64,000 nucleotides of DNA from Pseudomonas sp. NC02 (GTDB lineage: Bacteria > Pseudomonadota > Gammaproteobacteria > Pseudomonadales > Pseudomonadaceae). Below the pieces are notes generated by a model. That model saw only the letters and a program-made list of their open reading frames with translations, searched no databases and was not told the origin of the DNA. Positions 1 to 64,000 of this stretch are shown here, piece after piece; position 1 is the first letter of the stretch, and every line of letters starts with the position of its first letter. Both the position numbers and the translations under genes were made by a program. The DNA lies in assembly GCF_002874965.1 (NCBI RefSeq), contig NZ_CP025624.1, positions 3,348,001-3,412,000 of the forward strand, given 5' to 3'.

Positions 1-401
1 CCAAGTTTGGCCAGCCGGAAATCAACCTCGGCGTGCTGCCGGGCATGGGCGGCACCCAGCGCCTGACCCGCGCCGTGGGCAAGGCCAAGGCCATGGAAAT
101 GTGCCTGACCGGGCGCTTTATCGATGCGGTGGAAGCCGAGCGCTGCGGGATCGTCGCGCGCATCGTGCCGGCGGATGAGCTGTTGGACGAAGCATTGAAG
201 GTCGCGACCCTGATCGCCGGCAAGTCGGTGCCCATCAGCATGATGGTCAAGGAAAGCGTGAACCGTGCGTTTGAAGTGAGCCTGTCCGAAGGCGTGCGCT
301 TTGAGCGCCGGGTGTTCCACGCGGCGTTTGCCACGCTGGATCAGAAGGAAGGCATGGCGGCGTTTGTGGCCAAGCGTGCGCCGGAGTTCAAGGACAAGTA
401 A
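1..401 (+). CDS. Enoyl-CoA hydratase, C-terminal part (5' end outside window)
   Basis: The window opens inside this gene; the frame is open from base 3 to the TAA at 399-401. The visible 133 residues carry the crotonase second half: [15 protein letters not shown], which in this family holds the oxyanion-hole/substrate loop and the end of the catalytic region, then the [24 protein letters not shown] stretch and the C-terminal helices. Crotonases hydrate trans-2-enoyl-CoA to 3-hydroxyacyl-CoA. The gene converges on an acyl-CoA dehydrogenase and a 3-hydroxyisobutyryl-CoA hydrolase-like gene, which together would supply the middle steps of valine (or related branched or short-chain acyl-CoA) degradation. 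The substrate is inferred from context only. The N-terminus and first oxyanion residue are not in the window. Confidence 0.9.
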
Positions 402-431
402 ACACTGTCCTGTAACGCTGAAGATCAAAAA

Positions 432-523
432 ATGTGGGAGCGGGCTTGCTCGCGAAGGCGGTGTTACAGTCACCCGATGTATCGACTGATCCACCGCCTT
501 CGCGAGCAAGCCCGCTCCCACAT
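432..523. repeat. Pair of inverted REP elements (copy 1)
   Basis: Two arms of about 30 bp face each other: ATGTGGGAGCGGGCTTGCTC with GCGAAGGCGG, then about 30 bp of unrelated spacer, then the exact reverse complement. It lies between two convergent genes, so it may also act as a bidirectional 3' hairpin. An almost identical pair recurs at 16461-16552 with a different spacer. This is the Pseudomonas REP type, normally mobilised by a RAYT transposase, which is not present here. Confidence 0.85.
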
Positions 524-542
524 TGGTTCTGCGAAATACCTG

Positions 543-1694
543 TTACAGCTGGTAGTTTTTCAATTCTCTGGCAATCACCATCCGCTGAATCTCGCTGGTG
601 CCCTCGTAAATCTGGGTAATCCGCGCATCCCGGTAGTAACGCTCCACCGGGTAGTCCTCCAGATAGCCATAACCCCCATGAATCTGCATGGCTGAAGAGC
701 ACACCTTCTCGGCCATTTCCGAGGCAAACAGCTTGGCCTGGGAGGCCTCCGACAGGCATGGCTTGCCCGCACTGCGCAATCGGGCGGCGTGCAGGATCAG
801 CAAGCGCGCCGCATTCAGGCGGGTTTGCATGTCGGCCAGCAAGTTGGCCACGCTCTGGTGCTCGATGATCGCCTTGTCGAACTGCACCCGGTCACGGGCA
901 TAGGCCAGCGCGGCCTCAAAGGCGGCACGCGCAATACCCAGCGCCTGGGCGGCAATCCCGATGCGTCCGCCTTCGAGGTTGGACAGGGCGATGGCCAGGC
1001 CCTTGCCGCGTTCACCCAGCAGGTTGGCTTCCGGTACGGTGCACTGGTTGAGGGTGACGGCACAGGTGTCCGAGGCACGAATGCCCATCTTGTGTTCGGT
1101 ACGGTCCACCACGAAGCCCGGGGTGCTGGTCGGCACCAGGAACGCCGAGATGCCTTTCTTGCCCAGGTCAGGGTCGGTCACTGCAAACACGATCGCCAGC
1201 TTGGCGCGCTTGCCGTTGCTGACAAACTGCTTGGCGCCGTTGATCACCCACTGGCCGTCCCGCAGTTCGGCACGGGTGCGCAGGTTGTGCGCTTCGGAAC
1301 CGGCCTGGGGTTCGGTAAGGCAGAAGCAACCGATGGCCTGGCCGCTGGCCAGTTCCGCCAACCAGGTTTCCTTTTGTGCTTGTGAGCCGTAGTTGAGGAT
1401 TGGCCCGCAACCCACTGAATTATGGATACTCATCAGTGCGCCGGTAGCGCCGTCGCCAGCGGAAATCTCTTCCACTGCCAGGGCGTAGGCCACGTAGTCG
1501 ACGTAGGTGCCGCCCCATTCTTCGGGCACCACCATGCCCAGCAAACCCAACTCGCCCATCTTGGCGACCAGGGCATCATCGATCCAGCCGGCCTTTTCCC
1601 AAGCCTGGGCGTGGGGGGCGATTTCGCCACGGGCAAAGTCCCGCGCCATGTCGCGGATCATCACTTGTTCTTCTGTAAATTCAATATCTTGCAT
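543..1694 (-). CDS. Acyl-CoA dehydrogenase (short/branched-chain type)
   Basis: This 383-residue flavoprotein would oxidise an acyl-CoA to the 2-enoyl-CoA, passing electrons to ETF. Family signatures are clear: [12 protein letters not shown] (first ACAD signature, flavin/substrate region) near residues 125-136, [11 protein letters not shown] near 150, and [23 protein letters not shown] near 340 followed by IYEGTSEIQ, whose Glu is the catalytic base. The length is typical. It starts three bases after the stop of the upstream hydrolase-like gene, so the two are cotranscribed. With the adjacent crotonase this suggests an isobutyryl-CoA dehydrogenase of valine catabolism; 2-methylbutyryl-CoA or short straight-chain substrates are the alternatives. 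Function class is secure, substrate is inferred. Confidence 0.9.
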
Positions 1695-1697
1695 GAC

Positions 1698-2801
1698 TTA
1701 GTTCCCGTTCTTGTCGAAGTCGCGGAAGAAGCTTTCGACATGATCAGCCTCCAACGCCTGCAGGGTTGGAGGGTTCCAGCGAGGGGTTTTGTCCTTGTCG
1801 ATCAGCAGGGCGCGGACGCCTTCGATCAGGTCGCCACGGGCAAACCATTGGCGGTCCAGGTGCAGTTCCAGGGCAAAGCATTGCTCCAGCGGCAGGTGGC
1901 GCCCGCGACGCAGCATCTGCAGGGTCACGGCCATGGCCAGGGGGGAGCGCGTCTGCATCAGGCTGGCGGTGGTCAATGCCCAGTCATGGCTGTCGGCGAC
2001 GGTGACTTGCTGCAATTGCTCGACGATGCTCGGCACGTCCGGCAAGGCAAAGAAGTGATCGATGGCTGGGCGTAGCGCCGCCAGGGGGGCGTCGGGCAAT
2101 TGTTGCACCGCGAGGCTGGCCAGCAGGCCTTGCAGGTCCTTGAGGGGAGAATCGTGCCATTCCAGGCGGTCCAGGCGCTGGTCGAGGTCGGCGAGCCGGG
2201 CGCTGTCGAGGTACCAGTCCGCCAGGCCGCAATACAGGGCGTCGGCGGCACGAATCTGCACGCCGGTCACCCCGAGGTAGATCCCCAGTTCCCCGGAAAT
2301 GCGCGGCAGGAAATAGCTGCCGCCCACGTCAGGGAAATACCCGATGGCCACCTCGGGCATTGCCAGGCGGCTGCGGTCGGTGACCACCCGCAGGTCGGCG
2401 CCTTGCACCAGGCCCATGCCACCGCCAAGGACGAAGCCGTCCATCAGTGCCAGGACCGGTTTGCGATAGTTGTGAATGGCGAGGTCGAGGGCGTATTCCT
2501 CGACGAAGAAGTCTTCGTGGAGGGTGTCGCCGCTCTTGAAGCTGTCGTACAGCGAGCGAATGTCGCCGCCGGCGCAGAAGGCTTTTTCACCGGCACCGCG
2601 CAACACCACGGCATGCACCTGGGGATCGTCCGCCCACGCCTGCAAATGCCGGCTGAGGCTGCGGACCATGTCCAGGGTGAGGGCGTTAAGGCCTGCGGGG
2701 CGATTGAGGGTCAGGTGGCCAATATGGTTGCGTACGTGCGCCAGGACCTCGTCTTGCACAATCCCGGCGCTGCTTGCCTCGGATGAAACCTGAGCAGTCA
2801 T
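1698..2801 (-). CDS. 3-hydroxyisobutyryl-CoA hydrolase-like crotonase
   Basis: 367 residues when started at the ATG whose first base is 2801; AGGGAG lies 7 bases upstream, so an 11-codon longer frame is rejected. This is a crotonase-fold protein of the long HIBCH class (about 360 rather than 260 residues). Visible motifs are the CAGGDIRSLYD oxyanion-hole segment and GFVLGGGMGLVQGADLRVVTD followed by PEVAIGYFPDVGGSYFLPR. HIBCH enzymes cleave 3-hydroxyisobutyryl-CoA to free 3-hydroxyisobutyrate and CoA in valine degradation. Three bases separate it from the downstream acyl-CoA dehydrogenase. Some members of this class are annotated only as enoyl-CoA hydratase/isomerase; the context and C-terminal extension favour the hydrolase. 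Confidence 0.8.
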   Translation of the reverse strand: MTAQVSSEASSAGIVQDEVLAHVRNHIGHLTLNRPAGLNALTLDMVRSLSRHLQAWADDPQVHAVVLRGAGEKAFCAGGDIRSLYDSFKSGDTLHEDFFVEEYALDLAIHNYRKPVLALMDGFVLGGGMGLVQGADLRVVTDRSRLAMPEVAIGYFPDVGGSYFLPRISGELGIYLGVTGVQIRAADALYCGLADWYLDSARLADLDQRLDRLEWHDSPLKDLQGLLASLAVQQLPDAPLAALRPAIDHFFALPDVPSIVEQLQQVTVADSHDWALTTASLMQTRSPLAMAVTLQMLRRGRHLPLEQCFALELHLDRQWFARGDLIEGVRALLIDKDKTPRWNPPTLQALEADHVESFFRDFDKNGN

Positions 2802-2925
2802 CTCTAACTCCCTGCTTTTATTGTTCTTTATCAAGATGTTCGCGGGCGAACCATCTCGCGATCGTACCAGTGCAAATTTGCCCAGTACAAGTCGGAATCA
2901 TGCAGGTCGTTTTTGCATTTTTGCC

Positions 2926-3642
2926 TTATGGAGGAGGCTGGCCCTGGTGCTGGAAAACCGCGCCGATGGTGCGCCGCCGGGCATACCGCTCGCTGGCCTG
3001 GATCAGCTCTTCCAGCTCCTGCGGGGTAACGTCCAGGAACTGCTCGCGCTCGGCGAGGGCCTGCTTGAGGTCCTCGGCGCTGATCCCGGGGTTTTCGGTG
3101 GCGATTGGCATAAAGATCGGCGCAGCCGGTTCGCGGGTGCCCTTGGGGTAACGCGTGCGCGTGGCGTTGTTGTAGGCCAGCGCGCAGGCCAACAAGGCTG
3201 TGGCTCCCAGCATGACTGCGGCAAGTTCGTGCCAGCCCATGGCAATCGAGGCAGGGTCAGCCAGCACCAGGCTCATGGCCAGGCCGCCCGCCGGTGGATG
3301 CAGGCAGCGCAGCCAGCAGATCAGGATCACGGTCATCCCGGCAGCCAGGCATGCGCTGCCCAGCGTTCGGCCCAATACCCGGGCCACCAGCAGCGCAACG
3401 ATCCCGGCACACAGGTAGCTGCCGATGATCGACCAGGGCTGGGCCAGCGCGCCGGAGGATACGGCAAACAGCAGCACCGCCGAGGCTCCCAGCGGGCCTA
3501 TCAGGTGCAGGGCCACCTCGGTGCCGAACACCTGGGCGCACACCCAGACGCTGAACAGTGTGCCCAGGGCCATGCCGATGGCGGCACGACTCCATTCGGC
3601 AGGGCGGGTATTGATGGCAGCGGGTAACCAGCGAGCGAGCAT
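2926..3642 (-). CDS. HPP family integral membrane protein
   Basis: 238 residues with about five hydrophobic segments in the first 165 residues, carrying the family-defining HPP motif in CLHPPAGG (around residue 110), then a hydrophilic tail of about 75 residues (GISAEDLKQALAEREQFLD...) that should be cytoplasmic. HPP proteins are small membrane proteins; some plant and cyanobacterial members have been linked to nitrite transport, but the role of the proteobacterial members is not established. It is a single gene preceded by its own AT-rich upstream region (3650-3810). Recognition rests on the motif and membrane pattern. Confidence 0.75.
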   Translation of the reverse strand: MLARWLPAAINTRPAEWSRAAIGMALGTLFSVWVCAQVFGTEVALHLIGPLGASAVLLFAVSSGALAQPWSIIGSYLCAGIVALLVARVLGRTLGSACLAAGMTVILICWLRCLHPPAGGLAMSLVLADPASIAMGWHELAAVMLGATALLACALAYNNATRTRYPKGTREPAAPIFMPIATENPGISAEDLKQALAEREQFLDVTPQELEELIQASERYARRRTIGAVFQHQGQPPP

Positions 3643-3818
3643 TGACAGACGATCCGTGAAAAGCGGGCGAAAAAAAAGGCTTGCCTGGTTTCCCGGAAAA
3701 GCCCTTTAAAGAAGTTCCTGCATTTGGGGGAGGAACCTGCGCAGTGTGCCAATCGATGAAGACTGCTGCCAATGCATATTAATGCAGGTCAAGTGCAGTA
3801 TTTTTGCAGTAAAACGTG

Positions 3819-4094
3819 TCAGCCAAACGGTATCAGGCGGGTTGGCGGTGGCATGGGGTTGCTGATCTTGCCCAGCACACGGTCATCGGTTTCCTCGTTG
3901 ATCAGCAGGTTTTGTACATTTTCCCGCAGCGATGGATTGTTGGCCAATGGCCCCTTGAGCACCACCAGTGCATCACGCAGTTCCATGAGCCGATCCAGTT
4001 TTGGCAGCGGGATGTAACCCGCATTCACTCTGTCGCGGGACAAAGGCGCGACAGCGTCAGAGGTTGAGGGGGCGGGCAATCGACGGTCGGACAC
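3819..4094 (-). CDS. Small protein of unknown function (91 aa)
   Basis: The start is GTG at 4094 with GAGGA seven bases upstream. The protein has a polar N-terminus, a predicted helical core (LDRLMELRDALVVLKG...SLRENVQNLLINEET) and a proline-rich end. There is no signal peptide, membrane segment or recognised motif. It stands alone between the HPP gene and a gene-free region. I do not recognise the family. The good ribosome site and normal codon use make it a likely real gene, but it is short. Confidence 0.5.
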   Translation of the reverse strand: MSDRRLPAPSTSDAVAPLSRDRVNAGYIPLPKLDRLMELRDALVVLKGPLANNPSLRENVQNLLINEETDDRVLGKISNPMPPPTRLIPFG

Positions 4095-4476
4095 AAAACA
4101 TTCCTCTAAATGAAATAAACGGCAGCGCTGAATGCTGTTTAAAACGTCTTTATTGTTATTTCGACTGTTCGTTTAAGCGGGGCATGTCTTGATTGATGGC
4201 TTGCTGCTACGTTCGTCGAGTTTCTTTCGAAAGTAACAGGAATGCCTTACACCGCACCTTTGGAACTTCTGAAAATAGTTAAAAGGTATTAAATAATTAA
4301 CTCGCTTGGCAGGCGAGTCTACAGTCGAGGGCTAGGGGCGGGAAGAGGGCGTCTTATCGGTAGCAGCGTATAGATGCGTAGGATGTTTCTCGATAGTTGC
4401 TACGCTAAAAGTTTCGAAGTTGAAGGGGCAAAGAAGTTTCTTACATACACTTGGATTTATAACTACTGAATGTACT
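4095..4476. other. AT-rich gene-free stretch
   Basis: No credible coding frame on either strand, and visibly lower G+C than the flanking genes (for example aaaatagttaaaaggtatta at about 4271-4290). It contains a small hairpin candidate, ACTCGC...GCGAGT, near 4300-4318. It probably holds the promoter of the small gene ending upstream and 3' flanking DNA of the arn operon. I see no recognisable small RNA. Confidence 0.5.
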
Positions 4477-4514
4477 GGCGCGGGATAAGCGGTTGGTTCC
4501 GCTTATCCCGCGCC
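4477..4514 (-). terminator. Strong hairpin closing the arn operon
   Basis: A perfect 16-bp inverted repeat (GGCGCGGGATAAGCGG and its reverse complement) with a 6-nt loop, ending six bases from the stop codon of the last arn-operon gene. There is no clear T-run on the minus strand, so it may act as a transcript stabiliser as well as a terminator. Confidence 0.75.
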
Positions 4515-4519
4515 CTGTA

Positions 4520-6142
4520 TCAAGGTTGTGCGGGTTTGATCAAATGCAGCAGTACGTAGGGGTTCTTGTCGAACTGGCCGGTCAGTACCGGCTGCAGTGA
4601 ACGAAAACGCGGGTCGCTCAACGCTTCATAGTCCGACTGGCTCATGATCAGCCATGCAGGAGCCTGGATCGGCGCCAGATCGGCAGGCAACTGGGTAAAC
4701 AACGGCACCCGGTCGCAATCGAGGTTGACCATGAACTTGATGGCTTTTGCGTCCTTGCCCAGTGCGTGCAATACCAGCGGCGCCGGTTGTTGCTGGGTCA
4801 GCGCATGGGCCTGGAGGGTAAAGGTGCGCGTGTCATACAGCCGGCGCTCCAGCGGCTCGACCATCACGATATACGCCAGCCACACCGCCAATACCGCGGC
4901 GAAGGCCGGGCCCACGTAGCGAAGCCGCCGGTTGAACAGCAAGCCCAGCACCAGTACCTGGATCGCGATCAGGATCCCGAACACCGGATTGAGGCTGCCA
5001 ATCTGCTCGGGGAAGCGGTGACGCGCCACGAACAAGCCTGCGATCAGCAGCCCCGGAATGACCGTCCACAACCCCAGCATCAGCCAGCGCAGCCCGGCGA
5101 ACAGTCTGCCCCGCGACACCTGGAACGGATACGCGGCGATGATCGCGGCCAGGGGCAGCATCGGCAGCACATAGCGCGCTTTTTTCGCCTGGGGCACCGA
5201 CAAGCCGATCATCACGATCAAGCCGGCGGCGAGGCAGTACAGCACCAGTTTCAGCGCCGGGCCCTTGTCCTCGCGGCCACCGGCGACAATCGCAATCAGC
5301 GCGAGTATTGCCAACGGATACGCCGGCGCGTAGTTACCCAGCGAACTGCTGAAGTAATACAGCGCGCTGCCGGAGCCTTCGGTGCCGTCCATGCGACCCA
5401 GGAACTGCATGCGGATCACGTCCTGCATGAACGTTTCACCGCCACTGAGCTTGGCCAGCAGCAACAGCAGGCCCACGCACGCCGCCAGTAACGCCAACGC
5501 GAGCAGGCCGAAACTGAAGAGCTGGCGCCATTGCCGGTTGATCAGGTAATAGCTGCACAGCATGCCGGTGGGGATCACCAGGCCGATCGGCCCACGGATC
5601 GCGAACCCCACGATCAGCAGCGCAAACAGCCAGTGCAGGCGCTTGCCGGCGCCGAAGTGGTCGTGGGCGTAACCCAGGTAGAAGACTGTCAGGGCCACTG
5701 CCGCCAACATCTGGTCGAGGGACACCGCGCGGGTTTCGCTGATGAAGGTGCTGCTGAGCAGCATCACCGCGATGCTCAGCAGCGCCCAGCGCCGGGAGTA
5801 GGGCGCGGTCAGCCGGTAGACCAGCACCACGAGCAGCGCCGAAGCGATGGCCGTGGGCAGCCAGGCCGTCAGGCTGGTGACCTGCCCCAGGGGCAGGGAC
5901 AGCAGCCAGGTCAGCAGCGTCGAGGTGGCCAGGTAATCGGCATAAGGTTGCCCGTACGTCGTCGGGAAGAACCCCGGCCCATGGCGCAGCATCTCCTGGG
6001 CGAACAGCACGAAGCGCGAGTCAAAGCCGATGATTGCCTGGTTCCAGTTGCCTGCGATAAACAGGACCAGTGCCAGGAGCCCCAGCACCCATGAGTGTCG
6101 GCGGATCGTCGGGCTGAGCAGGGGCCGATGAGCTTTGTCCAC
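4520..6142 (-). CDS. ArnT-like/PMT-family membrane glycosyltransferase
   Basis: 540 residues with many hydrophobic segments (first at about residues 17-35) and a soluble C-terminal part. It belongs to the GT-C fold of dolichol/undecaprenyl-phosphate sugar transferases. An N-terminal loop FDSRFVLFAQEML matches the position of the ArnT motif [12 protein letters not shown], keeping the Asp, Arg, Gln-Glu-Met pattern. It is the last gene of the arn operon, three bases after ugd, and is distinct from the true arnT further upstream. This suggests a second transfer of a lipid-linked sugar to an envelope acceptor, for example lipid A or another glycolipid. The acceptor and sugar are unknown. Confidence 0.75.
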   Translation of the reverse strand: MDKAHRPLLSPTIRRHSWVLGLLALVLFIAGNWNQAIIGFDSRFVLFAQEMLRHGPGFFPTTYGQPYADYLATSTLLTWLLSLPLGQVTSLTAWLPTAIASALLVVLVYRLTAPYSRRWALLSIAVMLLSSTFISETRAVSLDQMLAAVALTVFYLGYAHDHFGAGKRLHWLFALLIVGFAIRGPIGLVIPTGMLCSYYLINRQWRQLFSFGLLALALLAACVGLLLLLAKLSGGETFMQDVIRMQFLGRMDGTEGSGSALYYFSSSLGNYAPAYPLAILALIAIVAGGREDKGPALKLVLYCLAAGLIVMIGLSVPQAKKARYVLPMLPLAAIIAAYPFQVSRGRLFAGLRWLMLGLWTVIPGLLIAGLFVARHRFPEQIGSLNPVFGILIAIQVLVLGLLFNRRLRYVGPAFAAVLAVWLAYIVMVEPLERRLYDTRTFTLQAHALTQQQPAPLVLHALGKDAKAIKFMVNLDCDRVPLFTQLPADLAPIQAPAWLIMSQSDYEALSDPRFRSLQPVLTGQFDKNPYVLLHLIKPAQP

Positions 6143-6145
6143 GTC

Positions 6146-7525
6146 TCAGGCTTCCTCGGCCTGAGGCGCCCAGTTTTGCTGGGGGATCGGCAAGTTGCAG
6201 GAATCGCCACGGCCCATCGGGAAGTACTGGATGCCTTTGCGTGCCAGGCGTTCGCCGTCGTACAGGTTGCGGCCGTCGAAGATCACCGGGGTTTTCAGGC
6301 GTTGCTGGATCAGGTCGAAGTCCGGTGCCTTGAACTGTTGCCATTCGGTGCAGATGATCAAGGCGTCAGAGCCACTCAGGGTGGATTCCGGGGTGCCCAT
6401 CAGCATCAGGCGCGGGTCATCACCGTAGATGCGCTGGGTTTCCTGCATGGCTTCCGGGTCAAACGCACGTACATTGGCGCCGGCCGCCCACAAGGCTTCC
6501 ATCAGCACCCGGCTTGGCGCATCGCGCATGTCGTCGGTGTTGGGCTTGAACGCCAGGCCCCACAAGGCGAAGGTCTTGCCACGCAGGTCGCCCTTGAAGA
6601 ATGCATTGGCGCGTTCGAACAGCTTGCTCTTCTGGCGCTGGTTGATGGCTTCCACGGCTTCCAGCAGGTCGCTGGAGCAGTTGGCGGCCTTGGCGCTGTG
6701 GATCAGGGCGCGCATGTCCTTGGGGAAACACGAGCCGCCATAACCGCAACCTGGGTAGATGAAGTGGTAGCCGATACGCGAGTCGGCACCAATGCCCAGG
6801 CGCACGGCTTCGATGTCGGCGCCCAGGTGTTCGGCCAGTTCGGCGATCTGGTTGATAAAGCTGATCTTGGTGGCCAGCATGCAGTTGGCGGCGTACTTGG
6901 TCAGTTCGGCGCTGCGCAGGTCCATGAAGATGATGCGGTCGTGGTTGCGGTTGAACGGTGCATACAACTCACGCATCACCTCGCGCACTTCCTCACGTTC
7001 GCAGCCGATGACGATCCGGTCCGGGCGACGGCAGTCGGCAACGGCCGAGCCTTCCTTGAGGAATTCCGGGTTGGAGACGATATCGAACTCCAGGTGGCGG
7101 CCGGCAATGCGCAGGGCTTTTTCCATGTGCGCACGCAAGGTGTCGCCGGTGCCTACGGGTACGGTGGATTTTTCCACGAGGATCACCGGGTCGATACGGT
7201 GGCGAGCCACTGCATCGCCCACGGACAGCACGTATTTCAGGTCGGCCGAACCGTCTTCATCGGAGGGGGTGCCCACGGCGATGAACAGCACTTCGCCATG
7301 TTCGACGGCGAGTTTTTCATCATAGGTAAACGTCAGGCGTCCGCCTTCGAGGTTTTCCTTGACCATGGCCGCCAGCCCCGGCTCGAAGATGCTCACGTGG
7401 CCCTGTTGCAGCAGCTTGACCTTGTTCTCGTCAACGTCCATGCAGATGACATCGTGACCGACTTCGGCCAATACGGTGGCCTGCACCAGACCGACGTAAC
7501 CACTACCAAATACACTGATTTTCAT
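6146..7525 (-). CDS. ugd: UDP-glucose 6-dehydrogenase
   Basis: 459 residues. An N-terminal NAD-binding fold ([22 protein letters not shown], GxGxxG), [22 protein letters not shown] and the catalytic cysteine in [10 protein letters not shown] (about residue 260) identify the UDP-glucose/GDP-mannose dehydrogenase family. A C-terminal UDP-binding domain follows ([13 protein letters not shown]). It makes UDP-glucuronate, the substrate of ArnA's decarboxylase domain, so its place in the arn operon is as expected (PA3559 lies in the equivalent position in P. aeruginosa). ATGA-type overlap with arnF indicates translational coupling. Glucuronate could also feed other polysaccharides. Confidence 0.92.
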
Positions 7526-7935
7526 GGGGCATTCCTGGGACTTGTGGTGCTAGCACGACGAGAGTTGATAGTCAGGACTCCGAGGATGACCAAGGCCACT
7601 CCCGCAGTTTTTGAAAGCGAAAAATGTTCGTTGAACACCGGCAGGCTGGCGGCCAGCAGGTAGACCAATGCGTAGCTGATGCTGAGCAGCGAGTAGGCAC
7701 GGCCCAGAGGCAGGTCTTTCAGTGCGCCAAGCCAGCAGAGCATCGACAGGGCATAGGCGATGATCGCCAGGATCACCACGCCCAGTGCGCCGAGGTCGAT
7801 GGCACCCGTGTCGAGTGCTGTCAGCCATTCGGTGGGCAATGGCAGGCGCGTCATGCTCCAGCGCATGCCCAACTGGGCACCGCTGACCAGTGCCACGCTG
7901 CCCAGGGCCAGGGCAAAACCGCGAGCGCGACTCAT
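7522..7935 (-). CDS. arnF: Undecaprenyl-phosphate-L-Ara4N flippase subunit ArnF
   Basis: 137 residues, four predicted transmembrane helices, of the small-multidrug-resistance fold. With ArnE it forms the heterodimer that moves undecaprenyl-phosphate-4-amino-4-deoxy-L-arabinose from the cytoplasmic to the periplasmic face of the inner membrane. The helix 3 segment [21 protein letters not shown] is typical of ArnF/EmrE relatives. Four-base overlaps with arnE upstream and ugd downstream show strict coupling. The assignment rests on fold, size and the operon position between arnE and ugd. Confidence 0.88.
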
Positions 7936-8279
7936 ACCTGACGCCCCAGCAGCACCACACCGGCAATCACCAGCAGCACGCCGAACCAGTGGCGACCATC
8001 GATGTGTTCATGGAACACAAAGCGCGCCACCAGGGTGACCAATACAAAGTTGAGGCTCAGCATCGGGTAGGCGATGCCGACTTCCAGGCGTTGCAGCACC
8101 AGCAGCCACACCAGCAAACCCAGGCCCAGGCACACCAGCGCCGACCACAGCCACGGCGAGCGCAGCTTCAGGGCCCAACCGTCGGGCTGGTCACGCCAGC
8201 CTTCCACGGCAAACTTCTGGGACACCTGGCCCATGCAGGTCAGCAGGCAGGCACCTAACAACAGCAACAGAGTGGTCAT
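7932..8279 (-). CDS. arnE: Undecaprenyl-phosphate-L-Ara4N flippase subunit ArnE
   Basis: 115 residues with four hydrophobic helices (starting [21 protein letters not shown]) and the EamA/SMR-like pattern [19 protein letters not shown]. It partners ArnF in flipping the lipid-linked aminoarabinose. It overlaps arnT by four bases and arnF by four bases. The order arnT-arnE-arnF is conserved with P. aeruginosa and enterics. Confidence 0.88.
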
Positions 8280-9931
8280 GGCGCGCTCTGCGGGAAGATC
8301 AGAATCACGATATTGCCCTGCTCGTAACGATTGCCGTCTTTGGGCAGCAGGTCCACTTCCTGGCGTTCGTCGTCACCCTTGACCCGCATCACCACGCCCA
8401 CCGAGCCTTGCTTGCGCGCCTCGCTCATCCATTGCTGGACGCTGGCGGCATCGATCTTGCGGTAAGCGGTGTCCGGGAAGGCGATGCCGTATTTCACTTC
8501 GCCAACGGTGTTGTAAAGCATCACTTCAGGACGCTGCAGGCGCCATGACAAGGCCGATGCGGCGCCGAGGTCGTTGCTCAGCAACGCAGTGGCCGGCTGC
8601 AGCTCCTGGAGGTGGTCGATGATGAACTGGTCGGGGGTCTTGTTATAAACCACCGAGTGCGGCAACGCGGCCGGCACCAGCGCCACCAGCAACCAGCTGC
8701 CCATCACCGGTGCGGCCCACATGTGCAACGGGCGGGCGGCTTGCAGCAGGTTGGCGATGATCCAGCCGAACAGGAAGACGAACACCAGCACCAGGCTGAG
8801 TGTTTCCTGGCCGTGCTCGTACACCGGTTTTTTCAGCTGGAACCAGGTCAGGGCCAGCAACGCCAATATGCCAATGACCAGATTCACCCAGCCGTTGATG
8901 CGCAGTACGCGGCCACGGGCCTGGGCCAGTTTGTCGGCGAGGGTATGCCCCATCAGCAGCGCCAGTGGCAGCAGGCACGGCATGATATACGACGGCAGCT
9001 TGCCCTTGGCCAGGCTGAAGAACGCCAGCGGCATCAGCAGCCACAGCAGCAGGAAGGCGACCTTGCTGTTGCGTTTTTCCAGCCATGCCTGCTTCACGGT
9101 GGACGGCAGCAACGCCATCCACGGCAGGGTGAACGCAACCATCAGCGGCAGGTAATACCAGAAGGGCTCGGAGTGCTGGGCGTCGTCGCCGGCAAAGCGC
9201 TGGATGTGCTCGTGCCAGAAGAAGAAATTCCAGTAGTCCGGTTCCTGGGCATGCACCATCAGCGCCCAGGGCAGGCTCACGACAATCGCCACCACCACGG
9301 CCACCAGGCCATAGGTGAGCAGTTCACGAATGCGTTTTTGCCAGAGCACGTAGGGCAGGGCGATCAGCACCGGCAGCAACCAGGCAAGGAAACCCTTGGT
9401 CATGAACCCCATGCCGCAGGCGAACCCGAGTAAGGCCCACGACCACAGCCGGCCGCGGGTGGTGGTGCTGTCGAAGCAGAACCACAGCGCCGCCCCGGTC
9501 AGGTTGACCCAGAAGGTGAACTGCGGGTCGAGGTTCGCATAGCCCGCCAGGAACGCGACGCTGACAAAACTCATGTACAGCACGGCGCTGACCAGGCTCT
9601 TGCGCGGGTCGTTCCACAAACGCCGGGCCACGAAATACACCAGCAGGATGCTCAAGCCGGTGCTCAAGGCCGAGGCAAAACGCACGCCGAACAGGTTCTG
9701 CCCGAAAATCGCCTGGCCCAGCGCGATGATCCAGTACCCGGCCGCCGGTTTCTCGAAGTAGCGAATCCCCATGAAGTGTGGCGAGGCCCATTTGCCGGTC
9801 AGCAGCATTTCCTGGCTGATCTGCGCATAGCGGGTTTCGTCGGGGATCCACAGGCCGTGGGTGGCCAACGGGATCAGGTAGAACACCCCGAAGGCCAGCA
9901 GGAGCAGGGGCAGGGCCCGGCGCCGGATCAT
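8276..9931 (-). CDS. arnT: Lipid A 4-amino-4-deoxy-L-arabinosyltransferase ArnT
   Basis: 551 residues. A first membrane helix is followed by the periplasmic loop [16 protein letters not shown], the acidic catalytic loop of ArnT, then [11 protein letters not shown], also characteristic. Numerous transmembrane segments and a periplasmic C-terminal domain complete the GT83 architecture. ArnT transfers L-Ara4N from undecaprenyl phosphate to lipid A phosphates on the periplasmic side, lowering negative charge and giving resistance to polymyxin and cationic peptides. It is coupled by four-base overlap to arnD. This is the genuine ArnT; the gene at 4520-6142 is a divergent relative. Confidence 0.95.
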
Positions 9932-10812
9932 GCCTTTTGCACTCCGAGCCAGCCTTCACGGCCGCTCAACGCACCACGCACCAGCTGTTGCTGGGGCAGG
10001 GTGGTGAGGTCGGCGGGCAACAGGTCGCCCAACGGTTTGAACGCGATGCCGCGCTGCCCTGCCTGGGCGAGCAACTGGCGAAAATCATTGGCCATCAGAA
10101 TCCCTTCTACTTCTGCGTGGATCGTATAGACGTTGAGCTTCGACGGCTTGAAGCGGTCGAGGATGTAGCTATTGAAATCCTTGGCGGCCACCACCGGTCC
10201 CACGACTTCGTCGAAGGTCGGCATGTCCACCGGAATTTGTGGTGTGCCGGCACTGCCATCCGCCAGGGTCGGCCGGAACAGGCTGGTACCACGGCAATCG
10301 CTGTTGTAACGGAAATTGAACTGTTGCTTGGCTTGCACCACGCGCTCATCGGCACGCCAGCCCGCGGCGGCTGAGCAGTCGATGGGTTCACCGAGGATGT
10401 CGCTCAAGGTGTCGACGCCACGGCGAATCTGCTCGATCAGCTGTGCATCGCTCCAGCGCCCGGTGTTGGCTTGCCAGCCGTGATGATCCCAGGCGTGCAG
10501 CCCGACTTCATGCCCGGCGGCCTTGGCCTGGCGCATCAGGTGCCCCAGGTCGCGGCCAATGGGTTTGCCCGGCCAGGCGGTGCCGGCCAGCAAAATGTCC
10601 CAGCCGTACAAACCGGCCGCGTTGGAGCGCAGCATCTTCCACAGGAACTGCGGGCGGATCAGGCGCCACAAGTGGCGCCCCATGTTGTCCGGCCCGACGC
10701 TGAAGAAGAAGGTCGCCTTGACCCCGGCTTCATCAAGCGACTCCAACAACCTTGGCACCCCTTCACGGGTGCCTCGGTAAGTGTCGACGTCGATGCGTAG
10801 ACCCGCTTGCAT
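9928..10812 (-). CDS. arnD: 4-deoxy-4-formamido-L-arabinose-phosphoundecaprenol deformylase ArnD
   Basis: 294 residues of the NodB polysaccharide deacetylase fold. Motifs: [19 protein letters not shown] (metal-binding Asp at the N-terminus), ATFFFSVG, and [14 protein letters not shown] (His-x3-His class metal ligands). It removes the formyl group from undecaprenyl-phosphate-L-Ara4FN at the inner membrane, committing the lipid to export. The start codon overlaps the arnA stop (TGATG), so the two are coupled. Size and order match P. aeruginosa. Confidence 0.95.
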
Positions 10813-12803
10813 CAGCGCTTGTCCGCGATTTCGAGCATGGCTTCACGCAGGAAGAAATCCAGGGTGTTGCCGATGGTTTCGCTCATCTCCACGGTAGGCT
10901 CCCAGTTCAGCAGGCGCTTGGCGTTGTCGATGCTTGGCTTGCGGTGCGCCACGTCCTGGTAACCGGTGCCGTAGAACGCCTTGCTCTCTACGTCGCGGAA
11001 ACCGGCAAACGGAGGGAAGTTGCTGCGCAGCGGGTGAGCTTCGAACTGGCGCAGCAGTTCTTCGCCCAATTGACGGATGCTGGCTTCGTTTTCCGGGTTG
11101 CCGATGTTGATGATCTGGCCGTTGCAGTTATCGTTGTCGTTATCGATGATGCGCGCCAGGGCTTCGATACCGTCGGCGATGTCAGTGAAGCAACGCTTCT
11201 GCTCGCCACCGTCGAACAGACGGATCGGCGTGCCTTCCACCAGGTTCAGGATCAGCTGGGTGATGGCGCGGGAGCTGCCGATACGGGCCGAGTCCAGGCG
11301 GTCGAGGCGCGGGCCCATCCAGTTGAATGGACGGAACAGGGTGAACTTCAGGCCTTTGTCGCCGTAGGCCCAGATCACGCGGTCCAGCAGTTGCTTGGAG
11401 ACCGAGTAGATCCAGCGCTGCTTGTTGACCGGGCCCACCACCAGGTTGGAGGTGTCTTCGTCGAAGTACTGGTCCTGGCACATGCCATACACTTCGGAGG
11501 TCGACGGGAAGATCACGCGCTTGTTGTACTTCACGCAGTAGCGAACCAGTTTCAGGTTCTCTTCGAAGTCCAGTTCAAATACGCGCAGCGGGTTGCGGGT
11601 GTATTCGATCGGGGTGGCGATGGCCACCAGCGGCAGGACCACGTCGCACTTCTTGATGTGGTACTCGATCCACTCGGAGTGGATGCTGATGTCGCCTTCC
11701 ACATAGTGGAAATTCGGGTGGCTGCGCAGGCGCTCGATGGCGTCGGAGCCGATGTCCAGGCCGTAGATTTCGTAACGGTCGTCACGCAGCAGGCGCTCGG
11801 ACAGGTGGTTACCGATGAAACCGTTCACACCCAGGATCAGCACGCGGGTACGACGGGGCTTGCGGCCAGACTCGGCGCCGCGCAGTACGGAACCGTCCAC
11901 CAGGCCCAGTTCATCCGCCAGGGACGGGCCGGCCAGGTACAGGCCGTTCTCGTTGCGCTGGCCGAACTTGACCACCAGGGAGTCTTCACCGCAGGCGATG
12001 CGCAGCGGGTTGACGCTGATCACGCGGCCTGGCGCCAGGCCTTCGTTGCCCTTGACGACTTCGGCGTTCCAGACGATCAGCTTGTGCTCGCCCACGGCGC
12101 AGAAGGCACCCGGGTATGGTTGGGTAACGGCGCGAACCAGGTTGAACAGCTCTTCAGCCGGTTTTTTCCAATCCAGTTTGCCGTCAGCGGCGGTGCGACG
12201 ACCGAAGTAGGTGGCCTTGCTTTCGTCCTGGGCGGTTTCGGCCAGCTTGCCTTGAGCCAGTTGCGGCAGGGCATCGCGCAGCAGGTTGGTGGCGGCGTCA
12301 CGCAGTTTGGCGTGCAGGGTCAGGCCGGTGTCGGTGCGCTCGATCACGACTTTCTGCTGGGCCAGGATCGCGCCGGCATCGGCACGCTTAACCATGCGGT
12401 GCAGGGTCACGCCGGTTTCGGTTTCGCCGTTCACCAGCACCCAGTTGGCCGGTGCGCGGCCACGGTACTTAGGCAGCAGGGAGCCGTGCAGGTTGAACGC
12501 GCCTTTCTTGGCGGTGGCCAGCAGGGCTTCGCTCAGCAGGTTGCGGTAGTAGAACGAGAAGATGTAGTCCGGGTTCAGCTTGGCGATGCGCTCGATCCAC
12601 AGCGGGTGGTTGGCGTCTTCCGGGGCGTGCACCGGGATGCCATTGCGGGCGCACAGCTGGGCGACGGAACCGTAGAAATTGTTTTCCTTGGGATCATCGG
12701 CATGGGTGAACACGGCAGCAATTTCGTAACCCGCATTGAGCAGGGCTTCAATGCCAGCACAGCCAATATCGTGGTAAGCGAAGACAACAGCTTTTGAATT
12801 CAT
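10812..12803 (-). CDS. arnA: Bifunctional UDP-glucuronate decarboxylase/UDP-L-Ara4N formyltransferase ArnA
   Basis: 663 residues, two domains. The N-terminal formyltransferase (about 1-305) has [18 protein letters not shown] with the catalytic Asn/His, and an Asp in [12 protein letters not shown]. The C-terminal SDR-type decarboxylase (about 318-660) has [19 protein letters not shown] (NAD Rossmann), STSEVYGM and [13 protein letters not shown] (YxxxK pair). It oxidatively decarboxylates UDP-glucuronate to the 4-keto pentose and formylates UDP-L-Ara4N. The intermediate transamination needs ArnB, whose gene is not in this operon. It overlaps arnC by four bases (ATGA). Confidence 0.96.
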
Positions 12804-13834
12804 GACGAAACCTGATCGGAAGGAGAAGTAGAGGTGTGGGAGGACGTTAGGCCGTCGACCGTAAAGGTCTCGGCCGGTGCTGCCGGTTGGTTGCGCAGCA
12901 CTTTTTCGATAAAGAACCGTGGGCGGGCCCGCACATCGCTGTACATGCGGCCCAGGTATTCACCCAGGAGGCCCATGCCGATGAACTGGCCACCGGTGAA
13001 CACGAACAATACGGCGAACAGCACGAACATGCCGTCGCCAGCCCAGCCGGAGCCGAAAGCGATACGCAGCACGATCAGTGCAAAGGCGAAGAGCATGCCC
13101 AGGGCCGCCAGGCTGAAACCGACGATGCTCAACAGGCGCAATGGCGTGGTGGTCATGCAGGTCAGCAGATCGAACATCAGGCTGATCAGGCGCATCGGGC
13201 TGTATTTGGACTCGCCGTGTTCACGCTCGGCGTGATGCACCAGGATTTCCGTGGTGTGGCGCGCAAAGCTGTTGGCCAGGATCGGGATAAAGGTGCTGCG
13301 CTCGCGGCAGGCCAGCATGGCGTCGACGATGGTGCGGCGATAAGCACGCAGCATGCAGCCGTAGTCGCTCATGGCCACGCCGGTGGAGCGTTGCACGGCG
13401 AGGTTGATCAGGCGCGACGGCCAGCGGCGGAAGGCCGAGTCCTGGCGGTTGTTGCGCACGGTGGCAACCACGTCATAGCCCAGGGCGGCCTGTTCGACCA
13501 AACGCGGGATTTCTTCCGGCGGGTTTTGCAGGTCGGCGTCCAGGGTGATCACCACGTCGCCCCGGCAATGCTCGAAGCCGGCCATGATCGCGGCGTGCTG
13601 GCCGTAGTTGCGGTTGAGGATCACCGCCACCACATTGCTGCCTTCGAGCGCGGCGGCGTCTTCCAGCAATTGCGCGGAGTTGTCGCGGCTGCCGTCGTCC
13701 ACCAGGATGATTTCGTATTCGTAAGCCAGTTGTTTGCAGGCGGCCATGGTGCGGCGCAGCAGTTCAGGCAGGCTTTCTTGTTCGTTGTAGACCGGGATAA
13801 CGATCGACACGCAATGAATTGGATAGGGTTTCAA
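12800..13834 (-). CDS. arnC: Undecaprenyl-phosphate 4-deoxy-4-formamido-L-arabinose transferase ArnC
   Basis: 344 residues if begun at TTG (first base 13834), which gives the family-like N-terminus (M)[18 protein letters not shown] and has GAGGT eight bases upstream. The frame is open for 50 more codons to 13984, but that extension has no family resemblance. GT2 glycosyltransferase with [24 protein letters not shown] (DxD) and two C-terminal transmembrane helices (about residues 230-300). It attaches L-Ara4FN from the UDP sugar to undecaprenyl phosphate. It is the first gene of the operon here, whereas arnB normally precedes it. Confidence 0.93.
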
Positions 13835-14303
13835 AGATTCATTACCTCGGGGGTTAGAGCAACTTGGAGCGTAAAGACAGCAGTTATCGTCAGCCTCGGA
13901 TGCCGGGCATCCGATCAAAGATAGCGTTGATTTGTGGCATTCATTCGACAGTCCTGACAGGTCACAGTGGGTCTTCCATGGCATACGTGAGTAAAGACTA
14001 AAATGCTCAAAGGTAAAGCGGAATCAACGAGTTAACCTGCAAAGTACGGTTCGTTCTCAAGTCGTGCCGCCAAGATTAAGCGCAAAAATGTTCAACGAAT
14101 ATGAAACGCAGATGAAAAAGTCGTTTTTTTGGCAGGTAGACAGCTAGGGTTCAGGTAAACAGCAGAAGCACGGACAACGCCGTGCCGATGAGGGGAGAAG
14201 GGCCGGTAGGCTTTTTCCGCGCGCGGGCAGGTTCCTGAAGAATCTTCTCTGCAATGCCACGCAAGTGCCGGTAAAGTAAGCCATCTCTTGCCAGGGCAGT
14301 CGG
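13835..14303. promoter_or_regulatory. Divergent intergenic region upstream of arnC; arnB absent
   Basis: 469 bases between the arnC start and the divergent exported-protein gene, with no arnB-like sequence. On the minus strand, sequence around 14070-14110 contains TTTCAT, TTGAAC and CTTAAT hexamers resembling half-sites of PmrA/PhoP-type regulators (CTTAAT is at 14076-14081). Spacing is not canonical, so this is only a candidate control region for the arn operon. Confidence 0.35.
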
Positions 14304-15092
14304 ATGAATAGCGTGCAGCGTTTACGGCCAATGTTGATGGTGTTGTTGATGACGGTGGCCTGGGCCACGAGTGTGCGGGCCGATGACGGCGTGGCACTGA
14401 CGTCCATCGACCAGGTGCCCGATGGCGTAGAAGTGCGGGGTAAACAGGTCGGCGCCTTCGTCTGGAGCGACAAACAGGGCAAGAACCTGTTGGTACTCGC
14501 AGAGCAAGTCAGCGAACGCGACGACGACGGTGCGCAGTCGGCCTTTGTCTACGCCGCCCAGTACCTGCTCGACGGTGACCGGCCCAAGCGCCTGTGGATG
14601 CTCTACGACGACGTGCAGCATTGCGAGTTCGATGCCGGCGCGCACTTCAACAGCGACGCCACCCGGGTCACCGACCTGCTGGGCGATGGCATCAGCCAGG
14701 TCACCGTGGGGTATAGCCGCACCTGCACCAGTGACGTCAGCCCCAATGATTTCAAGCTGATCATGCACATCGGCAAGTCGCAGAAGTACCGCCTGCGTGG
14801 CATCGACCGCTATGGCGCCAGCTGGTGGGATGAAGACGCCGGCGCCCTGCAGGGCATGCCGTTGCCCAAGGATTGCAGCATCGCCGCCCAACAGGCGCTG
14901 GTCAGTCAGTACAAGGAGCAGGGTACCGAGCTGCCGCTTCCTGGCTGTTACGGCGACGAAGAAGATTTTGCCAAGGCGCCCAAACCGTACCTGGAGTTCA
15001 TGCGCCAGCACTGGTTTGCCTTGATGCAGAAGCAGGACACCGACTGGAGCCAGCAGCAGACGCCAGCCCCGGCGGAAGACGATCAGGAATAG
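14304..15092 (+). CDS. Exported protein, possibly the M949_RS01915 surface-polysaccharide family
   Basis: 262 residues. The first 26 form a signal peptide (MNSVQRLRPMLMVLLMTVAWATSVRA cut before DDG), so the mature protein is periplasmic or secreted. The core has VTDLLGDGISQVTVGY (a calcium-loop or FG-GAP-like DxDGxG variant), TSDVSPNDFKLIM and KYRLRG, a pattern I associate with the family named after M949_RS01915 of Riemerella, implicated in surface polysaccharide. That assignment is from memory and unverified. The gene is divergent from the arn operon and followed by a recombinase gene. The ribosome site is weak (CAGGGCAG about 5 bases upstream). Confidence 0.6.
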   Translation: MNSVQRLRPMLMVLLMTVAWATSVRADDGVALTSIDQVPDGVEVRGKQVGAFVWSDKQGKNLLVLAEQVSERDDDGAQSAFVYAAQYLLDGDRPKRLWMLYDDVQHCEFDAGAHFNSDATRVTDLLGDGISQVTVGYSRTCTSDVSPNDFKLIMHIGKSQKYRLRGIDRYGASWWDEDAGALQGMPLPKDCSIAAQQALVSQYKEQGTELPLPGCYGDEEDFAKAPKPYLEFMRQHWFALMQKQDTDWSQQQTPAPAEDDQE

Positions 15093-15137
15093 CCCCGGGG
15101 ATTGACCTGCGCTAGACTCGGCGCTCGCCAATTCACT

Positions 15138-15175
15138 AAATATGTCGATTAAACAGATGGTTAGCCGATATATTT
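15138..15175. repeat. Palindromic site upstream of the recombinase gene
   Basis: Two 15-bp arms, AAATATGTCGATTAA and the inverse of AAATATATCGGCTAA (12 of 15 matching), flank an 8-bp centre, ACAGATGG. The arm and centre sizes are those of a tyrosine-recombinase core site. The site ends 20 bases before the recombinase start codon, so it could instead be an autoregulatory operator. Confidence 0.55.
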
Positions 15176-15195
15176 AATCCAAAGGCTGATCTACC

Positions 15196-16110
15196 TTGAC
15201 TGAGTCTACCCGCAACCCGCTGACCCTCTATCTCACCCGCCTGGCGCCCTCCAGCCAGCTGACCATGCGCTACGTGCTGCAGGACGCCGCCGACCGCCTG
15301 GGTTTTGAAGACATCAACCTCGAAGACATCGACTGGCACCTGCTGCAGCCCGAACACGTCATGGCCCTGGTGGCGGTGCTGCGGGAAGACGGGTATGCGC
15401 CGAATACTTCATCGCTGTACGTCAACGCCGTGCGCGGGGTGATGAACGAAGCCTGGCGCATGAGCCTGATCAGCCAGGACCACCTGCTGAAGATGCGCTC
15501 GGTCAAGGCCATGGCCGGCACCCGCCTGAGCCAGGGGCGCAACCTGCGGCGTACGCTGATTCGTGAGTTGATGGAAGTCTGCGCCGCCGATCCGCGCCCG
15601 CAGGGCCTGCGGGATGCAGCGGTGATCGGGATTCTGTATGGCTCGGGCATGCGCAAGTCGGAATCGGTGAACATCGAGCTGGGCCAGGTCAACTTTGACG
15701 AGCGCAGCCTGCAGGTTACCGGCAAGGGCAACAAGCAATTGATCAAGTACGCACCGGCCTGGGCCTTTGCCAAACTGGAGGCATGGCTGGAGTTTCGCCG
15801 CAGCCAGCTGAAACCGGGGGAACAGGACGACGGTTTCCTGTTCAACCGGATTCGCCGGGGCAGCCATATCACCCGCGAGCGCATCACCAAACACGCGATT
15901 TACTACATCGCCCGCCAGCGTGGGGAACAGGTCGGCGTGAAAATCATGCCCCATGATTTCCGCCGTTCGTTTATCACGCGGGTCATTGAAGAGTACGACC
16001 TGTCGATCGCCCAGAAGCTGGCGCACCACACCAATATCCAGACCACCGCCACCTACGATGTGCGCGACGACAATGAGCGGCGCAGGGCCGTGGATCGGTT
16101 TGACCTGTAG
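15196..16110 (+). CDS. Stand-alone tyrosine recombinase/integrase
   Basis: 304 residues, starting at TTG 15196. An N-terminal SAM-like DNA-binding domain (about 1-105) precedes the catalytic domain: ILYGSGMRKSESVNI (first catalytic Arg), TGKGNKQ (Lys), MPHDFRRSFITRV (HxxR), AHHTNIQTTATYDVRDDNERR (His and nucleophilic Tyr). All catalytic residues are present, so it should be active. It resembles XerC/XerD in size, but nothing phage-like flanks it: no other mobile genes, no tRNA, no excisionase. A palindrome of recombination-core proportions lies immediately upstream. It may be a domesticated recombinase or one serving a single chromosomal site. Confidence 0.88.
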   Translation: MTESTRNPLTLYLTRLAPSSQLTMRYVLQDAADRLGFEDINLEDIDWHLLQPEHVMALVAVLREDGYAPNTSSLYVNAVRGVMNEAWRMSLISQDHLLKMRSVKAMAGTRLSQGRNLRRTLIRELMEVCAADPRPQGLRDAAVIGILYGSGMRKSESVNIELGQVNFDERSLQVTGKGNKQLIKYAPAWAFAKLEAWLEFRRSQLKPGEQDDGFLFNRIRRGSHITRERITKHAIYYIARQRGEQVGVKIMPHDFRRSFITRVIEEYDLSIAQKLAHHTNIQTTATYDVRDDNERRRAVDRFDL

Positions 16111-16225
16111 GGCCGCCCGTAACCTGGCCCGCCAACTGCCTTGAACTCTGCCCGGCAGCCGCGCTCGCAATAGTAGGGCGCGGGTTTTGCCGCGTGCCGT
16201 GTTTATTCAGTCGAAGGAGCAGACC

Positions 16226-16449
16226 ATGGATACCTACAACATCAACAAGACCGGCACCGGTTGGGCGTTGACCAAGCAGGGCTCGGCACGGCCGTCGAAA
16301 ACGGCAGAGACCAAGGAGGCGATCGTTGAGTTGGCGAAGGAGTTTCTCAGCGACAAGACGGCGTCGCTGAGGATTCACAGCATGGATGGGCGGATTCAGG
16401 AAGAAAGAACCTACCCCGCAAGGCTGACCCGACACGATCTAAGGGCTGA
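16226..16449 (+). pseudogene. DUF2188 small protein with a one-base deletion near its 3' end
   Basis: ATG at 16226 (GAAGGAG 9 bases upstream) begins MDTYNINKTGTGWALTKQG, continuing to IHSMDGRIQEERTYP, a typical DUF2188 domain of about 60 residues. In the frame as given no stop occurs until 16825, deep in the antisense of the next gene, after reading through the REP pair. Adding one C to the CCCC run at 16414-16417 restores TYPRKADPTRSKG and a TGA at 16447-16449, the ending usual for this family. This is either a true frameshift or a homopolymer sequencing error. Confidence 0.75.
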
Positions 16450-16460
16450 CCGAGCACCCA

Positions 16461-16552
16461 ATGTGGGAGCGGGCTTGCTCGCGAAGGCGTTGGATCAGTC
16501 ACAGATGCATTGCCTGACACTCCGCCTTCGCGAGCAAGCCCGCTCCCACACT
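16461..16552. repeat. Pair of inverted REP elements (copy 2)
   Basis: Same arms as 432-523 (ATGTGGGAGCGGGCTTGCTC then GCGAAGGCG, and the inverse), with an unrelated spacer GTTGGATCAGTCACAGATGC and more. It lies between the convergent DUF2188 gene and the SDR gene. The end nearest the SDR is slightly diverged (CACACTGG against CACATTGG). Confidence 0.85.
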
Positions 16553-16568
16553 GGATTTGCATCCGACC

Positions 16569-17426
16569 CTAGAGAATCGGCTTGCCGCCCGTCACCGCAT
16601 ACCGCGAGCCCGAGATGTAACTCGCCTCATCCGACGCCAGCAACACATAGATCGGTGCTACTTCCACCGGCTGGCCGGGGCGGCCCAGCGGTGTTTCGCT
16701 GCCAAAGCTGTTCACGTCTTCGTCCGGCATCGTCGAGACAATCAATGGCGTCCAGATCGGCCCCGGCGCCACGCTGTTCACGCGGATGCCCTTGCTGCCC
16801 AGCAGTTGTGCCAGGCCACCGGTAAAGTTCGCAATCGCGCCCTTGGTGGCGGCGTAAGCCAGCAACGTTGGCTTGGGCATATCGGAATTCACCGAGCTGG
16901 TATTGATGATCGACCCGCCGGCCTTCATATGCGGCAGCGCCGCCTTGCAGATGCGAAACATCGCGGTGATGTTGATATCGAAGGTCTTGACCCATTCCTC
17001 GTCGGGTATCTCTTCGAGGGTCTCGTGGGTCATCTGGAATGCGGCGTTATTGACCAGCACGTCGATCCGCCCGAACTGCTCGACGGTCTGGTCGACAATC
17101 GCCTGGCAGTTGGCTTTTTGCGCGAGGTCGCCGGGCAGCAACAGGCATTGGCGGCCGGCTTCTTCCACCCAGCGTGCGGTTTCCTTCGCGTCCTCGTGTT
17201 CGTCCAGATAGGCGATAGCGACATCGGCACCTTCGCGGGCAAAGGCAATCGCCACGGCGCGGCCGATACCGCTGTCGGCGCCGGTGATCAGGGCGATCTT
17301 GTTGGCCAGGCGGCCGGAGCCGGTGTAGCTCTTCTCGCCGCAGTCGGGATAGGGGTCCATCTTCTTCTGCGAACCGGGAACGGATTGGGCCTGGCTGGCG
17401 AAAGGTGGGCGTGGGTAGTCAGTCAT
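16569..17426 (-). CDS. Short-chain dehydrogenase (YghA/glucose-dehydrogenase-like)
   Basis: 285 residues from ATG 17426, chosen because GGAG stands 6 bases upstream (an ATG four codons earlier has no such site). Classical SDR with an N-terminal extension of about 40 residues (PPFASQAQSVPGSQKKMDPYPDCGEKSY), characteristic of the YghA/YhdF/YdaD-like stress SDRs. NADP-binding ITGADSGIGRAVA, NNAA, catalytic Ser in INTSSVNS, YAATKGA (YxxxK) and APGPIWTP follow. It reduces carbonyl or sugar substrates; the true substrate is unknown. It stands alone, converging on the DUF2188 gene. Confidence 0.85.
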   Translation of the reverse strand: MTDYPRPPFASQAQSVPGSQKKMDPYPDCGEKSYTGSGRLANKIALITGADSGIGRAVAIAFAREGADVAIAYLDEHEDAKETARWVEEAGRQCLLLPGDLAQKANCQAIVDQTVEQFGRIDVLVNNAAFQMTHETLEEIPDEEWVKTFDINITAMFRICKAALPHMKAGGSIINTSSVNSDMPKPTLLAYAATKGAIANFTGGLAQLLGSKGIRVNSVAPGPIWTPLIVSTMPDEDVNSFGSETPLGRPGQPVEVAPIYVLLASDEASYISGSRYAVTGGKPIL

Positions 17427-17525
17427 CTCAATCTCCATAGATCACAACGGGTTCTATGGATTAGTGATTTTCAGCTGCCGGATAGTTGTAATCGATGCCG
17501 GCCGAGCCCGACGAATGGTTTGCGC

Positions 17526-17798
17526 TCAACCGTGCTGGCAGGCATCGCCCAGGCGCATGTAGTCCAGTTCATGGCGCACGCCGTGGCTGTCGATGTAGAC
17601 CATGTGACCCTTGACCGGCCCGCACTCGGTGGAGGATTCGGTACTGACGCGCACCACCTTGGCGATGTCCAGGTCCTGGGAATAGTCGTACGCCTCGCTG
17701 GCGGGGGTGTTGGCACTCACAGTGGGTACCGGGGTTTCGCCCTGGGCGAAGGCAAGTGTGCTGAACAGGCCCAGCACGGCGATAAGCAGATAACGCAT
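17526..17798 (-). CDS. DUF2790 small exported protein
   Basis: 90 residues from ATG 17798 (GGAGG six bases upstream; an upstream in-frame start at 17816 lacks a site). A signal peptide (MRYLLIAVLGLFSTLAFA) is followed by a short linker and the DUF2790 domain YDYSQDLDIAKVVRVSTESS...CGPVKGHMVYIDSHG ending DACQHG. This family is almost confined to Pseudomonas; members are small periplasmic proteins of unknown role, usually in several copies per genome. It is monocistronic, on the opposite strand from the TonB receptor. Confidence 0.85.
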   Translation of the reverse strand: MRYLLIAVLGLFSTLAFAQGETPVPTVSANTPASEAYDYSQDLDIAKVVRVSTESSTECGPVKGHMVYIDSHGVRHELDYMRLGDACQHG

Positions 17799-17922
17799 GA
17801 GAACCTCCGACACCACGAAGGTGGTGGCTTGACTGTGGGGTTCATTCTACAAAGCACCTGGCGCGGGGATGAACGCTTGCGGGCCAATAGAAGACATCAG
17901 CCAAATCGATGCAGCAAGCCTC

Positions 17923-17938
17923 TTATAACCGGTTATAA
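17923..17938. promoter_or_regulatory. Palindromic operator upstream of the TonB receptor
   Basis: Perfect 16-bp palindrome TTATAACCGGTTATAA, 90 bases before the receptor start. It shares the core ATAAC-NN-GTTAT with the palindrome just upstream of the GntR gene (21090-21107), so the GntR protein encoded downstream probably binds both. Confidence 0.65.
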
Positions 17939-17967
17939 ACTCATAGCATCTTCGCCTAAACGCAGCC

Positions 17968-17998
17968 CTATAAATATCCGTCTGCCGTTGCTCATCCC
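17968..17998 (+). promoter_or_regulatory. 31-bp shared promoter/leader element (copy D)
   Basis: Begins CTATAAATATCC and ends CGTTGCTCATCCC, 29 bases before the receptor ATG. The same layout (CTATAAA at one end, CA(A/T)CCC at the other, exactly 31 bp) is found on the minus strand before yejA and twice before the other TonB receptor. TATAAA would serve as a -10 box. Confidence 0.5.
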
Positions 17999-18027
17999 TG
18001 TAGACACATACAACAGGGAGTTCCTCG

Positions 18028-20949
18028 ATGTTTTTATTCAAACAACAACTACCAAGGCTGACGCTGACGGCGGCGCTGGCGATGGGAGTGTGCACGACAT
18101 CGGTGATGGCCCAGGAAGTGGCCGGCCAGGTGTTCACCTTCGATATCGCTGGCGGCCCGCTTGATACGGTGCTGCTGGATATCTCCCGGCAGACCGGGGT
18201 GATGATTTCGTTCAATCAACAGTGGGTGCAGGGCAAGCGCAGTGCCGCCATCCGCGGCGATTTGGGCAGCCTGCAAGCGGTGGACAAGGCGTTGCAGGGC
18301 AGCGGCCTGCAAGTGAGCGACAGCGAACAGGGGCTGACGGTGCATCCAGCACCCGTGACGTCCACCAGCGTCGCACCGGCCGAGGGCAAAAGTACTGATT
18401 ACCGCCTGGAAAAAGTCACGGTGACCGGCTCGGCGATTCGCCGGGTGGACGCGGAAACGGCAGTGCCGGTAACCATCCTGCGGGTCGAGCAATTGCGCGA
18501 GCAGGGTGTGAGCACCACCGAGGAGTTGATCAACCGCATTTCGGCCAACCAGTCTGCCGTTGGCTCCGGGCGTTCGGTGGGCTCCAGCAGCGGCGGTGCG
18601 GCGTATGCCGACTTGCGCGGGATTGGCGCGAACAAAACCCTGGTGCTGCTCAATGGCCGGCGCCTGAGCAACAACGCCGTCAACACCACCAACGGTTCCG
18701 GGGTGGACTTGAACACCATCCCGTTCGCCGCCATCGACCGCGTGGAAGTCCTGCGCGATGGCGCCTCGGCACTGTACGGCACCGATGCGATTGGCGGGGT
18801 GATCAACTTCATTACCAAGACCAGCCTCACCGGTGGGCAACTTTCCACCAACTACGATTCGCCCACACGCTCCGGGGGCGGCGACAGCCATAACTTCAGT
18901 GGCAGCTACGGTTTCGGCGACCTTGAAGAGGACCGCTTCAACGTGTTCGGCGTGGTCAGCTACGACAAGCAGACGCGCCTGGCGGCCAAGGACCGTGACT
19001 TCACCTACAACTACCAGCCAGGTCGCGGCCTGGATTTCACCTCCGGCACCGCCGCGCCGGCCAACTGGAGCCAGGGCAGCAACGCGACCAACCCGCTGGC
19101 CGGCTCCGGTTGCAATTCCCCCGGGCTGCTGTCACGCAATGGCATCTGCCGCCAAAGCCTGTGGAGTTACCTGGACCTGGTGCCGGAAACCGAAAAAACC
19201 TCGGCCTTTGCCAAAGCCACCGGCAAGCTGGCCGATGACCATACCGTCAGCCTCGAATACTTCTGGGCGCGCAACGAAAACCGCACGCAGATTGGCCCAG
19301 GCACCCTGATGGGCGCCCAGGTCAATCCGGGTACGCCTTTCTATCCGGGCAACGGCATCACCCCGGGCCCCACGGGTTTCGCCCTGGACCCGACACAGCC
19401 GGTAGACGTGAACTGGCGTGAAACCGATGCCGGCGCGCGCAAGCACGAAGATGACAACACCAGCCAGCGGCTGCTGCTGAGCTTTGAAGGCAATGTGGCG
19501 AACTGGGACTACAACGTCGGCGCGTCCTACAACCAGAACAAAGTGGTGCAAACCATTCTTGACGGCTATGTAAACGACCAGACCATCAGCCAGGGGATTG
19601 CCAACGGTGTGATCAACCCGTTCGGGCCGCAGAGTGAAGCGGGCAGGGCGTTGCTCGCCTCCAGCCGCGTCGATGGCGATTACGCCACTGCCGTGGGCCG
19701 AGTGAAGAGTATCGACGGGCGCGTAAGCCGTGAAATCGGTGACTGGTTCGGTGCGGGGCCGACGGGCCTGGCGCTGGGCGGTGAATATCGCAAGGAGGAT
19801 TTCCACCAGGATTTCGCCCAGTTTGCCGAGACCGTGCAGAGCCTGGGTGTAGACCCCAATGGCGCGGTGCGCGGCAATCGCAGCGTGTCGGCCGAGTACG
19901 CCGAGGTCAACGTGCCGGTGCTCGAAAGCCTGGAACTGTCTGCCGCCGTGCGTCATGACAAATACAGCGACTTTGGCAGCACCACCAACCCGAAATACTC
20001 GTTCCGCTTCCAGCCGTTCAAGGAACTGGTGGTGCGCGGTGCCTACAGTGAAGGCTTCCGTGCGCCGTCGCTGTACGAGTTGTACAACCCGACCTACACC
20101 AGCTACACCGTGGCCAACTACAACGACCCGCGCCTGTGCCCGGGCGGCACCCCGGCCAATGGCGGGATCGGCAACCGCGACTGCGCCCAGCAGTTCCGCC
20201 GGCAAAGCGGGGGCAACGGCAGCTTGAGCCCGGAAACCGCACGTAACGTGACCTTTGGTTTCGTGTTCCAACCGATCGAGCGCCTCAGTGCCGGCCTGGA
20301 TTTCTGGTGGATCACCATCGCCAACCAGATTGCCGAATTTCCTGAATCGTCGGTATTCGACGACCCGGATGCCTACGGCGACCGCCTGATTCGCAAGGCG
20401 GATGGCTCCATCGATCACATCGTTACCGGCCTTGCCAACCTGGGTAAGACCAAGACCAACGGCGTGGATGTGAGTTTCGACTACCGCTTCCCGAGCACCG
20501 CCATCGGTGACTTCGGCATCGGCCTGCAAGGCACCTACGTCAACGAATACAAATACCAGCAGGAGCTCAAGGGCGACTACATCGACAAACTCGGTGATTT
20601 CCGTGGCGGCGAGTTCTCCACCGCGGGCGCCGTTGCGCGTTGGCGCCACAGCCTGACCGGTACCTGGGCGCGGGGACCGCTGGGCGTCAGCCTGACCAAC
20701 CGCTACACCAGTGGCTATCACGACTCGGACCCCGACACTCACGACTCTGTAGGCTCTTACAACGTCTGGGACCTGGCGGGTACCTACAACTGGAGCAAGT
20801 CCCTGGCCGTCACGCTGGGCGCGAAAAACCTGTTTGACCGCGCGCCGCCGTTCAGCAACCAGACCTATGCGTTCCAGAGCGGGTACGACCCGAAATACGC
20901 CGACCCGTTTGGCCGCATCCTCTATACCCGAGTCAGCTATAACTTCTGA
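18028..20949 (+). CDS. TonB-dependent outer-membrane receptor with N-terminal STN signalling domain
   Basis: 973 residues. Signal peptide 1-28 (cut after VMA); STN domain about 35-105 (FDIAGGPLDTVLLDISRQTGVMISF); TonB box/plug about 125-260 (EKVTVTGSAIRR, LRGIGANKTLVLLNGRR, EVLRDGASALYGTDAIGGVINFI); then the 22-strand barrel ending in the canonical aromatic LYTRVSYNF. It imports a large or scarce ligand using TonB energy, and the STN domain can signal to a FecR-type anti-sigma factor, though none is adjacent. The downstream GntR/flavoprotein/ABC operon and a shared palindrome suggest it is the outer-membrane gate for that pathway, plausibly for an organosulfur or similar compound. Ligand unknown. 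Confidence 0.9.
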   Translation: MFLFKQQLPRLTLTAALAMGVCTTSVMAQEVAGQVFTFDIAGGPLDTVLLDISRQTGVMISFNQQWVQGKRSAAIRGDLGSLQAVDKALQGSGLQVSDSEQGLTVHPAPVTSTSVAPAEGKSTDYRLEKVTVTGSAIRRVDAETAVPVTILRVEQLREQGVSTTEELINRISANQSAVGSGRSVGSSSGGAAYADLRGIGANKTLVLLNGRRLSNNAVNTTNGSGVDLNTIPFAAIDRVEVLRDGASALYGTDAIGGVINFITKTSLTGGQLSTNYDSPTRSGGGDSHNFSGSYGFGDLEEDRFNVFGVVSYDKQTRLAAKDRDFTYNYQPGRGLDFTSGTAAPANWSQGSNATNPLAGSGCNSPGLLSRNGICRQSLWSYLDLVPETEKTSAFAKATGKLADDHTVSLEYFWARNENRTQIGPGTLMGAQVNPGTPFYPGNGITPGPTGFALDPTQPVDVNWRETDAGARKHEDDNTSQRLLLSFEGNVANWDYNVGASYNQNKVVQTILDGYVNDQTISQGIANGVINPFGPQSEAGRALLASSRVDGDYATAVGRVKSIDGRVSREIGDWFGAGPTGLALGGEYRKEDFHQDFAQFAETVQSLGVDPNGAVRGNRSVSAEYAEVNVPVLESLELSAAVRHDKYSDFGSTTNPKYSFRFQPFKELVVRGAYSEGFRAPSLYELYNPTYTSYTVANYNDPRLCPGGTPANGGIGNRDCAQQFRRQSGGNGSLSPETARNVTFGFVFQPIERLSAGLDFWWITIANQIAEFPESSVFDDPDAYGDRLIRKADGSIDHIVTGLANLGKTKTNGVDVSFDYRFPSTAIGDFGIGLQGTYVNEYKYQQELKGDYIDKLGDFRGGEFSTAGAVARWRHSLTGTWARGPLGVSLTNRYTSGYHDSDPDTHDSVGSYNVWDLAGTYNWSKSLAVTLGAKNLFDRAPPFSNQTYAFQSGYDPKYADPFGRILYTRVSYNF

Positions 20950-20991
20950 TTGTTCATCCGCTTCAGACACTGCGCTATAAAACCGACGGAT

Positions 20992-21020
20992 CCGCTGCGC
21001 CTGCCTCGCAGGTGCAGCGG
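20992..21020 (+). terminator. Hairpin after the TonB receptor
   Basis: CCGCTGC-GCCTGC-CTC-GCAGGT-GCAGCGG: a 13-bp stem (one G-T pair) with a 3-nt loop, followed by GTTTC. It lies 43 bases after the receptor stop and before the GntR operators, so receptor and downstream operon are probably separate transcripts. Confidence 0.6.
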
Positions 21021-21067
21021 GTTTCGCCGGTCCATAACCTTATTCCAAAACGGTATTTCCAGGCTTT

Positions 21068-21107
21068 TCATAAGACTCCTTATGATCACGTCATAACTCG
21101 TTATGAC
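21068..21107. promoter_or_regulatory. Two palindromic operators upstream of the GntR gene
   Basis: TCATAAG-ACTC-CTTATGA at 21068-21085 and GTCATAAC-TC-GTTATGAC at 21090-21107, the second perfect. They end 11 bases before the GntR start codon and probably mediate autoregulation. The second matches the core of the palindrome at 17923-17938. Confidence 0.65.
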
Positions 21108-21118
21108 AAGTGGTCCTG

Positions 21119-21880
21119 ATGAACGAATCAACCGTCGCCTTATCCCCTCTGTCCAGCGTTCCGCTGCATGCCCAACTGCGGGACCTGCTGCGCAGCCGCA
21201 TCCTTGATGGTGAGTACGCGCCGAACACCCAGATGCCTTCCGAGAGCGAACTGGGCACGCGCTTCAAAGTCAGCCGCATCACCGTGCGCCAGGCCCTGGG
21301 TGATCTGCAAAAGGAAGGCCTGATCTACAAGATCCACGGCAAAGGCACCTTTGTTTCCAAACCCAAGGCTTATCAGAACGTCAGCACCCTGCAGGGGTTG
21401 GGCGAGTCCATGACCGAGCGCGGCTATGAAGTGATCAACCGCCTGCGCAGCTACCGCTTCGTGCCCGCCGACAAGCTGGTGGCCGAGCGCCTGGGCGTGG
21501 AGGAGGGCAGCACTGTCGCGCAGATCAAGCGGGTACGGCTGATCAACCGCGAGCCGGTGTCGCTGGAAATCACCTACCTCAGCCAGGCCCTGGGCGAACG
21601 CCTGGAAAACGCCGACCTGGTGACCCGCGACATCTTCCTGATCCTGGAGAACGACTGCGGCTTGCAACTGGGTCACGCCGACGTGGCGATTGACGCGGTA
21701 CTCGCCGACAGCGAGCTGACCCAGGCGCTGAACGTCGAGGCCGGCTCGCCGATCATGCGCATCGAACGCCTGACCCACACCGCAGGCGGTCAGCCCGTGG
21801 ACTTCGAACACCTGTATTACCGTGGCGACGCGTTTCAGTATCGCCTGCGCATCGACCGTCAGCGAGGTAGCCGCCCGTGA
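21119..21880 (+). CDS. GntR-family (HutC/FadR-UTRA type) transcriptional regulator
   Basis: 253 residues from ATG 21119; a GTG three codons earlier is possible. Winged helix at about 10-75 (PLHAQLRDLLRSRILDGEYAPNTQMPSESEL...VSRITVRQALGDLQKEGLIYKIHGKGTFV), followed by a UTRA ligand domain (about 95-240) with AERLGVEEGSTVAQIKRVRL, typical of HutC subfamily regulators that sense small-molecule inducers. It is the first gene of the flavoprotein/ABC operon and overlaps the next gene by four bases (GTGA). Palindromes directly upstream suggest autoregulation, and a matching one controls the receptor gene. Confidence 0.9.
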   Translation: MNESTVALSPLSSVPLHAQLRDLLRSRILDGEYAPNTQMPSESELGTRFKVSRITVRQALGDLQKEGLIYKIHGKGTFVSKPKAYQNVSTLQGLGESMTERGYEVINRLRSYRFVPADKLVAERLGVEEGSTVAQIKRVRLINREPVSLEITYLSQALGERLENADLVTRDIFLILENDCGLQLGHADVAIDAVLADSELTQALNVEAGSPIMRIERLTHTAGGQPVDFEHLYYRGDAFQYRLRIDRQRGSRP

Positions 21881-23607
21881 GCCGCCAAACCCTGGAACTG
21901 GAATACGACATCGTGGTGATCGGCGGCGGCACTGCCGGCCCCATGGCGGCGATCAAGGCCAAGGAGGCCAACCGCGATCTGCGCGTATTGCTGATCGACA
22001 AGGCCAACGTCAAGCGCAGCGGCGCCATCAGCATGGGCATGGACGGCCTCAACAACGCGATCATTCCCGGCCACTCCACGCCGGAGCAGTACACCAAGGA
22101 AATCACGATTGCCAACGACGGCATCGTCAATCAGGCGGCGGTGTACGCCTACGCGACCCACAGTTTTGAAACCATCGAGCAGTTGGACCGCTGGGGCGTG
22201 AAGTTCGAGAAGGACGAAACCGGCGATTACGCGGTGAAAAAAGTCCATCACATGGGCGCCTACGTGTTGCCGATGCCTGAAGGGCACGACATCAAGAAGG
22301 TGCTGTATCGCCAGCTCAAGCGCGCCCGGGTCAGCATCACCAACCGCCTGGTGTGCACCCGCTTGCTGACCGACAGCGAAGGCGCGGTGAATGGCGTGAT
22401 GGGTTTTGACTGCCGCACTGCGGACTTCCAGGTGATCAAGGCCAAGGCGGTGATCCTCTGCTGCGGCGCGGCCGGCCGCCTGGGCTTGCCGTCCTCGGGT
22501 TACCTGATGGGCACCTATGAAAACCCGACCAATGCCGGCGACGGCTACGCCATGGCCTACCACGCCGGAGCCGAACTGGCGAACCTGGAGTGCTTCCAGA
22601 TCAACCCGCTGATCAAGGATTACAACGGCCCGGCGTGCGCCTATGTCACCGGCCCCTTGGGCGGCTATACCGCCAACAACAAGGGTGAACGCTTCATCGA
22701 GTGCGACTACTGGAGCGGGCAGATGATGTGGGAGTTCCACCAGGAACTGGAAAGCGGCAACGGCCCGGTGTTCCTCAAGCTCGATCACCTGGCGGAGGAA
22801 ACCATCCAGAACATCGAGCAGATCCTGCACAGCAACGAGCGCCCCAGCCGTGGCCAGTTCCACGCCAACCGGGGCACCGACTACCGCAGCCAGATGGTCG
22901 AGATGCATATCTCCGAGATCGGCTTTTGCAGCGGGCATTCGGCGTCGGGCGTGTGGGTCAACGAGCGCGCGGAAACCTCGGTCAAGGGCCTGTATTCAGC
23001 GGGCGACATGGCGGCGGTGCCACATAACTATATGCTCGGCGCGTTCACCTATGGCTGGTTTGCCGGCACCAACGCGGCAAGCTTTGTGGCCGGGCGCGAA
23101 TTCAGCGCGGTGGATGCCCGGCAAGTGGCCGCCGAGCAGGCTCGGGTCTATGCGCCACTGGACCGCGAAACCGGTCTGCCGCCGGCCCAGGTCGAGTACA
23201 AGCTGCGGCGCTTCGTCAACGATTACCTGCAGCCGCCCAAGGTCACCCGCAAGATGGAAATCGGCTTGCAACGCTTCGCCGATATCGAGCGCGACCTGGA
23301 CCAGATGAAGGCGCACAACCCCCATGAATTGATGCGCGCCATGGAAACCAGCGTGATCCGCGACTGCGCCGAAATGGCTGCCCGCGCCTCGCTGTACCGC
23401 GCCGAAAGCCGCTGGGGCCTGTACCACTACCGGGTCGACCACCCGCAACGCAACGACGCCGACTGGTTCTGCCATTGCCACCTGAAAAAGGGCGAGGACG
23501 GGCAGATGGTCAGCTTCAAGAAACCCGTCGAGCCCTATGTGATCCCGCTGGATGCCGAAGAGATGCAGGCTTACGACCGCCTGCGCGTAGGGGCTGACGC
23601 CGCCTGA
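21877..23607 (+). CDS. AprA/fumarate-reductase-like FAD flavoprotein
   Basis: 576 residues starting at GTG 21877. An N-terminal FAD Rossmann motif IVVIGGGTAGPMAAIKAKEA, SGAISMGMDGLNNAIIPG and the second FAD motif GLYSAGDMAAVPHNYMLGAF identify the fumarate reductase/succinate dehydrogenase flavoprotein superfamily. The SGAISMGMDG region and the paired small ferredoxin are most like the alpha subunit of dissimilatory adenylylsulfate (APS) reductase. The next gene encodes that ferredoxin. I recall similar reductase-plus-ferredoxin pairs (asfA/asfB) in sulfonate desulfonation loci of Pseudomonas, which fits the adjacent Tau/Ssu-type importer. The true substrate is unknown. Confidence 0.85.
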   Translation: MSRQTLELEYDIVVIGGGTAGPMAAIKAKEANRDLRVLLIDKANVKRSGAISMGMDGLNNAIIPGHSTPEQYTKEITIANDGIVNQAAVYAYATHSFETIEQLDRWGVKFEKDETGDYAVKKVHHMGAYVLPMPEGHDIKKVLYRQLKRARVSITNRLVCTRLLTDSEGAVNGVMGFDCRTADFQVIKAKAVILCCGAAGRLGLPSSGYLMGTYENPTNAGDGYAMAYHAGAELANLECFQINPLIKDYNGPACAYVTGPLGGYTANNKGERFIECDYWSGQMMWEFHQELESGNGPVFLKLDHLAEETIQNIEQILHSNERPSRGQFHANRGTDYRSQMVEMHISEIGFCSGHSASGVWVNERAETSVKGLYSAGDMAAVPHNYMLGAFTYGWFAGTNAASFVAGREFSAVDARQVAAEQARVYAPLDRETGLPPAQVEYKLRRFVNDYLQPPKVTRKMEIGLQRFADIERDLDQMKAHNPHELMRAMETSVIRDCAEMAARASLYRAESRWGLYHYRVDHPQRNDADWFCHCHLKKGEDGQMVSFKKPVEPYVIPLDAEEMQAYDRLRVGADAA

Positions 23608-23646
23608 ATGTGCCCCCCAAGCTCGCTCACCACAGGACACCGTGAA

Positions 23647-23892
23647 ATGGCCTATCAGCCCCAGGAAATATTCTTTCGCTCCAACGCCCCGGTAACGGTG
23701 GACGAGGACAAGTGCATCGCCGAAAAAGGCTGCACGGTCTGCGTCGACGTGTGCCCGATGGACCTGTTGGCGATCAACCCGGCAACGCAGAAGGCGTACA
23801 TGGCGTTCGATGAATGCTGGTACTGCATGCCCTGTGAAAAAGATTGCCCCACCGGCGCAGTCAAGGTCGAGATTCCGTACCTGTTGCGCTGA
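23647..23892 (+). CDS. Two-cluster [4Fe-4S] ferredoxin (AprB/AsfB-like)
   Basis: 81 residues from ATG 23647 (the frame is open from 23608 but the short upstream piece has no site or similarity). Two cysteine clusters are visible: CIAEKGCTVCVDVCP and CWYCMPCEKDCP, enough for two [4Fe-4S] centres. It should pass electrons to or from the flavoprotein encoded just upstream, with a 39-base gap. The size and paired arrangement match the small subunit of APS-reductase-like enzymes, although APS reductase beta subunits are longer (about 150 residues). Confidence 0.9.
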   Translation: MAYQPQEIFFRSNAPVTVDEDKCIAEKGCTVCVDVCPMDLLAINPATQKAYMAFDECWYCMPCEKDCPTGAVKVEIPYLLR

Positions 23893-24014
23893 GACCTGCC
23901 GCAAACGCCATCCGCCAACCCCGGACGCAGCCCTAGCCACACCCCCTCGTTTCCCACCGCGCCAGACCGTGGCGGAGACGATTCCTTCAACCATGATTCG
24001 AGGGGAACTACCCA

Positions 24015-25421
24015 ATGTTATTGCGCGCAACCCTGGCCGGCCTGGTGCTGGCTTGCTTGAGCCTGTCGGCCCAGGCACAAACGATCCGGGTGGCCATCGG
24101 CACCCAGGACACCACCATCAACTGTGCCGCGGGCGGCTTGCTGATCCGCGAGCTGGGGCTGCTGGACAAATACCTGCCGCACGACGGCAAGTACAAGGAC
24201 GCGACCTACGACGTGCAGTGGAAAAACTTCACCAGTGGCGCGCCGCTGACCAATGAAATGGTCGCCGGCAAACTGGACTTTGGCGCAATGGCCGACTTCC
24301 CCGGTGCCTTCAACGGCGTAGCGTTCGAGGCGGCGGGCAAGCACAGCCTGTTCATCAGCGTGTTGTCGGGCAACATCAAGGGCAGCGGCAACGGCATTGT
24401 GGTGCCGGTCGCTTCCAGCGCCCAGTCCCTGGCGGACCTCAAAGGCAAGACGATTTCCGTGCCGTTCGCCTCCACGGCCCATGGCATGTTGCTGCGCGCT
24501 GTTGCGGCCCAGGGCTGGGACCCGCTCAAGGACGTCAACATCATTGCCCAGGCTCCCGAAGTGGCAGGCTCGGCGTTGCAGGCCAACAAGATCGACGCCC
24601 ATGCCGACTTTGTGCCGTTCGGCGAACTGTTCCCCAACCGTGGTTTCGCCCGCAAGATCTACGACGGCTCGCAATCCAACACCCCGACGTTCCACGGCGC
24701 GCTGGTGGACGAAAGTTATGCCAAACAGTATCCGGAAGTGGTCGTCGCCTACCTGCGCGCGAGTATCGAGGCCAATCAGTTGCTGGCCGCAGAGCCGGAG
24801 AAGTACAGCGAGCTGATCGAAAAAGTCACCGGCGTCGAAGCCGAGGTCAACTACCTGTTCCATGGCCCGCTGGGCGTGCAGACCCGTGACTTGAGCTGGA
24901 AGCCCGAATACCGCCAGGCCGTGGGCACCGCGATCGACACCCTCAAGCTGCTGAAAAAGGCCGACCGTGGCCTGGACCTCAATACCTTTATCGATGACCA
25001 GTACATCCGTGCCGCGTTCAAGGCCTCGGGCCTGGACTATGCGGCGCAATTGGGCAACTACGCCCAGGCCCCGCTGAAGGCCAACGACGCTCTGAGCGGC
25101 GCGCCGATCACTGACTGGAAGCACGTCGCGCAAATCTGGGTCAAGGGTGAGCCCAAGGTGCGCGATTACGCGTCGGCCGAGGCGGCGTTCACCGCGCTGG
25201 ACAGCCTGAACAAACAAGGCAAGGCGGTGCGCGCCGTGTATGCCCAGGCCGAAGACAGCGGCATCAAGCTGCTGGCGAGCCAGGCCTGGTTTGCCACCAA
25301 CCAGCACGGCCAACTCAGTGCATTCCTGCTCAAGGGCCAGGCGCAGCAATTTGCCCAGGCCCAGGGCGGCAAGGTGTTCAATTTCACCGACGCCGGCGCG
25401 CAGGCCGTTGCCGGTCGCTGA
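24015..25421 (+). CDS. ABC-importer substrate-binding protein (NMT1/TauA type) with NosL-like C-terminus
   Basis: 468 residues; GAGGGG lies about 9 bases before the ATG. Signal peptide 1-21 (LSLSAQA). The periplasmic binding domain (about 24-350) follows the nitrate/sulfonate/taurine/thiamine-precursor pattern: GKLDFGAMADFPGA, DLKGKTISVPFASTAHGMLLRAV, ALQANKIDAHADFVPFGELF. It is about 130 residues longer than usual, and the tail (ASQAWFATNQHGQLSAFLLKG, AQAQGGKVFNFTDAG) resembles NosL/copper-chaperone-like domains, a possible fusion. It delivers ligand to the permease encoded next. Its exact ligand is unknown; a sulfonate or aromatic sulfur compound is plausible from context. Confidence 0.88.
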   Translation: MLLRATLAGLVLACLSLSAQAQTIRVAIGTQDTTINCAAGGLLIRELGLLDKYLPHDGKYKDATYDVQWKNFTSGAPLTNEMVAGKLDFGAMADFPGAFNGVAFEAAGKHSLFISVLSGNIKGSGNGIVVPVASSAQSLADLKGKTISVPFASTAHGMLLRAVAAQGWDPLKDVNIIAQAPEVAGSALQANKIDAHADFVPFGELFPNRGFARKIYDGSQSNTPTFHGALVDESYAKQYPEVVVAYLRASIEANQLLAAEPEKYSELIEKVTGVEAEVNYLFHGPLGVQTRDLSWKPEYRQAVGTAIDTLKLLKKADRGLDLNTFIDDQYIRAAFKASGLDYAAQLGNYAQAPLKANDALSGAPITDWKHVAQIWVKGEPKVRDYASAEAAFTALDSLNKQGKAVRAVYAQAEDSGIKLLASQAWFATNQHGQLSAFLLKGQAQQFAQAQGGKVFNFTDAGAQAVAGR

Positions 25422-25433
25422 GGGAGCGTGTTC

Positions 25434-26216
25434 ATGACAAGCACCCCATGGCGCTGGCTGCCCAAGGCCGCTTCCTTGCTGTTGTGCCTGCTGTTCTGGC
25501 AGTTGGCGGCCAGCCAGCACTGGAACCTGTGGCTGGTGACGTTTGCCAATGTGCCCACGCCGGGCTCCGTGGTGCAGGCGGCCCTGGGGCTGGCGGACTC
25601 GGGCAAGCTTGTGCGGCACTTGAGCGCAAGCCTGACCCGGGTGTTCGAGGGCTACCTGGCGGCCGCGCTGGTGGGGATCGGCCTGGGCATCGCGATTGGC
25701 CGCTGGAAGTGGGCGGAAGACCTGCTGTTGCCGCCGCTGGAGGTGATCCGGCCGATCCCGGCGGTGGCCTGGATTCCGCTGGCGATCCTGATGTTCCCGT
25801 CGTCGGAGCTGTCGATGATCTTCATCACCTTCACCGGCGCGCTGTTTCCGGTGCTGCTCAATACGGTGCATGGCGTGGAAGGCGTCGATCCTCGGCTGAT
25901 CGCCTCGGCGCGCAGCCTGGGGGCAGGGCGCCGGGCGATCCTGCTGGAGGTGATTTTGTCGGGCGCCGCGCCGAGCATCATCACCGGCCTGGCGATTGGC
26001 ATGGGCACTTCGTGGTTCTGCCTGGTGACAGCGGAAATGATCTCCGGTCAGTACGGCATCGGCTATTACACCTGGGAGTCCTACACCATCCAGAACTATG
26101 CCGACATTGTCGTTGGCATGCTGTTGATCGGCGTGCTGGGCATGGGCAGCAGCCTTTTGGTCAAGCGTCTCGGCGCACTGTTCACTCCCTGGCATCGACC
26201 ACGAGGTAAAGCCTGA
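25434..26216 (+). CDS. ABC-importer permease (SsuC/TauC type)
   Basis: 260 residues from ATG 25434 with GGGAG eight bases upstream. Six hydrophobic segments and the cytoplasmic EAA loop (EGVDPRLIASARSLGAGRRAILLEVILSGAAPSIITG) mark a binding-protein-dependent transport inner-membrane component. It forms the channel for the substrate-binding protein encoded 12 bases upstream and couples to the ATPase whose start overlaps its stop (TGATG). It belongs to the nitrate/sulfonate/bicarbonate permease group. Confidence 0.92.
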   Translation: MTSTPWRWLPKAASLLLCLLFWQLAASQHWNLWLVTFANVPTPGSVVQAALGLADSGKLVRHLSASLTRVFEGYLAAALVGIGLGIAIGRWKWAEDLLLPPLEVIRPIPAVAWIPLAILMFPSSELSMIFITFTGALFPVLLNTVHGVEGVDPRLIASARSLGAGRRAILLEVILSGAAPSIITGLAIGMGTSWFCLVTAEMISGQYGIGYYTWESYTIQNYADIVVGMLLIGVLGMGSSLLVKRLGALFTPWHRPRGKA

Positions 26217-27055
26217 TGAGTCATCTTGAAGGCCGTGTCGACATACGCGGCTTGTCCATTGTATTGGGCGAACAGCAGCAGGCATTCGAGGCGGTGAAAG
26301 CCCTGGATTGCAGGATCGAGCCGGGGCAGTTCGTGTGCATCCTCGGCCCGTCCGGGTGTGGCAAGTCGACCTTGCTCGGCGCGCTGGCCGGGCATCTCAC
26401 GCCAAGCCAGGGCACGCTGGAAATGGATGGCCGGCCGGTTGCCGGGCCGTCCCAGCAACGGGGCATGGTGTTTCAGCAACACACACTGTTCCCTTGGCGT
26501 ACGGTGCGCGAAAACGTTGCCTTCGGCCTGAAGATGCGCGGCGTAGGCAAGGCCGAGCGCCTGGCCGCCGCCGATGAGATCCTTCACCTGGTGGGCCTGG
26601 AAGGTTTTGCCGAGCGCTGGCCCAACCAGCTGTCGGGTGGCATGCAGCAGCGGGTGGAAATTGCCCGGGTGTTGATCAATCGTCCCGGCCTGCTGTTGAT
26701 GGATGAGCCGTTCGGCGCGCTGGATGCCCTGACCCGCATGAAGATGCAGGCCTTGCTGCTGGACATCTGGACGCGCATCCGCACAACTGTTGTGTTTGTC
26801 ACCCATGACATCGACGAAGCGCTGTTCCTGGCCGACCGCATCCTGGTGATGAGCCCGCGCCCCGGGCGCATCATCGAGGATTTCCAGCTGACTTTCCCAA
26901 GGCCGCGCAGCACCGAACTGATGACCTCGCCGGAATTTACCCACCTCAAGCGCCATTGCCTGGAACTGCTGCACCACGAAGATGGTCGCCAGTTACCACG
27001 GCTGAACCCGCTCGGGCTACCCAACGATCACCCAAGACCGCGATTTGCCATATGA
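26216..27055 (+). CDS. ABC-importer ATPase (SsuB/TauB type)
   Basis: 279 residues. Walker A GPSGCGKSTLL (about 46-56), Q-loop VFQQHTLFPW, signature LSGGMQQRVEIARVL, Walker B LLLMDEPFGALD and switch His in FVTHDIDEAL are all intact. It energises the importer of this operon. The C-terminal 40 residues are a short regulatory tail. It is translationally coupled at both ends: TGATG with the permease, and a four-base overlap with the HEAT-repeat gene. Confidence 0.95.
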   Translation: MSHLEGRVDIRGLSIVLGEQQQAFEAVKALDCRIEPGQFVCILGPSGCGKSTLLGALAGHLTPSQGTLEMDGRPVAGPSQQRGMVFQQHTLFPWRTVRENVAFGLKMRGVGKAERLAAADEILHLVGLEGFAERWPNQLSGGMQQRVEIARVLINRPGLLLMDEPFGALDALTRMKMQALLLDIWTRIRTTVVFVTHDIDEALFLADRILVMSPRPGRIIEDFQLTFPRPRSTELMTSPEFTHLKRHCLELLHHEDGRQLPRLNPLGLPNDHPRPRFAI

Positions 27056-28005
27056 CCTATGAAACCGAAAACCCCGACATCCAAGCCCTGCGCCCCCGGC
27101 TACAAGCGCCGGATGCCGGCATGCGCCGGATCGCCCTGATTGACCTGGCTGACCTGGAAGACCCCGACGGCCTGGTGTGGCTGGTGGACAGCCTGCGCCA
27201 CGACCCGGCCACCGACGTGCGTGCCCAGGCTGCCAGCCTGCTGGAGGCGTGGGAAGAAGACGCAGTGGTCGAGGCGCTGTGCCAGGCGCTGACCGACACT
27301 GAAGCGTCGGTACGTGATGCCGCCGCCCAGAGCTTGAGCGTACTCAAGTCGACGCAGGCGGGCCGGCTGTTATTGCCATGGGCCACCCACGCCGACGTCA
27401 GCGTGCGCACGGCAATCTTCCGTGCCCTGCGCGAGTTGCGCCTTGAAGCGGCGGCGCCGTCGGCAATGCTGGCGCTGAACGATACCGATGCGGGGGTGCG
27501 CCGCGAAGCGGTCGGTGTGCTCGGCTGGCTCAAGCACCTGCCGGCATTGGACGCCCTGGCGAGGTTGGCCAGCAGCGATCCGGACACCGAAGTCCGGCGT
27601 GCCGCCACTGGCGCCCTCGGCCTGGCCAGTGATGAGCGGGTACTGCCGGCGCTGTATGAAGCGTTGCAGGACGCCACCTGGCAAGTACGGGAAGAGGCCG
27701 CGACCACCTTGGGCAAAGTCGGTAGCACCCGCGCGGGCGACGCCTTGATCACGGCGCTGGCCGATGACTACTGGCAAGTCCGCCTGCGCGCTACCCGCAG
27801 CCTTGGGCGCCTGCGGTATGCACCGGCGTTGTCGGCGCTGCTCCTGACGTTGGGCCACAGCATCAGCAACCTGCGCAAGGAAGCCGCCCTGGCGCTGGGC
27901 GAGTTGGGCGACCGACAGGCCCTTGGCCCGCTGCGTGATGCGGCCGACGATGGCGACCCGGAAGTACGCAAGGCGGTGCGCATTGCCCTGGCACAACTGC
28001 AATGA
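27052..28005 (+). CDS. HEAT-repeat protein
   Basis: 317 residues from ATG 27052 (ATGA overlap with the ATPase gene; the longer open frame to 26956 lies inside that gene). It consists of about nine tandem HEAT/PBS-lyase-like helical repeats of roughly 31 residues, for example DTDAGVRREAVGVLGWLKH, DPDTEVRRAATGALGLA, DATWQVREEAATTLGKVG and DDYWQVRLRATRSLGRL. There is no signal peptide, so it should be cytoplasmic and act as a protein-binding scaffold or a helper in cofactor assembly. Strict overlap with the transporter and with the DUF971 gene shows that it is part of the same pathway. Its partner is unknown. Confidence 0.88.
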   Translation: MTYETENPDIQALRPRLQAPDAGMRRIALIDLADLEDPDGLVWLVDSLRHDPATDVRAQAASLLEAWEEDAVVEALCQALTDTEASVRDAAAQSLSVLKSTQAGRLLLPWATHADVSVRTAIFRALRELRLEAAAPSAMLALNDTDAGVRREAVGVLGWLKHLPALDALARLASSDPDTEVRRAATGALGLASDERVLPALYEALQDATWQVREEAATTLGKVGSTRAGDALITALADDYWQVRLRATRSLGRLRYAPALSALLLTLGHSISNLRKEAALALGELGDRQALGPLRDAADDGDPEVRKAVRIALAQLQ

Positions 28006-28301
28006 ACAGTGCACCGAACGGCATTGGCCGCGATGATGATGGGCGCTTGAGGCTGGAATGGCGCGACGGCGTGCAATGGATCGACCACGCTCGCCTGCGC
28101 CGTGAATGCCCGTGCTCGCAGTGCCGGGCCTTTCGGTTGAGAGGCATGCCGCCGCTGGTGTCGGACCGTGTCCGGGTGCTGGAGGTCCATCCCCAGGGGT
28201 ATGGCGTGCAGTTGATTTTCAGCGATGGGCACCAGCGGGGGATTTACCCGTGGGCTTATTTGGCACAGATGGAGCCCCAGGCCGGGGCTCCGTCGGACTA
28301 A
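28002..28301 (+). CDS. DUF971 (GBBH-like N-terminal) protein
   Basis: 99 residues. LRLEWRDGVQWIDHARLRRECPCSQCRAFR, a CPCxxC site, then DRVRVLEVHPQGYGVQLIFSDGHQRGIYPWAYLAQ, is the DUF971 domain also found at the N-terminus of gamma-butyrobetaine hydroxylases, where the cysteines bind zinc. Stand-alone DUF971 proteins are often next to Fe-S carrier (Mrp/ApbC) genes. Here it ends the flavoprotein/ABC/HEAT operon, overlapping the HEAT gene by four bases. A role in metal or Fe-S handling for the reductase pair is an inference. Confidence 0.88.
   Translation: MNSAPNGIGRDDDGRLRLEWRDGVQWIDHARLRRECPCSQCRAFRLRGMPPLVSDRVRVLEVHPQGYGVQLIFSDGHQRGIYPWAYLAQMEPQAGAPSD
28271..28291 (+). terminator. Hairpin overlapping the end of the DUF971 gene
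   Basis: GGAGCCCC-AGGCC-GGGGCTCC: perfect 8-bp GC-rich stem within the last codons, between this operon and the convergent GntP gene. No T-run follows, so the terminator call is tentative. Confidence 0.4.
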
Positions 28302-28340
28302 AACAACGCGGCGGTATAACTTCCCGTCACACGGTCCGGA

Positions 28341-29732
28341 TCAAACCAGCCCGGTGAGGTAGTACACGCCAATCACGAAAAACGCCGCCAGTACCTTGAA
28401 GATCGTCATGCCGAAAATGTCTTTATAGGCCTGGCGGTGAGTCAGGCCGGTGACCGCCAGCAAGGTGATGACCGCGCCGTTGTGGGGCAGGGTGTCCATG
28501 CCCCCGGCAGCCATGGCGGCCACACGGTGCATGACTTCCAGCGGGATATGCGCGGCGTTGGCGGAGGCGATGAAGGTGTCCGACATCGCCGCCAGGGCAA
28601 TGCTCATGCCACCCGATGACGACCCGGTAATACCCGCCAGCAAGTTAATGGTGATGGCCTGGTTGATCAGCGGATTGGGGATCACCTTGAGCGCTTCAAC
28701 CACTGCAACGAAGCCAGGCAACGCCGCAATCACTGCGCCAAACCCATATTCCGAGGCGGTATTGAGCGTAGCGAGCATGGCCCCGCCGACGGCGGTGCGG
28801 CTGCCTTCGGCGAGTTTGCTGACGAGGGTGCGCCAGGCGAATGCAAAGACCGTGACGATGCCTACCAGCAAGGCCGCCTGGACCGACCAGATGGCGATCA
28901 TCTTCGATACCTGGGTCTGGATCGGTGCCTTCAGTCCGGGCAGGTCAATTTCATAAATGCTGCCGTACCACTGTGGAATCCAGTGGGTGAAGGCCAGGTT
29001 CATCACGCCTACCAACAGCAACGGCAGCAACGCCACTAACGGGTGGGGCAGGGCGATGTCCTGGGGCGTTTCGGGCTCATTGCGCAGGTCGGTGCCATAA
29101 CCCTCGCCCGCGCGCCGGGCTTTGCGTCGCTGGCGCTCCAGGTACAGCATGCCGCCGATCAGTACGAACAACGAACCCAGGACTCCCAGCCAGGGCGCCG
29201 CCCAGGACGTGGTACCGAAAAACGTGGTGGGAATGATGTTCTGGATCTGCGGCGAACCAGGCAACGCATCCATGGTGAAGGTGAAGGCACCCAGGGCGAT
29301 CGTTGCGGGCATCAGGCGCTTGGGAATGTTGCTTTGGCGGAACATTTCCGCGGCAAACGGATACACCGCAAACACCACCACGAACAGCGAAACACCGCCG
29401 TAGGTGAGCAGCGCACAGACCAGCACAATCACCAGCATGGCCTGGCTGCTGCCGAGCACCTGGATCACGGCTTTGACAATGGAGCGGGAAAAGCCGGACA
29501 ACTCAATCAACTTTCCAAACACGGCGCCGAGCAAAAACACCGGAAAGTACAGTTTGATAAAGCCGACCATCTTGTCCATGAAAATATCAGTGAACGCCGG
29601 CGCAACGGCGCCGGGGTCAGTCAGTAGAACGGCAGCGAGTGCGGCGAGAGGCGCGAAGATAATGACGCTGTATCCCCGATATGCAGCGAGCATTAACGCG
29701 AACAACGCCAGCAAGGCGATGATGACACTCAT
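28341..29732 (-). CDS. GntP-family gluconate/organic-acid:H+ symporter
   Basis: 463 residues from ATG 29732 (AAGGA seven bases upstream; 30 upstream open codons rejected). A polytopic membrane protein with about 12 helices; YGGVSLFVVVFAVYPFAAEMFRQSNIPKRL and ITGSSSGGMSIALAAMSDTF are typical of the GntP/CitMHS group, which import hydroxy acids with protons. It is probably cotranscribed with the HisD-family dehydrogenase 120 bases upstream, and so would import that enzyme's substrate or precursor. Its leader contains a CA-rich motif of the kind bound by Hfq/Crc. Substrate unknown. Confidence 0.85.
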   Translation of the reverse strand: MSVIIALLALFALMLAAYRGYSVIIFAPLAALAAVLLTDPGAVAPAFTDIFMDKMVGFIKLYFPVFLLGAVFGKLIELSGFSRSIVKAVIQVLGSSQAMLVIVLVCALLTYGGVSLFVVVFAVYPFAAEMFRQSNIPKRLMPATIALGAFTFTMDALPGSPQIQNIIPTTFFGTTSWAAPWLGVLGSLFVLIGGMLYLERQRRKARRAGEGYGTDLRNEPETPQDIALPHPLVALLPLLLVGVMNLAFTHWIPQWYGSIYEIDLPGLKAPIQTQVSKMIAIWSVQAALLVGIVTVFAFAWRTLVSKLAEGSRTAVGGAMLATLNTASEYGFGAVIAALPGFVAVVEALKVIPNPLINQAITINLLAGITGSSSGGMSIALAAMSDTFIASANAAHIPLEVMHRVAAMAAGGMDTLPHNGAVITLLAVTGLTHRQAYKDIFGMTIFKVLAAFFVIGVYYLTGLV

Positions 29733-29797
29733 GGGATGTCCTTCGAGGCTGGGCCTTTGGCGCAGAGGGCCAGTGTTGGGCTGCGCGATGGCTATGA

Positions 29798-29810
29798 TTT
29801 TTGTTGTTGT
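29798..29810 (-). promoter_or_regulatory. CA-rich Hfq/Crc-type motif in the GntP leader
   Basis: Minus-strand ACAACAACAAAAA, 66 bases before the GntP start, fits the AAnAAnAA pattern of catabolite-repression Hfq/Crc sites in Pseudomonas. A GC-rich hairpin (GGGTCGCGC...GCGCGGCCC, about 29811-29833) immediately precedes it. Confidence 0.45.
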
Positions 29811-29852
29811 CGGGCCGCGCACGTGGCGCGACCCGTTGTAGCCAAGCTGTTT

Positions 29853-31160
29853 TTATTCTGCGATACCGGCGTAAGGGACATGCTTGTGGCCGTAGCGACG
29901 CACGCGGATGTTGGCCTGTTCGCCATGCCCGGAGAACCCTTCGAGGGCACACAGGCGTGAGCAGTATTCGCCGATGAGGGAGGAGGCTTCGTCGGTCATC
30001 ACTTTCTGGTAGGTGCAGGTCTTGATGAACTTGCCGACCCATAGCCCACCGGTGTAACGCGCGGCTTTTTTGGTGGGCAGGGTGTGGTTGGTACCAATCA
30101 CCTTGTCGCCGTAGGAGACGTTGGTGCGAGGGCCGAGGAAGAGGGCGCCGTAGTTGCGCATGTTGTCCAGGAAGAAGTCCGGGTCACGGGTCATGACTTG
30201 TACGTGTTCGAACGCCAGGTCATTGGCAATGGCGAGCATCTCCTGTTCGTCTTCAACGACGATCACTTCGCCGAAGCTTTCCCAGGCCTGGCGCGCAATC
30301 CCGGCGGTCGGCAGGATCGTCAGCAAGCGCTCGATTTCAGCCATCGTCTCGCGGGCGAGTTTTTCCGACGTGGTGAGCAGGATCGCCGGGGAATCCGGGC
30401 CGTGTTCGGCTTGACCGAGCAGGTCCGTGGCGCAGATTTCACCGTCCACGGTTTCATCGGCGATTACCAGGGTCTCGGTCGGACCGGCGAACAGGTCGAT
30501 ACCGACGCGGCCGAACAATTGACGCTTGGCTTCCGCCACAAACGCGTTGCCCGGCCCCACCAGCATGTCCACCGCAGCAATCGACTGGGTGCCCAGGGCC
30601 ATGGCGCCGATAGCCTGGATGCCGCCCAGGCAGTAGATCTCGTCGGCACCCGCCATGTGCTGTGCGGCGACAATCGCCGGTGCCGGCTTGCCATGGAACG
30701 GCGGGGCGCAAGTGATGATGCGTGGAACCCCGGCGACCTTGGCGGTGATCACCGACATGTGCGCGGAGGCCAGCAACGGATACTTGCCACCGGGTACATA
30801 GCAGCCCGCCGCGTTAACCGGAATGTGCTTGTGGCCGAGCACTACGCCCGGCAGGGTTTCGACTTCCAGGTCACGCATACTGTTGCGCTGGTGCTGGGCG
30901 AAATTGCGCACCTGGGTCTGGGCGAATTCGATGTCGGTGATGTCGCGCTTGGTCAACTGCGCCATGCAGGCATCGATCTCGGCGCTGGAGAGCCGGTAGT
31001 CATCCCGGTCCAGGTTGTCGAAGCGGATCGACAGCTCACGAATCGCGTCATCACCCCGTTCTTCGATGTCTGCCAGGGTCTTTTCGACGGTGTCACGCAC
31101 CTCACGCGCTGCTGATTTGATGACGGACGCTTCTGCGCCTTTTTTGAGCCAAATTGCCAT
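29853..31160 (-). CDS. HisD-family dehydrogenase, catabolic paralogue (possibly sulfopropanediol 3-dehydrogenase)
   Basis: 435 residues from ATG 31160; 68 further open codons upstream would cross the operator and are rejected. Histidinol-dehydrogenase fold with VPVNAAG-type segment [49 protein letters not shown] and the catalytic Glu-His in [16 protein letters not shown]. It oxidises an alcohol in two NAD-dependent steps to the acid. No his gene is nearby; instead it sits with a GntP importer and a LacI regulator, so it is probably catabolic. The start AIWLKKG resembles HpsN, the sulfopropanediol dehydrogenase, but this identification is from memory. Confidence 0.8.
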
Positions 31161-31176
31161 GGGATGAATTCCTAGC

Positions 31177-31209
31177 GTTGTTGTTTTAGATATTGCATAC
31201 GTATGCAAT
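31177..31209 (-). promoter_or_regulatory. LacI operator palindrome and CA-rich leader motif before the HisD-like gene
   Basis: ATTGCATACGTATGCAAT (31192-31209) is a perfect 18-bp palindrome of LacI-family type, with central CG, between the divergent HisD-like and LacI genes. Next to it, 31177-31188 reads TAAAACAACAAC on the minus strand, an Hfq/Crc-type motif 17 bases before the start codon. Confidence 0.7.
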
Positions 31210-31363
31210 TGAGCCGATGCTAAGCCATTCCCGGACGAGATGAAAAGGGGGAGGGCGAAAAAAGACCGAGAAATTTGCGCGAGACGGGCGAGCATGGGAC
31301 GGGCGACACACCTCGCTTTAAATGGCAGGTATGATCGGCATTTGAAATGTGGATGCAGACTCA

Positions 31364-32443
31364 ATGGCAGACTCCAACGACCCTTCCAGACACCCGATCA
31401 CTGCCCATGATGTGGCCCGGTTGGCCGGTGTCTCGCAGTCTGCGGTCTCGCGAACGTTCACCAAAGGCGCGAGTGTTTCGCCGAAGACCCGGCAGAAGGT
31501 GGAGGCGGCGGCGGCAGCATTGGGCTACCGTCCGAACCAGTGGGCGCGCTCGTTGATCAAGCGGCGCTCCAACCTGATTGGCGTGGTCGCGCCAAGTATG
31601 GAAAACCCGTTTTATTCTGCAGTGCTGGAAGCCTTGTCGGCGGCGTTCGAAGAGCTTGGCTATCGAGTACTGTTGTTCTCCACGGCCAACCACGAAGACT
31701 CTGACCCGGTGCTGGAAGAGATTCTGGGCTACCGCGTGGAGGCGCTGGTGCTGGTGTCGGCGAGCCTGTCTTCGCGGTTTGCCGAGGAGTGCAAGCAAAC
31801 CGGGTTGCCAGTGGTGCTGGTCAACCGTCGAAATGACAGCACCAGTATCTCCAGCGTGACCAGCGACAACGCCCAGGGCAGCATGGAAATTGCGCAGTTC
31901 CTGGTGGCTGGCGGGCATCGCGAGCTGGCTTATATCGCCGGCAAGGAAAGCTCCTCGACCAGTCGTGACCGGGAAATCGCCTTTGTCGACGCACTGCAAC
32001 GTCTGGGGCATCCGGTACCGCAACGCGCCGTGGGTGACTACACCTTTGAAGGCGCGATGGAGGCCGTACGCCGGCTGCTGTCGAGTGACAGTCCGCCTGA
32101 CGGGATTTTTTGTGCGAATGACATCATGGCCCTGGGCGCCATCAATGTCGCACGCGAAGAGTTCGGGCTCACACCGGGCAAAGAGATCTCGATTGTCGGG
32201 TTCGATGACATCGGCCTGGCCGCCTGGCCAGTGTTTTCGTTGACCACCTACGTTCAACCGGTGAGCGATATGGTGAGTCGTGCGGTTGGGATCATCTGCG
32301 CGCAATTGGAAAACCCCGATACGCCTGCCATTCAGGAAGTCGTAAGGGGGCGGTTGATCGTACGCAAAAGCGCGAAAGTCCCGGACAGCGGGGTAGAGCA
32401 GGGGCCCGACTGCCGGGTGTGGCAACCCCAGGAACAGGCGTGA
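31364..32443 (+). CDS. LacI-family transcriptional regulator
   Basis: 359 residues from ATG 31364 (an in-frame GTG at 31349 is an alternative). N-terminal [50 protein letters not shown], with the hinge helix after it ([13 protein letters not shown]). A periplasmic-binding-like sensor domain follows ([21 protein letters not shown]... [13 protein letters not shown]...VGFDDI). It is divergent from the HisD-like/GntP genes and almost certainly controls them through the palindrome at 31192-31209, relieved by an inducer derived from their substrate. Confidence 0.92.
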
Positions 32444-32483
32444 GCCATTCGGTCGAAGGCTGGCGACGACCTACCCGGCGTCG

Positions 32484-33686
32484 CTATGACCCCGCGCGGG
32501 CCAGGTGCGGTGGCAATCGGTTGAGGGTCCACCACGCAGTCAGCATCGCCGCCACCGCGCTCAGGGCGATGCCGATCAACATCGGTGCCGGGGTGTGGTC
32601 GGCAAACACACCCACCACCGCCATGCACACGGCGGCGGTGATCATTTGGATCGCGCCCAGCAACGCTGATGCAGAACCGGCCACTGCGCCATGGTCTTCC
32701 AGGGACAATACCCCGGCCGCCGGCAACAGCAGCCCGAGAAAACCGAAGCCGATAAACAGCAGCGCCATCATCAACGGCAGGCTATTGACCCACAGCGTGG
32801 TAAGTGCCAGCAAGGTCATGACGGTCGCCACGCCCGCTACCGACCAGCGAATCAACGGTGCGAGGCCGAAGCGTGCACTCAAGCGCGCGGTCAACTGGCT
32901 CAGGGCAAAAAACGACGCCGCGTTGAGGGCAAAGCACAGGCTGAATTGCGTTGGCGTGAGCCCGTAGTACTCGATGTAAACGAATGGCGCGCTGCCGATG
33001 AACACGAAGAACGTCGCAAGGCCAAAACCGCCCACTACCGACAACCCGGTAAACACCGGATCACGCAGCAACGCGCCGTAGCTGCCGAACGCATTGCCCA
33101 GGGTCTTGCCCAGGCGGCGTTCGGCGGGGTGGGTTTCCGGCAATTGCACGGCGGTCATGATCAGGCACAGCACTGCAGCCACACCCAGTACCCAAAACAC
33201 TTCGCGCCAGCTCCACACGGCAATGATCACGCTGCCGGCCAGCGGTGCGAGAATCGGTGAAATGCTCACCACCAGCATCAGCAACGCCATCAGGCGCGCG
33301 GCTTCATGGCCGGTGTACAAGTCACGCACAATCGCCCGTGGAATCACCATCCCGGCGCAGGCGCCAAAGGCCTGCAACGCCCGGAAGCCGATCAGCACCT
33401 CGATGGAGGGGGCGAGGGCGCAACCAATGCTGGCCACGATGAAAATCGCCAGGCCGGCATAGATCGGCGGCTTGCGCCCGAACACATCGCTGATCGGGCC
33501 GTAGAACAGCTGGCACACACCGATGATCATGAAGAACACCGTCAGGCTCATCTGCACCGCGGCAGGCGAGGCATGCAGGCTGGCGCCGAGTGTCGGCAAC
33601 GCCGGCAGGTAGCTGTCGATGGCAAACGGGCCGACGGCGGTGATCAACCCCAGCAGCAGGGCGAGGTGGGCGATACTTCGAGACAT
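32484..33686 (-). CDS. Bcr/CflA-type MFS drug efflux transporter
   Basis: 400 residues, 12 predicted helices. Motifs: TAVGPFAIDSYLPALP in helix 1, the MFS loop FYGPISDVFGRKPP between helices 2 and 3, and RALQAFGACAGMVIPRAIVRD of the Bcr/CflA drug:H+ antiporter group. It exports drugs or metabolites across the inner membrane. It lies downstream of, and in the same orientation as, an HxlR regulator, with a palindrome between them; regulation by that protein is plausible. There is a 40-base gap to the convergent LacI gene. Confidence 0.9.
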   Translation of the reverse strand: MSRSIAHLALLLGLITAVGPFAIDSYLPALPTLGASLHASPAAVQMSLTVFFMIIGVCQLFYGPISDVFGRKPPIYAGLAIFIVASIGCALAPSIEVLIGFRALQAFGACAGMVIPRAIVRDLYTGHEAARLMALLMLVVSISPILAPLAGSVIIAVWSWREVFWVLGVAAVLCLIMTAVQLPETHPAERRLGKTLGNAFGSYGALLRDPVFTGLSVVGGFGLATFFVFIGSAPFVYIEYYGLTPTQFSLCFALNAASFFALSQLTARLSARFGLAPLIRWSVAGVATVMTLLALTTLWVNSLPLMMALLFIGFGFLGLLLPAAGVLSLEDHGAVAGSASALLGAIQMITAAVCMAVVGVFADHTPAPMLIGIALSAVAAMLTAWWTLNRLPPHLARAGS

Positions 33687-33839
33687 GGTGGTTCCGGGCG
33701 GCGGTAAAAAAGAGGGGCCAGCTTAGTGATCGCCCTCGGCGCATACAAGCCGGTGTTTACAGACTCGCTACATAGTCACCAGCGGCAGGGTGTCGTGAAT
33801 AGGCAATGGATACGGGAGATAGACGTAAAGTATTGATTT

Positions 33840-33869
33840 AACTCAACTAAATATCCATTTAGTCGAGTT
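33840..33869. promoter_or_regulatory. Long inverted repeat between the HxlR and MFS genes
   Basis: AACTCAACTAAAT and ATTTAGTCGAGTT form 13-bp arms (one mismatch) around ATCC. It lies 15 bases after the hxlR-type gene and 153 bases before the MFS gene, with no T-run, so an operator is more likely than a terminator. Confidence 0.45.
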
Positions 33870-33884
33870 GGATATTTCGCGAAT

Positions 33885-34244
33885 TTAAGGCTGGGCGAGG
33901 GCGGTCGCTCGGCGCTCACTGATGCGTTCAACCGCCAGCATATGGTCGGTGCCCCATTGGCAAAGCGGCCCCAATGCCTGGGCCAGCGAGCGTCCGAAGG
34001 GAGTCAGGGAGTATTCGACCTTTGGCGGTATCTCCTTGTAGTCGATGCGCGCGATGATCTCATCGCGTTCCAGCTCCTTCAATTGCTGGATCAGCACCTT
34101 GTCCGTCACGCCGCCAACGGCGCGCCGCAGTTCGCCATAACGGTGAACTTCATGGGCCAGGTGGTACAGGACCAACGGTTTCCATTTCCCGCCAATCACC
34201 GCCAAGGCGGCGTCGAGCCCGCAGTTAAAGGTGCTGTTTGACAT
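33885..34244 (-). CDS. HxlR-family transcriptional regulator
   Basis: 119 residues. The single winged helix-turn-helix domain of the MarR/HxlR class begins CGLDAALAVIGGKWKPLVLYHLA, a hallmark of this family (the N-terminal Cys can be redox or aldehyde sensing), followed by VGGVTDKVLIQQLKELERDEIIARI and YSLTPFGRSLAQALGPLCQWG. It is divergent from an SDR gene (100 bases apart) and upstream of an MFS pump, so it probably controls one or both in response to an electrophile or drug. Confidence 0.9.
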   Translation of the reverse strand: MSNSTFNCGLDAALAVIGGKWKPLVLYHLAHEVHRYGELRRAVGGVTDKVLIQQLKELERDEIIARIDYKEIPPKVEYSLTPFGRSLAQALGPLCQWGTDHMLAVERISERRATALAQP

Positions 34245-34343
34245 GTTTTTGCCCTCAGGCTGAGGTACTTACCAAAAGGTGCATACTATTCAAAACAATA
34301 GCGCAGATCTACGCTTGGGCCTCAACATTTGAGGGAAACACTC

Positions 34344-35093
34344 ATGAACAGGCTCAACGGGAAAATCGCCATCGTCACCGGTGGCAACAGCGGGATCGGC
34401 TTGGCCAGCGCCATACGCTTTGCGGCCGAAGGTGCACAGGTCGTTATCGTGGGACGCCGCCAGGATGAACTGGACAAAGCCTTGGTCCTGATCGGGCATG
34501 ACGCGATCGCGATCCAGGGCGACATTTCAAACCTGCGTGATCTTGAGCGGGTATTCGCGCAGATCAAGGCTGACAAAGGTCGTGTTGATGTGTTGTTCGC
34601 CAATGCGGGCCTTGGGGATCTGGAGCCCATTGGTGCGATCACGGAGGAATCGTTTGATCGCACCTTTGGCGTGAACGTGAAAGGCACGTTGTTCACCGTA
34701 CAGAACGCGTTGCCATTGATGAGCGCCGGTGGCTCGATTGTGCTGACAGGTTCGACGACGGCCTCGATGGGCACCGCAGCGTTCAGCGTCTACAGCGCGT
34801 CGAAAGGCGCACTGCGAAACTTCGCAAGAAGCTGGGCGCTGGATCTGCAAGGCACAGGTATTCGCGTGAACGTGCTTTCACCTGGGCCGACAACGACACC
34901 AGGTTTGGACAGAGCGCTATCAGGTACCGGCCAGAAGGATGCGATTGTCGATTCGATGGTTACGCGTGTACCGCTGGGTCGTATGGGGCAGCCAGATGAA
35001 GTGGCGAATGCGGCATTGTTCCTGGCATCGGATGAGAGCAGCTTCATGACGGGCAGCGAGATGTTCGTGGATGGCGGTTTCGCTCAGGTGTGA
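34344..35093 (+). CDS. Short-chain dehydrogenase/reductase, classical
   Basis: 249 residues from ATG 34344 (GAGGG eight bases upstream). NAD(P) motif VTGGNSGIGLASAI, FANAGLGDLEPIG (NAG), catalytic Ser in IVLTGSTTASMGT, YSASKGALRNFARSWALDL (YxxxK), SPGPTTTPGLD and the C-terminal SSFMTGSEMFVDGGFAQV are all intact. The Arg in VGRRQDE after beta-2 suggests NADPH preference. It is divergent from the HxlR regulator, the usual arrangement for an HxlR-controlled oxidoreductase that detoxifies a carbonyl compound. Substrate unknown. Confidence 0.9.
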   Translation: MNRLNGKIAIVTGGNSGIGLASAIRFAAEGAQVVIVGRRQDELDKALVLIGHDAIAIQGDISNLRDLERVFAQIKADKGRVDVLFANAGLGDLEPIGAITEESFDRTFGVNVKGTLFTVQNALPLMSAGGSIVLTGSTTASMGTAAFSVYSASKGALRNFARSWALDLQGTGIRVNVLSPGPTTTPGLDRALSGTGQKDAIVDSMVTRVPLGRMGQPDEVANAALFLASDESSFMTGSEMFVDGGFAQV

Positions 35094-35099
35094 TCCAGG

Positions 35100-35140
35100 C
35101 TCATCGACCAAATCGAGACAGGCTGGGTTTGGTCGATGAG
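35100..35140. terminator. Inverted repeat after the SDR gene
   Basis: CTCATCGACCAAA and its exact reverse complement, 13 bp, with a 15-nt loop, seven bases after the stop codon. No T-run, but the position suits a transcript end before dif. Confidence 0.5.
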
Positions 35141-35197
35141 GAGCGTGGTGCACTGGTTGAAATCTGGCTGGCACTGACCCTGATAACGGATCATATG

Positions 35198-35225
35198 ATT
35201 ACGCATAATGTATATTATGTTAAAC
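35198..35225. other. dif: Chromosome dimer-resolution site dif
   Basis: XerC-type arm ATTACGCATAA, 6-bp centre TGTATA and XerD-type arm TTATGTTAAAC. Compared with E. coli dif (arms GGTGCGCATAA and TTATGTTAAAT, centre TGTATA), 24 of 28 positions agree and the whole inner part is identical. It is the site where XerCD, activated by FtsK, resolves chromosome dimers, so the window spans the replication terminus. It lies in a non-coding stretch between the SDR gene and the first giant adhesin. The flip in KOPS-like octamer direction around it supports the call. Confidence 0.92.
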
Positions 35226-35355
35226 GACAGGTCATGTCATAGATGTTCATGAGCTACCTAAGGCGCTGATTCGACAAACCCACTTCTGGTGTCCATTCTC
35301 TCAACGGGCCATGTCCTTCATGTTCATGGCAAGTTATTCAATGAGGTGGCTGCCG

Positions 35356-35544
35356 ATGAAGCTGATTCAGTGCCGTTTCTCTTCTGGTCAGCGTGTACCG
35401 ATGCTCGTGCAAGCTGGTAATGCGGCTCCGTTGCCCAAACTCGTTCCGTTCATCTACGTCCAACTCAAACTCAGGCACCGCGCTTACAATACGGCTGCAG
35501 CGCATCTGCGAGCGATCCAGGCTTTCTATAGCTGTAGCTACTGA
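35356..35544 (+). pseudogene. N-terminal remnant of a tyrosine integrase beside dif
   Basis: About 62 residues beginning MKLIQCRFSSGQRVPMLVQAG and containing YVQLKLRHRAYNTAAAHLRAIQAFY, which looks like the N-terminal core-binding (SAM-like) domain of Pseudomonas site-specific integrases. It then ends at a TGA with no catalytic domain. It begins 131 bases from dif. It is probably the scar of an element once integrated near the terminus. Similarity is judged by eye, so this is tentative. Confidence 0.4.
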
Positions 35545-35582
35545 CTGGAAGCTACCGCTGTGCCCTATCGGCAGCTAGTGCA

Positions 35583-38500
35583 CTACCAATGATAACCAAG
35601 CCCCAACGTAAGTCCGAAATCTCCCTGCGCGGTGCCCGCACCTGTCGCGCGATAGGTCCACTTCCCACCCCTGGAGCGCGCCGTCAACCCGATGGCCAAA
35701 GCGGGCTCACCCTCGTACACAGCCGTTGCCATTGCCACCATCGACTTGCCCGGCGAGGACGCAACCGGTAACCCGGCGGTGGCCATCACCGCCGCAATAC
35801 CGGCGTACACGTCCTGCCGCAGGCTGCCGACGCGGCGGTCGGTATAGTCGTTGGCCTCCGTTAGCGACCGATTGGCGGCTTGGTTCGAAAGCCGAGTTGC
35901 CTGGCGGAAATTGACAGCGTCCGTGCCTTGCACAGCCTCGGCTGCATGGCTGATCTGACGCTCGGCGCCATACGCACCGACTGCCACGCTACTGGCACGT
36001 GTGGCTTGGGACCCCGCCCCCAGCGCCACGCTATTTTTCGCGTTGGCGCCTGCTTGCGAACCCAGCGCAGTACTCTGTTTCGCCTGAGCAGTGGCACCAG
36101 CACCGGTGGCGACACTGCGCTCGCCTTCGGCCTGAGTCTGCACCCCGATCGCAACCGATTGGCTATCCGGACGCGTGGATACGTTGTCGCCGGCTTCGCT
36201 CGCATCCACGGCAATGCCGGAAGACTGCTGGCCCAATTGCCTGGCCTGCTGATTCACTGCCTCCAGTTGGCGCCCGTTGACGGCGTCGAGGCTGGTGGAA
36301 CTGACCTCGCCGTCATCAACGCCACCCACCGTGCGCGAGCCTTGGCTGCCACTGATGTCGACCTGGGCCCCATCAGCAATGCCGGCCAACTGTATGTCAC
36401 GACTGACCGGATCCTGGCGGACATGCCCCACCTCACCGCTGTCCATTTGTTTGCGCAGTGTCTCGGCTTGCGCATTGATGGCATTCGATTGGTCGTCGGT
36501 AGCCACCATACGGTCATCGAGTAGACCGAATGCCTGCCCGATGGAGTCGACCTTGATCAACTGAGCCTCGGCACCGTTCTGGCCAGACTGCGTCACTGCA
36601 TAGGTGGAAGGGCTCGTCGAACCGTCGGCGTTCACGTTCGCGCCGCCGCCCATGGCGGTAGCCAGGAACTGGTCATGTGCTTTAGCGGAGACCTGGATGT
36701 GCCCGAGAACCGTTTCGCCTTGGGCGATACCTTGCAGCCTGGCGGCTGACTGGTCCGCGACCTGGCCGGCAAGAGTTGCACTGGCGTGCGCTGCGCTGGC
36801 GCCATCACGGGCAGTAGCAGCAGCGGATTGTGCGGCCTCGGCACTGCCCCTGGCCGCCTCCGCGCGGCTCTGTGCAATGGCAGCGACGCCTGTCGCACCG
36901 ACGGCTACGCTTTGCGCCTGGTCAGCCATGGTTTTCCCAGCCAGGGCAACACCCTGAGCTGCCACCGCCGCGCGATCAACGTCATCCAACTGACCCTTGT
37001 TCACCGCATCAGCCTGTGCGCTACCGGAAGCCAACCGGGCGATGCGGGCCGGCTCGCTGGCTGAACCGCGGCCTGCGTTGTAGACCCCGTCGATACCACT
37101 CCACTGCAACGTGTCATCGCGCAGGCCCTGGATGTTATCCACCAGCGCGTCCAGCTCAGTGGCCTGGGTACGCACGGCATCGTTGAGCGTGGAGAGATTG
37201 CCCGCCACCGCGTGCAGCGCCTCACCTGCATTGTCGTGGCTGGTTGCAGGCTGAGCACTGCCAGCGGCTGCGATCAGGGGGATGTTATAGCCAGGTGCCG
37301 TAGGCTGGCCTTCAGCGTCCACGGTAGCGCCACCTCCGAGCAGCCGAGTGATGGTCTCGCGACCCACGCCCGCAGCGGCTTTTACCGCCGAGTCCAGGCG
37401 CTCTACCACCGTTTGCCCGCCGTCCAGGCCGCCGAGCTGAATCGCAGCCACATCAGCGGTGGACCGGGCGGCGTTGGCAGTGCCCTGGGCATTATCGGCC
37501 GTTCGCTGAGCGACCGACGCGACGCTTAACGCCGTGCCGGCTGTCGTTTGTGCTGCAGCGGCTCGATGACTTGCCTGCGTCGCTACGCCTTGCGCCTGGT
37601 CGGCGTCGGACTGCGCTACGACGGCGACACTCATCGCATCGATGCTGGCGCTGTTCGCTTGCTGTGCTGTGGTGTGGGCCGTGTCGGCCGAACGCTGTGC
37701 CGTGTTTGCCGCATCCAGAGACGCATTGGCGCGGCTCTGGGCAGTCAGGGCCTTCTGATTGACCTGCGAGGCGCTCAGCAACGCATGGTCGGCGGCGCTC
37801 TGCGCGGTCTGCGCAGCCGTCTGAGCGGTGGATGCCGCACCCAACGCAGCTTCAGCGTTGGCTTGAGTCTCCAGCACGGCATGCTGTGTGCCGGACGCCG
37901 CGTCGGAAGCGGTGTCGGCACGGCTTTGAGCCGCCTGCGCAGAAGCATGCGCGACGGTGGCGAGGCTCAGCGCCCGGCTGGCGGTAGTGTCGGCAGCGCT
38001 GGCTGCTTCTCGTGCTGTCGACGCGACGCCCAATGCGGTATCGGCGCTGTTGCGTGCGGCCATGGCAGTGATATTCGCACTGGCAGCCGAGCCCTGCGCA
38101 GCGCCTGCAGTGTTTTGCGCGGCATCCGCAGACCGCTGCGCCTGCAAGGCTGAAGACAACGCGAGGTCGGCAGTGCCTTGGGCCCCGTCGGTGATGGCCT
38201 GAGCGTTTTCCAGCGCACCCAACGCGCTGTCTGCACCACGCTGGGCGACATCGGCCAGGTCTTGAGCAGAAGCGGCGGTTTCGTGAGCGTTTTTTGCGGT
38301 CCCTTGGGCATTCTGCGCATCGGTTTGCGCTGTGACGGCCGCTGCACCTGCCGTGTCAGCTGTTTGCCGGGCGGTGGCTGCCGTTGTCTGGGCGGCGGTC
38401 GCCGCGTTCAGTGCGGCGTTGGCTGAAACCTGCGCCGAGTCGACCGCACTGAGTGCGCCCGCAGCCGTGTCCTGAGCTCTGTCAGCCATGTCCTTGGCGA

Positions 38501-40727
38501 CCTTACCGGCAGCCTGGGCGGTCGACGCGAGCCCCGCAGCCCGATCGGCGATTTCACGAGCGGTAGCCGCTGCATCCTGTACCGCGTTCGCCGCGTTCAG
38601 GGTCTGGCCGGCAGTGGCTTGCGCGGTTTCAGCGGCCACGTCGGCCTCCCTGCCCACAAGCAAGGCCGCATCCGCAGCGCGCTGTGCACCATCGGCCCTC
38701 TCCTGTGCACTTGAAGCCGCAGTGGCAGCCTGGTCCGTCCGGTCTTGTGCATCCGCTACAGCAGCCTGCGCCGAAGTGACCGCATCCGAGACGGCATCAG
38801 CCGAGCGCAGGGCAGCTGTCGCGGCAGTTGCAGCCTTGTCCACGACATCTCCCACTTCCTTGACACGGGTTTGCGCCGCGCTGGCCAGAGCCTGCGCCGT
38901 CGTAGCGCTGGCGTGTGCCTGCGTGGCGGCGCCTTGGGCGGTCTGGGCCGAATGCTGAGCGCTTGCGGCAGCAACGTCGGCACGCTCAGCTACCGCTTGC
39001 GCGTTGGCGGCGGTCGTACCGGCCTTGCTGGCGGCGCTTGCCGCCGCGCTGGCGCTGCCCTGGGCTTGATTGGCGGCGGCAAGGGCACCCGCTGCCTCCT
39101 GGGAGGCATTGTTGGCCTGTGCCAACGATGAGTCGGCGGCATCCTTTGCCGCCAACGACACCTGATGAGCCTTGTCCACAGCAGCAGTGGCGGTGCCGGC
39201 CGCCTGTTGTGCACGCAAGGCACTGCTTTCAACGCTGTCCAACTGACCTTTGTTGACAGCATCCGTTACCGCCACGCCGGCAGCCATATTGATAATCGAC
39301 GTGGGCACGCCAGCGTCCCTGTCGGCGTCATACGCACCCGTCTGGGGGTTCCAGTAGAACCTCCTGGTCGCCCTCAACACCTGGGATTTTTCCGAGATAT
39401 CCATGACGGAATCGAACACTTCACCCATGCGGTCATCAGTGACGTTGTGCGCTTTGTCCAAGGCCGACAGAGCCCCCAGCAGCGTGGTGGGCGACGGTGT
39501 TTCCGGGGCAAGGCTGGTCAGTACAAGTGGTATCGGTACTATCCGATTGCCCTGGGCGAGCGGGCCGGTTCCCAAGGCCTGTGCCATCGATTCACCGGCC
39601 GTGGTCTCACGTGTTCCAAGACGGCGGATCGCCTCATATCCCGAGAACAACTGGGCACCGTTAATGGCATCGGTACTTGTGGCGTTCACCGCCCCTGGAG
39701 CTACAAAAATCCATTGGCGCAATCGCGCCGCACTGCCGCCGCTGACCGTGCCGACCGCGCTGTTGCGCTCGAAGGAGTAGACGCGTCCATTGAGGGTCAC
39801 GGGCGTAACTTCGCGCAGATCGTCAGTGGCCGAGAAGCTGCCGAGCGCGACACTCGCCCTCTGGGGGGCCTGGGCGCTGTAACCAAGTGCCAGGCTTTCC
39901 AAGTTCGATGCGCTCGCGTTCCTGCCGATCGCTACCGAGTTGTCCCCTCGTGATACTGCGAATCGCCCGCCGGCGAACGAACTCGCACCGCCCGCCTGCG
40001 CGCTCGCGCCGAGTGTAGTGGCATACTCACCTGAAGCAGTGGATGCCGAACCGAATGCAGTACTGAATGTATTGGAGGCCGTAGCGGTATTCCCGAACGA
40101 CAGTGCATAGGGGTTCCGGGCCCTGGCGGTAAGACCTAAGGCCATGGTCCAGGCGGCTGTACTCTGGGCACCGCGGCCGAAGGCAAAGCCGTTATCAGTG
40201 GCAAGCGGGGCGCCAACCTCAATGCCGGAATGGCCAATCGCGATGCTGCCGTTGACACCTCCCAACATCAGCCGCCCACCGTTGATATACAGCTCCCCGC
40301 CCAAGGAAAGCGAGGTTGCACCAACACCCGGTGTTCCTAACGGCCGATAGAACATCACGCTCTCGGTTTGGCCATCCTTGGCGTTCGAGTCACACTGCCC
40401 CGACTGACCATCCTTGAAATTCAAGTTTTCGTTCAAATAGGCTCTGTCGGCCCCGGTGCCTGCAGTATAAGTATTTTGGGGGTCATTGAGACTGACGCAT
40501 TCGCCGCTGTCATTCGCATTGATGTGTACACCGTTGCCTGCACGGGCATCAGACACGCCCAGCAGCGCCGAAACCCCGGTAAGGGTCAGCAGGCCGAGAG
40601 TCGGCCAACCGGGTGATGTGACCGCAAACTCGGGGCAGTAGAAGCCGCGAATGAGGGAGCGAAGTGAGTTGAGAGGAACAGCATGCGGACAAGCGACCTG
40701 CGAATCGAAACGCAATGTGACTTTCAC
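35583..40727 (-). CDS. Giant trimeric autotransporter adhesin (YadA-like), copy 1
   Basis: 1714 residues from GTG 40727 (CAGGTAAG upstream). An extended N-terminus of about 64 residues includes a signal peptide ending DARA. A head of YadA-like left-handed repeats follows (ALGLTARARNPYALSFGN, AIGRNASASNLESLALG) with neck motifs (DAINGAQLFSGYEAI, AVTDAVNKGQLDSV). Residues about 500-1095 are some 28 copies of a 21-residue alanine-rich heptad repeat (AQxxADxALxxAxxAQxxAxx), a predicted trimeric coiled coil. A second head/neck region precedes the C-terminal YadA anchor ending LTLGLGYHW. It should mediate adhesion or aggregation. It is a close paralogue of the next gene, and an RcsB-box-like site lies 150 bases upstream. 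Confidence 0.93.
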   Translation of the reverse strand: MKVTLRFDSQVACPHAVPLNSLRSLIRGFYCPEFAVTSPGWPTLGLLTLTGVSALLGVSDARAGNGVHINANDSGECVSLNDPQNTYTAGTGADRAYLNENLNFKDGQSGQCDSNAKDGQTESVMFYRPLGTPGVGATSLSLGGELYINGGRLMLGGVNGSIAIGHSGIEVGAPLATDNGFAFGRGAQSTAAWTMALGLTARARNPYALSFGNTATASNTFSTAFGSASTASGEYATTLGASAQAGGASSFAGGRFAVSRGDNSVAIGRNASASNLESLALGYSAQAPQRASVALGSFSATDDLREVTPVTLNGRVYSFERNSAVGTVSGGSAARLRQWIFVAPGAVNATSTDAINGAQLFSGYEAIRRLGTRETTAGESMAQALGTGPLAQGNRIVPIPLVLTSLAPETPSPTTLLGALSALDKAHNVTDDRMGEVFDSVMDISEKSQVLRATRRFYWNPQTGAYDADRDAGVPTSIINMAAGVAVTDAVNKGQLDSVESSALRAQQAAGTATAAVDKAHQVSLAAKDAADSSLAQANNASQEAAGALAAANQAQGSASAAASAASKAGTTAANAQAVAERADVAAASAQHSAQTAQGAATQAHASATTAQALASAAQTRVKEVGDVVDKAATAATAALRSADAVSDAVTSAQAAVADAQDRTDQAATAASSAQERADGAQRAADAALLVGREADVAAETAQATAGQTLNAANAVQDAAATAREIADRAAGLASTAQAAGKVAKDMADRAQDTAAGALSAVDSAQVSANAALNAATAAQTTAATARQTADTAGAAAVTAQTDAQNAQGTAKNAHETAASAQDLADVAQRGADSALGALENAQAITDGAQGTADLALSSALQAQRSADAAQNTAGAAQGSAASANITAMAARNSADTALGVASTAREAASAADTTASRALSLATVAHASAQAAQSRADTASDAASGTQHAVLETQANAEAALGAASTAQTAAQTAQSAADHALLSASQVNQKALTAQSRANASLDAANTAQRSADTAHTTAQQANSASIDAMSVAVVAQSDADQAQGVATQASHRAAAAQTTAGTALSVASVAQRTADNAQGTANAARSTADVAAIQLGGLDGGQTVVERLDSAVKAAAGVGRETITRLLGGGATVDAEGQPTAPGYNIPLIAAAGSAQPATSHDNAGEALHAVAGNLSTLNDAVRTQATELDALVDNIQGLRDDTLQWSGIDGVYNAGRGSASEPARIARLASGSAQADAVNKGQLDDVDRAAVAAQGVALAGKTMADQAQSVAVGATGVAAIAQSRAEAARGSAEAAQSAAATARDGASAAHASATLAGQVADQSAARLQGIAQGETVLGHIQVSAKAHDQFLATAMGGGANVNADGSTSPSTYAVTQSGQNGAEAQLIKVDSIGQAFGLLDDRMVATDDQSNAINAQAETLRKQMDSGEVGHVRQDPVSRDIQLAGIADGAQVDISGSQGSRTVGGVDDGEVSSTSLDAVNGRQLEAVNQQARQLGQQSSGIAVDASEAGDNVSTRPDSQSVAIGVQTQAEGERSVATGAGATAQAKQSTALGSQAGANAKNSVALGAGSQATRASSVAVGAYGAERQISHAAEAVQGTDAVNFRQATRLSNQAANRSLTEANDYTDRRVGSLRQDVYAGIAAVMATAGLPVASSPGKSMVAMATAVYEGEPALAIGLTARSRGGKWTYRATGAGTAQGDFGLTLGLGYHW
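37440..39225 (-). repeat. Block of about 28 tandem 63-bp repeats inside adhesin 1
   Basis: Same 21-residue unit as in adhesin 2 but more diverged, for example AQSRADTASDAASGTQHAV. Both blocks occupy residues about 500-1095 of their proteins, flanked by identical neck types (NKGQL...VES before, GLDGGQTVVERLD after). Confidence 0.8.
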
Positions 40728-40877
40728 GATGACTTACCTGAGACATTGACGGATGCGTCGAACCGAAACAAGGCACCACGGCAATCCGATGGCTGAGACG
40801 GGTTCCACGAGTGGTAGCCGCTACGACAGCGGGCAATGATTACTGAGGGTTATTGTGGACAGTGAGGCTGGTGGAGA

Positions 40878-40897
40878 ACATCGGACTGCTCCTAAAT
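40878..40897 (-). promoter_or_regulatory. RcsB-box-like element before adhesin 1
   Basis: Minus strand ATTTAGGAGCAGTCCGATGT. Eighteen of twenty bases match the element before adhesin 2, in the same orientation relative to its gene, 150 bases before the start codon. Confidence 0.65.
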
Positions 40898-40930
40898 CGG
40901 CAGGGAGGGTCAGACCCTCGACCTGCCGAT
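40896..40930 (-). terminator. Terminator-like hairpin after adhesin 2
   Basis: ATCGGCAGG...CCTGCCGAT, 9-bp outer stem, enclosing GAGGGTC-A-GACCCTC. It lies nine bases after the stop of adhesin 2 and directly abuts the regulatory element of adhesin 1, so the two adhesin genes have separate transcripts. Confidence 0.7.
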
Positions 40931-40938
40931 ATCAGGAC

Positions 40939-43900
40939 CTACCATTCGTAACCCACGCCAACCGCCAGCCCGACACTTCCTTGGGCACTGCCCGAACCAT
41001 TGGCCTTGTACGCCCAACGACCATCCTCGGTGCGCCCCGAGAGGCCGACGGCCAAGGCTGATTGCCCCTCGTAGACCGACGTTCCCATGGCCACCATGCT
41101 CCTGCCCGGTGTCGACGCCACAGGTAAGGCTGCCATGGCCATCGCTGACGCGATGCCGGCGTAGGCATCCTGACGCACTGCACTGATCTGGCTGTCGGTA
41201 TAGGCATTGGCCTGTCGTAGGGTACGGTCAGCGGCCTGGTTGGAGATCTGCGTGGCCTGGCCGAGATTGACGACATCGGTCGCCTCGCTGGCGGCTGCTA
41301 CGTTGGTGATTTGCCGCTCCGCACCCGGCGCACCCACTGAGACGGTATTCGCCCGCTGGGCCTGGGAGCCGGCGCCAAGCGCGACGCTGCTCGGCGCATC
41401 GGCCTTGGCACCAGCCCCCAGTGCAGTGCTGCGAGGCGCTTGGGCCACAGCACCTGCCCCCACCGCAACGCTGCGCTCACTGCCGGCCTGGGCGTTGGCC
41501 CCGATAGCCACGGCCTTGCTACCCGGCGACACCGTTGCCTTTTCATTGCCTTGGGTGTCAACGGCGATGCCGGAGGCTCGTTGCATCAACTGCTTGACCT
41601 GCCGGTCGACGGCGTGGAGTTGTCGGCCATTGACGACATCGGTGCTGTCGACGCTCAAGGCACCCTCCTTCACACCCGTCAGAACACGAGGTCCCTGCGT
41701 ACCCGTGAGATCGACACGAACGCCGTCAGTGTCCCGCGCCACCTGGATGTTCCGGTTGAGGGAGTCCTGGCGAACCAGGCCGACCTGTCCGTTGTTCACC
41801 TGCTCGCGCAAGCTGGCCATGTTCGCTGTGGCCTTGTCGGCCTTGCCGTTGACTGCATTCAGCGACGCGTCGAGTGTTTCGATAGCCTGCCCGACGTTGC
41901 CGGCCTGGACCTGGCCAACGGGGCCACCCTCAGAGTCGATCCGGGTCACAGCGTAGGCCGGTGCTTTCAACGAACCATCCGCGTTGACGGCAGCGCCACC
42001 GCCCAGCGCATCAGCCAATGCCTGTCGGCCTGCGTGGTTCGCTGACTGTATGCGATCAAGCACGGTTTCACCCTCCTCCAGCCCCTGCAATTGTGCTGCT
42101 GCGCGCTCCGCCACCTGGCCAACCTGACTAGCGAAAGTGTGAGCAGCGTTTGCGGCCTCACGTGCGTCAGCAGCAGTGCCGCCAGCGGTATCGGCAGCAT
42201 ATTGCGCGGCATCAGCGGCGGTCTGGGCGAAGGCAGCAGCATCCATCGCGCCATCCGCCGTCCCCTGGGCCCGAACCGCTGCCGCCCGGGCTGCGTCAGC
42301 GGCGCTGCCGGCCTGCGATGCGGTGGTCGCGACGGTATCGAGTTGCCCCTTGTTGACGGCATCGCTTGGTGCAACACCGGCCGCCAGGTTACCGATGCGT
42401 GCCGGCTCATTGCGATCCGCGCCACGACCCGCGGTATAAGCGCCGCTGGCCTCGTCCCACACAACGCTATCGTCACGCAGGGCCCGGACGCCCTCACCCA
42501 ACGCGCCGAGTGCTGCGCCCTGGCGGTTCACGGCGGCGTTGACCGTGCCGACATTGTGGTCCAAAGCCGTTAGGGCAGCGCCCACGTTGTCATGGAGTTG
42601 AGGAGCGGGCTGGATGCTGCCATCGGCATTGATCTGATTGATGGCATAGGCCGGCGCCGTCGGCTGGCCATCGCTACCCACGATGGAACCTCCTCCCAGA
42701 GCCTTCGCAACGAACTCACTGGCTACACCTGCGGCGCTTCGGATAGCCGCGTCAATGCGCTGGACAACCGTCTGGCCGTCGTCTAGGCCCTTGAGCTGGC
42801 CGGTGGCGATATCGGCGGTGGCCTTGGCCGCATCAGCGGTGTGTTGGGCGGCGACCGCCCCTTTCTGGGCATTGCTTGCGGCGTCCAAAGCGTTGTCGGC
42901 GCTGGCCTGTGACGTTGTCGCGGCCTGCAGAGCATCGTTTGCCGAGCGACCAGCGGCGTCCGCCGTGCTCTGGGCCTTGTCCGCCACATTGCGTGCAGAC
43001 GTGGCCGAAGCCAGGGCGGTATCGGCGGAGCTCTGCGCGGTTTCAGCGGTTTTCTGCGCGCCGGAAGCCGAGCTCAATGCCGTGTCAGCCGTGCCTTGGG
43101 CAGCATCTGCGGCGTGCTGTGCCCGGGCCGCCGAAGCCAATGCGCCGTCAGCGGTACCCTGGGCGTTACCGGCCGCGCTTTGAGCGCTGGCTGCAGCGAT
43201 CAGCGCTTCATCGGCCGTGCCTTGGGCCTTCTCGACCGCCTGATGCGCCGTGGAGGCCGTGCTCAGTGCCTGGTCTGCGGTGGATTTGGCGGCGTCGGCC
43301 GTGCGCTGTGCCGTGGAGGCAGCACCAAGGGCGGTATCCGCCGTGCCTTGCGCGGCATTTGCGGCCTGTTGTGCACCAGCCGCCGAACTGACGGCGGCAT
43401 CCGCGCGATCCTGAGCCGATTGAGCGGCAGTCTGCGCCCCTGTCGCCGTTGCCAATGCCGAATCCGCCACGCTTTGGGCCGCGTTGGCGGATTGCCCGGC
43501 ACCCTCGGAGGCGCTGAGCGCCTGATTGGCTGTAAGCTGCGCGGCATCGGCGCTTTTCTGCACCACGGCGGCCTTGTCCAGCGCCGTATTAGCGGTGCCT
43601 TGGGCCACGTCGGCAGCCTTGTGAGAGCTGGCGGCTGCAGCCAAGGCGGCATCGGCGGAGCCCTGGGCGGCCGTAGCGGTTTCGCCGGCCCGAACAGCCG
43701 TGTCCAACGCCTTATCGGCAGAGCCCTGCGCAGCATTCGCGGCTTGTTGGGCGCTGGAGGCCGTGATCAGCGCGGTATCGGCAGTGCCTTGGGCTGTCGC
43801 GGCGCTTTTTTGCGCTTCAGACGCCGTACTCAGTGCTGTGGTGGCTGCCCCTTGTGCGGCTTCGGCCGTCTTCTGGGCAGTGGCTGCCGAGCCCAGGGCC

Positions 43901-46077
43901 GTGTTGGCGACACCCTGTGCGGTTTCGGCCGTCTGTTGTGCAGTCGCAACGGCCCCTTGCGCCCGTTCGGCGATTCCCCGGGCGGATTCGGCAGTTTTTT
44001 GGGCGTCAGTTGCGGAGTCCAGCGCGGTACTGGCCGTCCCTTGCGCCACACCTGCGCTCTTTTCGGCGCTGTCGGCCTTGGCCAAAGCGGCATCGGCAGC
44101 AGCTCGCACATCGTCCGCAGTCTTACGGGCATCATCTGCGCCGGCCAACGCCGAGCTCGCCTTGCCTTCTGCGGTCTCTGCAGTTCGCTGCGCCGTCGTT
44201 GCAGAATTCGCCGCCACGTCCGCAGCCGCCTGTGCGGCCTGAGCCAGTTGCTGCGCGCCGCTTGCCGACCCCAGTGCCGAGCTGGCGGTGGCTTGGGCAG
44301 CATCAGCTGTCGCCTGCGCGGTTGATGCCACCCCCATCGCGGCAGTGGCAGAACCTTGCGCGGCTTCTGCAGCTTTCTGTGCGGTTTCGGCCGAGCTAGA
44401 GGCGTCCTTGGCGGTGCTCTGCGCACTATCTGCCGTTGCCCGTGCTCCCGCCGCCGTTTGGAGGGCTGCGTCGGCACCCTCTTGCGCCGCGCTTGCCGTT
44501 TTGCGGGCATCGTCAGCGGTGGCCATCGCTGCGTTGGCACCGGACAGCGCGCTGGCAGCAAGGCTGTTCGCGTTATTGGCCATACTTTCCACTGCGTTCA
44601 ACTGGCCCTTGTTCACCGCGTCGGTAGCAGCCACACCTGCGGCTACATTGGCAATTCGGCTCTCAGGGCGGGCGTCTTCGCTGGCCGTGTAGGCCTGCTG
44701 GTCCTCGCTCCATCGCAGGTATTTCTCAGCCATCGCCAAACGAACTTGCCCTGCCGTTGCGTTGGCCAGTTGATCAACATCATTCAAGGCTTCCTGCGTA
44801 CCTTTATGGGCCTGATCCAGGGCCTTGATCGCCCCCACCACCGATGTGGGCTGTGCCACGCCAGTACCCAGGCTGGTCAGGGAAAAGGCCGGCAGCACCA
44901 CCTTGCCGTCCTTGACCGCAGTACCCTCACCGAGGGCATCCGCCACCGACTGAGTGGCCGCCAACTCCCGATCCCCGAGCTTCTGGATCGCATCGTAGGC
45001 AACGAATAACTGGGCGCCATTGACGCCATCGGTGCTGGTGTTGCTTACCGCTCCGGGGGCCATGTTGATCAGTTGGCGAGTCTGGCTGGCATTACCCAGG
45101 CTGACCACGCCCATGGCCGACGTACTATCGACACTGTATGCAGTGCCATTGATCGTCACCGGCGCAACCGCCTTCAGGTTTTGCGTCGTTGAGCCACTGC
45201 CCAGTGCAACGCCGTAATTGTGTTGCGCGCTGGCCTTGTTGCCCAAGGCAACCCCTTCATTACTGCTGGCCGTCACGCTGGCCTCAGAGCCCACCGCAAC
45301 GCTGTGGGTGCCGTCAGCCCTGGCGTCGCGACTCGCGGCAAAAGCCCCGCCGCCACTGGCCGATGCACCGGCGCCCACAGCCGTGGCCCGTTCTCCCGCC
45401 GCCGTCGTATTTGCGCCGATAGCCGTGGCGTACTGATTCGAGGCCTGGGCGTTATAACCAAATGCGTGGGCATAGTCAGCCAGGGACTTGGCCTGGAACC
45501 CCGCCGCCATGCCCCAGCGGCCGAGGCCTTGGGCCCCATGACCAATGGCAGCCCCGTCGGCGTTGGCTTGAGTGCTCTCGTTACCAATCGCCATATTGCC
45601 GCCGGGCTGCCCGAGGATAACCCGGCCGCTGTTGACGAACAGTTCGCCACCCAGGGTCAGAGAGGTCGCCCCTACGCCAGAAACGCCCCCTGGACGGTAA
45701 AACAGTACCGAATCGGTCTGCGAACCTTTAGTCGCGGAATTGCACTTGCCCCCGGCCTGATCCTTGAAGATCAGGTTTTGCGCAAGATACGTCGCGGCAT
45801 TGCCATCGTTGTTCTGCGGGTCATTCAAACTTACGCACTGGCCGTCCGCATTCGCGTTGATGTGCACACCATTGCCGGCATGGGCAGTTGCACTCAGCAA
45901 TGCCGTTATGCCGGTCAGGGTCATCACCCCCCATATCGCCCAATCCAGTTGACGGTGTCGGGACTGACAAGCATCAGGCGCATGACAATAACGCATGCGA
46001 ACCCCGTGGCGAATTGGATTAAGCGGGGCTGATCGCAGGAACGCAAACGGCAAGACTGAACGCGACGTGACTTTCAC
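40939..46077 (-). CDS. Giant trimeric autotransporter adhesin (YadA-like), copy 2
   Basis: 1712 residues from GTG 46077 (AGGGTGAG upstream). Same plan as copy 1: long signal region ending ATAHA; YadA head repeats (AIGANTTAAGERATAVGAG, VALGNKASAQHNYGVALGS); necks (STDGVNGAQLFVAYDAI); about 28 tandem 21-residue alanine-rich repeats at residues about 500-1095 (AQGTADTALGSAATAQKTAEA type); second neck/head block (VAIGANAQAGSERSVAVG...EATDVVNLGQATQIS); anchor ending VGLAVGVGYEW. Tandem duplication has produced two equal-length adhesins. The repeats lack internal stops or frameshifts, so the gene is under selection. An RcsB-box-like site is 174 bases upstream, shared with the divergent EAL gene's promoter region. 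Confidence 0.94.
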   Translation of the reverse strand: MKVTSRSVLPFAFLRSAPLNPIRHGVRMRYCHAPDACQSRHRQLDWAIWGVMTLTGITALLSATAHAGNGVHINANADGQCVSLNDPQNNDGNAATYLAQNLIFKDQAGGKCNSATKGSQTDSVLFYRPGGVSGVGATSLTLGGELFVNSGRVILGQPGGNMAIGNESTQANADGAAIGHGAQGLGRWGMAAGFQAKSLADYAHAFGYNAQASNQYATAIGANTTAAGERATAVGAGASASGGGAFAASRDARADGTHSVAVGSEASVTASSNEGVALGNKASAQHNYGVALGSGSTTQNLKAVAPVTINGTAYSVDSTSAMGVVSLGNASQTRQLINMAPGAVSNTSTDGVNGAQLFVAYDAIQKLGDRELAATQSVADALGEGTAVKDGKVVLPAFSLTSLGTGVAQPTSVVGAIKALDQAHKGTQEALNDVDQLANATAGQVRLAMAEKYLRWSEDQQAYTASEDARPESRIANVAAGVAATDAVNKGQLNAVESMANNANSLAASALSGANAAMATADDARKTASAAQEGADAALQTAAGARATADSAQSTAKDASSSAETAQKAAEAAQGSATAAMGVASTAQATADAAQATASSALGSASGAQQLAQAAQAAADVAANSATTAQRTAETAEGKASSALAGADDARKTADDVRAAADAALAKADSAEKSAGVAQGTASTALDSATDAQKTAESARGIAERAQGAVATAQQTAETAQGVANTALGSAATAQKTAEAAQGAATTALSTASEAQKSAATAQGTADTALITASSAQQAANAAQGSADKALDTAVRAGETATAAQGSADAALAAAASSHKAADVAQGTANTALDKAAVVQKSADAAQLTANQALSASEGAGQSANAAQSVADSALATATGAQTAAQSAQDRADAAVSSAAGAQQAANAAQGTADTALGAASTAQRTADAAKSTADQALSTASTAHQAVEKAQGTADEALIAAASAQSAAGNAQGTADGALASAARAQHAADAAQGTADTALSSASGAQKTAETAQSSADTALASATSARNVADKAQSTADAAGRSANDALQAATTSQASADNALDAASNAQKGAVAAQHTADAAKATADIATGQLKGLDDGQTVVQRIDAAIRSAAGVASEFVAKALGGGSIVGSDGQPTAPAYAINQINADGSIQPAPQLHDNVGAALTALDHNVGTVNAAVNRQGAALGALGEGVRALRDDSVVWDEASGAYTAGRGADRNEPARIGNLAAGVAPSDAVNKGQLDTVATTASQAGSAADAARAAAVRAQGTADGAMDAAAFAQTAADAAQYAADTAGGTAADAREAANAAHTFASQVGQVAERAAAQLQGLEEGETVLDRIQSANHAGRQALADALGGGAAVNADGSLKAPAYAVTRIDSEGGPVGQVQAGNVGQAIETLDASLNAVNGKADKATANMASLREQVNNGQVGLVRQDSLNRNIQVARDTDGVRVDLTGTQGPRVLTGVKEGALSVDSTDVVNGRQLHAVDRQVKQLMQRASGIAVDTQGNEKATVSPGSKAVAIGANAQAGSERSVAVGAGAVAQAPRSTALGAGAKADAPSSVALGAGSQAQRANTVSVGAPGAERQITNVAAASEATDVVNLGQATQISNQAADRTLRQANAYTDSQISAVRQDAYAGIASAMAMAALPVASTPGRSMVAMGTSVYEGQSALAVGLSGRTEDGRWAYKANGSGSAQGSVGLAVGVGYEW
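42795..44575 (-). repeat. Block of about 28 tandem 63-bp repeats inside adhesin 2
   Basis: The DNA encodes repeated units of three heptads (AQGTADTALxxAxxAQxxAxx), one per 63 bases. A paralogous block of nearly the same length lies in adhesin 1 at about 37440-39225. Such blocks expand and contract by recombination. Confidence 0.85.
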
Positions 46078-46392
46078 AATAACTCACCCTGTAGCACACA
46101 CATCGTCAGGTATGAGGCCTCACGAAGTGGCATTGAAGCGCAGAAGCAACAGCTGTTGGCGACAGCGTGCGTGCACTCGTTCTGTAATGCCCGCACATGC
46201 TGCGAGCCGCCATGAATCGGGGGGAATTCTGTCGAGCGCTCGCCAATGCCGATATCGGACTGCTCTTAAATTTCGGATCAGCACAAGCCGGGACCCAGAC
46301 AGGGTCCAGCCGCGATTTAGTCCCAGTCTTATATTTCTCTCACATTGCCTTTGCTCAAATGTGACCTCACCACAACCACCGAGCATCAGCTG
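46078..46392. promoter_or_regulatory. Divergent control region between adhesin 2 and the EAL gene
   Basis: 315 bases without a gene. It carries the RcsB-box-like element at 46252-46271 and the long adhesin leader. The EAL frame is open from a TTG at 46345, but the start is more likely the ATG at 46393. A second sequence, TTTAGTCCCAGTCTTATAT (46315-46333), loosely resembles the box. Confidence 0.5.
46252..46271 (-). promoter_or_regulatory. RcsB-box-like element before adhesin 2
   Basis: Minus strand ATTTAAGAGCAGTCCGATAT. Its core TAAGA-N4-TCYGA resembles the enteric RcsB box (consensus KMRGAWTMWYCTGNA). Near-identical copies stand before adhesin 1 and before the small gene at 51043. Confidence 0.65.
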
Positions 46393-47697
46393 ATGGCAGC
46401 CCAAGTCATCGTTCCCTCCGAGCGCGCCCTGCAAAGCCTGGTCATCCTGGCCAGTGACGAGCAGTACGCCCACCGCGTAGCCACGCTGCTCAACGGGAGC
46501 CCCCTTTTTCATATCGAACACATAGATTCGTTGAGCGAGTTGATGACCCGCCTGCGCAAGCAACCTGTCGACATCATCGTCGCGCAGGTTCATGCCGACC
46601 ATGTCGACAGCTTGATGTTGCCGTGCTGTGTCAGCGACCTGAATGCTTCCGGGCTGCTACACAGCATTCCGCATATAGTCTGGACCGCACAGCCACAATC
46701 CGAGCATGCGCTCCCCCCCGGCTTACTGACCGCAGGCCTTGAGCAGGGCTGGACGCACACTCTCAATGGCGTCTCGACGGCAGCGCTGGCTTCCCATGCG
46801 CGCCTGGCCAGGGCTTCAGGTATCCGGGTAGAGATCGCGGTGGAGCAACAACCCGAGAAACTCTTGGCAGTGATCAGTCAATTGGCGCATACCGCCCATC
46901 CGGCACCGCGCAGTCCACATGAGGAAAAACTGGAGCAACTGCTCAATGACGATGAGGTGGTGGCGGCCCTCGCCACCGGCGAAGGATTAAGAGTGGTCTA
47001 CCAGCCCCAATATGACCTGGCGACACGAGAGATCGTCGGCGCGGAAGCCCTGATCCGCTGGCACCATCCACGGCATGGGGATGTGCCACCCTCGGTCCTG
47101 ATCCCGATGATCAACCAGCTCGGGCTGGATCTGTTGTTGTTCAGCTTTATCGAGAAGACTGTGATCGACACCCTGGGCAAGTTAAACCGTGGAGGCATTG
47201 ATATCCCCATCGCCATCAACGCTTCGGCACGCACGCTCTGCGCCCATGGCCTGGCCACGAGACTTGCGCAAAAGATGCATCGGGCGGGGTTGCCTTGCAA
47301 ACGCCTCAAGATCGAGCTGACCGAAGACTTGGCGCCCGACAGCGAGCTGGCCCTTTCAGCCTCGATCACTGCTTTGCGCGCCAAAGGCTTTCCGGTGTCC
47401 CTGGACGACTTCGGTGCCGGCGCCGCGACGTTGTCCTTGCTGTCACGCATGCCATTCGACGAGATGAAGATTGACGGAGCCCTGGTGCGTGCGGTGGGCC
47501 AGTTTGCCCACTCTTCAGAAATCATCTCGGGGATCGTCGCTCTGGCGCAGTTGTTCAATATCAACTTGATCACCGAAGGTATTGAAGATACCGAGAGCAT
47601 CGAGTTGCTGAGCAGGCTGGGCTGCAACACCGGGCAGGGTTTCGCTCTGGCCCGGCCCATGGAGAGCGATGTATTCCTGAGCATGATCACCGCCTAG
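46393..47697 (+). CDS. EAL-domain c-di-GMP phosphodiesterase with degenerate receiver-like N-terminus
   Basis: 434 residues from ATG 46393. The first 170 residues (LQSLVILASDEQYAHRVATLLNG...) look like a receiver fold whose phospho-acceptor Asp is not obvious. The C-terminal EAL domain (about 195-434) keeps the catalytic set: VGAEALIRWHHPRHG, NASARTL, ELTED, SLDDFGAGAATLSLL, MKIDGALV, EGIEDTESIELLSRLGC and GQGFALARPM, so it should hydrolyse c-di-GMP. The organisation resembles PvrR, which works with the Rcs system at the cupD locus of P. aeruginosa. It is followed 150 bases later by an RcsB-like gene and is divergent from adhesin 2, suggesting that it antagonises adhesin-dependent attachment. 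Confidence 0.88.
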   Translation: MAAQVIVPSERALQSLVILASDEQYAHRVATLLNGSPLFHIEHIDSLSELMTRLRKQPVDIIVAQVHADHVDSLMLPCCVSDLNASGLLHSIPHIVWTAQPQSEHALPPGLLTAGLEQGWTHTLNGVSTAALASHARLARASGIRVEIAVEQQPEKLLAVISQLAHTAHPAPRSPHEEKLEQLLNDDEVVAALATGEGLRVVYQPQYDLATREIVGAEALIRWHHPRHGDVPPSVLIPMINQLGLDLLLFSFIEKTVIDTLGKLNRGGIDIPIAINASARTLCAHGLATRLAQKMHRAGLPCKRLKIELTEDLAPDSELALSASITALRAKGFPVSLDDFGAGAATLSLLSRMPFDEMKIDGALVRAVGQFAHSSEIISGIVALAQLFNINLITEGIEDTESIELLSRLGCNTGQGFALARPMESDVFLSMITA

Positions 47698-47856
47698 GGA
47701 TGCGCTTACGTCCATTGTTCCTGCAAACATTGCCTCGCGTGTGCTGAAACAATCACGGCGGGGTTAAACGGTATCTTCACCCCTGCTGGAGCCGAATTGA
47801 GAGATGGTCTTTAATCAATTAATTATCCGGCTACTTTCGAGTGTCCATTGGCATCC

Positions 47857-48516
47857 ATGAAAACCATACGCATAGCGATCCTTGATGATCATGCAGTGGT
47901 ACGCCACGGCCTTGTCAGCCACCTCGCCGAAGAGTTATCCATCGAGATTGTTGGCGTCTATGAAACCAGTCGCGAACTGATACGCGGCATGGCGACGATG
48001 CCCGCCAACGTCTTGCTGCTGGACTTTGCTCTGGGACGGGATGAACTCGACGGCGTATCCCTGATTCGCGCCTTGCGAAGCCGCTTCCCTGACTGTCGTA
48101 TTCTGGTGCTATCAAGCCATCATGAGTCGGCTACCGTCTCGCTTGCCTTGCGTGTAGGAGCGCGCGGTTTTGTAGGCAAAGATGAGGGACTGGGAAGCCT
48201 GGTGAAGGCGATTCGTACCGTTGCTTCGGGCGCCATTTACTTGAGTGCCGATATGTCTTACCAAGTGGCCGATGCGGCCAGGCCAGACGAATCGACACAA
48301 ATATCGATCAGTGATAACGCCTTGCAGCGCGCGGCCTTGTCGGCGCGGGAGCAGGAAGTGATCCGCTGCTATCTGGAAGGCATGACCGTGACGGAGATCG
48401 CCGAGAAATTCAATCGCAGCATCAAGACCATCAGTACGCAGAAGGCCACCGCTTTTCGCAAGCTTGGGGTCACCTCTAACAACGGCTTGTTCAAGATCAT
48501 GAAAACCCTGGACTAG
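47857..48516 (+). CDS. RcsB-like response regulator (NarL/LuxR class)
   Basis: 219 residues from ATG 47857 (a TTG three codons earlier is also open). Receiver domain with acidic pocket LDDH, phospho-acceptor Asp in VLLLDFALGRDELDGVSLI, Ser in ILVLSSHHESA and Lys in FVGKDEG; the C-terminal HTH has LSAREQEVIRCYLEGMTVTEIAEKF then NRSIKTISTQKATAFRKLGV. The recognition region NRSIKTIS-QK is nearly that of enteric RcsB. It ends three bases before the hybrid-kinase gene, so they form an operon. Its likely targets are the three RcsB-box-like elements in this locus. Confidence 0.9.
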   Translation: MKTIRIAILDDHAVVRHGLVSHLAEELSIEIVGVYETSRELIRGMATMPANVLLLDFALGRDELDGVSLIRALRSRFPDCRILVLSSHHESATVSLALRVGARGFVGKDEGLGSLVKAIRTVASGAIYLSADMSYQVADAARPDESTQISISDNALQRAALSAREQEVIRCYLEGMTVTEIAEKFNRSIKTISTQKATAFRKLGVTSNNGLFKIMKTLD

Positions 48517-48518
48517 AC

Positions 48519-50936
48519 ATGATGACGAGGAACCGCGTTCGTTGGGGCACCAGCCTGTGCCTGTTGATGGCCGCAACATGGGCTAACGCCGGCGCGCGGC
48601 CTCCCGGACCTGATTTAAGCGTCGAGGAAAGAGTCTGGATCGAACATCATCCGGTATTGCGTGTCGCCGTAGTGGGCAGTCTTTCTCCAATCGAATACGT
48701 GGAGAACGGCCGCCTCAAGGGGCTGTCAGCTGAATATTTGCAGCTGATTGCTCACAAGACCGGCATGAAGATCGACTACGTTTCCGCTCACTCGATCCAG
48801 GATCGCATAGAGCTGCTGATGACCGGTAAGGCAGACCTTATCTCCACTGTCAGGCTTAATGGGCCCGGAGGTAAAAATCCCCGGTTGCTGCTGACTTCAG
48901 CCTATTTGAATACCACCACGGTCATCATCACCCGCATCGGGCGCGCGCCTCTTTTCGAGGCCGAACAGCTGGACCGGTTGACCGTGACCTTGCCCTACTT
49001 CGACCGCTACAGTGATTTCCTTGCAACGAAGGCACCCGGGGCGAAACTGATCATAGGTGGCAGCGCCCTGACGATGCTGCAGCAAGTTGCCGAAGGGACC
49101 GCTGATGCTGCAGTGGCCACCGAAGCCTATCTGCTGCCGTTCCTCTATCGACAGTTCCAGGGCCAATTGCAGATTTCCGGGGTGCTCACCGGCATGGCGT
49201 CGCAAATTGCCATGGGCACTCGGAAAACCGAGCCTTTACTGCACTCAATCATCCAGAAGACGCTCGACTCGGTCACCCCTGACGAAGTTCGCGTCCTGCA
49301 CGCCAATTGGCTGCGCGAGCATGCCACCCCGGACCTGCCACTCAGAGAAGTTGTGTCCCACTACCCTCATGAGATCGCGTTAATTGTCCTAGTGGTAGTG
49401 CTATTGCTCATCACGATTTACCAAACCCAGCGCATGCGCCAGCGCGCCGAGCGCAACGAGCGGGAAAAGGCGATGTTCCTGGCAGTCATGAGCCATGAAA
49501 TCCGCTCGCCGATGAACGCAGTGGTGGCTGCAGTCGAACTGTTGCGCAATACGCCGCTGGACAAGCAGCAACAGCACTTTGCCGACCTGGCCAATCACGG
49601 CGCGCAATCATTGTTGAGGCTGCTCAATGACGTGCTGGATATATCCAAGCTCGATGCGGGGCAGGTCAAGCTCGAATACGAGCCGGTGAGCATCAGCACC
49701 CTGGTGCATAACGTCGTTGATCTGCATCGCTTGCGGGCCCGGGAGAAGCATTTATCGATCTGCGTCAATGGCGAATCCCACCTGCCACTGTTGATGCTCG
49801 ACAGCACACGTATTGGGCAGGTGCTGCACAACCTGCTGTCCAATGCCATCAAGTTCACCGAAATCGGCGGAGTGGAAGTTACCTATGCGATCAGTGACCT
49901 GGCTTCGTCGCGCAACAAGGAGCTGCGATTGACCGTCACCGATACCGGGATCGGCCTGAGCCAGGAAAGCCAGGCGCGCCTTTTCCAGCCTTACAGCCAA
50001 GCAGCACAATCCTATAAGCGCTCAGGTGGCACCGGCCTGGGGCTAGTCATCTGTCGCGACCTGCTCAAACTAATGGGCGGCACCCTCACACTGGACAGTT
50101 CGCCGGGCAAGGGAACGCGTGTTGAATTGTCATTGACCGCGGAGTTGGCACCGCCCGACTCGACAGAGGCCGAAACCGTGCTCCCCGCCACGAACTGGTC
50201 AGCGACATCCGCACCAAAGGCATTGCGCATTCTGGTTGTGGAGGACACCGTCGCCAACCAAGCGGTATTGCAGGCACAGATCGAGGGGTTCGGCTGCACA
50301 CCGGTGATCGCCAGGGACGGCGCCCAGGCCGTGGATTGCTTCGAACAAGGCACATATGACCTGATCTTGATGGACTGTGACCTACCGGACCAGGACGGCT
50401 ATTCGCTGACGCGCCTGTTCCGCATGATCGAACAGGATGCCGCGCAAACGCGCTGCCCCATCATTGCGATCTCCGCCTCTACGGGCAACCAGCATGTCGC
50501 CCGATGCTTTGATGCCGGCATGGATGGCATCCTCAGCAAGCCGATCAGCCTTGGCAAGTTGCAGGATGCAATCGAGTTATGGTGCGGCGTGACCCTGACT
50601 TTACTGCCACACCCCTTCGCCCTACGGCAACCTGTGGGTCACCAGCAGATCCTTGAAGCATTGGAACGGGACCTACTGGCGCTACTTGAAGGGATGGTTC
50701 TGCGCAACCTGGAACCGGCCCTCCACGCAGCCCACCGTCTACACGGCGCAGCACTCAGTATCGAATGGCCAGATGTGGCCCGCCAAGCGGGACAGCTGGA
50801 GGCCCTTCTCAGGACTGCCACGCCATGGAGCGACCCAACCTGCGCCACGACCTTACAGGCACTGCTTCATGGGTTTCGCTCCACGAGCTTCAGCCATCCC
50901 GTTTTCGACCCGCCCGTCCCTCCCGCGGCAGATTGA
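48519..50936 (+). CDS. BvgS/RcsC-like hybrid sensor kinase with periplasmic binding domain and HPt
   Basis: 805 residues. Signal/anchor at 10-25; periplasmic solute-binding (SBP_bac_3, Venus-flytrap) domain about 35-270; transmembrane helix about 287-306 (IALIVLVVVLLLITIY); HisKA with the phospho-His in FLAVMSHEIRSPMNAV (about 325-340); HATPase with LSNAIKFTE, DTGIGLS and GGTGLGLVI; receiver about 567-685 with ILVVEDT and LILMDCDLPDQDG; and a C-terminal HPt around AAHRLHGAALSIEW. All phosphorelay residues are present. It should pass phosphate His-Asp-His to the RcsB-like regulator encoded just upstream. Its ligand is a small periplasmic solute, not identified. Confidence 0.92.
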   Translation: MMTRNRVRWGTSLCLLMAATWANAGARPPGPDLSVEERVWIEHHPVLRVAVVGSLSPIEYVENGRLKGLSAEYLQLIAHKTGMKIDYVSAHSIQDRIELLMTGKADLISTVRLNGPGGKNPRLLLTSAYLNTTTVIITRIGRAPLFEAEQLDRLTVTLPYFDRYSDFLATKAPGAKLIIGGSALTMLQQVAEGTADAAVATEAYLLPFLYRQFQGQLQISGVLTGMASQIAMGTRKTEPLLHSIIQKTLDSVTPDEVRVLHANWLREHATPDLPLREVVSHYPHEIALIVLVVVLLLITIYQTQRMRQRAERNEREKAMFLAVMSHEIRSPMNAVVAAVELLRNTPLDKQQQHFADLANHGAQSLLRLLNDVLDISKLDAGQVKLEYEPVSISTLVHNVVDLHRLRAREKHLSICVNGESHLPLLMLDSTRIGQVLHNLLSNAIKFTEIGGVEVTYAISDLASSRNKELRLTVTDTGIGLSQESQARLFQPYSQAAQSYKRSGGTGLGLVICRDLLKLMGGTLTLDSSPGKGTRVELSLTAELAPPDSTEAETVLPATNWSATSAPKALRILVVEDTVANQAVLQAQIEGFGCTPVIARDGAQAVDCFEQGTYDLILMDCDLPDQDGYSLTRLFRMIEQDAAQTRCPIIAISASTGNQHVARCFDAGMDGILSKPISLGKLQDAIELWCGVTLTLLPHPFALRQPVGHQQILEALERDLLALLEGMVLRNLEPALHAAHRLHGAALSIEWPDVARQAGQLEALLRTATPWSDPTCATTLQALLHGFRSTSFSHPVFDPPVPPAAD

Positions 50937-50950
50937 GATTCGGGTCTGTG

Positions 50951-50970
50951 AATTAAGAGCAGTCTGATGT
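50951..50970 (+). promoter_or_regulatory. RcsB-box-like element before the small helical gene
   Basis: Plus strand AATTAAGAGCAGTCTGATGT, matching 17 of 20 bases of the adhesin 2 element and in the same orientation relative to the downstream gene, 72 bases before its start codon and 14 bases after the kinase stop. Confidence 0.65.
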
Positions 50971-51042
50971 GATTCACCGCCCTGCCCCCCTGAAAATCGG
51001 TCTTGTCAGCTAAAGACTAACTCAACCGCTCCCAAGGTTTGA

Positions 51043-51264
51043 ATGATGGATCCTTTGCACGAGATTCAAAAACGGCAACTAAGGCTGATAGAGTCAGCCT
51101 CCGTTAACGAAGCCTGCGCCGTTGACTTGCTGAGTCTATTGCGCAAGTTGACCGCGGCCGAAGCCAGTAATGTCCTAAATATCGTCACGCTGCTGCAAAG
51201 CGAGGCGGAATTTTTGCGCGAACTTTCAAAGGAAATGGCCACGCGAGAATATGAGGCACTGTGA
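51043..51264 (+). CDS. Small helical protein of unknown function (73 aa), stop codon supplied by an IS
   Basis: Starts ATG 51043 with AAGG six bases upstream. The whole chain is predicted helical and charged (MMDPLHEIQKRQLRLIESAS, LLSLLRKLTAAEASNVLNIV, EFLRELSKEMATREYEAL), with no signal peptide or membrane segment. I do not recognise the family. It lies downstream of the hybrid kinase and has its own RcsB-box-like element, so it is probably a regulated output or modulator of the phosphorelay. The IS3 element begins at 51260, inside its last codon. Removing the element would give a CGT TAG ending, so only the last residue is changed. Confidence 0.65.
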   Translation: MMDPLHEIQKRQLRLIESASVNEACAVDLLSLLRKLTAAEASNVLNIVTLLQSEAEFLRELSKEMATREYEAL

Positions 51265-51279
51265 ATCGCCCCGGATTCT

Positions 51280-52160
51280 CTAGACACCTTGCAAGCTCAT
51301 TGCGTAACGCTTTTTAAACTCTACCGGTGACAGCTGATTGTTGAAACCATGGCGGCGTTTTACGTTGTAGAACATCTCGATGTAATCGAACACATCACTA
51401 CGAGCGTCTTCCTGCGTGGTGTAGATTCTCCGCTTGATCCGTTCCGTTTCAGAAGCTGGAAAAAGCTCTCGGCCACGGCGTTGTCATGACAGTTGCCTCG
51501 GCGACTCATGCTGGCAACCAAATTGTTTGCCTTCAAAAAGCTGCGCCAATCATAGCTGCTGTACTGGCTACCTTGGTCGTAGTGAACCATCACCTCCTGG
51601 TTCGGTTTACGCCTCCAAACCGCCATCAATAACGCATCAATGGCCAAATCACTGGTCATCTGCGACTTCATTGACCAGCCGACGACCTGACGAGAAAACA
51701 GATCCAGCACCACCGCCAAATACAGCCAGCCTTCATACGTGCGAATGTAGGTGATATCGGTGACCCAAACTTTGTTGGATTCTACGACATCGAACTGGCG
51801 CTTCAGTAAATTGGGTGAAGCGACCGCTGGCTTATCGCCGTACTTGCCAGGGCGGAGTCGGTACCCTGTCTGAGAGCGCAGACCTTCAAGACGCATCAGC
51901 CTCGCCACACGATGCCGACCACAATCCTCACCGACCTCGCGCAGATCGTCATGGATTTTTCGATAGCCATAAACGCCACCGCTTTCCAGCCACGAATGCT
52001 TGATCAAACCCAGTGATCGTTGATCGTCTTTAGCACGTGCAGATTGCGGTTCAGACAACCAAGCGTAATAACCACTGGGATGGACTTTCAGCGTCAGGCA
52101 AAGCCGTCGAATCGAATAGTCGCCCGCTCGCTGCTTGATAAAGGCGTACTTCAACCGCAC
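51280..52160 (-). pseudogene. IS3 transposase OrfB, frameshifted near the 3' end
   Basis: Reads from GTG 52160: RLKYAFIKQRAGDYSIRRLC, HTH_21 region, then the rve integrase core with DDE residues in WVTDITYIR, VMVHYDQGSQYSS and NAVAESFFQLLKR. After LLKR the frame breaks. Inserting one base at about 51444 restores ERIKRRIYTTQEDARSDVFD and a typical ending (RYAMSLQGV) with TAG at 51280-51282. The catalytic residues are intact upstream of the break. Confidence 0.85.
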
Positions 52161-52428
52161 TCCTTGGCAAAGTACGCGGCGGCCTTTTTAATATGTCTCG
52201 CTCTTCAGTGACGCGCTTAAGTTCCGCTCTCAGGCGACGCAGTTCAGCGTGCTGATCATCATCCTGCTGCCGTTCTTCTTGGGGTTTGCTGTAGCGCTTT
52301 ATCCAGGCATAGAGGCTATGCGTCGACACGCCGAGACGGGCGGCTACCTCAGCGACAGGCAGCTTCTTTTCGGTCACTTGATTGACTGCTTGGATTTTGA
52401 ATTCTTCGGAGTAACGCGGGTTGCTCAT
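52151..52428 (-). pseudogene. IS3 transposase OrfA with a shortened slippery run
   Basis: Starts ATG 52428 with AGGAGG. HTH domain SNPRYSEEFKIQAVNQVTEK and leucine-zipper region ELRRLRAELKRVTEERDILK. IS3 elements normally have an A6G slippery run here for -1 frameshifting; this copy has only five A (52185-52189 on the plus strand). With six, OrfA would end KKAAAYFAKECG at the TGA 52151-52153 and OrfB would lie in the -1 frame. As given, OrfA runs on in the wrong frame. Confidence 0.8.
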
Positions 52429-52500
52429 GGCACCTCCTAATTGGCCTCAGTTTAAGGCAAAGAGGTGTCTATGAAACCCGGGGCGATTCACACGTTAGAC

Positions 52501-52523
52501 AAAAGGGCCGCCGTTCAGGCCCT
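52501..52523 (-). terminator. Rho-independent terminator (minus strand)
   Basis: Minus strand AGGGCC-TGAACGGC-GGCCCT followed by TTTTGT: a 6-bp stem with a T-run, just beyond the right end of the IS. It would end transcripts entering from the yej side. Confidence 0.65.
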
Positions 52524-52769
52524 CGCCGCCAGCCACCGCTTAAGTAGCTGCCAAAGGTCGGATCGACCAGACGAGCGGAAAACCTCGTCCATGAACATTA
52601 ATCGATGAACAAGCACATTCATTTTGAGCGCATTGAGCCCAGCGGAGTGGGCTTACGAGCAGCTTGTGAACATCTGGCATCGCCCACTTGTTAAATGACG
52701 TATAGCGCCCGGGATTTGCTTGAGCAGGAAATGCGCTCGAGTGGCTAACGCACCTTGCCCTTTCAGATC

Positions 52770-52925
52770 AAACCGACCGGCCATGTACTTGGGGACAGTC
52801 AGTGCCAGCGCGACGACAGCCAACACCAGCGGTAAAAGCGAAACCCACAGCACTGTATTCCAGCCATAAGCCGACAGCAGCCCACCCGACGAAAAAGACC
52901 CGACCGCCATTACGCCGAACACTCG
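52770..52925 (-). pseudogene. Fragment of an MFS transporter gene
   Basis: About 50 residues, RVFGVMAVGSFSSGGLLSAY then GWNTVLWVSLLPLVLAVVAL, look like two helices of an MFS permease, with no start, no remaining domains and unrelated sequence on both sides. It partly abuts a LysR gene fragment on the other strand. It is the debris of a deletion, possibly connected with the neighbouring IS. Confidence 0.5.
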
Positions 52926-53048
52926 GATCTGGCCTACTACGTCATTTATCGGCCTGAGTGCGCCAGCCTGCCCAAACTGACGACGTTCCGGGACTGGTTG
53001 TTGGCAGAAGCACTGCAGACGGTAAAGCGTGAGATCAGCGCCCACTAG
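52911..53048 (+). pseudogene. 3' fragment of a LysR-type regulator gene
   Basis: The plus-strand frame ending at TAG 53046-53048 encodes YAEHSDLAYYVIYRPECASL then PKLTTFRDWLLAEALQ, the usual C-terminal end of GcvA-like LysR regulators (YYLVYRPE...FRDWLLAEA). The rest of the gene is missing. Together with the MFS fragment it marks a rearranged junction between the IS and the yej operon. Confidence 0.6.
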
Positions 53049-53054
53049 GCTGTA

Positions 53055-54635
53055 CTACTCGCGATTCCTCAACGACGACGCTACCAGCAAATCCCGCGTA
53101 TAGGCATGCTCCGGTGCGTCGAACAATTGCTCGGTACTCCCCGCCTCCACCACCACGCCATCCTTCACCACGATCAAGTCGTGAGCCAACGCCCTTACCA
53201 CCGCCAGGTCGTGGCTGATGAACAAGTACGTCAGCCCATGTTCCTCCTGCAACCTGCGCAGCAAGCTCACCACCTGCTTTTGCACGGTGCGGTCGAGGGC
53301 TGAGGTGGGTTCGTCGAGCAATATCAAATCCGGCTTGATCACCAGTGCGCGGGCGATCGCGATGCGTTGGCGCTGGCCGCCGGAGAATTCGTGGGGGAAG
53401 CGATGGCGCGTATCGGGGTCGAGTCCGACGTCGCGCAACACGGCAATCACTTGAGCTTCGCGCGCGCAAGCATTGAGGTCCGTGTGTACGCGCAGGCCTT
53501 CTTCGATGATTTGCTGCACGCTCATGCGCGGACTGAGGCTGCCGAACGGGTCTTGAAACACCACCTGTAGTTTGCGCCGCCACGGACGCAGGGCCTTGCC
53601 TTTGAGCGCGTCGAGGGCCTGGCCCTGGAAGCGAATGCTGCCTTGGGCGTCGATCAACCGCAGGATCGCCTGGCCAAGGGTGGATTTGCCCGAGCCGGAT
53701 TCGCCAACAATGCCCAAGGTTTTGCCACGTTGCAGGCACAGGTCGATGCCGTCCACCGCCTTGATCGGCGGTTTGCGCCGCAGCAGGCCGCCTTGCGGGA
53801 ACCAGACCTTGAGGTTGTCCACTTCCAGCAGGTTGTCCGCCGTCTCACGCACCACCGCCCTGCCCTCGGGCTCGGCCTCGAGCAACTGCCGGCTGTAGGC
53901 GTGCTGCGGCGCGGCAAACAGTGCCTGGCAGTCGGCCTGTTCGACGATCTGGCCGGCGCGCATCACCGCCACGCGCTGGGCGATGCTGCGCACCACGTTG
54001 AGGTCGTGGCTGATCAACAGCAGCGCCATGCCCAGGCGTTGCTGCAGGTCTTTGAGCAGCGCAAGAATGCGTCGCTGCACGGTCACGTCCAGGGCCGTGG
54101 TGGGCTCGTCGGCGATCAACAGCAGCGGTTCGCAAGCCAGGGCCATGGCGATCATCACCCGCTGGCGCTGCCCGCCGGAGAGCTGATGCGGGTACGCCGC
54201 AAGGCGCTGGCGCGGCTGCTGGATGCCCACCAGTTCGAGCAACTCCAACACGCGCTCACGCGCCGCCGCACCGCCCAGGCCTTTGTGCAGCAGCAGGGTT
54301 TCGGACAGCTGCCGTTCCACGCTGTACAGCGGGTTGAGCGAGGTCATCGGCTCCTGAAAGATCATCGCGATGCGATCGCCGCGAATCTGCCTTAAACGCT
54401 CCGGCCGCGCGCCGAGCAGCTCTTCGCCCTGGTAGCGAATACTGCCCTGGGTACGCGTGGTGTGGGGCGGCAGCAATTGCAGGATCGAGTGGGCGGTCAC
54501 CGATTTGCCGGAGCCCGACTCGCCCACCAGCGCCAGGCACTCGCCCGGGTGAATATCCAGGTCGATGCCACGCACCGCTTTGTGCCCGTCGAACGCCACT
54601 TTCAGGTTACGAATTTCAATCAACGCGTCAGTCAC
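53055..54635 (-). CDS. yejF: Peptide ABC-transporter ATPase with two nucleotide-binding domains (YejF)
   Basis: 526 residues: two complete ABC cassettes in one chain. The first has Walker [13 protein letters not shown], signature [15 protein letters not shown] and Walker [16 protein letters not shown]. The second has [27 protein letters not shown] and [14 protein letters not shown]. Dpp/Opp C-terminal motifs follow each. It powers the YejABE importer of oligopeptides. YejABEF of enterics imports microcin C and contributes to peptide resistance. It is the last gene of the operon, 15 bases after yejE. Confidence 0.93.
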
Positions 54636-54650
54636 GGCACAGCTCGCTTA

Positions 54651-55673
54651 TCAGGATCGGGGGTCGAAGGCGTCGCGGCAGGCTTCGCCGATAAACACCA
54701 ACAGGGACAGGATCAACGCCAACGCAAAAAACGCGGTCAGCGCCAGCCACGGGGCTTGCAGGTTGTTTTTTCCCTGGCCGATCAACTCACCCAGGGACGC
54801 ACTGCCCGTGGGCATGCCGAAGCCAAGAAAATCCAGGGCGGTGAGGGTCGAAATGGCCCCGGTCAAAATGAACGGCAAGTAGGTCAAGGTGGCAGTCAGC
54901 GCGTTGGGCAGAATGTGCCGCAACATCACCTGAACATCACCCACACCCAGGGCTCGCGCGGCCTTCACGTACTCCAGGTTGCGCCCGCGCAGGAACTCGG
55001 CGCGCACCACATCCACCAGGGTCAGCCAGGAAAACAGCGCCATGATCCCCAGCAGCCACCAGAAACCCGGTTCGACAAATCCGGACAAGATGATCAGCAA
55101 GTACAGGACCGGTAGCCCCGACCAGATCTCGATCAGGCGCTGCCCCAACAGGTCGACCCAGCCGGCGTAATAGCCTTGCAGTGCGCCGGCGGCAACCCCG
55201 ATCAAAGTGCTTACCACGGTCAGCGCCAAGGCAAATAACAGCGATACCCGGGTGCCGAAAATCACCCGCGCCAATACATCCCGGGCTTGATCATCGGTGC
55301 CCAGCCAGTTGCTCGCGCTGGGCCGCGCCGGCGAAGGGGTCGTGAGGTCGTAGTTGACCGTGTCGTAGCTGAACGGAATAGGCGCAAACAGCATCCAGCC
55401 GCCCTGCCCTTCAATCAGTTCATGCACGTAAGGGTCACGGTAATCCGGCTGAAACGGCAACGTGCCGCCGAAATCCTGCTCGGTGTAGCGCTCGAAGGCC
55501 GGGAAATACAGCGAGCCCTGGTACGCCATCACCAATGGCTTGTCGTTGGCCAGCAGTTCGGCACCCAGACATACGGCGAACAGCGCCAGGAACATCCACA
55601 GCGACCACCAGCCGCGGCGATTGCGCTTGAAGTGCAGCCAGCGGCGACGAGTAATCGGAGTAAAAACCGGCAT
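54651..55673 (-). CDS. yejE: Peptide ABC-transporter permease YejE
   Basis: 340 residues from ATG 55673, which overlaps the yejB stop (TGATG); 17 upstream open codons are rejected. N-terminal RRRWLHFKRNRRGWWSLWMF is the usual entry to the first helix; a large periplasmic loop (about 60-140) is characteristic of YejE. The OppC-type permease region follows with the EAA loop EYVKAARALGVGDVQVMLRHILPNAL. It pairs with YejB to form the channel. Confidence 0.92.
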   Translation of the reverse strand: MPVFTPITRRRWLHFKRNRRGWWSLWMFLALFAVCLGAELLANDKPLVMAYQGSLYFPAFERYTEQDFGGTLPFQPDYRDPYVHELIEGQGGWMLFAPIPFSYDTVNYDLTTPSPARPSASNWLGTDDQARDVLARVIFGTRVSLLFALALTVVSTLIGVAAGALQGYYAGWVDLLGQRLIEIWSGLPVLYLLIILSGFVEPGFWWLLGIMALFSWLTLVDVVRAEFLRGRNLEYVKAARALGVGDVQVMLRHILPNALTATLTYLPFILTGAISTLTALDFLGFGMPTGSASLGELIGQGKNNLQAPWLALTAFFALALILSLLVFIGEACRDAFDPRS

Positions 55674-56737
55674 CAATGCGACCTCGCGGAAAAATCCAGC
55701 CGGGGGTCCAGCAGGCGGTAGCACAGGTCGCCCAGCAACTTGATGACCAACCCGACCAGGGTAAAGATAAACAGCGTGCCGAAGACCACGGGATAGTCCC
55801 GTGCCACTGCCGCTTCGTAGCTCAGGCGACCGAGGCCGTCGAGGGAGAAAATCACTTCAATCAGCAACGAGCCGCCGAACAACATCGCGGTGAGCGCCTG
55901 GGGCAGGCCAACCACGATCAGCAGCATGGCGTTGCGAAACACGTGTTTGTACAGCACCTGTTTTTCGCTGAAACCCTTGGCCCGCGCGGTCACTACGTAC
56001 TGGCGGCTGATCTCGTCGAGGAAGCTGTTTTTGGTGAGGATGGTCAGTGTGGCAAAGCCGCCAATCACCAGCGCCGATACCGGCAAGACAAGGTGCCAGA
56101 AGTAGTCCACGACTTTGCCCGCCCATGACAGGCTGGCAAAGTTCTCCGAGACCAGGCCGCGCACCGGAAACCAGTTCAACAGGCTACCGCCGCCGAATAC
56201 CACGATCAGCAGCAAGGCGAACAGGAACGCGGGCATGGCGTGGCCGATAATGACCGCCGCACTGCTCCACACATCGAAGCGGCTGCCATGGCGCACGGCC
56301 TTGCGGATGCCCAGCGGGATCGACACCAGGTAACTGATCAGCGTGGCCCAGAAGCCCAGGGACAAAGTCACCGGCAGTTTTTGCAGGATCAGGTCGGTGA
56401 CCTTGGCGCCGCGAAAGAAGCTATCGCCAAAATCCAGCCGCGCGTAGCTGCTGAGCATCAACCACAGCCGCGCGCCAAGGGGCTTGTCGAAGCCGTATTG
56501 GCGCTCGATATCGGCCACCAGCGCGGGGTCCAGGCCACGAGTTGTGCGCGATTCATTGCTGCCGGTTTCCACCCGTGTGCCGGCCACCGACGCTTGGCTG
56601 CCGATGCCTTGCAAGCGCGCGATGGCTTGCTCAACCGGGCCACCCGGGGCGGCTTGCACGATAAAAAAGTTGACCAGCAGGATGCACACCAGCGTTGGTA
56701 CGATCAGCAATAAACGGCGCGCGCTATAGGCCAGCAT
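55673..56737 (-). CDS. yejB: Peptide ABC-transporter permease YejB
   Basis: 354 residues of the DppB/OppB fold: N-terminal helix ([21 protein letters not shown]), a periplasmic insertion with [16 protein letters not shown] that is typical of YejB, and the C-terminal EAA loop [27 protein letters not shown]. It overlaps the 3' end of yejA by 14 bases. It forms the channel with YejE. Confidence 0.93.
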
Positions 56738-58580
56738 GTTGGGAAGCCTCAGTCAGTTGACGCATCTGTGCGGTGGTCAGCGGTGTCGGGCTCACTTCCC
56801 ACCAGGTGTCGATGCCCACGTCATTGAGCGGCGCTGTGCGGGGCCGACCAAAACGGTTCCACCACAGCGAGGACGAGCCCGGCGGGTAATAGTTGGGAAT
56901 CCAGTAGAAGCCCCACTGCAACACGCGGTCGAGGGCATGGGCGTAGCGCACCATGGTCGGGCGGTCGTTGGCGCGGACAAGGCCATCGATCAAGGCGTCC
57001 ACCGCCGGGTTGCGCAGTGCCATGTAATTGTTGGAGCCAGGGTCATCGGCACTCTCGGAACCGAAGTAGTTGGTCAGCTCGCGGCCCGGCGATGGGCTGA
57101 CCGGGTAGCCGTTGACGATCATGTCGTAGTCCCGTGCGCGCACGCGGTTGGCGTATTGGGCCGAGTCGATCATGCGGATCGTGAAGCCGATGCCGATCTG
57201 CGCCAGGTTGCGTTTGTAGGGCAGCAGCAAACGCTCGAAGCCTTTCTGGGCATTCAGGAAGGTGAACTGCAACGGCGTGCCCTCGGCGTTAACCAACTGG
57301 TCGCCGCGCGGCGTCCAGCCCGCCTCGGCCAGTAACTTCAGCGCTCGCGCCTGCTGCGGCCGAATGCGCCCGCTGCCATCGGTGCGCGGCGGCTGGTAGA
57401 CCTGGGTGAACACCTCCTCCGGCACTTGCCCGCGCCAGGGTTCCAGAATGGCCAGCTCCTGGGCATCCGGCAGCTGGGTGGCCGCCAATGCGCTGCGGGA
57501 AAAGAAGCTGCGCTGACGCAGGTACAGGCTGTGCATCATCTGCCGGTTGCTCCAGTCGAAATCCCACAACAGGCTCAGCGCCTCACGCACGCGGCGGTCC
57601 TGGAACTGCGGTTTTTGCAGGTTGAACACAAAACCCTGGGTGCCCTGCACGGCATTCGGTGCCAGTTGTTCACGTTGCAGACGACCGTCGCGCAAGGCCT
57701 CGCCGTCGTAGCCCACCGAATAACTGGTGGCGGAAAATTCGCGATTGAAGTCGTAACCCTGGGCTTGCAGGATCTGGCGCGACACGTCGCCGTCGGCAAA
57801 AAACTCAAGCCGCAGGGTGTCGAAGTTGTACTGCCCCTGCGTCACCGGCAGGTCTCGCCCCCACCAGTCCTTGACCCGTTCGAAGGTGACACTGCGGCCG
57901 TTGTCCACGCTGCTGATACGGTACGGGCCGCTGCCCACCGGCGGTTCAAAGCCGCCGCCGTTGGCGAAATTGCGCCCCTGCCACCAATGTTCCGGCAGCA
58001 CCGGCAGTGAAGCGAGGTCCAGGGGCAAGGTGCGATTGTCGGCGCTTTTGAAGGTGAACCGCACTTGGGTCGGCGATTCCACCAGCACCTGGTCCACATC
58101 GGCAAAGCTTTGGCGATACGCCAGGCTGCCTTCGGTGGTGAACAGCTTGAAGGTGTAGGCCACGTCCTGCGCGGTGATGGGCGTGCCATCGGCAAACCGC
58201 GCCTTGGGATTGAGGTAGAAACGCAGCCATGAATGGTCATCTGCCAGCTCCATGCCTTGCGCGACCAACCCGTACACGGTGTACGGCTCATCCTGCGAAC
58301 GGTACGCCAACGGGCTGTAGAGCCAACCCTGGATCTGGGTGATGCCGGTGCCTTTGTCGACATACGGGATCAGGTGATCAAACGCCCCGCCTTCCATGGA
58401 CGAACGACGAAAACTGCCGCCCTTGGGCGCGTTCGGGTTGACGTAATCCAGGTGTTTGAAGTTGGCCGGGTACTTGGGCGCTTCGCCGTATACCGTCAAA
58501 GCGTGCGTCGGTTGAGCGAGCAGTGACGGGGCCCAAAGCCCCGTCAGCAGCGCCCACACCATGAAGCGAAACAGGCTCAC
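56724..58580 (-). CDS. yejA: Periplasmic peptide-binding protein YejA
   Basis: 618 residues. Signal peptide 1-22 (cut after LLA). SBP_bac_5 family: [62 protein letters not shown] and, at the C-terminus, [17 protein letters not shown] are YejA-like. It captures peptides or peptide-like siderophore products for YejBEF. It is the first gene of the operon, with its own 31-bp element 44 bases upstream, directly downstream of a TonB receptor that probably admits the same ligand through the outer membrane. Confidence 0.92.
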
Positions 58581-58624
58581 AAACTCAACTCCTTTTCCAA
58601 AAACACTGAAGGCTCACTTATGCA

Positions 58625-58655
58625 GGGTTGTGCGTCGACGCCAGGGTTTTTATAG
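58625..58655 (-). promoter_or_regulatory. 31-bp shared promoter/leader element (copy A)
   Basis: Minus strand CTATAAAAACCC then 11 bases then CACAACCC, ending 44 bases before the yejA start. Upstream, CTAACCGGTGCT resembles the CTAACGG box before copy B. Confidence 0.5.
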
Positions 58656-58691
58656 AGCACCGGTTAGACCGTTAGCGCATGTGCTTATGCG

Positions 58692-61631
58692 CTACTTGCC
58701 GAAGTGGTAACTCACGTCCAGCCAGACCTGGCGGCCATAGGGGTCGTAGTTGCCGCTGGGGTAATACGGCCAGCCGGCGGAGTCATCGTGCTTGACCTGA
58801 TTGAGCAGGTTGTTGACGGTCAGGCCGACACTCGCCTGCTCGTTCACCTGGTAACGGGCGCTGGCGTTGAAGGTGGTCCACGGCGACAGGCGCCCATCGC
58901 CGGCGCCATTGGTCACGCTGCCGTAGCGAATGCCGGTCAGCGTGGTGGTGAGGTGCTGGTAGTCCCAGGTCAGGCTCGCGTTGACCTTGCTGCGCCAGTC
59001 GTGGTTGTCGGTGCTGGAGCGCAGGTTCTGGGTTTGCGCATCGTCCGATTCCTTGAGGTAGTGGGACAGCACCAGGCTGTAGCCAATCGCCGAACTGAAC
59101 GCGCCGTACTGGCCTGCGCCCCAGCGAATATTACTCTTGAGGTCCAGGCCGCTGACCCGCTCGCTGGCGGCGTTGATCGCATTGACCTGCACCCGTTGCA
59201 GCACGTTCGGGTCCACTGCCGCCGTGCTGGCATTGCGCTGGATGCGTGCCAGGACGTCGGCGCAAGTGGTCGCATCAAGCTGGCCGTTGCGGCACTGGTT
59301 TTCCTGTTGCAGCAAGCGGTTGATGTCGACGGTGGTCAACAGGTCCTTGATTTCAACGCGCCAGAAGTCGGCGGAGAAATCAAACTGATGCGAAGGCGAC
59401 CAGACAAAGCCGTACGTCCAGGACTTGCCACGCTCGGAGGCGAGGTCCGAATTACCGGTCTGGGTGTAATCCACGCGGCCTCGGTCACACGCCCCCTCTA
59501 CGCCCTTGCTGCAACCGTAATAGTCGATCTGGTCAGGCGTGTAGCCATTGGTCGCGGCCTGGTAGAGGTAGTTGAGGTCGGGTGCGCGAAAGCTGGTGCC
59601 GTAGCTGCCACGAAACAGCAGGCTGGTCACCGGGCGCCATTCCAGGCCCAGGTTGTAGGTTTTTTGTTGCTCGGTGCGGCCACTGAATTTGTATTGGTCC
59701 CAGCGCCCGGCCGCCGAGGCGAGCAAGGTGTCGGTAACGGGAATGCTCAGCTCGCCACCCGCGGCGTAGCGGTCACGCGAACCGCCTGAATTGGAGGCCG
59801 GCGTGGTGTTGTAAAACGTGCCGTCATTGAGTTGGTCGTCGACATCGACGCTGTAGGATTGCCGCCCCACTTCGGTCACACCGGCAAAGCCCACCGGCCC
59901 GGCGGGCAGCTCGAACAGGTCGCCGTTGATGTTGGCGCTGAAGGTTTGGGAAACCGATTTACTCTTCTGCACCAGGTTGCCGCGAAACTGATCCCACTGC
60001 TCCGGAGTCAGCGGCTGGTCCAGCCGCGAAGGGTCTGGCGCGAAGACCGGGTGCCCGTCCTGTGTGCCCAGTTGCGGCCCGAGGTAGTAATCGCGGATGC
60101 CGCTCAAAGGCGTGTAGCGGGTGGTGCGGTCGCTGGTGTACTCGGAGCGGTTCGCCGCAATCTGATAACCCCAATCACTGTTGGTGAACTTGTCTTCCAG
60201 GCCCAGGGTGCCGGTCCAGGACACTTCGCGCCATTTGCTGTTGTTGCTGGTCTTGCCACCGATTTCCTCGCTGGAAAAGTTGCGTGACCAGCGCTCCAGG
60301 TTACCGGTGTTGCGGTTGATAAAGTCCGGCGAGGTGAAGCTTGGGCCGCGCGTGTTGTTCTGCGTGTGATCAAAGCCAAACATCAAGTCGGCAAACACTT
60401 TGCCGGTGTCGCTGAAATGCCAGGTGCCGCGCGTGTAGCCGTCATAGTTTTCCTTTTGCGCCTGCAAGGTCCAGTAGTCGTTGTAGTACTGGTTGGTGGT
60501 GCAGCGGGTGCTGCTGCCACCGAGCTTGCCGTTGTAGATACCGCCATAGGCGCCGCAGCCGGGGCCGAGGTAGGCGCCGCTGTCGAGGTTACGGCGGTAG
60601 CCCACATCCTTGGCCGGGCCGTCGCTCATAAAGCCGCGCTGGTTGGCCCAGATCGGTTGGCGCTGGGTCAGCTCCAGGCCGAATACCCCGTCAAAATCGC
60701 CCCAGGTGTCGCCGCCGCTGATCTGCAGGCGCTGGTTGTCTCCGCCGCCACGCTCGGCGGCGCCACCACGCAGATTGACGTCCACGCCGCTGATTTTGTC
60801 TTTGAGGATGATGTTCACCACCCCGGCAATCGCGTCGGAGCCATACACCGCCGAGGCGCCGCTGCTGAGGATCTCGATACGCTCGATCATCACCGCCGGG
60901 ATGTTCGCAAGGTTGGTGAAGTTGACCGCGCCATCGTACGCCGTGGGGTAGTCGGCCACGCGCCTGCCGTTGATCAGCACCAGCGTGTGGTTCGGCCCCA
61001 GCCCTCGCAGGTTGAGGGCACTGGCGGCCGGCTGGAAGGTGTTGCCGTAGTCTTCGCCCTGGGTCATGCCGGTGTTCTGGGTTTGCGAAGCGATGGCGTC
61101 GTAGACGTTTTTGTAGCCCCTGCGGGTGACTTCGTCAGCGGTGATGACCGTGACCGGCGACGGCCCTTCAACCTGGGCACGGGCAATGCGTGACCCCGTG
61201 ACCACGACCTTTTCCAACGCCACATCACCCGGGACTTTCTCCGCCGTGGGCGCAGCCTTGACCGCCGCTGCAGGTGGCTTGGCCGCCCGGCGCAGGGTCC
61301 AACCGCCGTCGCCACTGGGCACGGCGTCAAGGGCTGCACCGCGCAGTGCCTGTCGCAGCGCTTGCTCGGTGGTGAAGGTGCCCCGCACCGGCGCGCTGGT
61401 CAGGCCTTGCACAAGGTCTTGCTGGAAGGAAATGATCTGCCCGCTGCTGCGTGACAGGGTCAACAGCGCTTGGTCGAGGGGGCCGCTGGCGATATCAAAA
61501 TCAAAAGTCTGGGTGGTCGATATCGCAGACAGCGGCTGTGCCAGCACCGCCGTGCCATGTCCCGCCAAAGTCAGGCCAATCGTCAGAGACAGTGCCGCCA
61601 GAGATGCGCGACTGAGAGGTTTGAGTTGCAT
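58692..61631 (-). CDS. TonB-dependent receptor with STN signalling domain
   Basis: 979 residues from ATG 61631 (GGAA eight bases upstream; longer frames start inside the promoter elements). Signal peptide ends near TAVLA; STN domain (FDFDIASGPLDQALLTLSRS); linker rich in Ala/Pro; plug (EKVVVTGSRIAR, LRGLGPNHTLVLINGRR, IEILSSGASAVYGSDAIAGVVNII); barrel ending PYGRQVWLDVSYHFGK, slightly atypical in its terminal GK. It follows fecI-fecR, so ligand binding should signal through FecR to FecI and induce its own synthesis. The downstream yejABEF suggests a peptide-type ligand, such as a peptide siderophore or peptidic antibiotic-like compound. Confidence 0.92.
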   Translation of the reverse strand: MQLKPLSRASLAALSLTIGLTLAGHGTAVLAQPLSAISTTQTFDFDIASGPLDQALLTLSRSSGQIISFQQDLVQGLTSAPVRGTFTTEQALRQALRGAALDAVPSGDGGWTLRRAAKPPAAAVKAAPTAEKVPGDVALEKVVVTGSRIARAQVEGPSPVTVITADEVTRRGYKNVYDAIASQTQNTGMTQGEDYGNTFQPAASALNLRGLGPNHTLVLINGRRVADYPTAYDGAVNFTNLANIPAVMIERIEILSSGASAVYGSDAIAGVVNIILKDKISGVDVNLRGGAAERGGGDNQRLQISGGDTWGDFDGVFGLELTQRQPIWANQRGFMSDGPAKDVGYRRNLDSGAYLGPGCGAYGGIYNGKLGGSSTRCTTNQYYNDYWTLQAQKENYDGYTRGTWHFSDTGKVFADLMFGFDHTQNNTRGPSFTSPDFINRNTGNLERWSRNFSSEEIGGKTSNNSKWREVSWTGTLGLEDKFTNSDWGYQIAANRSEYTSDRTTRYTPLSGIRDYYLGPQLGTQDGHPVFAPDPSRLDQPLTPEQWDQFRGNLVQKSKSVSQTFSANINGDLFELPAGPVGFAGVTEVGRQSYSVDVDDQLNDGTFYNTTPASNSGGSRDRYAAGGELSIPVTDTLLASAAGRWDQYKFSGRTEQQKTYNLGLEWRPVTSLLFRGSYGTSFRAPDLNYLYQAATNGYTPDQIDYYGCSKGVEGACDRGRVDYTQTGNSDLASERGKSWTYGFVWSPSHQFDFSADFWRVEIKDLLTTVDINRLLQQENQCRNGQLDATTCADVLARIQRNASTAAVDPNVLQRVQVNAINAASERVSGLDLKSNIRWGAGQYGAFSSAIGYSLVLSHYLKESDDAQTQNLRSSTDNHDWRSKVNASLTWDYQHLTTTLTGIRYGSVTNGAGDGRLSPWTTFNASARYQVNEQASVGLTVNNLLNQVKHDDSAGWPYYPSGNYDPYGRQVWLDVSYHFGK

Positions 61632-61664
61632 GGTTGAGGTTCCCATCATTGATATGCCGTTGAT

Positions 61665-61805
61665 GGGTTGAACAACAGATCGGGGTTTTTTATAGGCGGC
61701 CGTTAGGCTAAAAAAGCATGGGTTTATAACGCCTCGAAACAACACTCCCAGGCAGATACACCCTGGCCTGTATTGGGTTGTGCAACAGTGGCGGGGGTTT
61801 TATAG
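61665..61805 (-). promoter_or_regulatory. Two tandem 31-bp shared elements (copies B and C) before the receptor
   Basis: Copy B at 61665-61695 (CTATAAAAAACCCC, then CTGTTGTTCAACCC) ends 33 bases before the receptor start. Copy C at 61775-61805 (CTATAAAACCCCC, then CTGTTGCACAACCC) begins 17 bases after the fecR stop. Both keep exactly 31 bp from CTATAAA to AACCC. Confidence 0.55.
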
Positions 61806-61822
61806 GGCTGGGAAAATTATTT

Positions 61823-62776
61823 TTATCGGCGCTCGATACTGACCCAATAAGGGCTGTGATAATCGATCTGCACCGGCAGGGATTTGGCCAGCAATTGCAG
61901 GGCGCCCTGGCTGTCGTCCAGCGGGAAAATCCCGCTCAGCCTCAGGCTCGCCGTCTCGGGGCTGACGCGGATGATGCCGCGCCGGTAGTCACGCAGGGCT
62001 TGCACCACTTCACCCAATGAGCGGTCACGCACTTCCAGCAAGCCGTGGGTCCACGAGGCCTCGCCGCCGCTGGCGGTTTCCAGGTCGAGGATGCCATGGG
62101 CATTGAACGTGGCTTTCTGGCCGGCACTGATCACCTGCACAGCGCCGTCGCGCGTGGTGATTTCCACCTGGGAATGCAGCATCGTGATTTGGGTTCGATC
62201 CTCGCCCTGCTGTACCAGAAACCGCGTACCCAACGCGCGCATGCGGCCGTGTTCGGTCTCGACGATAAACGGTCTGAGACTGTCCTTGAAAACGTCCACC
62301 AGCAGCTTGCCGTCGAGCAACTGCAACAGCCGTTGCCGAGCATCGAAATGCGTCAGCACCTTGCTGCGCGCATCCAGGGTCAATGCACTGCCATCCTCCA
62401 GCGTGAGGTTCAGGCGCTCGCCCGTACCGGTGCGCAAAGCGCCCAACGGCAACCAGGTGTCGGACAGCCGCGTGATCAGACTTCCAAACGACACAACGCC
62501 AACCAGCGCCAGGGTATTGCGCAAGAAGCGCCGGCGGCCCGACGGTGCGTTGAGGGTGTGCAACAGGCTGTCGCGGGGCATGCGGCGCAGTTCGTCATTG
62601 TTCAGCACGGCCGGAACGCCGCCCATCATGTTGAAGATTTCGGCACGCCGTGGGTCGCCCTCACTCCAGCGACGGAACGCCTGGTGCTCCTGAGCGCTGG
62701 CGTGCCCGGATTGCAGCAACGCCATCCACTGTGCTGCCTCGTCGATGATCGCCTCATCCGGCGCGCTGTGGCTCAT
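61823..62776 (-). CDS. FecR-family anti-sigma factor/sigma regulator
   Basis: 317 residues. The cytoplasmic N-terminal DUF4880 domain (DEAIIDEAAQWMALLQSGHA...FRRWSEGDPRRAEIFNMM) is followed by one transmembrane segment (about 85-100, FLRNTLALVGVVSFGSLI) and a periplasmic FecR domain (LTLEDGSALTLDARSKV, RMRALGTRFLVQQ) ending in an STN-like piece. It relays occupancy of the TonB receptor to the ECF sigma factor encoded four bases overlapping upstream. Operon order fecI-fecR-receptor is standard. Confidence 0.92.
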   Translation of the reverse strand: MSHSAPDEAIIDEAAQWMALLQSGHASAQEHQAFRRWSEGDPRRAEIFNMMGGVPAVLNNDELRRMPRDSLLHTLNAPSGRRRFLRNTLALVGVVSFGSLITRLSDTWLPLGALRTGTGERLNLTLEDGSALTLDARSKVLTHFDARQRLLQLLDGKLLVDVFKDSLRPFIVETEHGRMRALGTRFLVQQGEDRTQITMLHSQVEITTRDGAVQVISAGQKATFNAHGILDLETASGGEASWTHGLLEVRDRSLGEVVQALRDYRRGIIRVSPETASLRLSGIFPLDDSQGALQLLAKSLPVQIDYHSPYWVSIERR

Positions 62777-63285
62777 GGCTGTGTCATCGCCAGGTAGCAG
62801 CGCTTGAACGCATCGGCCATGTACTGCTGAACCCGGCTGACCGAGACCTGCAGGCGCTCGGCGATCTGCGCATAGGTCAAACCGTCCAGCTGGTGATACA
62901 AAAACGCCGCCTTGGCCTTGGCCGACAAACCGTCGAGCAAGCGGTCGACTTCCAGCAGCGTCTCGATCAACAGCAAACGCTCCTCGGGCGACGGGTGCAC
63001 CATCATCGGCGCCTGGGCCAATGCTTCCAGGTAGGCACGTTCCAGGTCCTGGCGACGCCAGCCCTCATACATCAGGCGCCGCGCGATGGTGGTCAGCAAC
63101 GCCCGCGGCTCGCGGATTTGCGAAGGGTCGGGCAATGCCAGTACCCGCAGGAAGGTCTCCGATGCAATGTCCTGAGCCCCATGGGCGCAACCCATCGCCC
63201 GGCTTACCCGCGTGCAAAGCCAACTGTAGTCACTTTTGAACATCTGCCCAATCAGACCGAAATGTGGGTTCTGATTCACACCCAT
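62773..63285 (-). CDS. FecI-family ECF sigma factor
   Basis: 170 residues from ATG 63285, preferred because GGAG lies six bases upstream; the frame is open nine codons further to an ATG at 63312. Sigma-70 region 2 (YSWLCTRVSRAMGCAHGAQDIASETFLRVL) and region 4 (LSAKAKAAFLYHQLDGLTYAQIAERLQVSVSRVQQYMADAF) are clear. It should direct transcription of the receptor, and perhaps of yejABEF and the receptor at 18 kb, through the 31-bp element class described here. A sigma-70-type promoter lies about 100 bases upstream. Confidence 0.92.
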   Translation of the reverse strand: MGVNQNPHFGLIGQMFKSDYSWLCTRVSRAMGCAHGAQDIASETFLRVLALPDPSQIREPRALLTTIARRLMYEGWRRQDLERAYLEALAQAPMMVHPSPEERLLLIETLLEVDRLLDGLSAKAKAAFLYHQLDGLTYAQIAERLQVSVSRVQQYMADAFKRCYLAMTQP

Positions 63286-63388
63286 TGCATGCTCCATGCG
63301 AATAAAGGCCATTCAGCCTGGCGGTTGATGAGCAATGGAAAGCCATCGCTGGAGGCGGACTTTGCATGAGGGGAGCATAGGTTAGGAA

Positions 63389-63416
63389 AGAATAAAAAAT
63401 AACAATAGCCTGTCAA
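63389..63416 (-). promoter_or_regulatory. Putative sigma-70 promoter of fecI
   Basis: Minus strand TTGACA (63416-63411), 16-bp spacer, TATTCT (63394-63389), about 100 bases before the sigma-factor start, in the 180-base gap between the AraC and fecI-type genes. No clear Fur box was recognised. Confidence 0.45.
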
Positions 63417-63466
63417 ATTGGCATATGCAGAAAAATCAGATACGGGGCAGCGCCCTGGCTGTCAGG

Positions 63467-64000
63467 TCAGTGCGAAGACACATAGACAGAAGGCTGCGCC
63501 GGCGCTGGCAGCGAATAGGTTGCTTTCATCCATTCGACTTCAGCATGGGGTGTGCGGCCGAAGTAGCGCTTGAACTCTCGGCTGAACTGCGATGCGCTTT
63601 CATAGCCCACGTTAAAAGCCGCAGATGAGGCCGACATGTCGTCGCGGAGCATCAACAACCTTGCCTGGTGCAGACGAGTCGATTTCAGGTACTGCATGGG
63701 TGAGGAGTCGGTGACTGTTCGAAAGTGCAGATGAAAGCTGGGTACGCTCATACTCGCCTCCTGGGCCAGGCACTCGACGTCCAGCCGCTCCTGGTAACAG
63801 CTGTGTATCTTGCGAATGGCGCGGGTCACCTTTGCGAAATGGCCTTGCTTGCCAAGGGCCGCCCGCATGGACCCTCCTTGTTCACCTGCGATGATCCGGT
63901 AGTAAATCTCGCGCACCAGCGAGGGGCCGAGGATCGGGCCGTCGACCGGATGGCTCATCGCTTCGAGAAAGCGCAGTGTGGACTCGCGCAACATCTCGTC
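63467..64000 (-). CDS. AraC-family transcriptional regulator (N-terminus outside window)
   Basis: Open to the window edge; the visible 177 residues cover the end of the AraC_N ligand domain (PVDGPILGPSLVREIYYRIIAGEQG) and both helix-turn-helix motifs (VECLAQEASMSVPSFHLHFRTVT; SASSAAFNVGYESASQFSREFKRYFGRTP). This AraC_N/HTH_18 class often controls oxidoreductases or efflux. The target is not visible; the gene lies upstream of, and in the same direction as, the fecI operon, but a promoter between them argues for separate transcription. Confidence 0.88.
   Translation of the reverse strand, partial: DEMLRESTLRFLEAMSHPVDGPILGPSLVREIYYRIIAGEQGGSMRAALGKQGHFAKVTRAIRKIHSCYQERLDVECLAQEASMSVPSFHLHFRTVTDSSPMQYLKSTRLHQARLLMLRDDMSASSAAFNVGYESASQFSREFKRYFGRTPHAEVEWMKATYSLPAPAQPSVYVSSH

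Follow-up and report, generated by a model that had tools for sequence, protein, structure and literature searches.

A candidate attachment switch in Pseudomonas sp. NC02 that joins trimeric autotransporter adhesins to an RcsB-like phosphorelay and an EAL protein

In the RocS1-RocA1-RocR system of Pseudomonas aeruginosa, which is linked to cupB and cupC, the response regulator RocR interacts with the sensor. The BvgASR/fhaB locus of Bordetella places an adhesin gene near genes for a LuxR-type regulator, a Venus-flytrap kinase with an HPt domain and an EAL-domain protein. For P. aeruginosa PA14, two reports state that RcsB activates cupD and raises pvrR, that a site at about -75 of cupD1 is needed for transcription, that dispersal on RcsB induction requires PvrR, which functions without its receiver Asp, and that RcsB alters a number of core-genome genes (PMC2696094, PMC3842833); the first of these also states the phosphodiesterase activity of RocR (PMC2696094). 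In Burkholderia cenocepacia, the account of BCAM0218-BCAM0228 describes three trimeric autotransporter adhesins (TAAs), two kinases and three regulators, and proposes a two-component cascade for these TAAs (PMC3404963).

The locus described here belongs to Pseudomonas sp. NC02 and lies within a stretch of 64 kb (the window), to which all coordinates refer unless another locus is named. Its six open reading frames (ORFs) fall in 35583-51264, with the adhesin genes on the minus strand and, divergent from them, the EAL gene, the regulator-kinase pair and the small gene on the plus strand:

35583-40727, minus strand: TAA1, a 1714-aa trimeric autotransporter adhesin with YadA head, stalk and anchor (Pfam)
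40939-46077, minus strand: TAA2, a 1712-aa trimeric autotransporter adhesin with stalk and anchor over cut-off (Pfam)
46393-47697, plus strand (listed ORF from 46345): REC-EAL protein of RocR-like architecture (Pfam EAL, fold match)
47857-48516, plus strand (ATG 47857; listed ORF from 47848): RcsB-like response regulator, REC plus LuxR-type HTH (Response_reg and GerE)
48519-50936, plus strand: BvgS-like unorthodox kinase (SBP_bac_3, HisKA, HATPase_c, Response_reg and Hpt)
51043-51264, plus strand: 73-aa protein without a family, a predicted helical hairpin (helices 4-34 and 38-72)
51264 to about 52490: element of IS3 type immediately after the small gene, transposase with rve domain

An earlier reading made from the letters of the DNA alone (the sequence-only reading) had proposed that two adhesins, an EAL protein, a regulator, a kinase and a small protein are contiguous, and all of these ORFs and their domains could be confirmed. 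The locus quite probably works as a self-contained switch for attachment and forms the TAA variant of a cassette that in related loci comes with other adhesins.

The two giant proteins fit TAAs by their YadA anchor, stalk and head. YadA_anchor scored 46.3 and 50.9 bits in TAA1 and TAA2 (cut-off 22.7) and YadA_stalk was over its cut-off in both, with YadA_head over cut-off in TAA1 only and just under it in TAA2, at 24.6 (cut-off 25). Both genes start with GTG, preceded by a Shine-Dalgarno-like AGGTAAG in TAA1 and GGGTGAG in TAA2. On the opposite strand, only two bases separate the regulator ORF (47848-48516) from that of the kinase. Among models of named regulators, the regulator scored best with RcsB (114.6 bits; EvgA, 71.2 bits), and since this is under the RcsB equivalog cut-off of 235, the protein is RcsB-like rather than RcsB itself. 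RcsB chains were also its best matches in the PDB (100 bits), and the residues NRSIKTIS-QK, common to both in the alignment, give it an RcsB-like recognition helix. The kinase displays the architecture of the BvgS family with a single periplasmic Venus-flytrap domain, and no PAS domain was matched in Pfam. The flytrap domain was closest in the PDB to BvgS (131 bits), with EvgS at 67.5 bits. This sensor had been thought to set the TAA version apart, which can no longer be maintained, as both kinases of the fimbrial locus L011 likewise carry SBP_bac_3 and Hpt.

For the EAL protein, ATG 46393 is the most likely start and is preferred over the TTG at 46345, since that codon comes before the predicted -10 hexamer (46355-46360). 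Its structure model (pLDDT 76) gave RocR as the best fold match over the full length, at a TM of about 0.5-0.6; the rmsd was high owing to a different placement of the two domains. The predicted receiver strand 61-65 ends at Gln65, the usual position of the phospho-Asp; in ten aligned rows this position is Gln in two and Glu in eight, and in the plasmid-borne relative L069 it is Asn. In the enzyme half, the EAL, Asn, ELTE, DDFG, Lys and Glu motifs aligned with solved phosphodiesterase domains. By these features, the protein appears to have a REC-EAL (RocR-like) architecture with a receiver that lacks the phospho-accepting Asp. The earlier description of an EAL phosphodiesterase with a receiver-like N-terminus stands in its domains and motifs, with the correction that the receiver has no phospho-Asp. 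The counterpart of PvrR that it had placed in the parts list was not borne out: the protein scored 164.2 bits on the PvrR model NF052596 against a cut-off of 580, leaving the N-terminus uncovered, and proteins in L076 and L077 reached 703.6 and 705.5 bits. Orthology with PvrR was rejected on this score; the regulators of L076-L078 are about 30% identical to that of the window.

A receiver of this kind cannot be that of a normal response regulator, and the EAL protein might on this ground be mainly a c-di-GMP-dependent sensor or trigger rather than a brake, with binding instead of enzyme activity controlling the adhesins. Since the motifs match those of solved phosphodiesterase domains, and RocR is a phosphodiesterase according to PMC2696094, a trigger of this sort is rather unlikely. 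On the preferred reading, in which the protein acts as a brake, the catalytic motifs would allow it to degrade c-di-GMP, and because its receiver lacks the phospho-Asp, its abundance rather than the kinase probably controls it.

The extent of the locus can be delimited by comparison with relatives. Pseudomonas aylmerensis (L054, L071) matches the window at 35534-51261, about 15.7 kb with 94-95% identity, and outside this interval no match of at least 200 bases to P. aylmerensis was found on either flank. The locus therefore behaves as one unit, in agreement with the sequence-only reading, with a shared block that ends at the outer genes and flanks that are unrelated. In L001 and L053, the match to the window likewise stops at the small gene (51256 and 51241, respectively), and their downstream flank is common to both (85%, 6.6 kb) and absent from the window. 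The stop codon of the small gene is where the IS3-type element begins, and the element appears to supply this codon; in close relatives the small protein has two more residues. Farther downstream, at 53055-62776, genes for oligopeptide-type ABC transporters, a TonB-dependent receptor and a FecR-like protein display no sign of module membership.

The promoter regions of the locus contain two types of box, each followed by a -10-like hexamer:

40880-40895, minus strand: RcsB-box-like element of TAA1, TTAGGAGCAGTCCGAT
40852-40857, minus strand: -10-like hexamer CACAAT of TAA1, 22 bp after the box
46254-46269, minus strand: RcsB-box-like element of TAA2, TTAAGAGCAGTCCGAT
46226-46231, minus strand: -10-like hexamer CAGAAT of TAA2, 22 bp after the box
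46316-46332, plus strand: second box type, TTTAGTCCCAGTCTTAT, before the EAL gene, the sole exact match to its pattern in the genome
46355-46360, plus strand: -10-like hexamer TCAAAT of the EAL gene
50953-50968, plus strand: RcsB-box-like element of the small gene, TTAAGAGCAGTCTGAT, with the -10-like TGAAAA at 50991-50996

When the adhesin-type sites are read as RcsB boxes after the E. coli consensus, their form is TAAGA-N4-TCC. With up to two mismatches, GGACTGCTCTTAA matched three times in the window against 0.72 expected, a number reached in 3 of 100 shuffles and weak when taken alone. Throughout the 6.89-Mb genome, TTWRGAGCANTCYNAT, a pattern derived from the window sites and relatives, matched three times, before TAA1, TAA2 and the small gene, with none for the reversed control. 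Because TTWRGAGCANTCYNAT was partly built from window sites, the stricter test is TTTMRGAGCACTCCTAT, which was taken from fimbrial relatives only; with up to two mismatches it matched twice in the genome, at TAA1 and TAA2, and its reversed control once. The pattern of the second box type, TTTAGTCCCANTCYTAT, has one exact match in the genome, at the EAL promoter, and one more with two mismatches, of which only the exact match counts since the reversed control outnumbers the pattern at up to two mismatches (four matches vs two). These whole-genome counts (TTWRGAGCANTCYNAT, TTTMRGAGCACTCCTAT and the exact match of TTTAGTCCCANTCYTAT) ruled out chance matching of the shared element, and the promoter element common to the module genes, proposed from the sequence alone, was upheld, all adhesin-type sites of the genome being in the locus.

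A matrix built from ten fimbrial boxes ranked the three boxes of the window first, second and third on both strands of the 64 kb, with scores of 18.4, 14.5 and 7.6, the last being that of the small gene. In 60 resampled windows the best score was at most 17.6, below the first box of the window. The small-gene box is not significant alone (null third-best mean 6.8, maximum 11.0); it is conserved in L001, L002 and L053, and a similar box stands 88 bases before the small-gene homologue in L073, L074 and L076, compared with 90 in the window. The EAL-type box was found exactly in 24 of the 69 loci compared, a set in which some genomes are represented twice and 30 entries are short TAA stretches unable to contain it. 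Among loci with TAAs and the regulator, the adhesin-type box is weaker in L008 (Variovorax; 14.1) and not clear in L017 (Mitsuaria; 7.7), and in L006 a palindromic box starts 149 bases before the ORF of a BapA-like adhesin. No adhesin-type box was found upstream of the window's regulator gene at up to three mismatches. In two fimbrial loci, one precedes the first regulator gene (L009, position 8989; L010, position 8990), which suggests that the regulator gene may be autoregulated there.

The distance between box and -10 hexamer was determined by scoring the hexamer at every offset after the box, using a matrix of -10 frequencies, in seven TAA sites, nine fimbrial sites (excluding the near-copies L010 and L016) and two small-gene sites. 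The best offset was 22 in all three sets. For five TAA sites, with the near-copies from L001 omitted, the observed score was reached at offset 22 in 0 of 5000 shuffles and at any offset in 7 of 5000. The box stands about 22 bp before a -10-like hexamer in eight of nine fimbrial promoters, L011 being the exception; the -10 fits better one base later at one L003 site, and the hexamers of the EAL promoters peak, less sharply, at offset 21. Such boxes would lie just upstream of or overlapping the -35, as expected for an activator.

The number of these sites also bears on how far the regulator may reach. Kinase and regulator could form a BvgAS-like global switch that controls many distant genes, the TAAs being merely the nearest targets, and this would suit the BvgS-like flytrap domain and the core-genome genes that PA14 RcsB alters. 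A regulon of this breadth is nevertheless unlikely, as the adhesin-type pattern has no match in the 6.89 Mb other than the three sites of the module and the second box type is exact only at the EAL promoter, both being counts that weaker sites would escape. In the self-contained attachment switch that we prefer, the BvgS-like kinase would read a periplasmic signal, perhaps the small solute proposed in the sequence-only reading, via its single Venus-flytrap domain and, judging from the domain order, phosphate would pass from His to Asp to the HPt His and on to the RcsB-like regulator. From the sites observed, their conservation and their spacing, we infer that the phosphorylated regulator would bind the RcsB-box-like elements directly upstream of the -35 and switch on TAA1, TAA2, the EAL gene and the small helical gene together. 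Adhesins and c-di-GMP brake would then rise together and so limit or time attachment, as reported for RcsB/PvrR of PA14.

The sequence-only reading had regarded the module as dedicated to TAAs, and its relatives contradict this. A scan of named genomes gave 22 loci, of which L001-L018 hold close relatives of the regulator and L019-L022 were dropped for their unrelated regulators. With a threshold of over 380 bits (next match 258), the regulator clade is found in 16 of 398 Pseudomonas genomes, and an adhesin cluster lies near the regulator in all 16: TAAs in three (G000, G161 and G359) and fimbriae in 13. The fimbriae are CS1-type in G151 (L005), a chaperone-usher cluster with the usher split over two ORFs in G397 (L007), and CupD-like in the remaining 11, the usher being recognized by ORF clustering with L009 (or as L009 itself) in seven and by tblastn in four. 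Outside this sample, TAAs occur in L001, L003, L004, L008 and L017, L013 has both CupD-like and CS1-type fimbriae, and in the further strain L006 a BapA-like giant adhesin is encoded beside the regulator. Besides TAAs, the clade thus accompanies fimbriae of the chaperone-usher and CS1 types and a BapA-like adhesin.

The independent occurrence of adhesins and regulators in relatives, which the sequence-only reading had named as a refutation, was seen in part. A TAA anchor at E < 1e-10 is present in 22 of the 398 genomes, 19 of them without an adjoining clade regulator (18 have none genome-wide at the threshold, and G110 has both at a distance of about 80 kb), and no TAA adjoins the regulator in 13 of the 16 clade genomes; misses are possible in these surveys because only the best first-look candidates were scored (in the own genome, the best 15 of 51 and the best 7 of 39). 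TAAs and regulator clade occur together in four of 398 genomes (P = 0.008) and are adjacent in three of the four. That the two are mostly apart in the sampled genomes, and that an IS3-type element abuts the locus, would fit a mobile block of adhesin genes that has come by chance to lie next to a regulatory one. Against such accidental neighbours stand the co-occurrence just given, the sharing of the block as a unit that ends at its outer genes, and the regulator-type boxes in the TAA and EAL promoters, which together make a chance arrangement highly improbable and favour the attachment switch.

Beyond Pseudomonas, a class-wide survey at E <= 1e-80 returned one of 274 genomes, that of the window itself, and in a plasmid search six records matched the regulator, with one close relative, from Janthinobacterium (L069). 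This J. lividum plasmid encodes, in the region 21242-30657, an EAL-regulator pair with box-like sites and a very large ORF, in which no family was over cut-off in the 1738 aa scanned and which could be another adhesin. On the Burkholderia ambifaria plasmid pBMC401 (L081), a regulator with 45% identity to that of the window lies in a region with cable-pilus and other fimbrial genes. In P. chlororaphis PCL1601, the EAL and regulator genes are present a second time (L018, about 9200-10617), in separate pieces and frames; this copy is apparently broken and was excluded from the adhesin count.

A maximum-likelihood tree was built from 31 regulators and two outgroups, excluding L018, L016, L065 and duplicate records. 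On this tree the TAA label needs three changes, two of which are forced by well-supported branches. L005, L006 and L007, with a CS1 fimbria, a BapA-like adhesin and an usher, are placed next to the TAA locus L003 (98/91), within a part of the tree that otherwise consists of TAA loci, and the loci with CupD-like fimbriae are grouped on a branch of their own (87/80). This pattern points to an adhesin output that was exchanged while the regulator was kept, on a tree whose root is uncertain, given the great length of the outgroup branches. With the same control set beside different adhesins in relatives, the attachment function looks like an exchangeable module plugged into a common switch, and as the cassette recurs near unrelated adhesin classes with similar promoter geometry, the control logic rather than the fibre type looks conserved.

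The 73-aa ORF looks like a real gene, given that its product has 13 homologues at E <= 0.01 (itself included) and that third codon positions account for 27 of the 42 bases in which it differs from L001. The predicted structure is a two-helix hairpin (pLDDT 82, pTM 0.44). No Pfam or NCBIfam family was found, the Pfam matches being at chance level (0.06 or worse), and there was neither a PDB sequence match nor a Foldseek match. A known connector of the YmgB/AriR type was rejected since no family or fold matched, a result that does not in itself prove the fold novel. The protein is present in 12 of the 398 Pseudomonas genomes, and four of its carriers belong to the window's regulator clade, including the fimbrial locus L066 (G330; 374-637). 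In L077 and L078 the small gene follows the usher, in loci that also have an EAL protein, a kinase and a regulator; L076 (PvrR, 704 bits) and L079 have fimbrial, kinase and EAL genes too; in L075 the small gene adjoins a set of EAL, regulator and kinase genes; in L080 it is flanked by a two-partner secretion pair and an autotransporter; and its position is more isolated in L073 and L074. A TAA-specific role was ruled out by L066 and the other fimbrial and two-partner loci, and the occurrence near fimbrial, two-partner and TAA loci links the protein to adhesin loci generally.

It could be speculated, though with somewhat less than even confidence, that this is a general attachment switch in which the adhesin (TAA, chaperone-usher, CS1-type or BapA-like) is exchanged and one RcsB-box promoter architecture is kept, the 73-aa hairpin belonging to a new connector or timer family through which adhesin expression is tied to the phosphorelay or to motility. 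The 22-bp promoter rule offers a testable means of finding regulated adhesins in Pseudomonas, and the locus points to an unstudied family of small proteins near adhesin loci.

Compared with the systems described above, the locus shares the three-part logic of RocS1-RocA1-RocR, and RocR is the best full-length fold match of its EAL protein, but its receiver is without the phospho-Asp and its output is TAAs. It resembles BvgASR/fhaB in the gene layout and in the flytrap domain, and differs in a regulator nearer to RcsB than to EvgA, a single flytrap and a predicted local regulon. The parallel to Rcs/Pvr-cupD with TAAs as output, drawn in the sequence-only reading, was borne out by the RcsB-like regulator, the unorthodox HPt kinase, the REC-EAL protein and the regulator-type boxes of the adhesin genes. 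In PvrSR/RcsCB-cupD of PA14, the adhesin genes are likewise opposite in direction, with a regulator site at the adhesin promoter, and the regulator also raises the phosphodiesterase gene (reported for PA14, presumed for the window), whereas the output of the window is TAAs and PA14 has two kinases instead of one. The PvrR receiver is reported as non-degenerate, and the window's EAL protein has a degenerate receiver and is below cut-off on the PvrR model; the loci with PvrR by model score are L076 and L077. BCAM0218-BCAM0228 similarly groups TAAs with kinases and regulators, but the available text lists no EAL gene and gives no shared promoter box, and 'c-di-GMP' is absent from its main text (PMC3404963). 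Among the literature matches listed, none announces a TAA module of this type. A two-component cascade for a TAA cluster has already been proposed, and the regulatory logic is that of Rcs/Pvr and Roc; as far as these matches extend, the combination of TAAs with an EAL arm is new, as are the promoter geometry common to different adhesins and the small-protein family.
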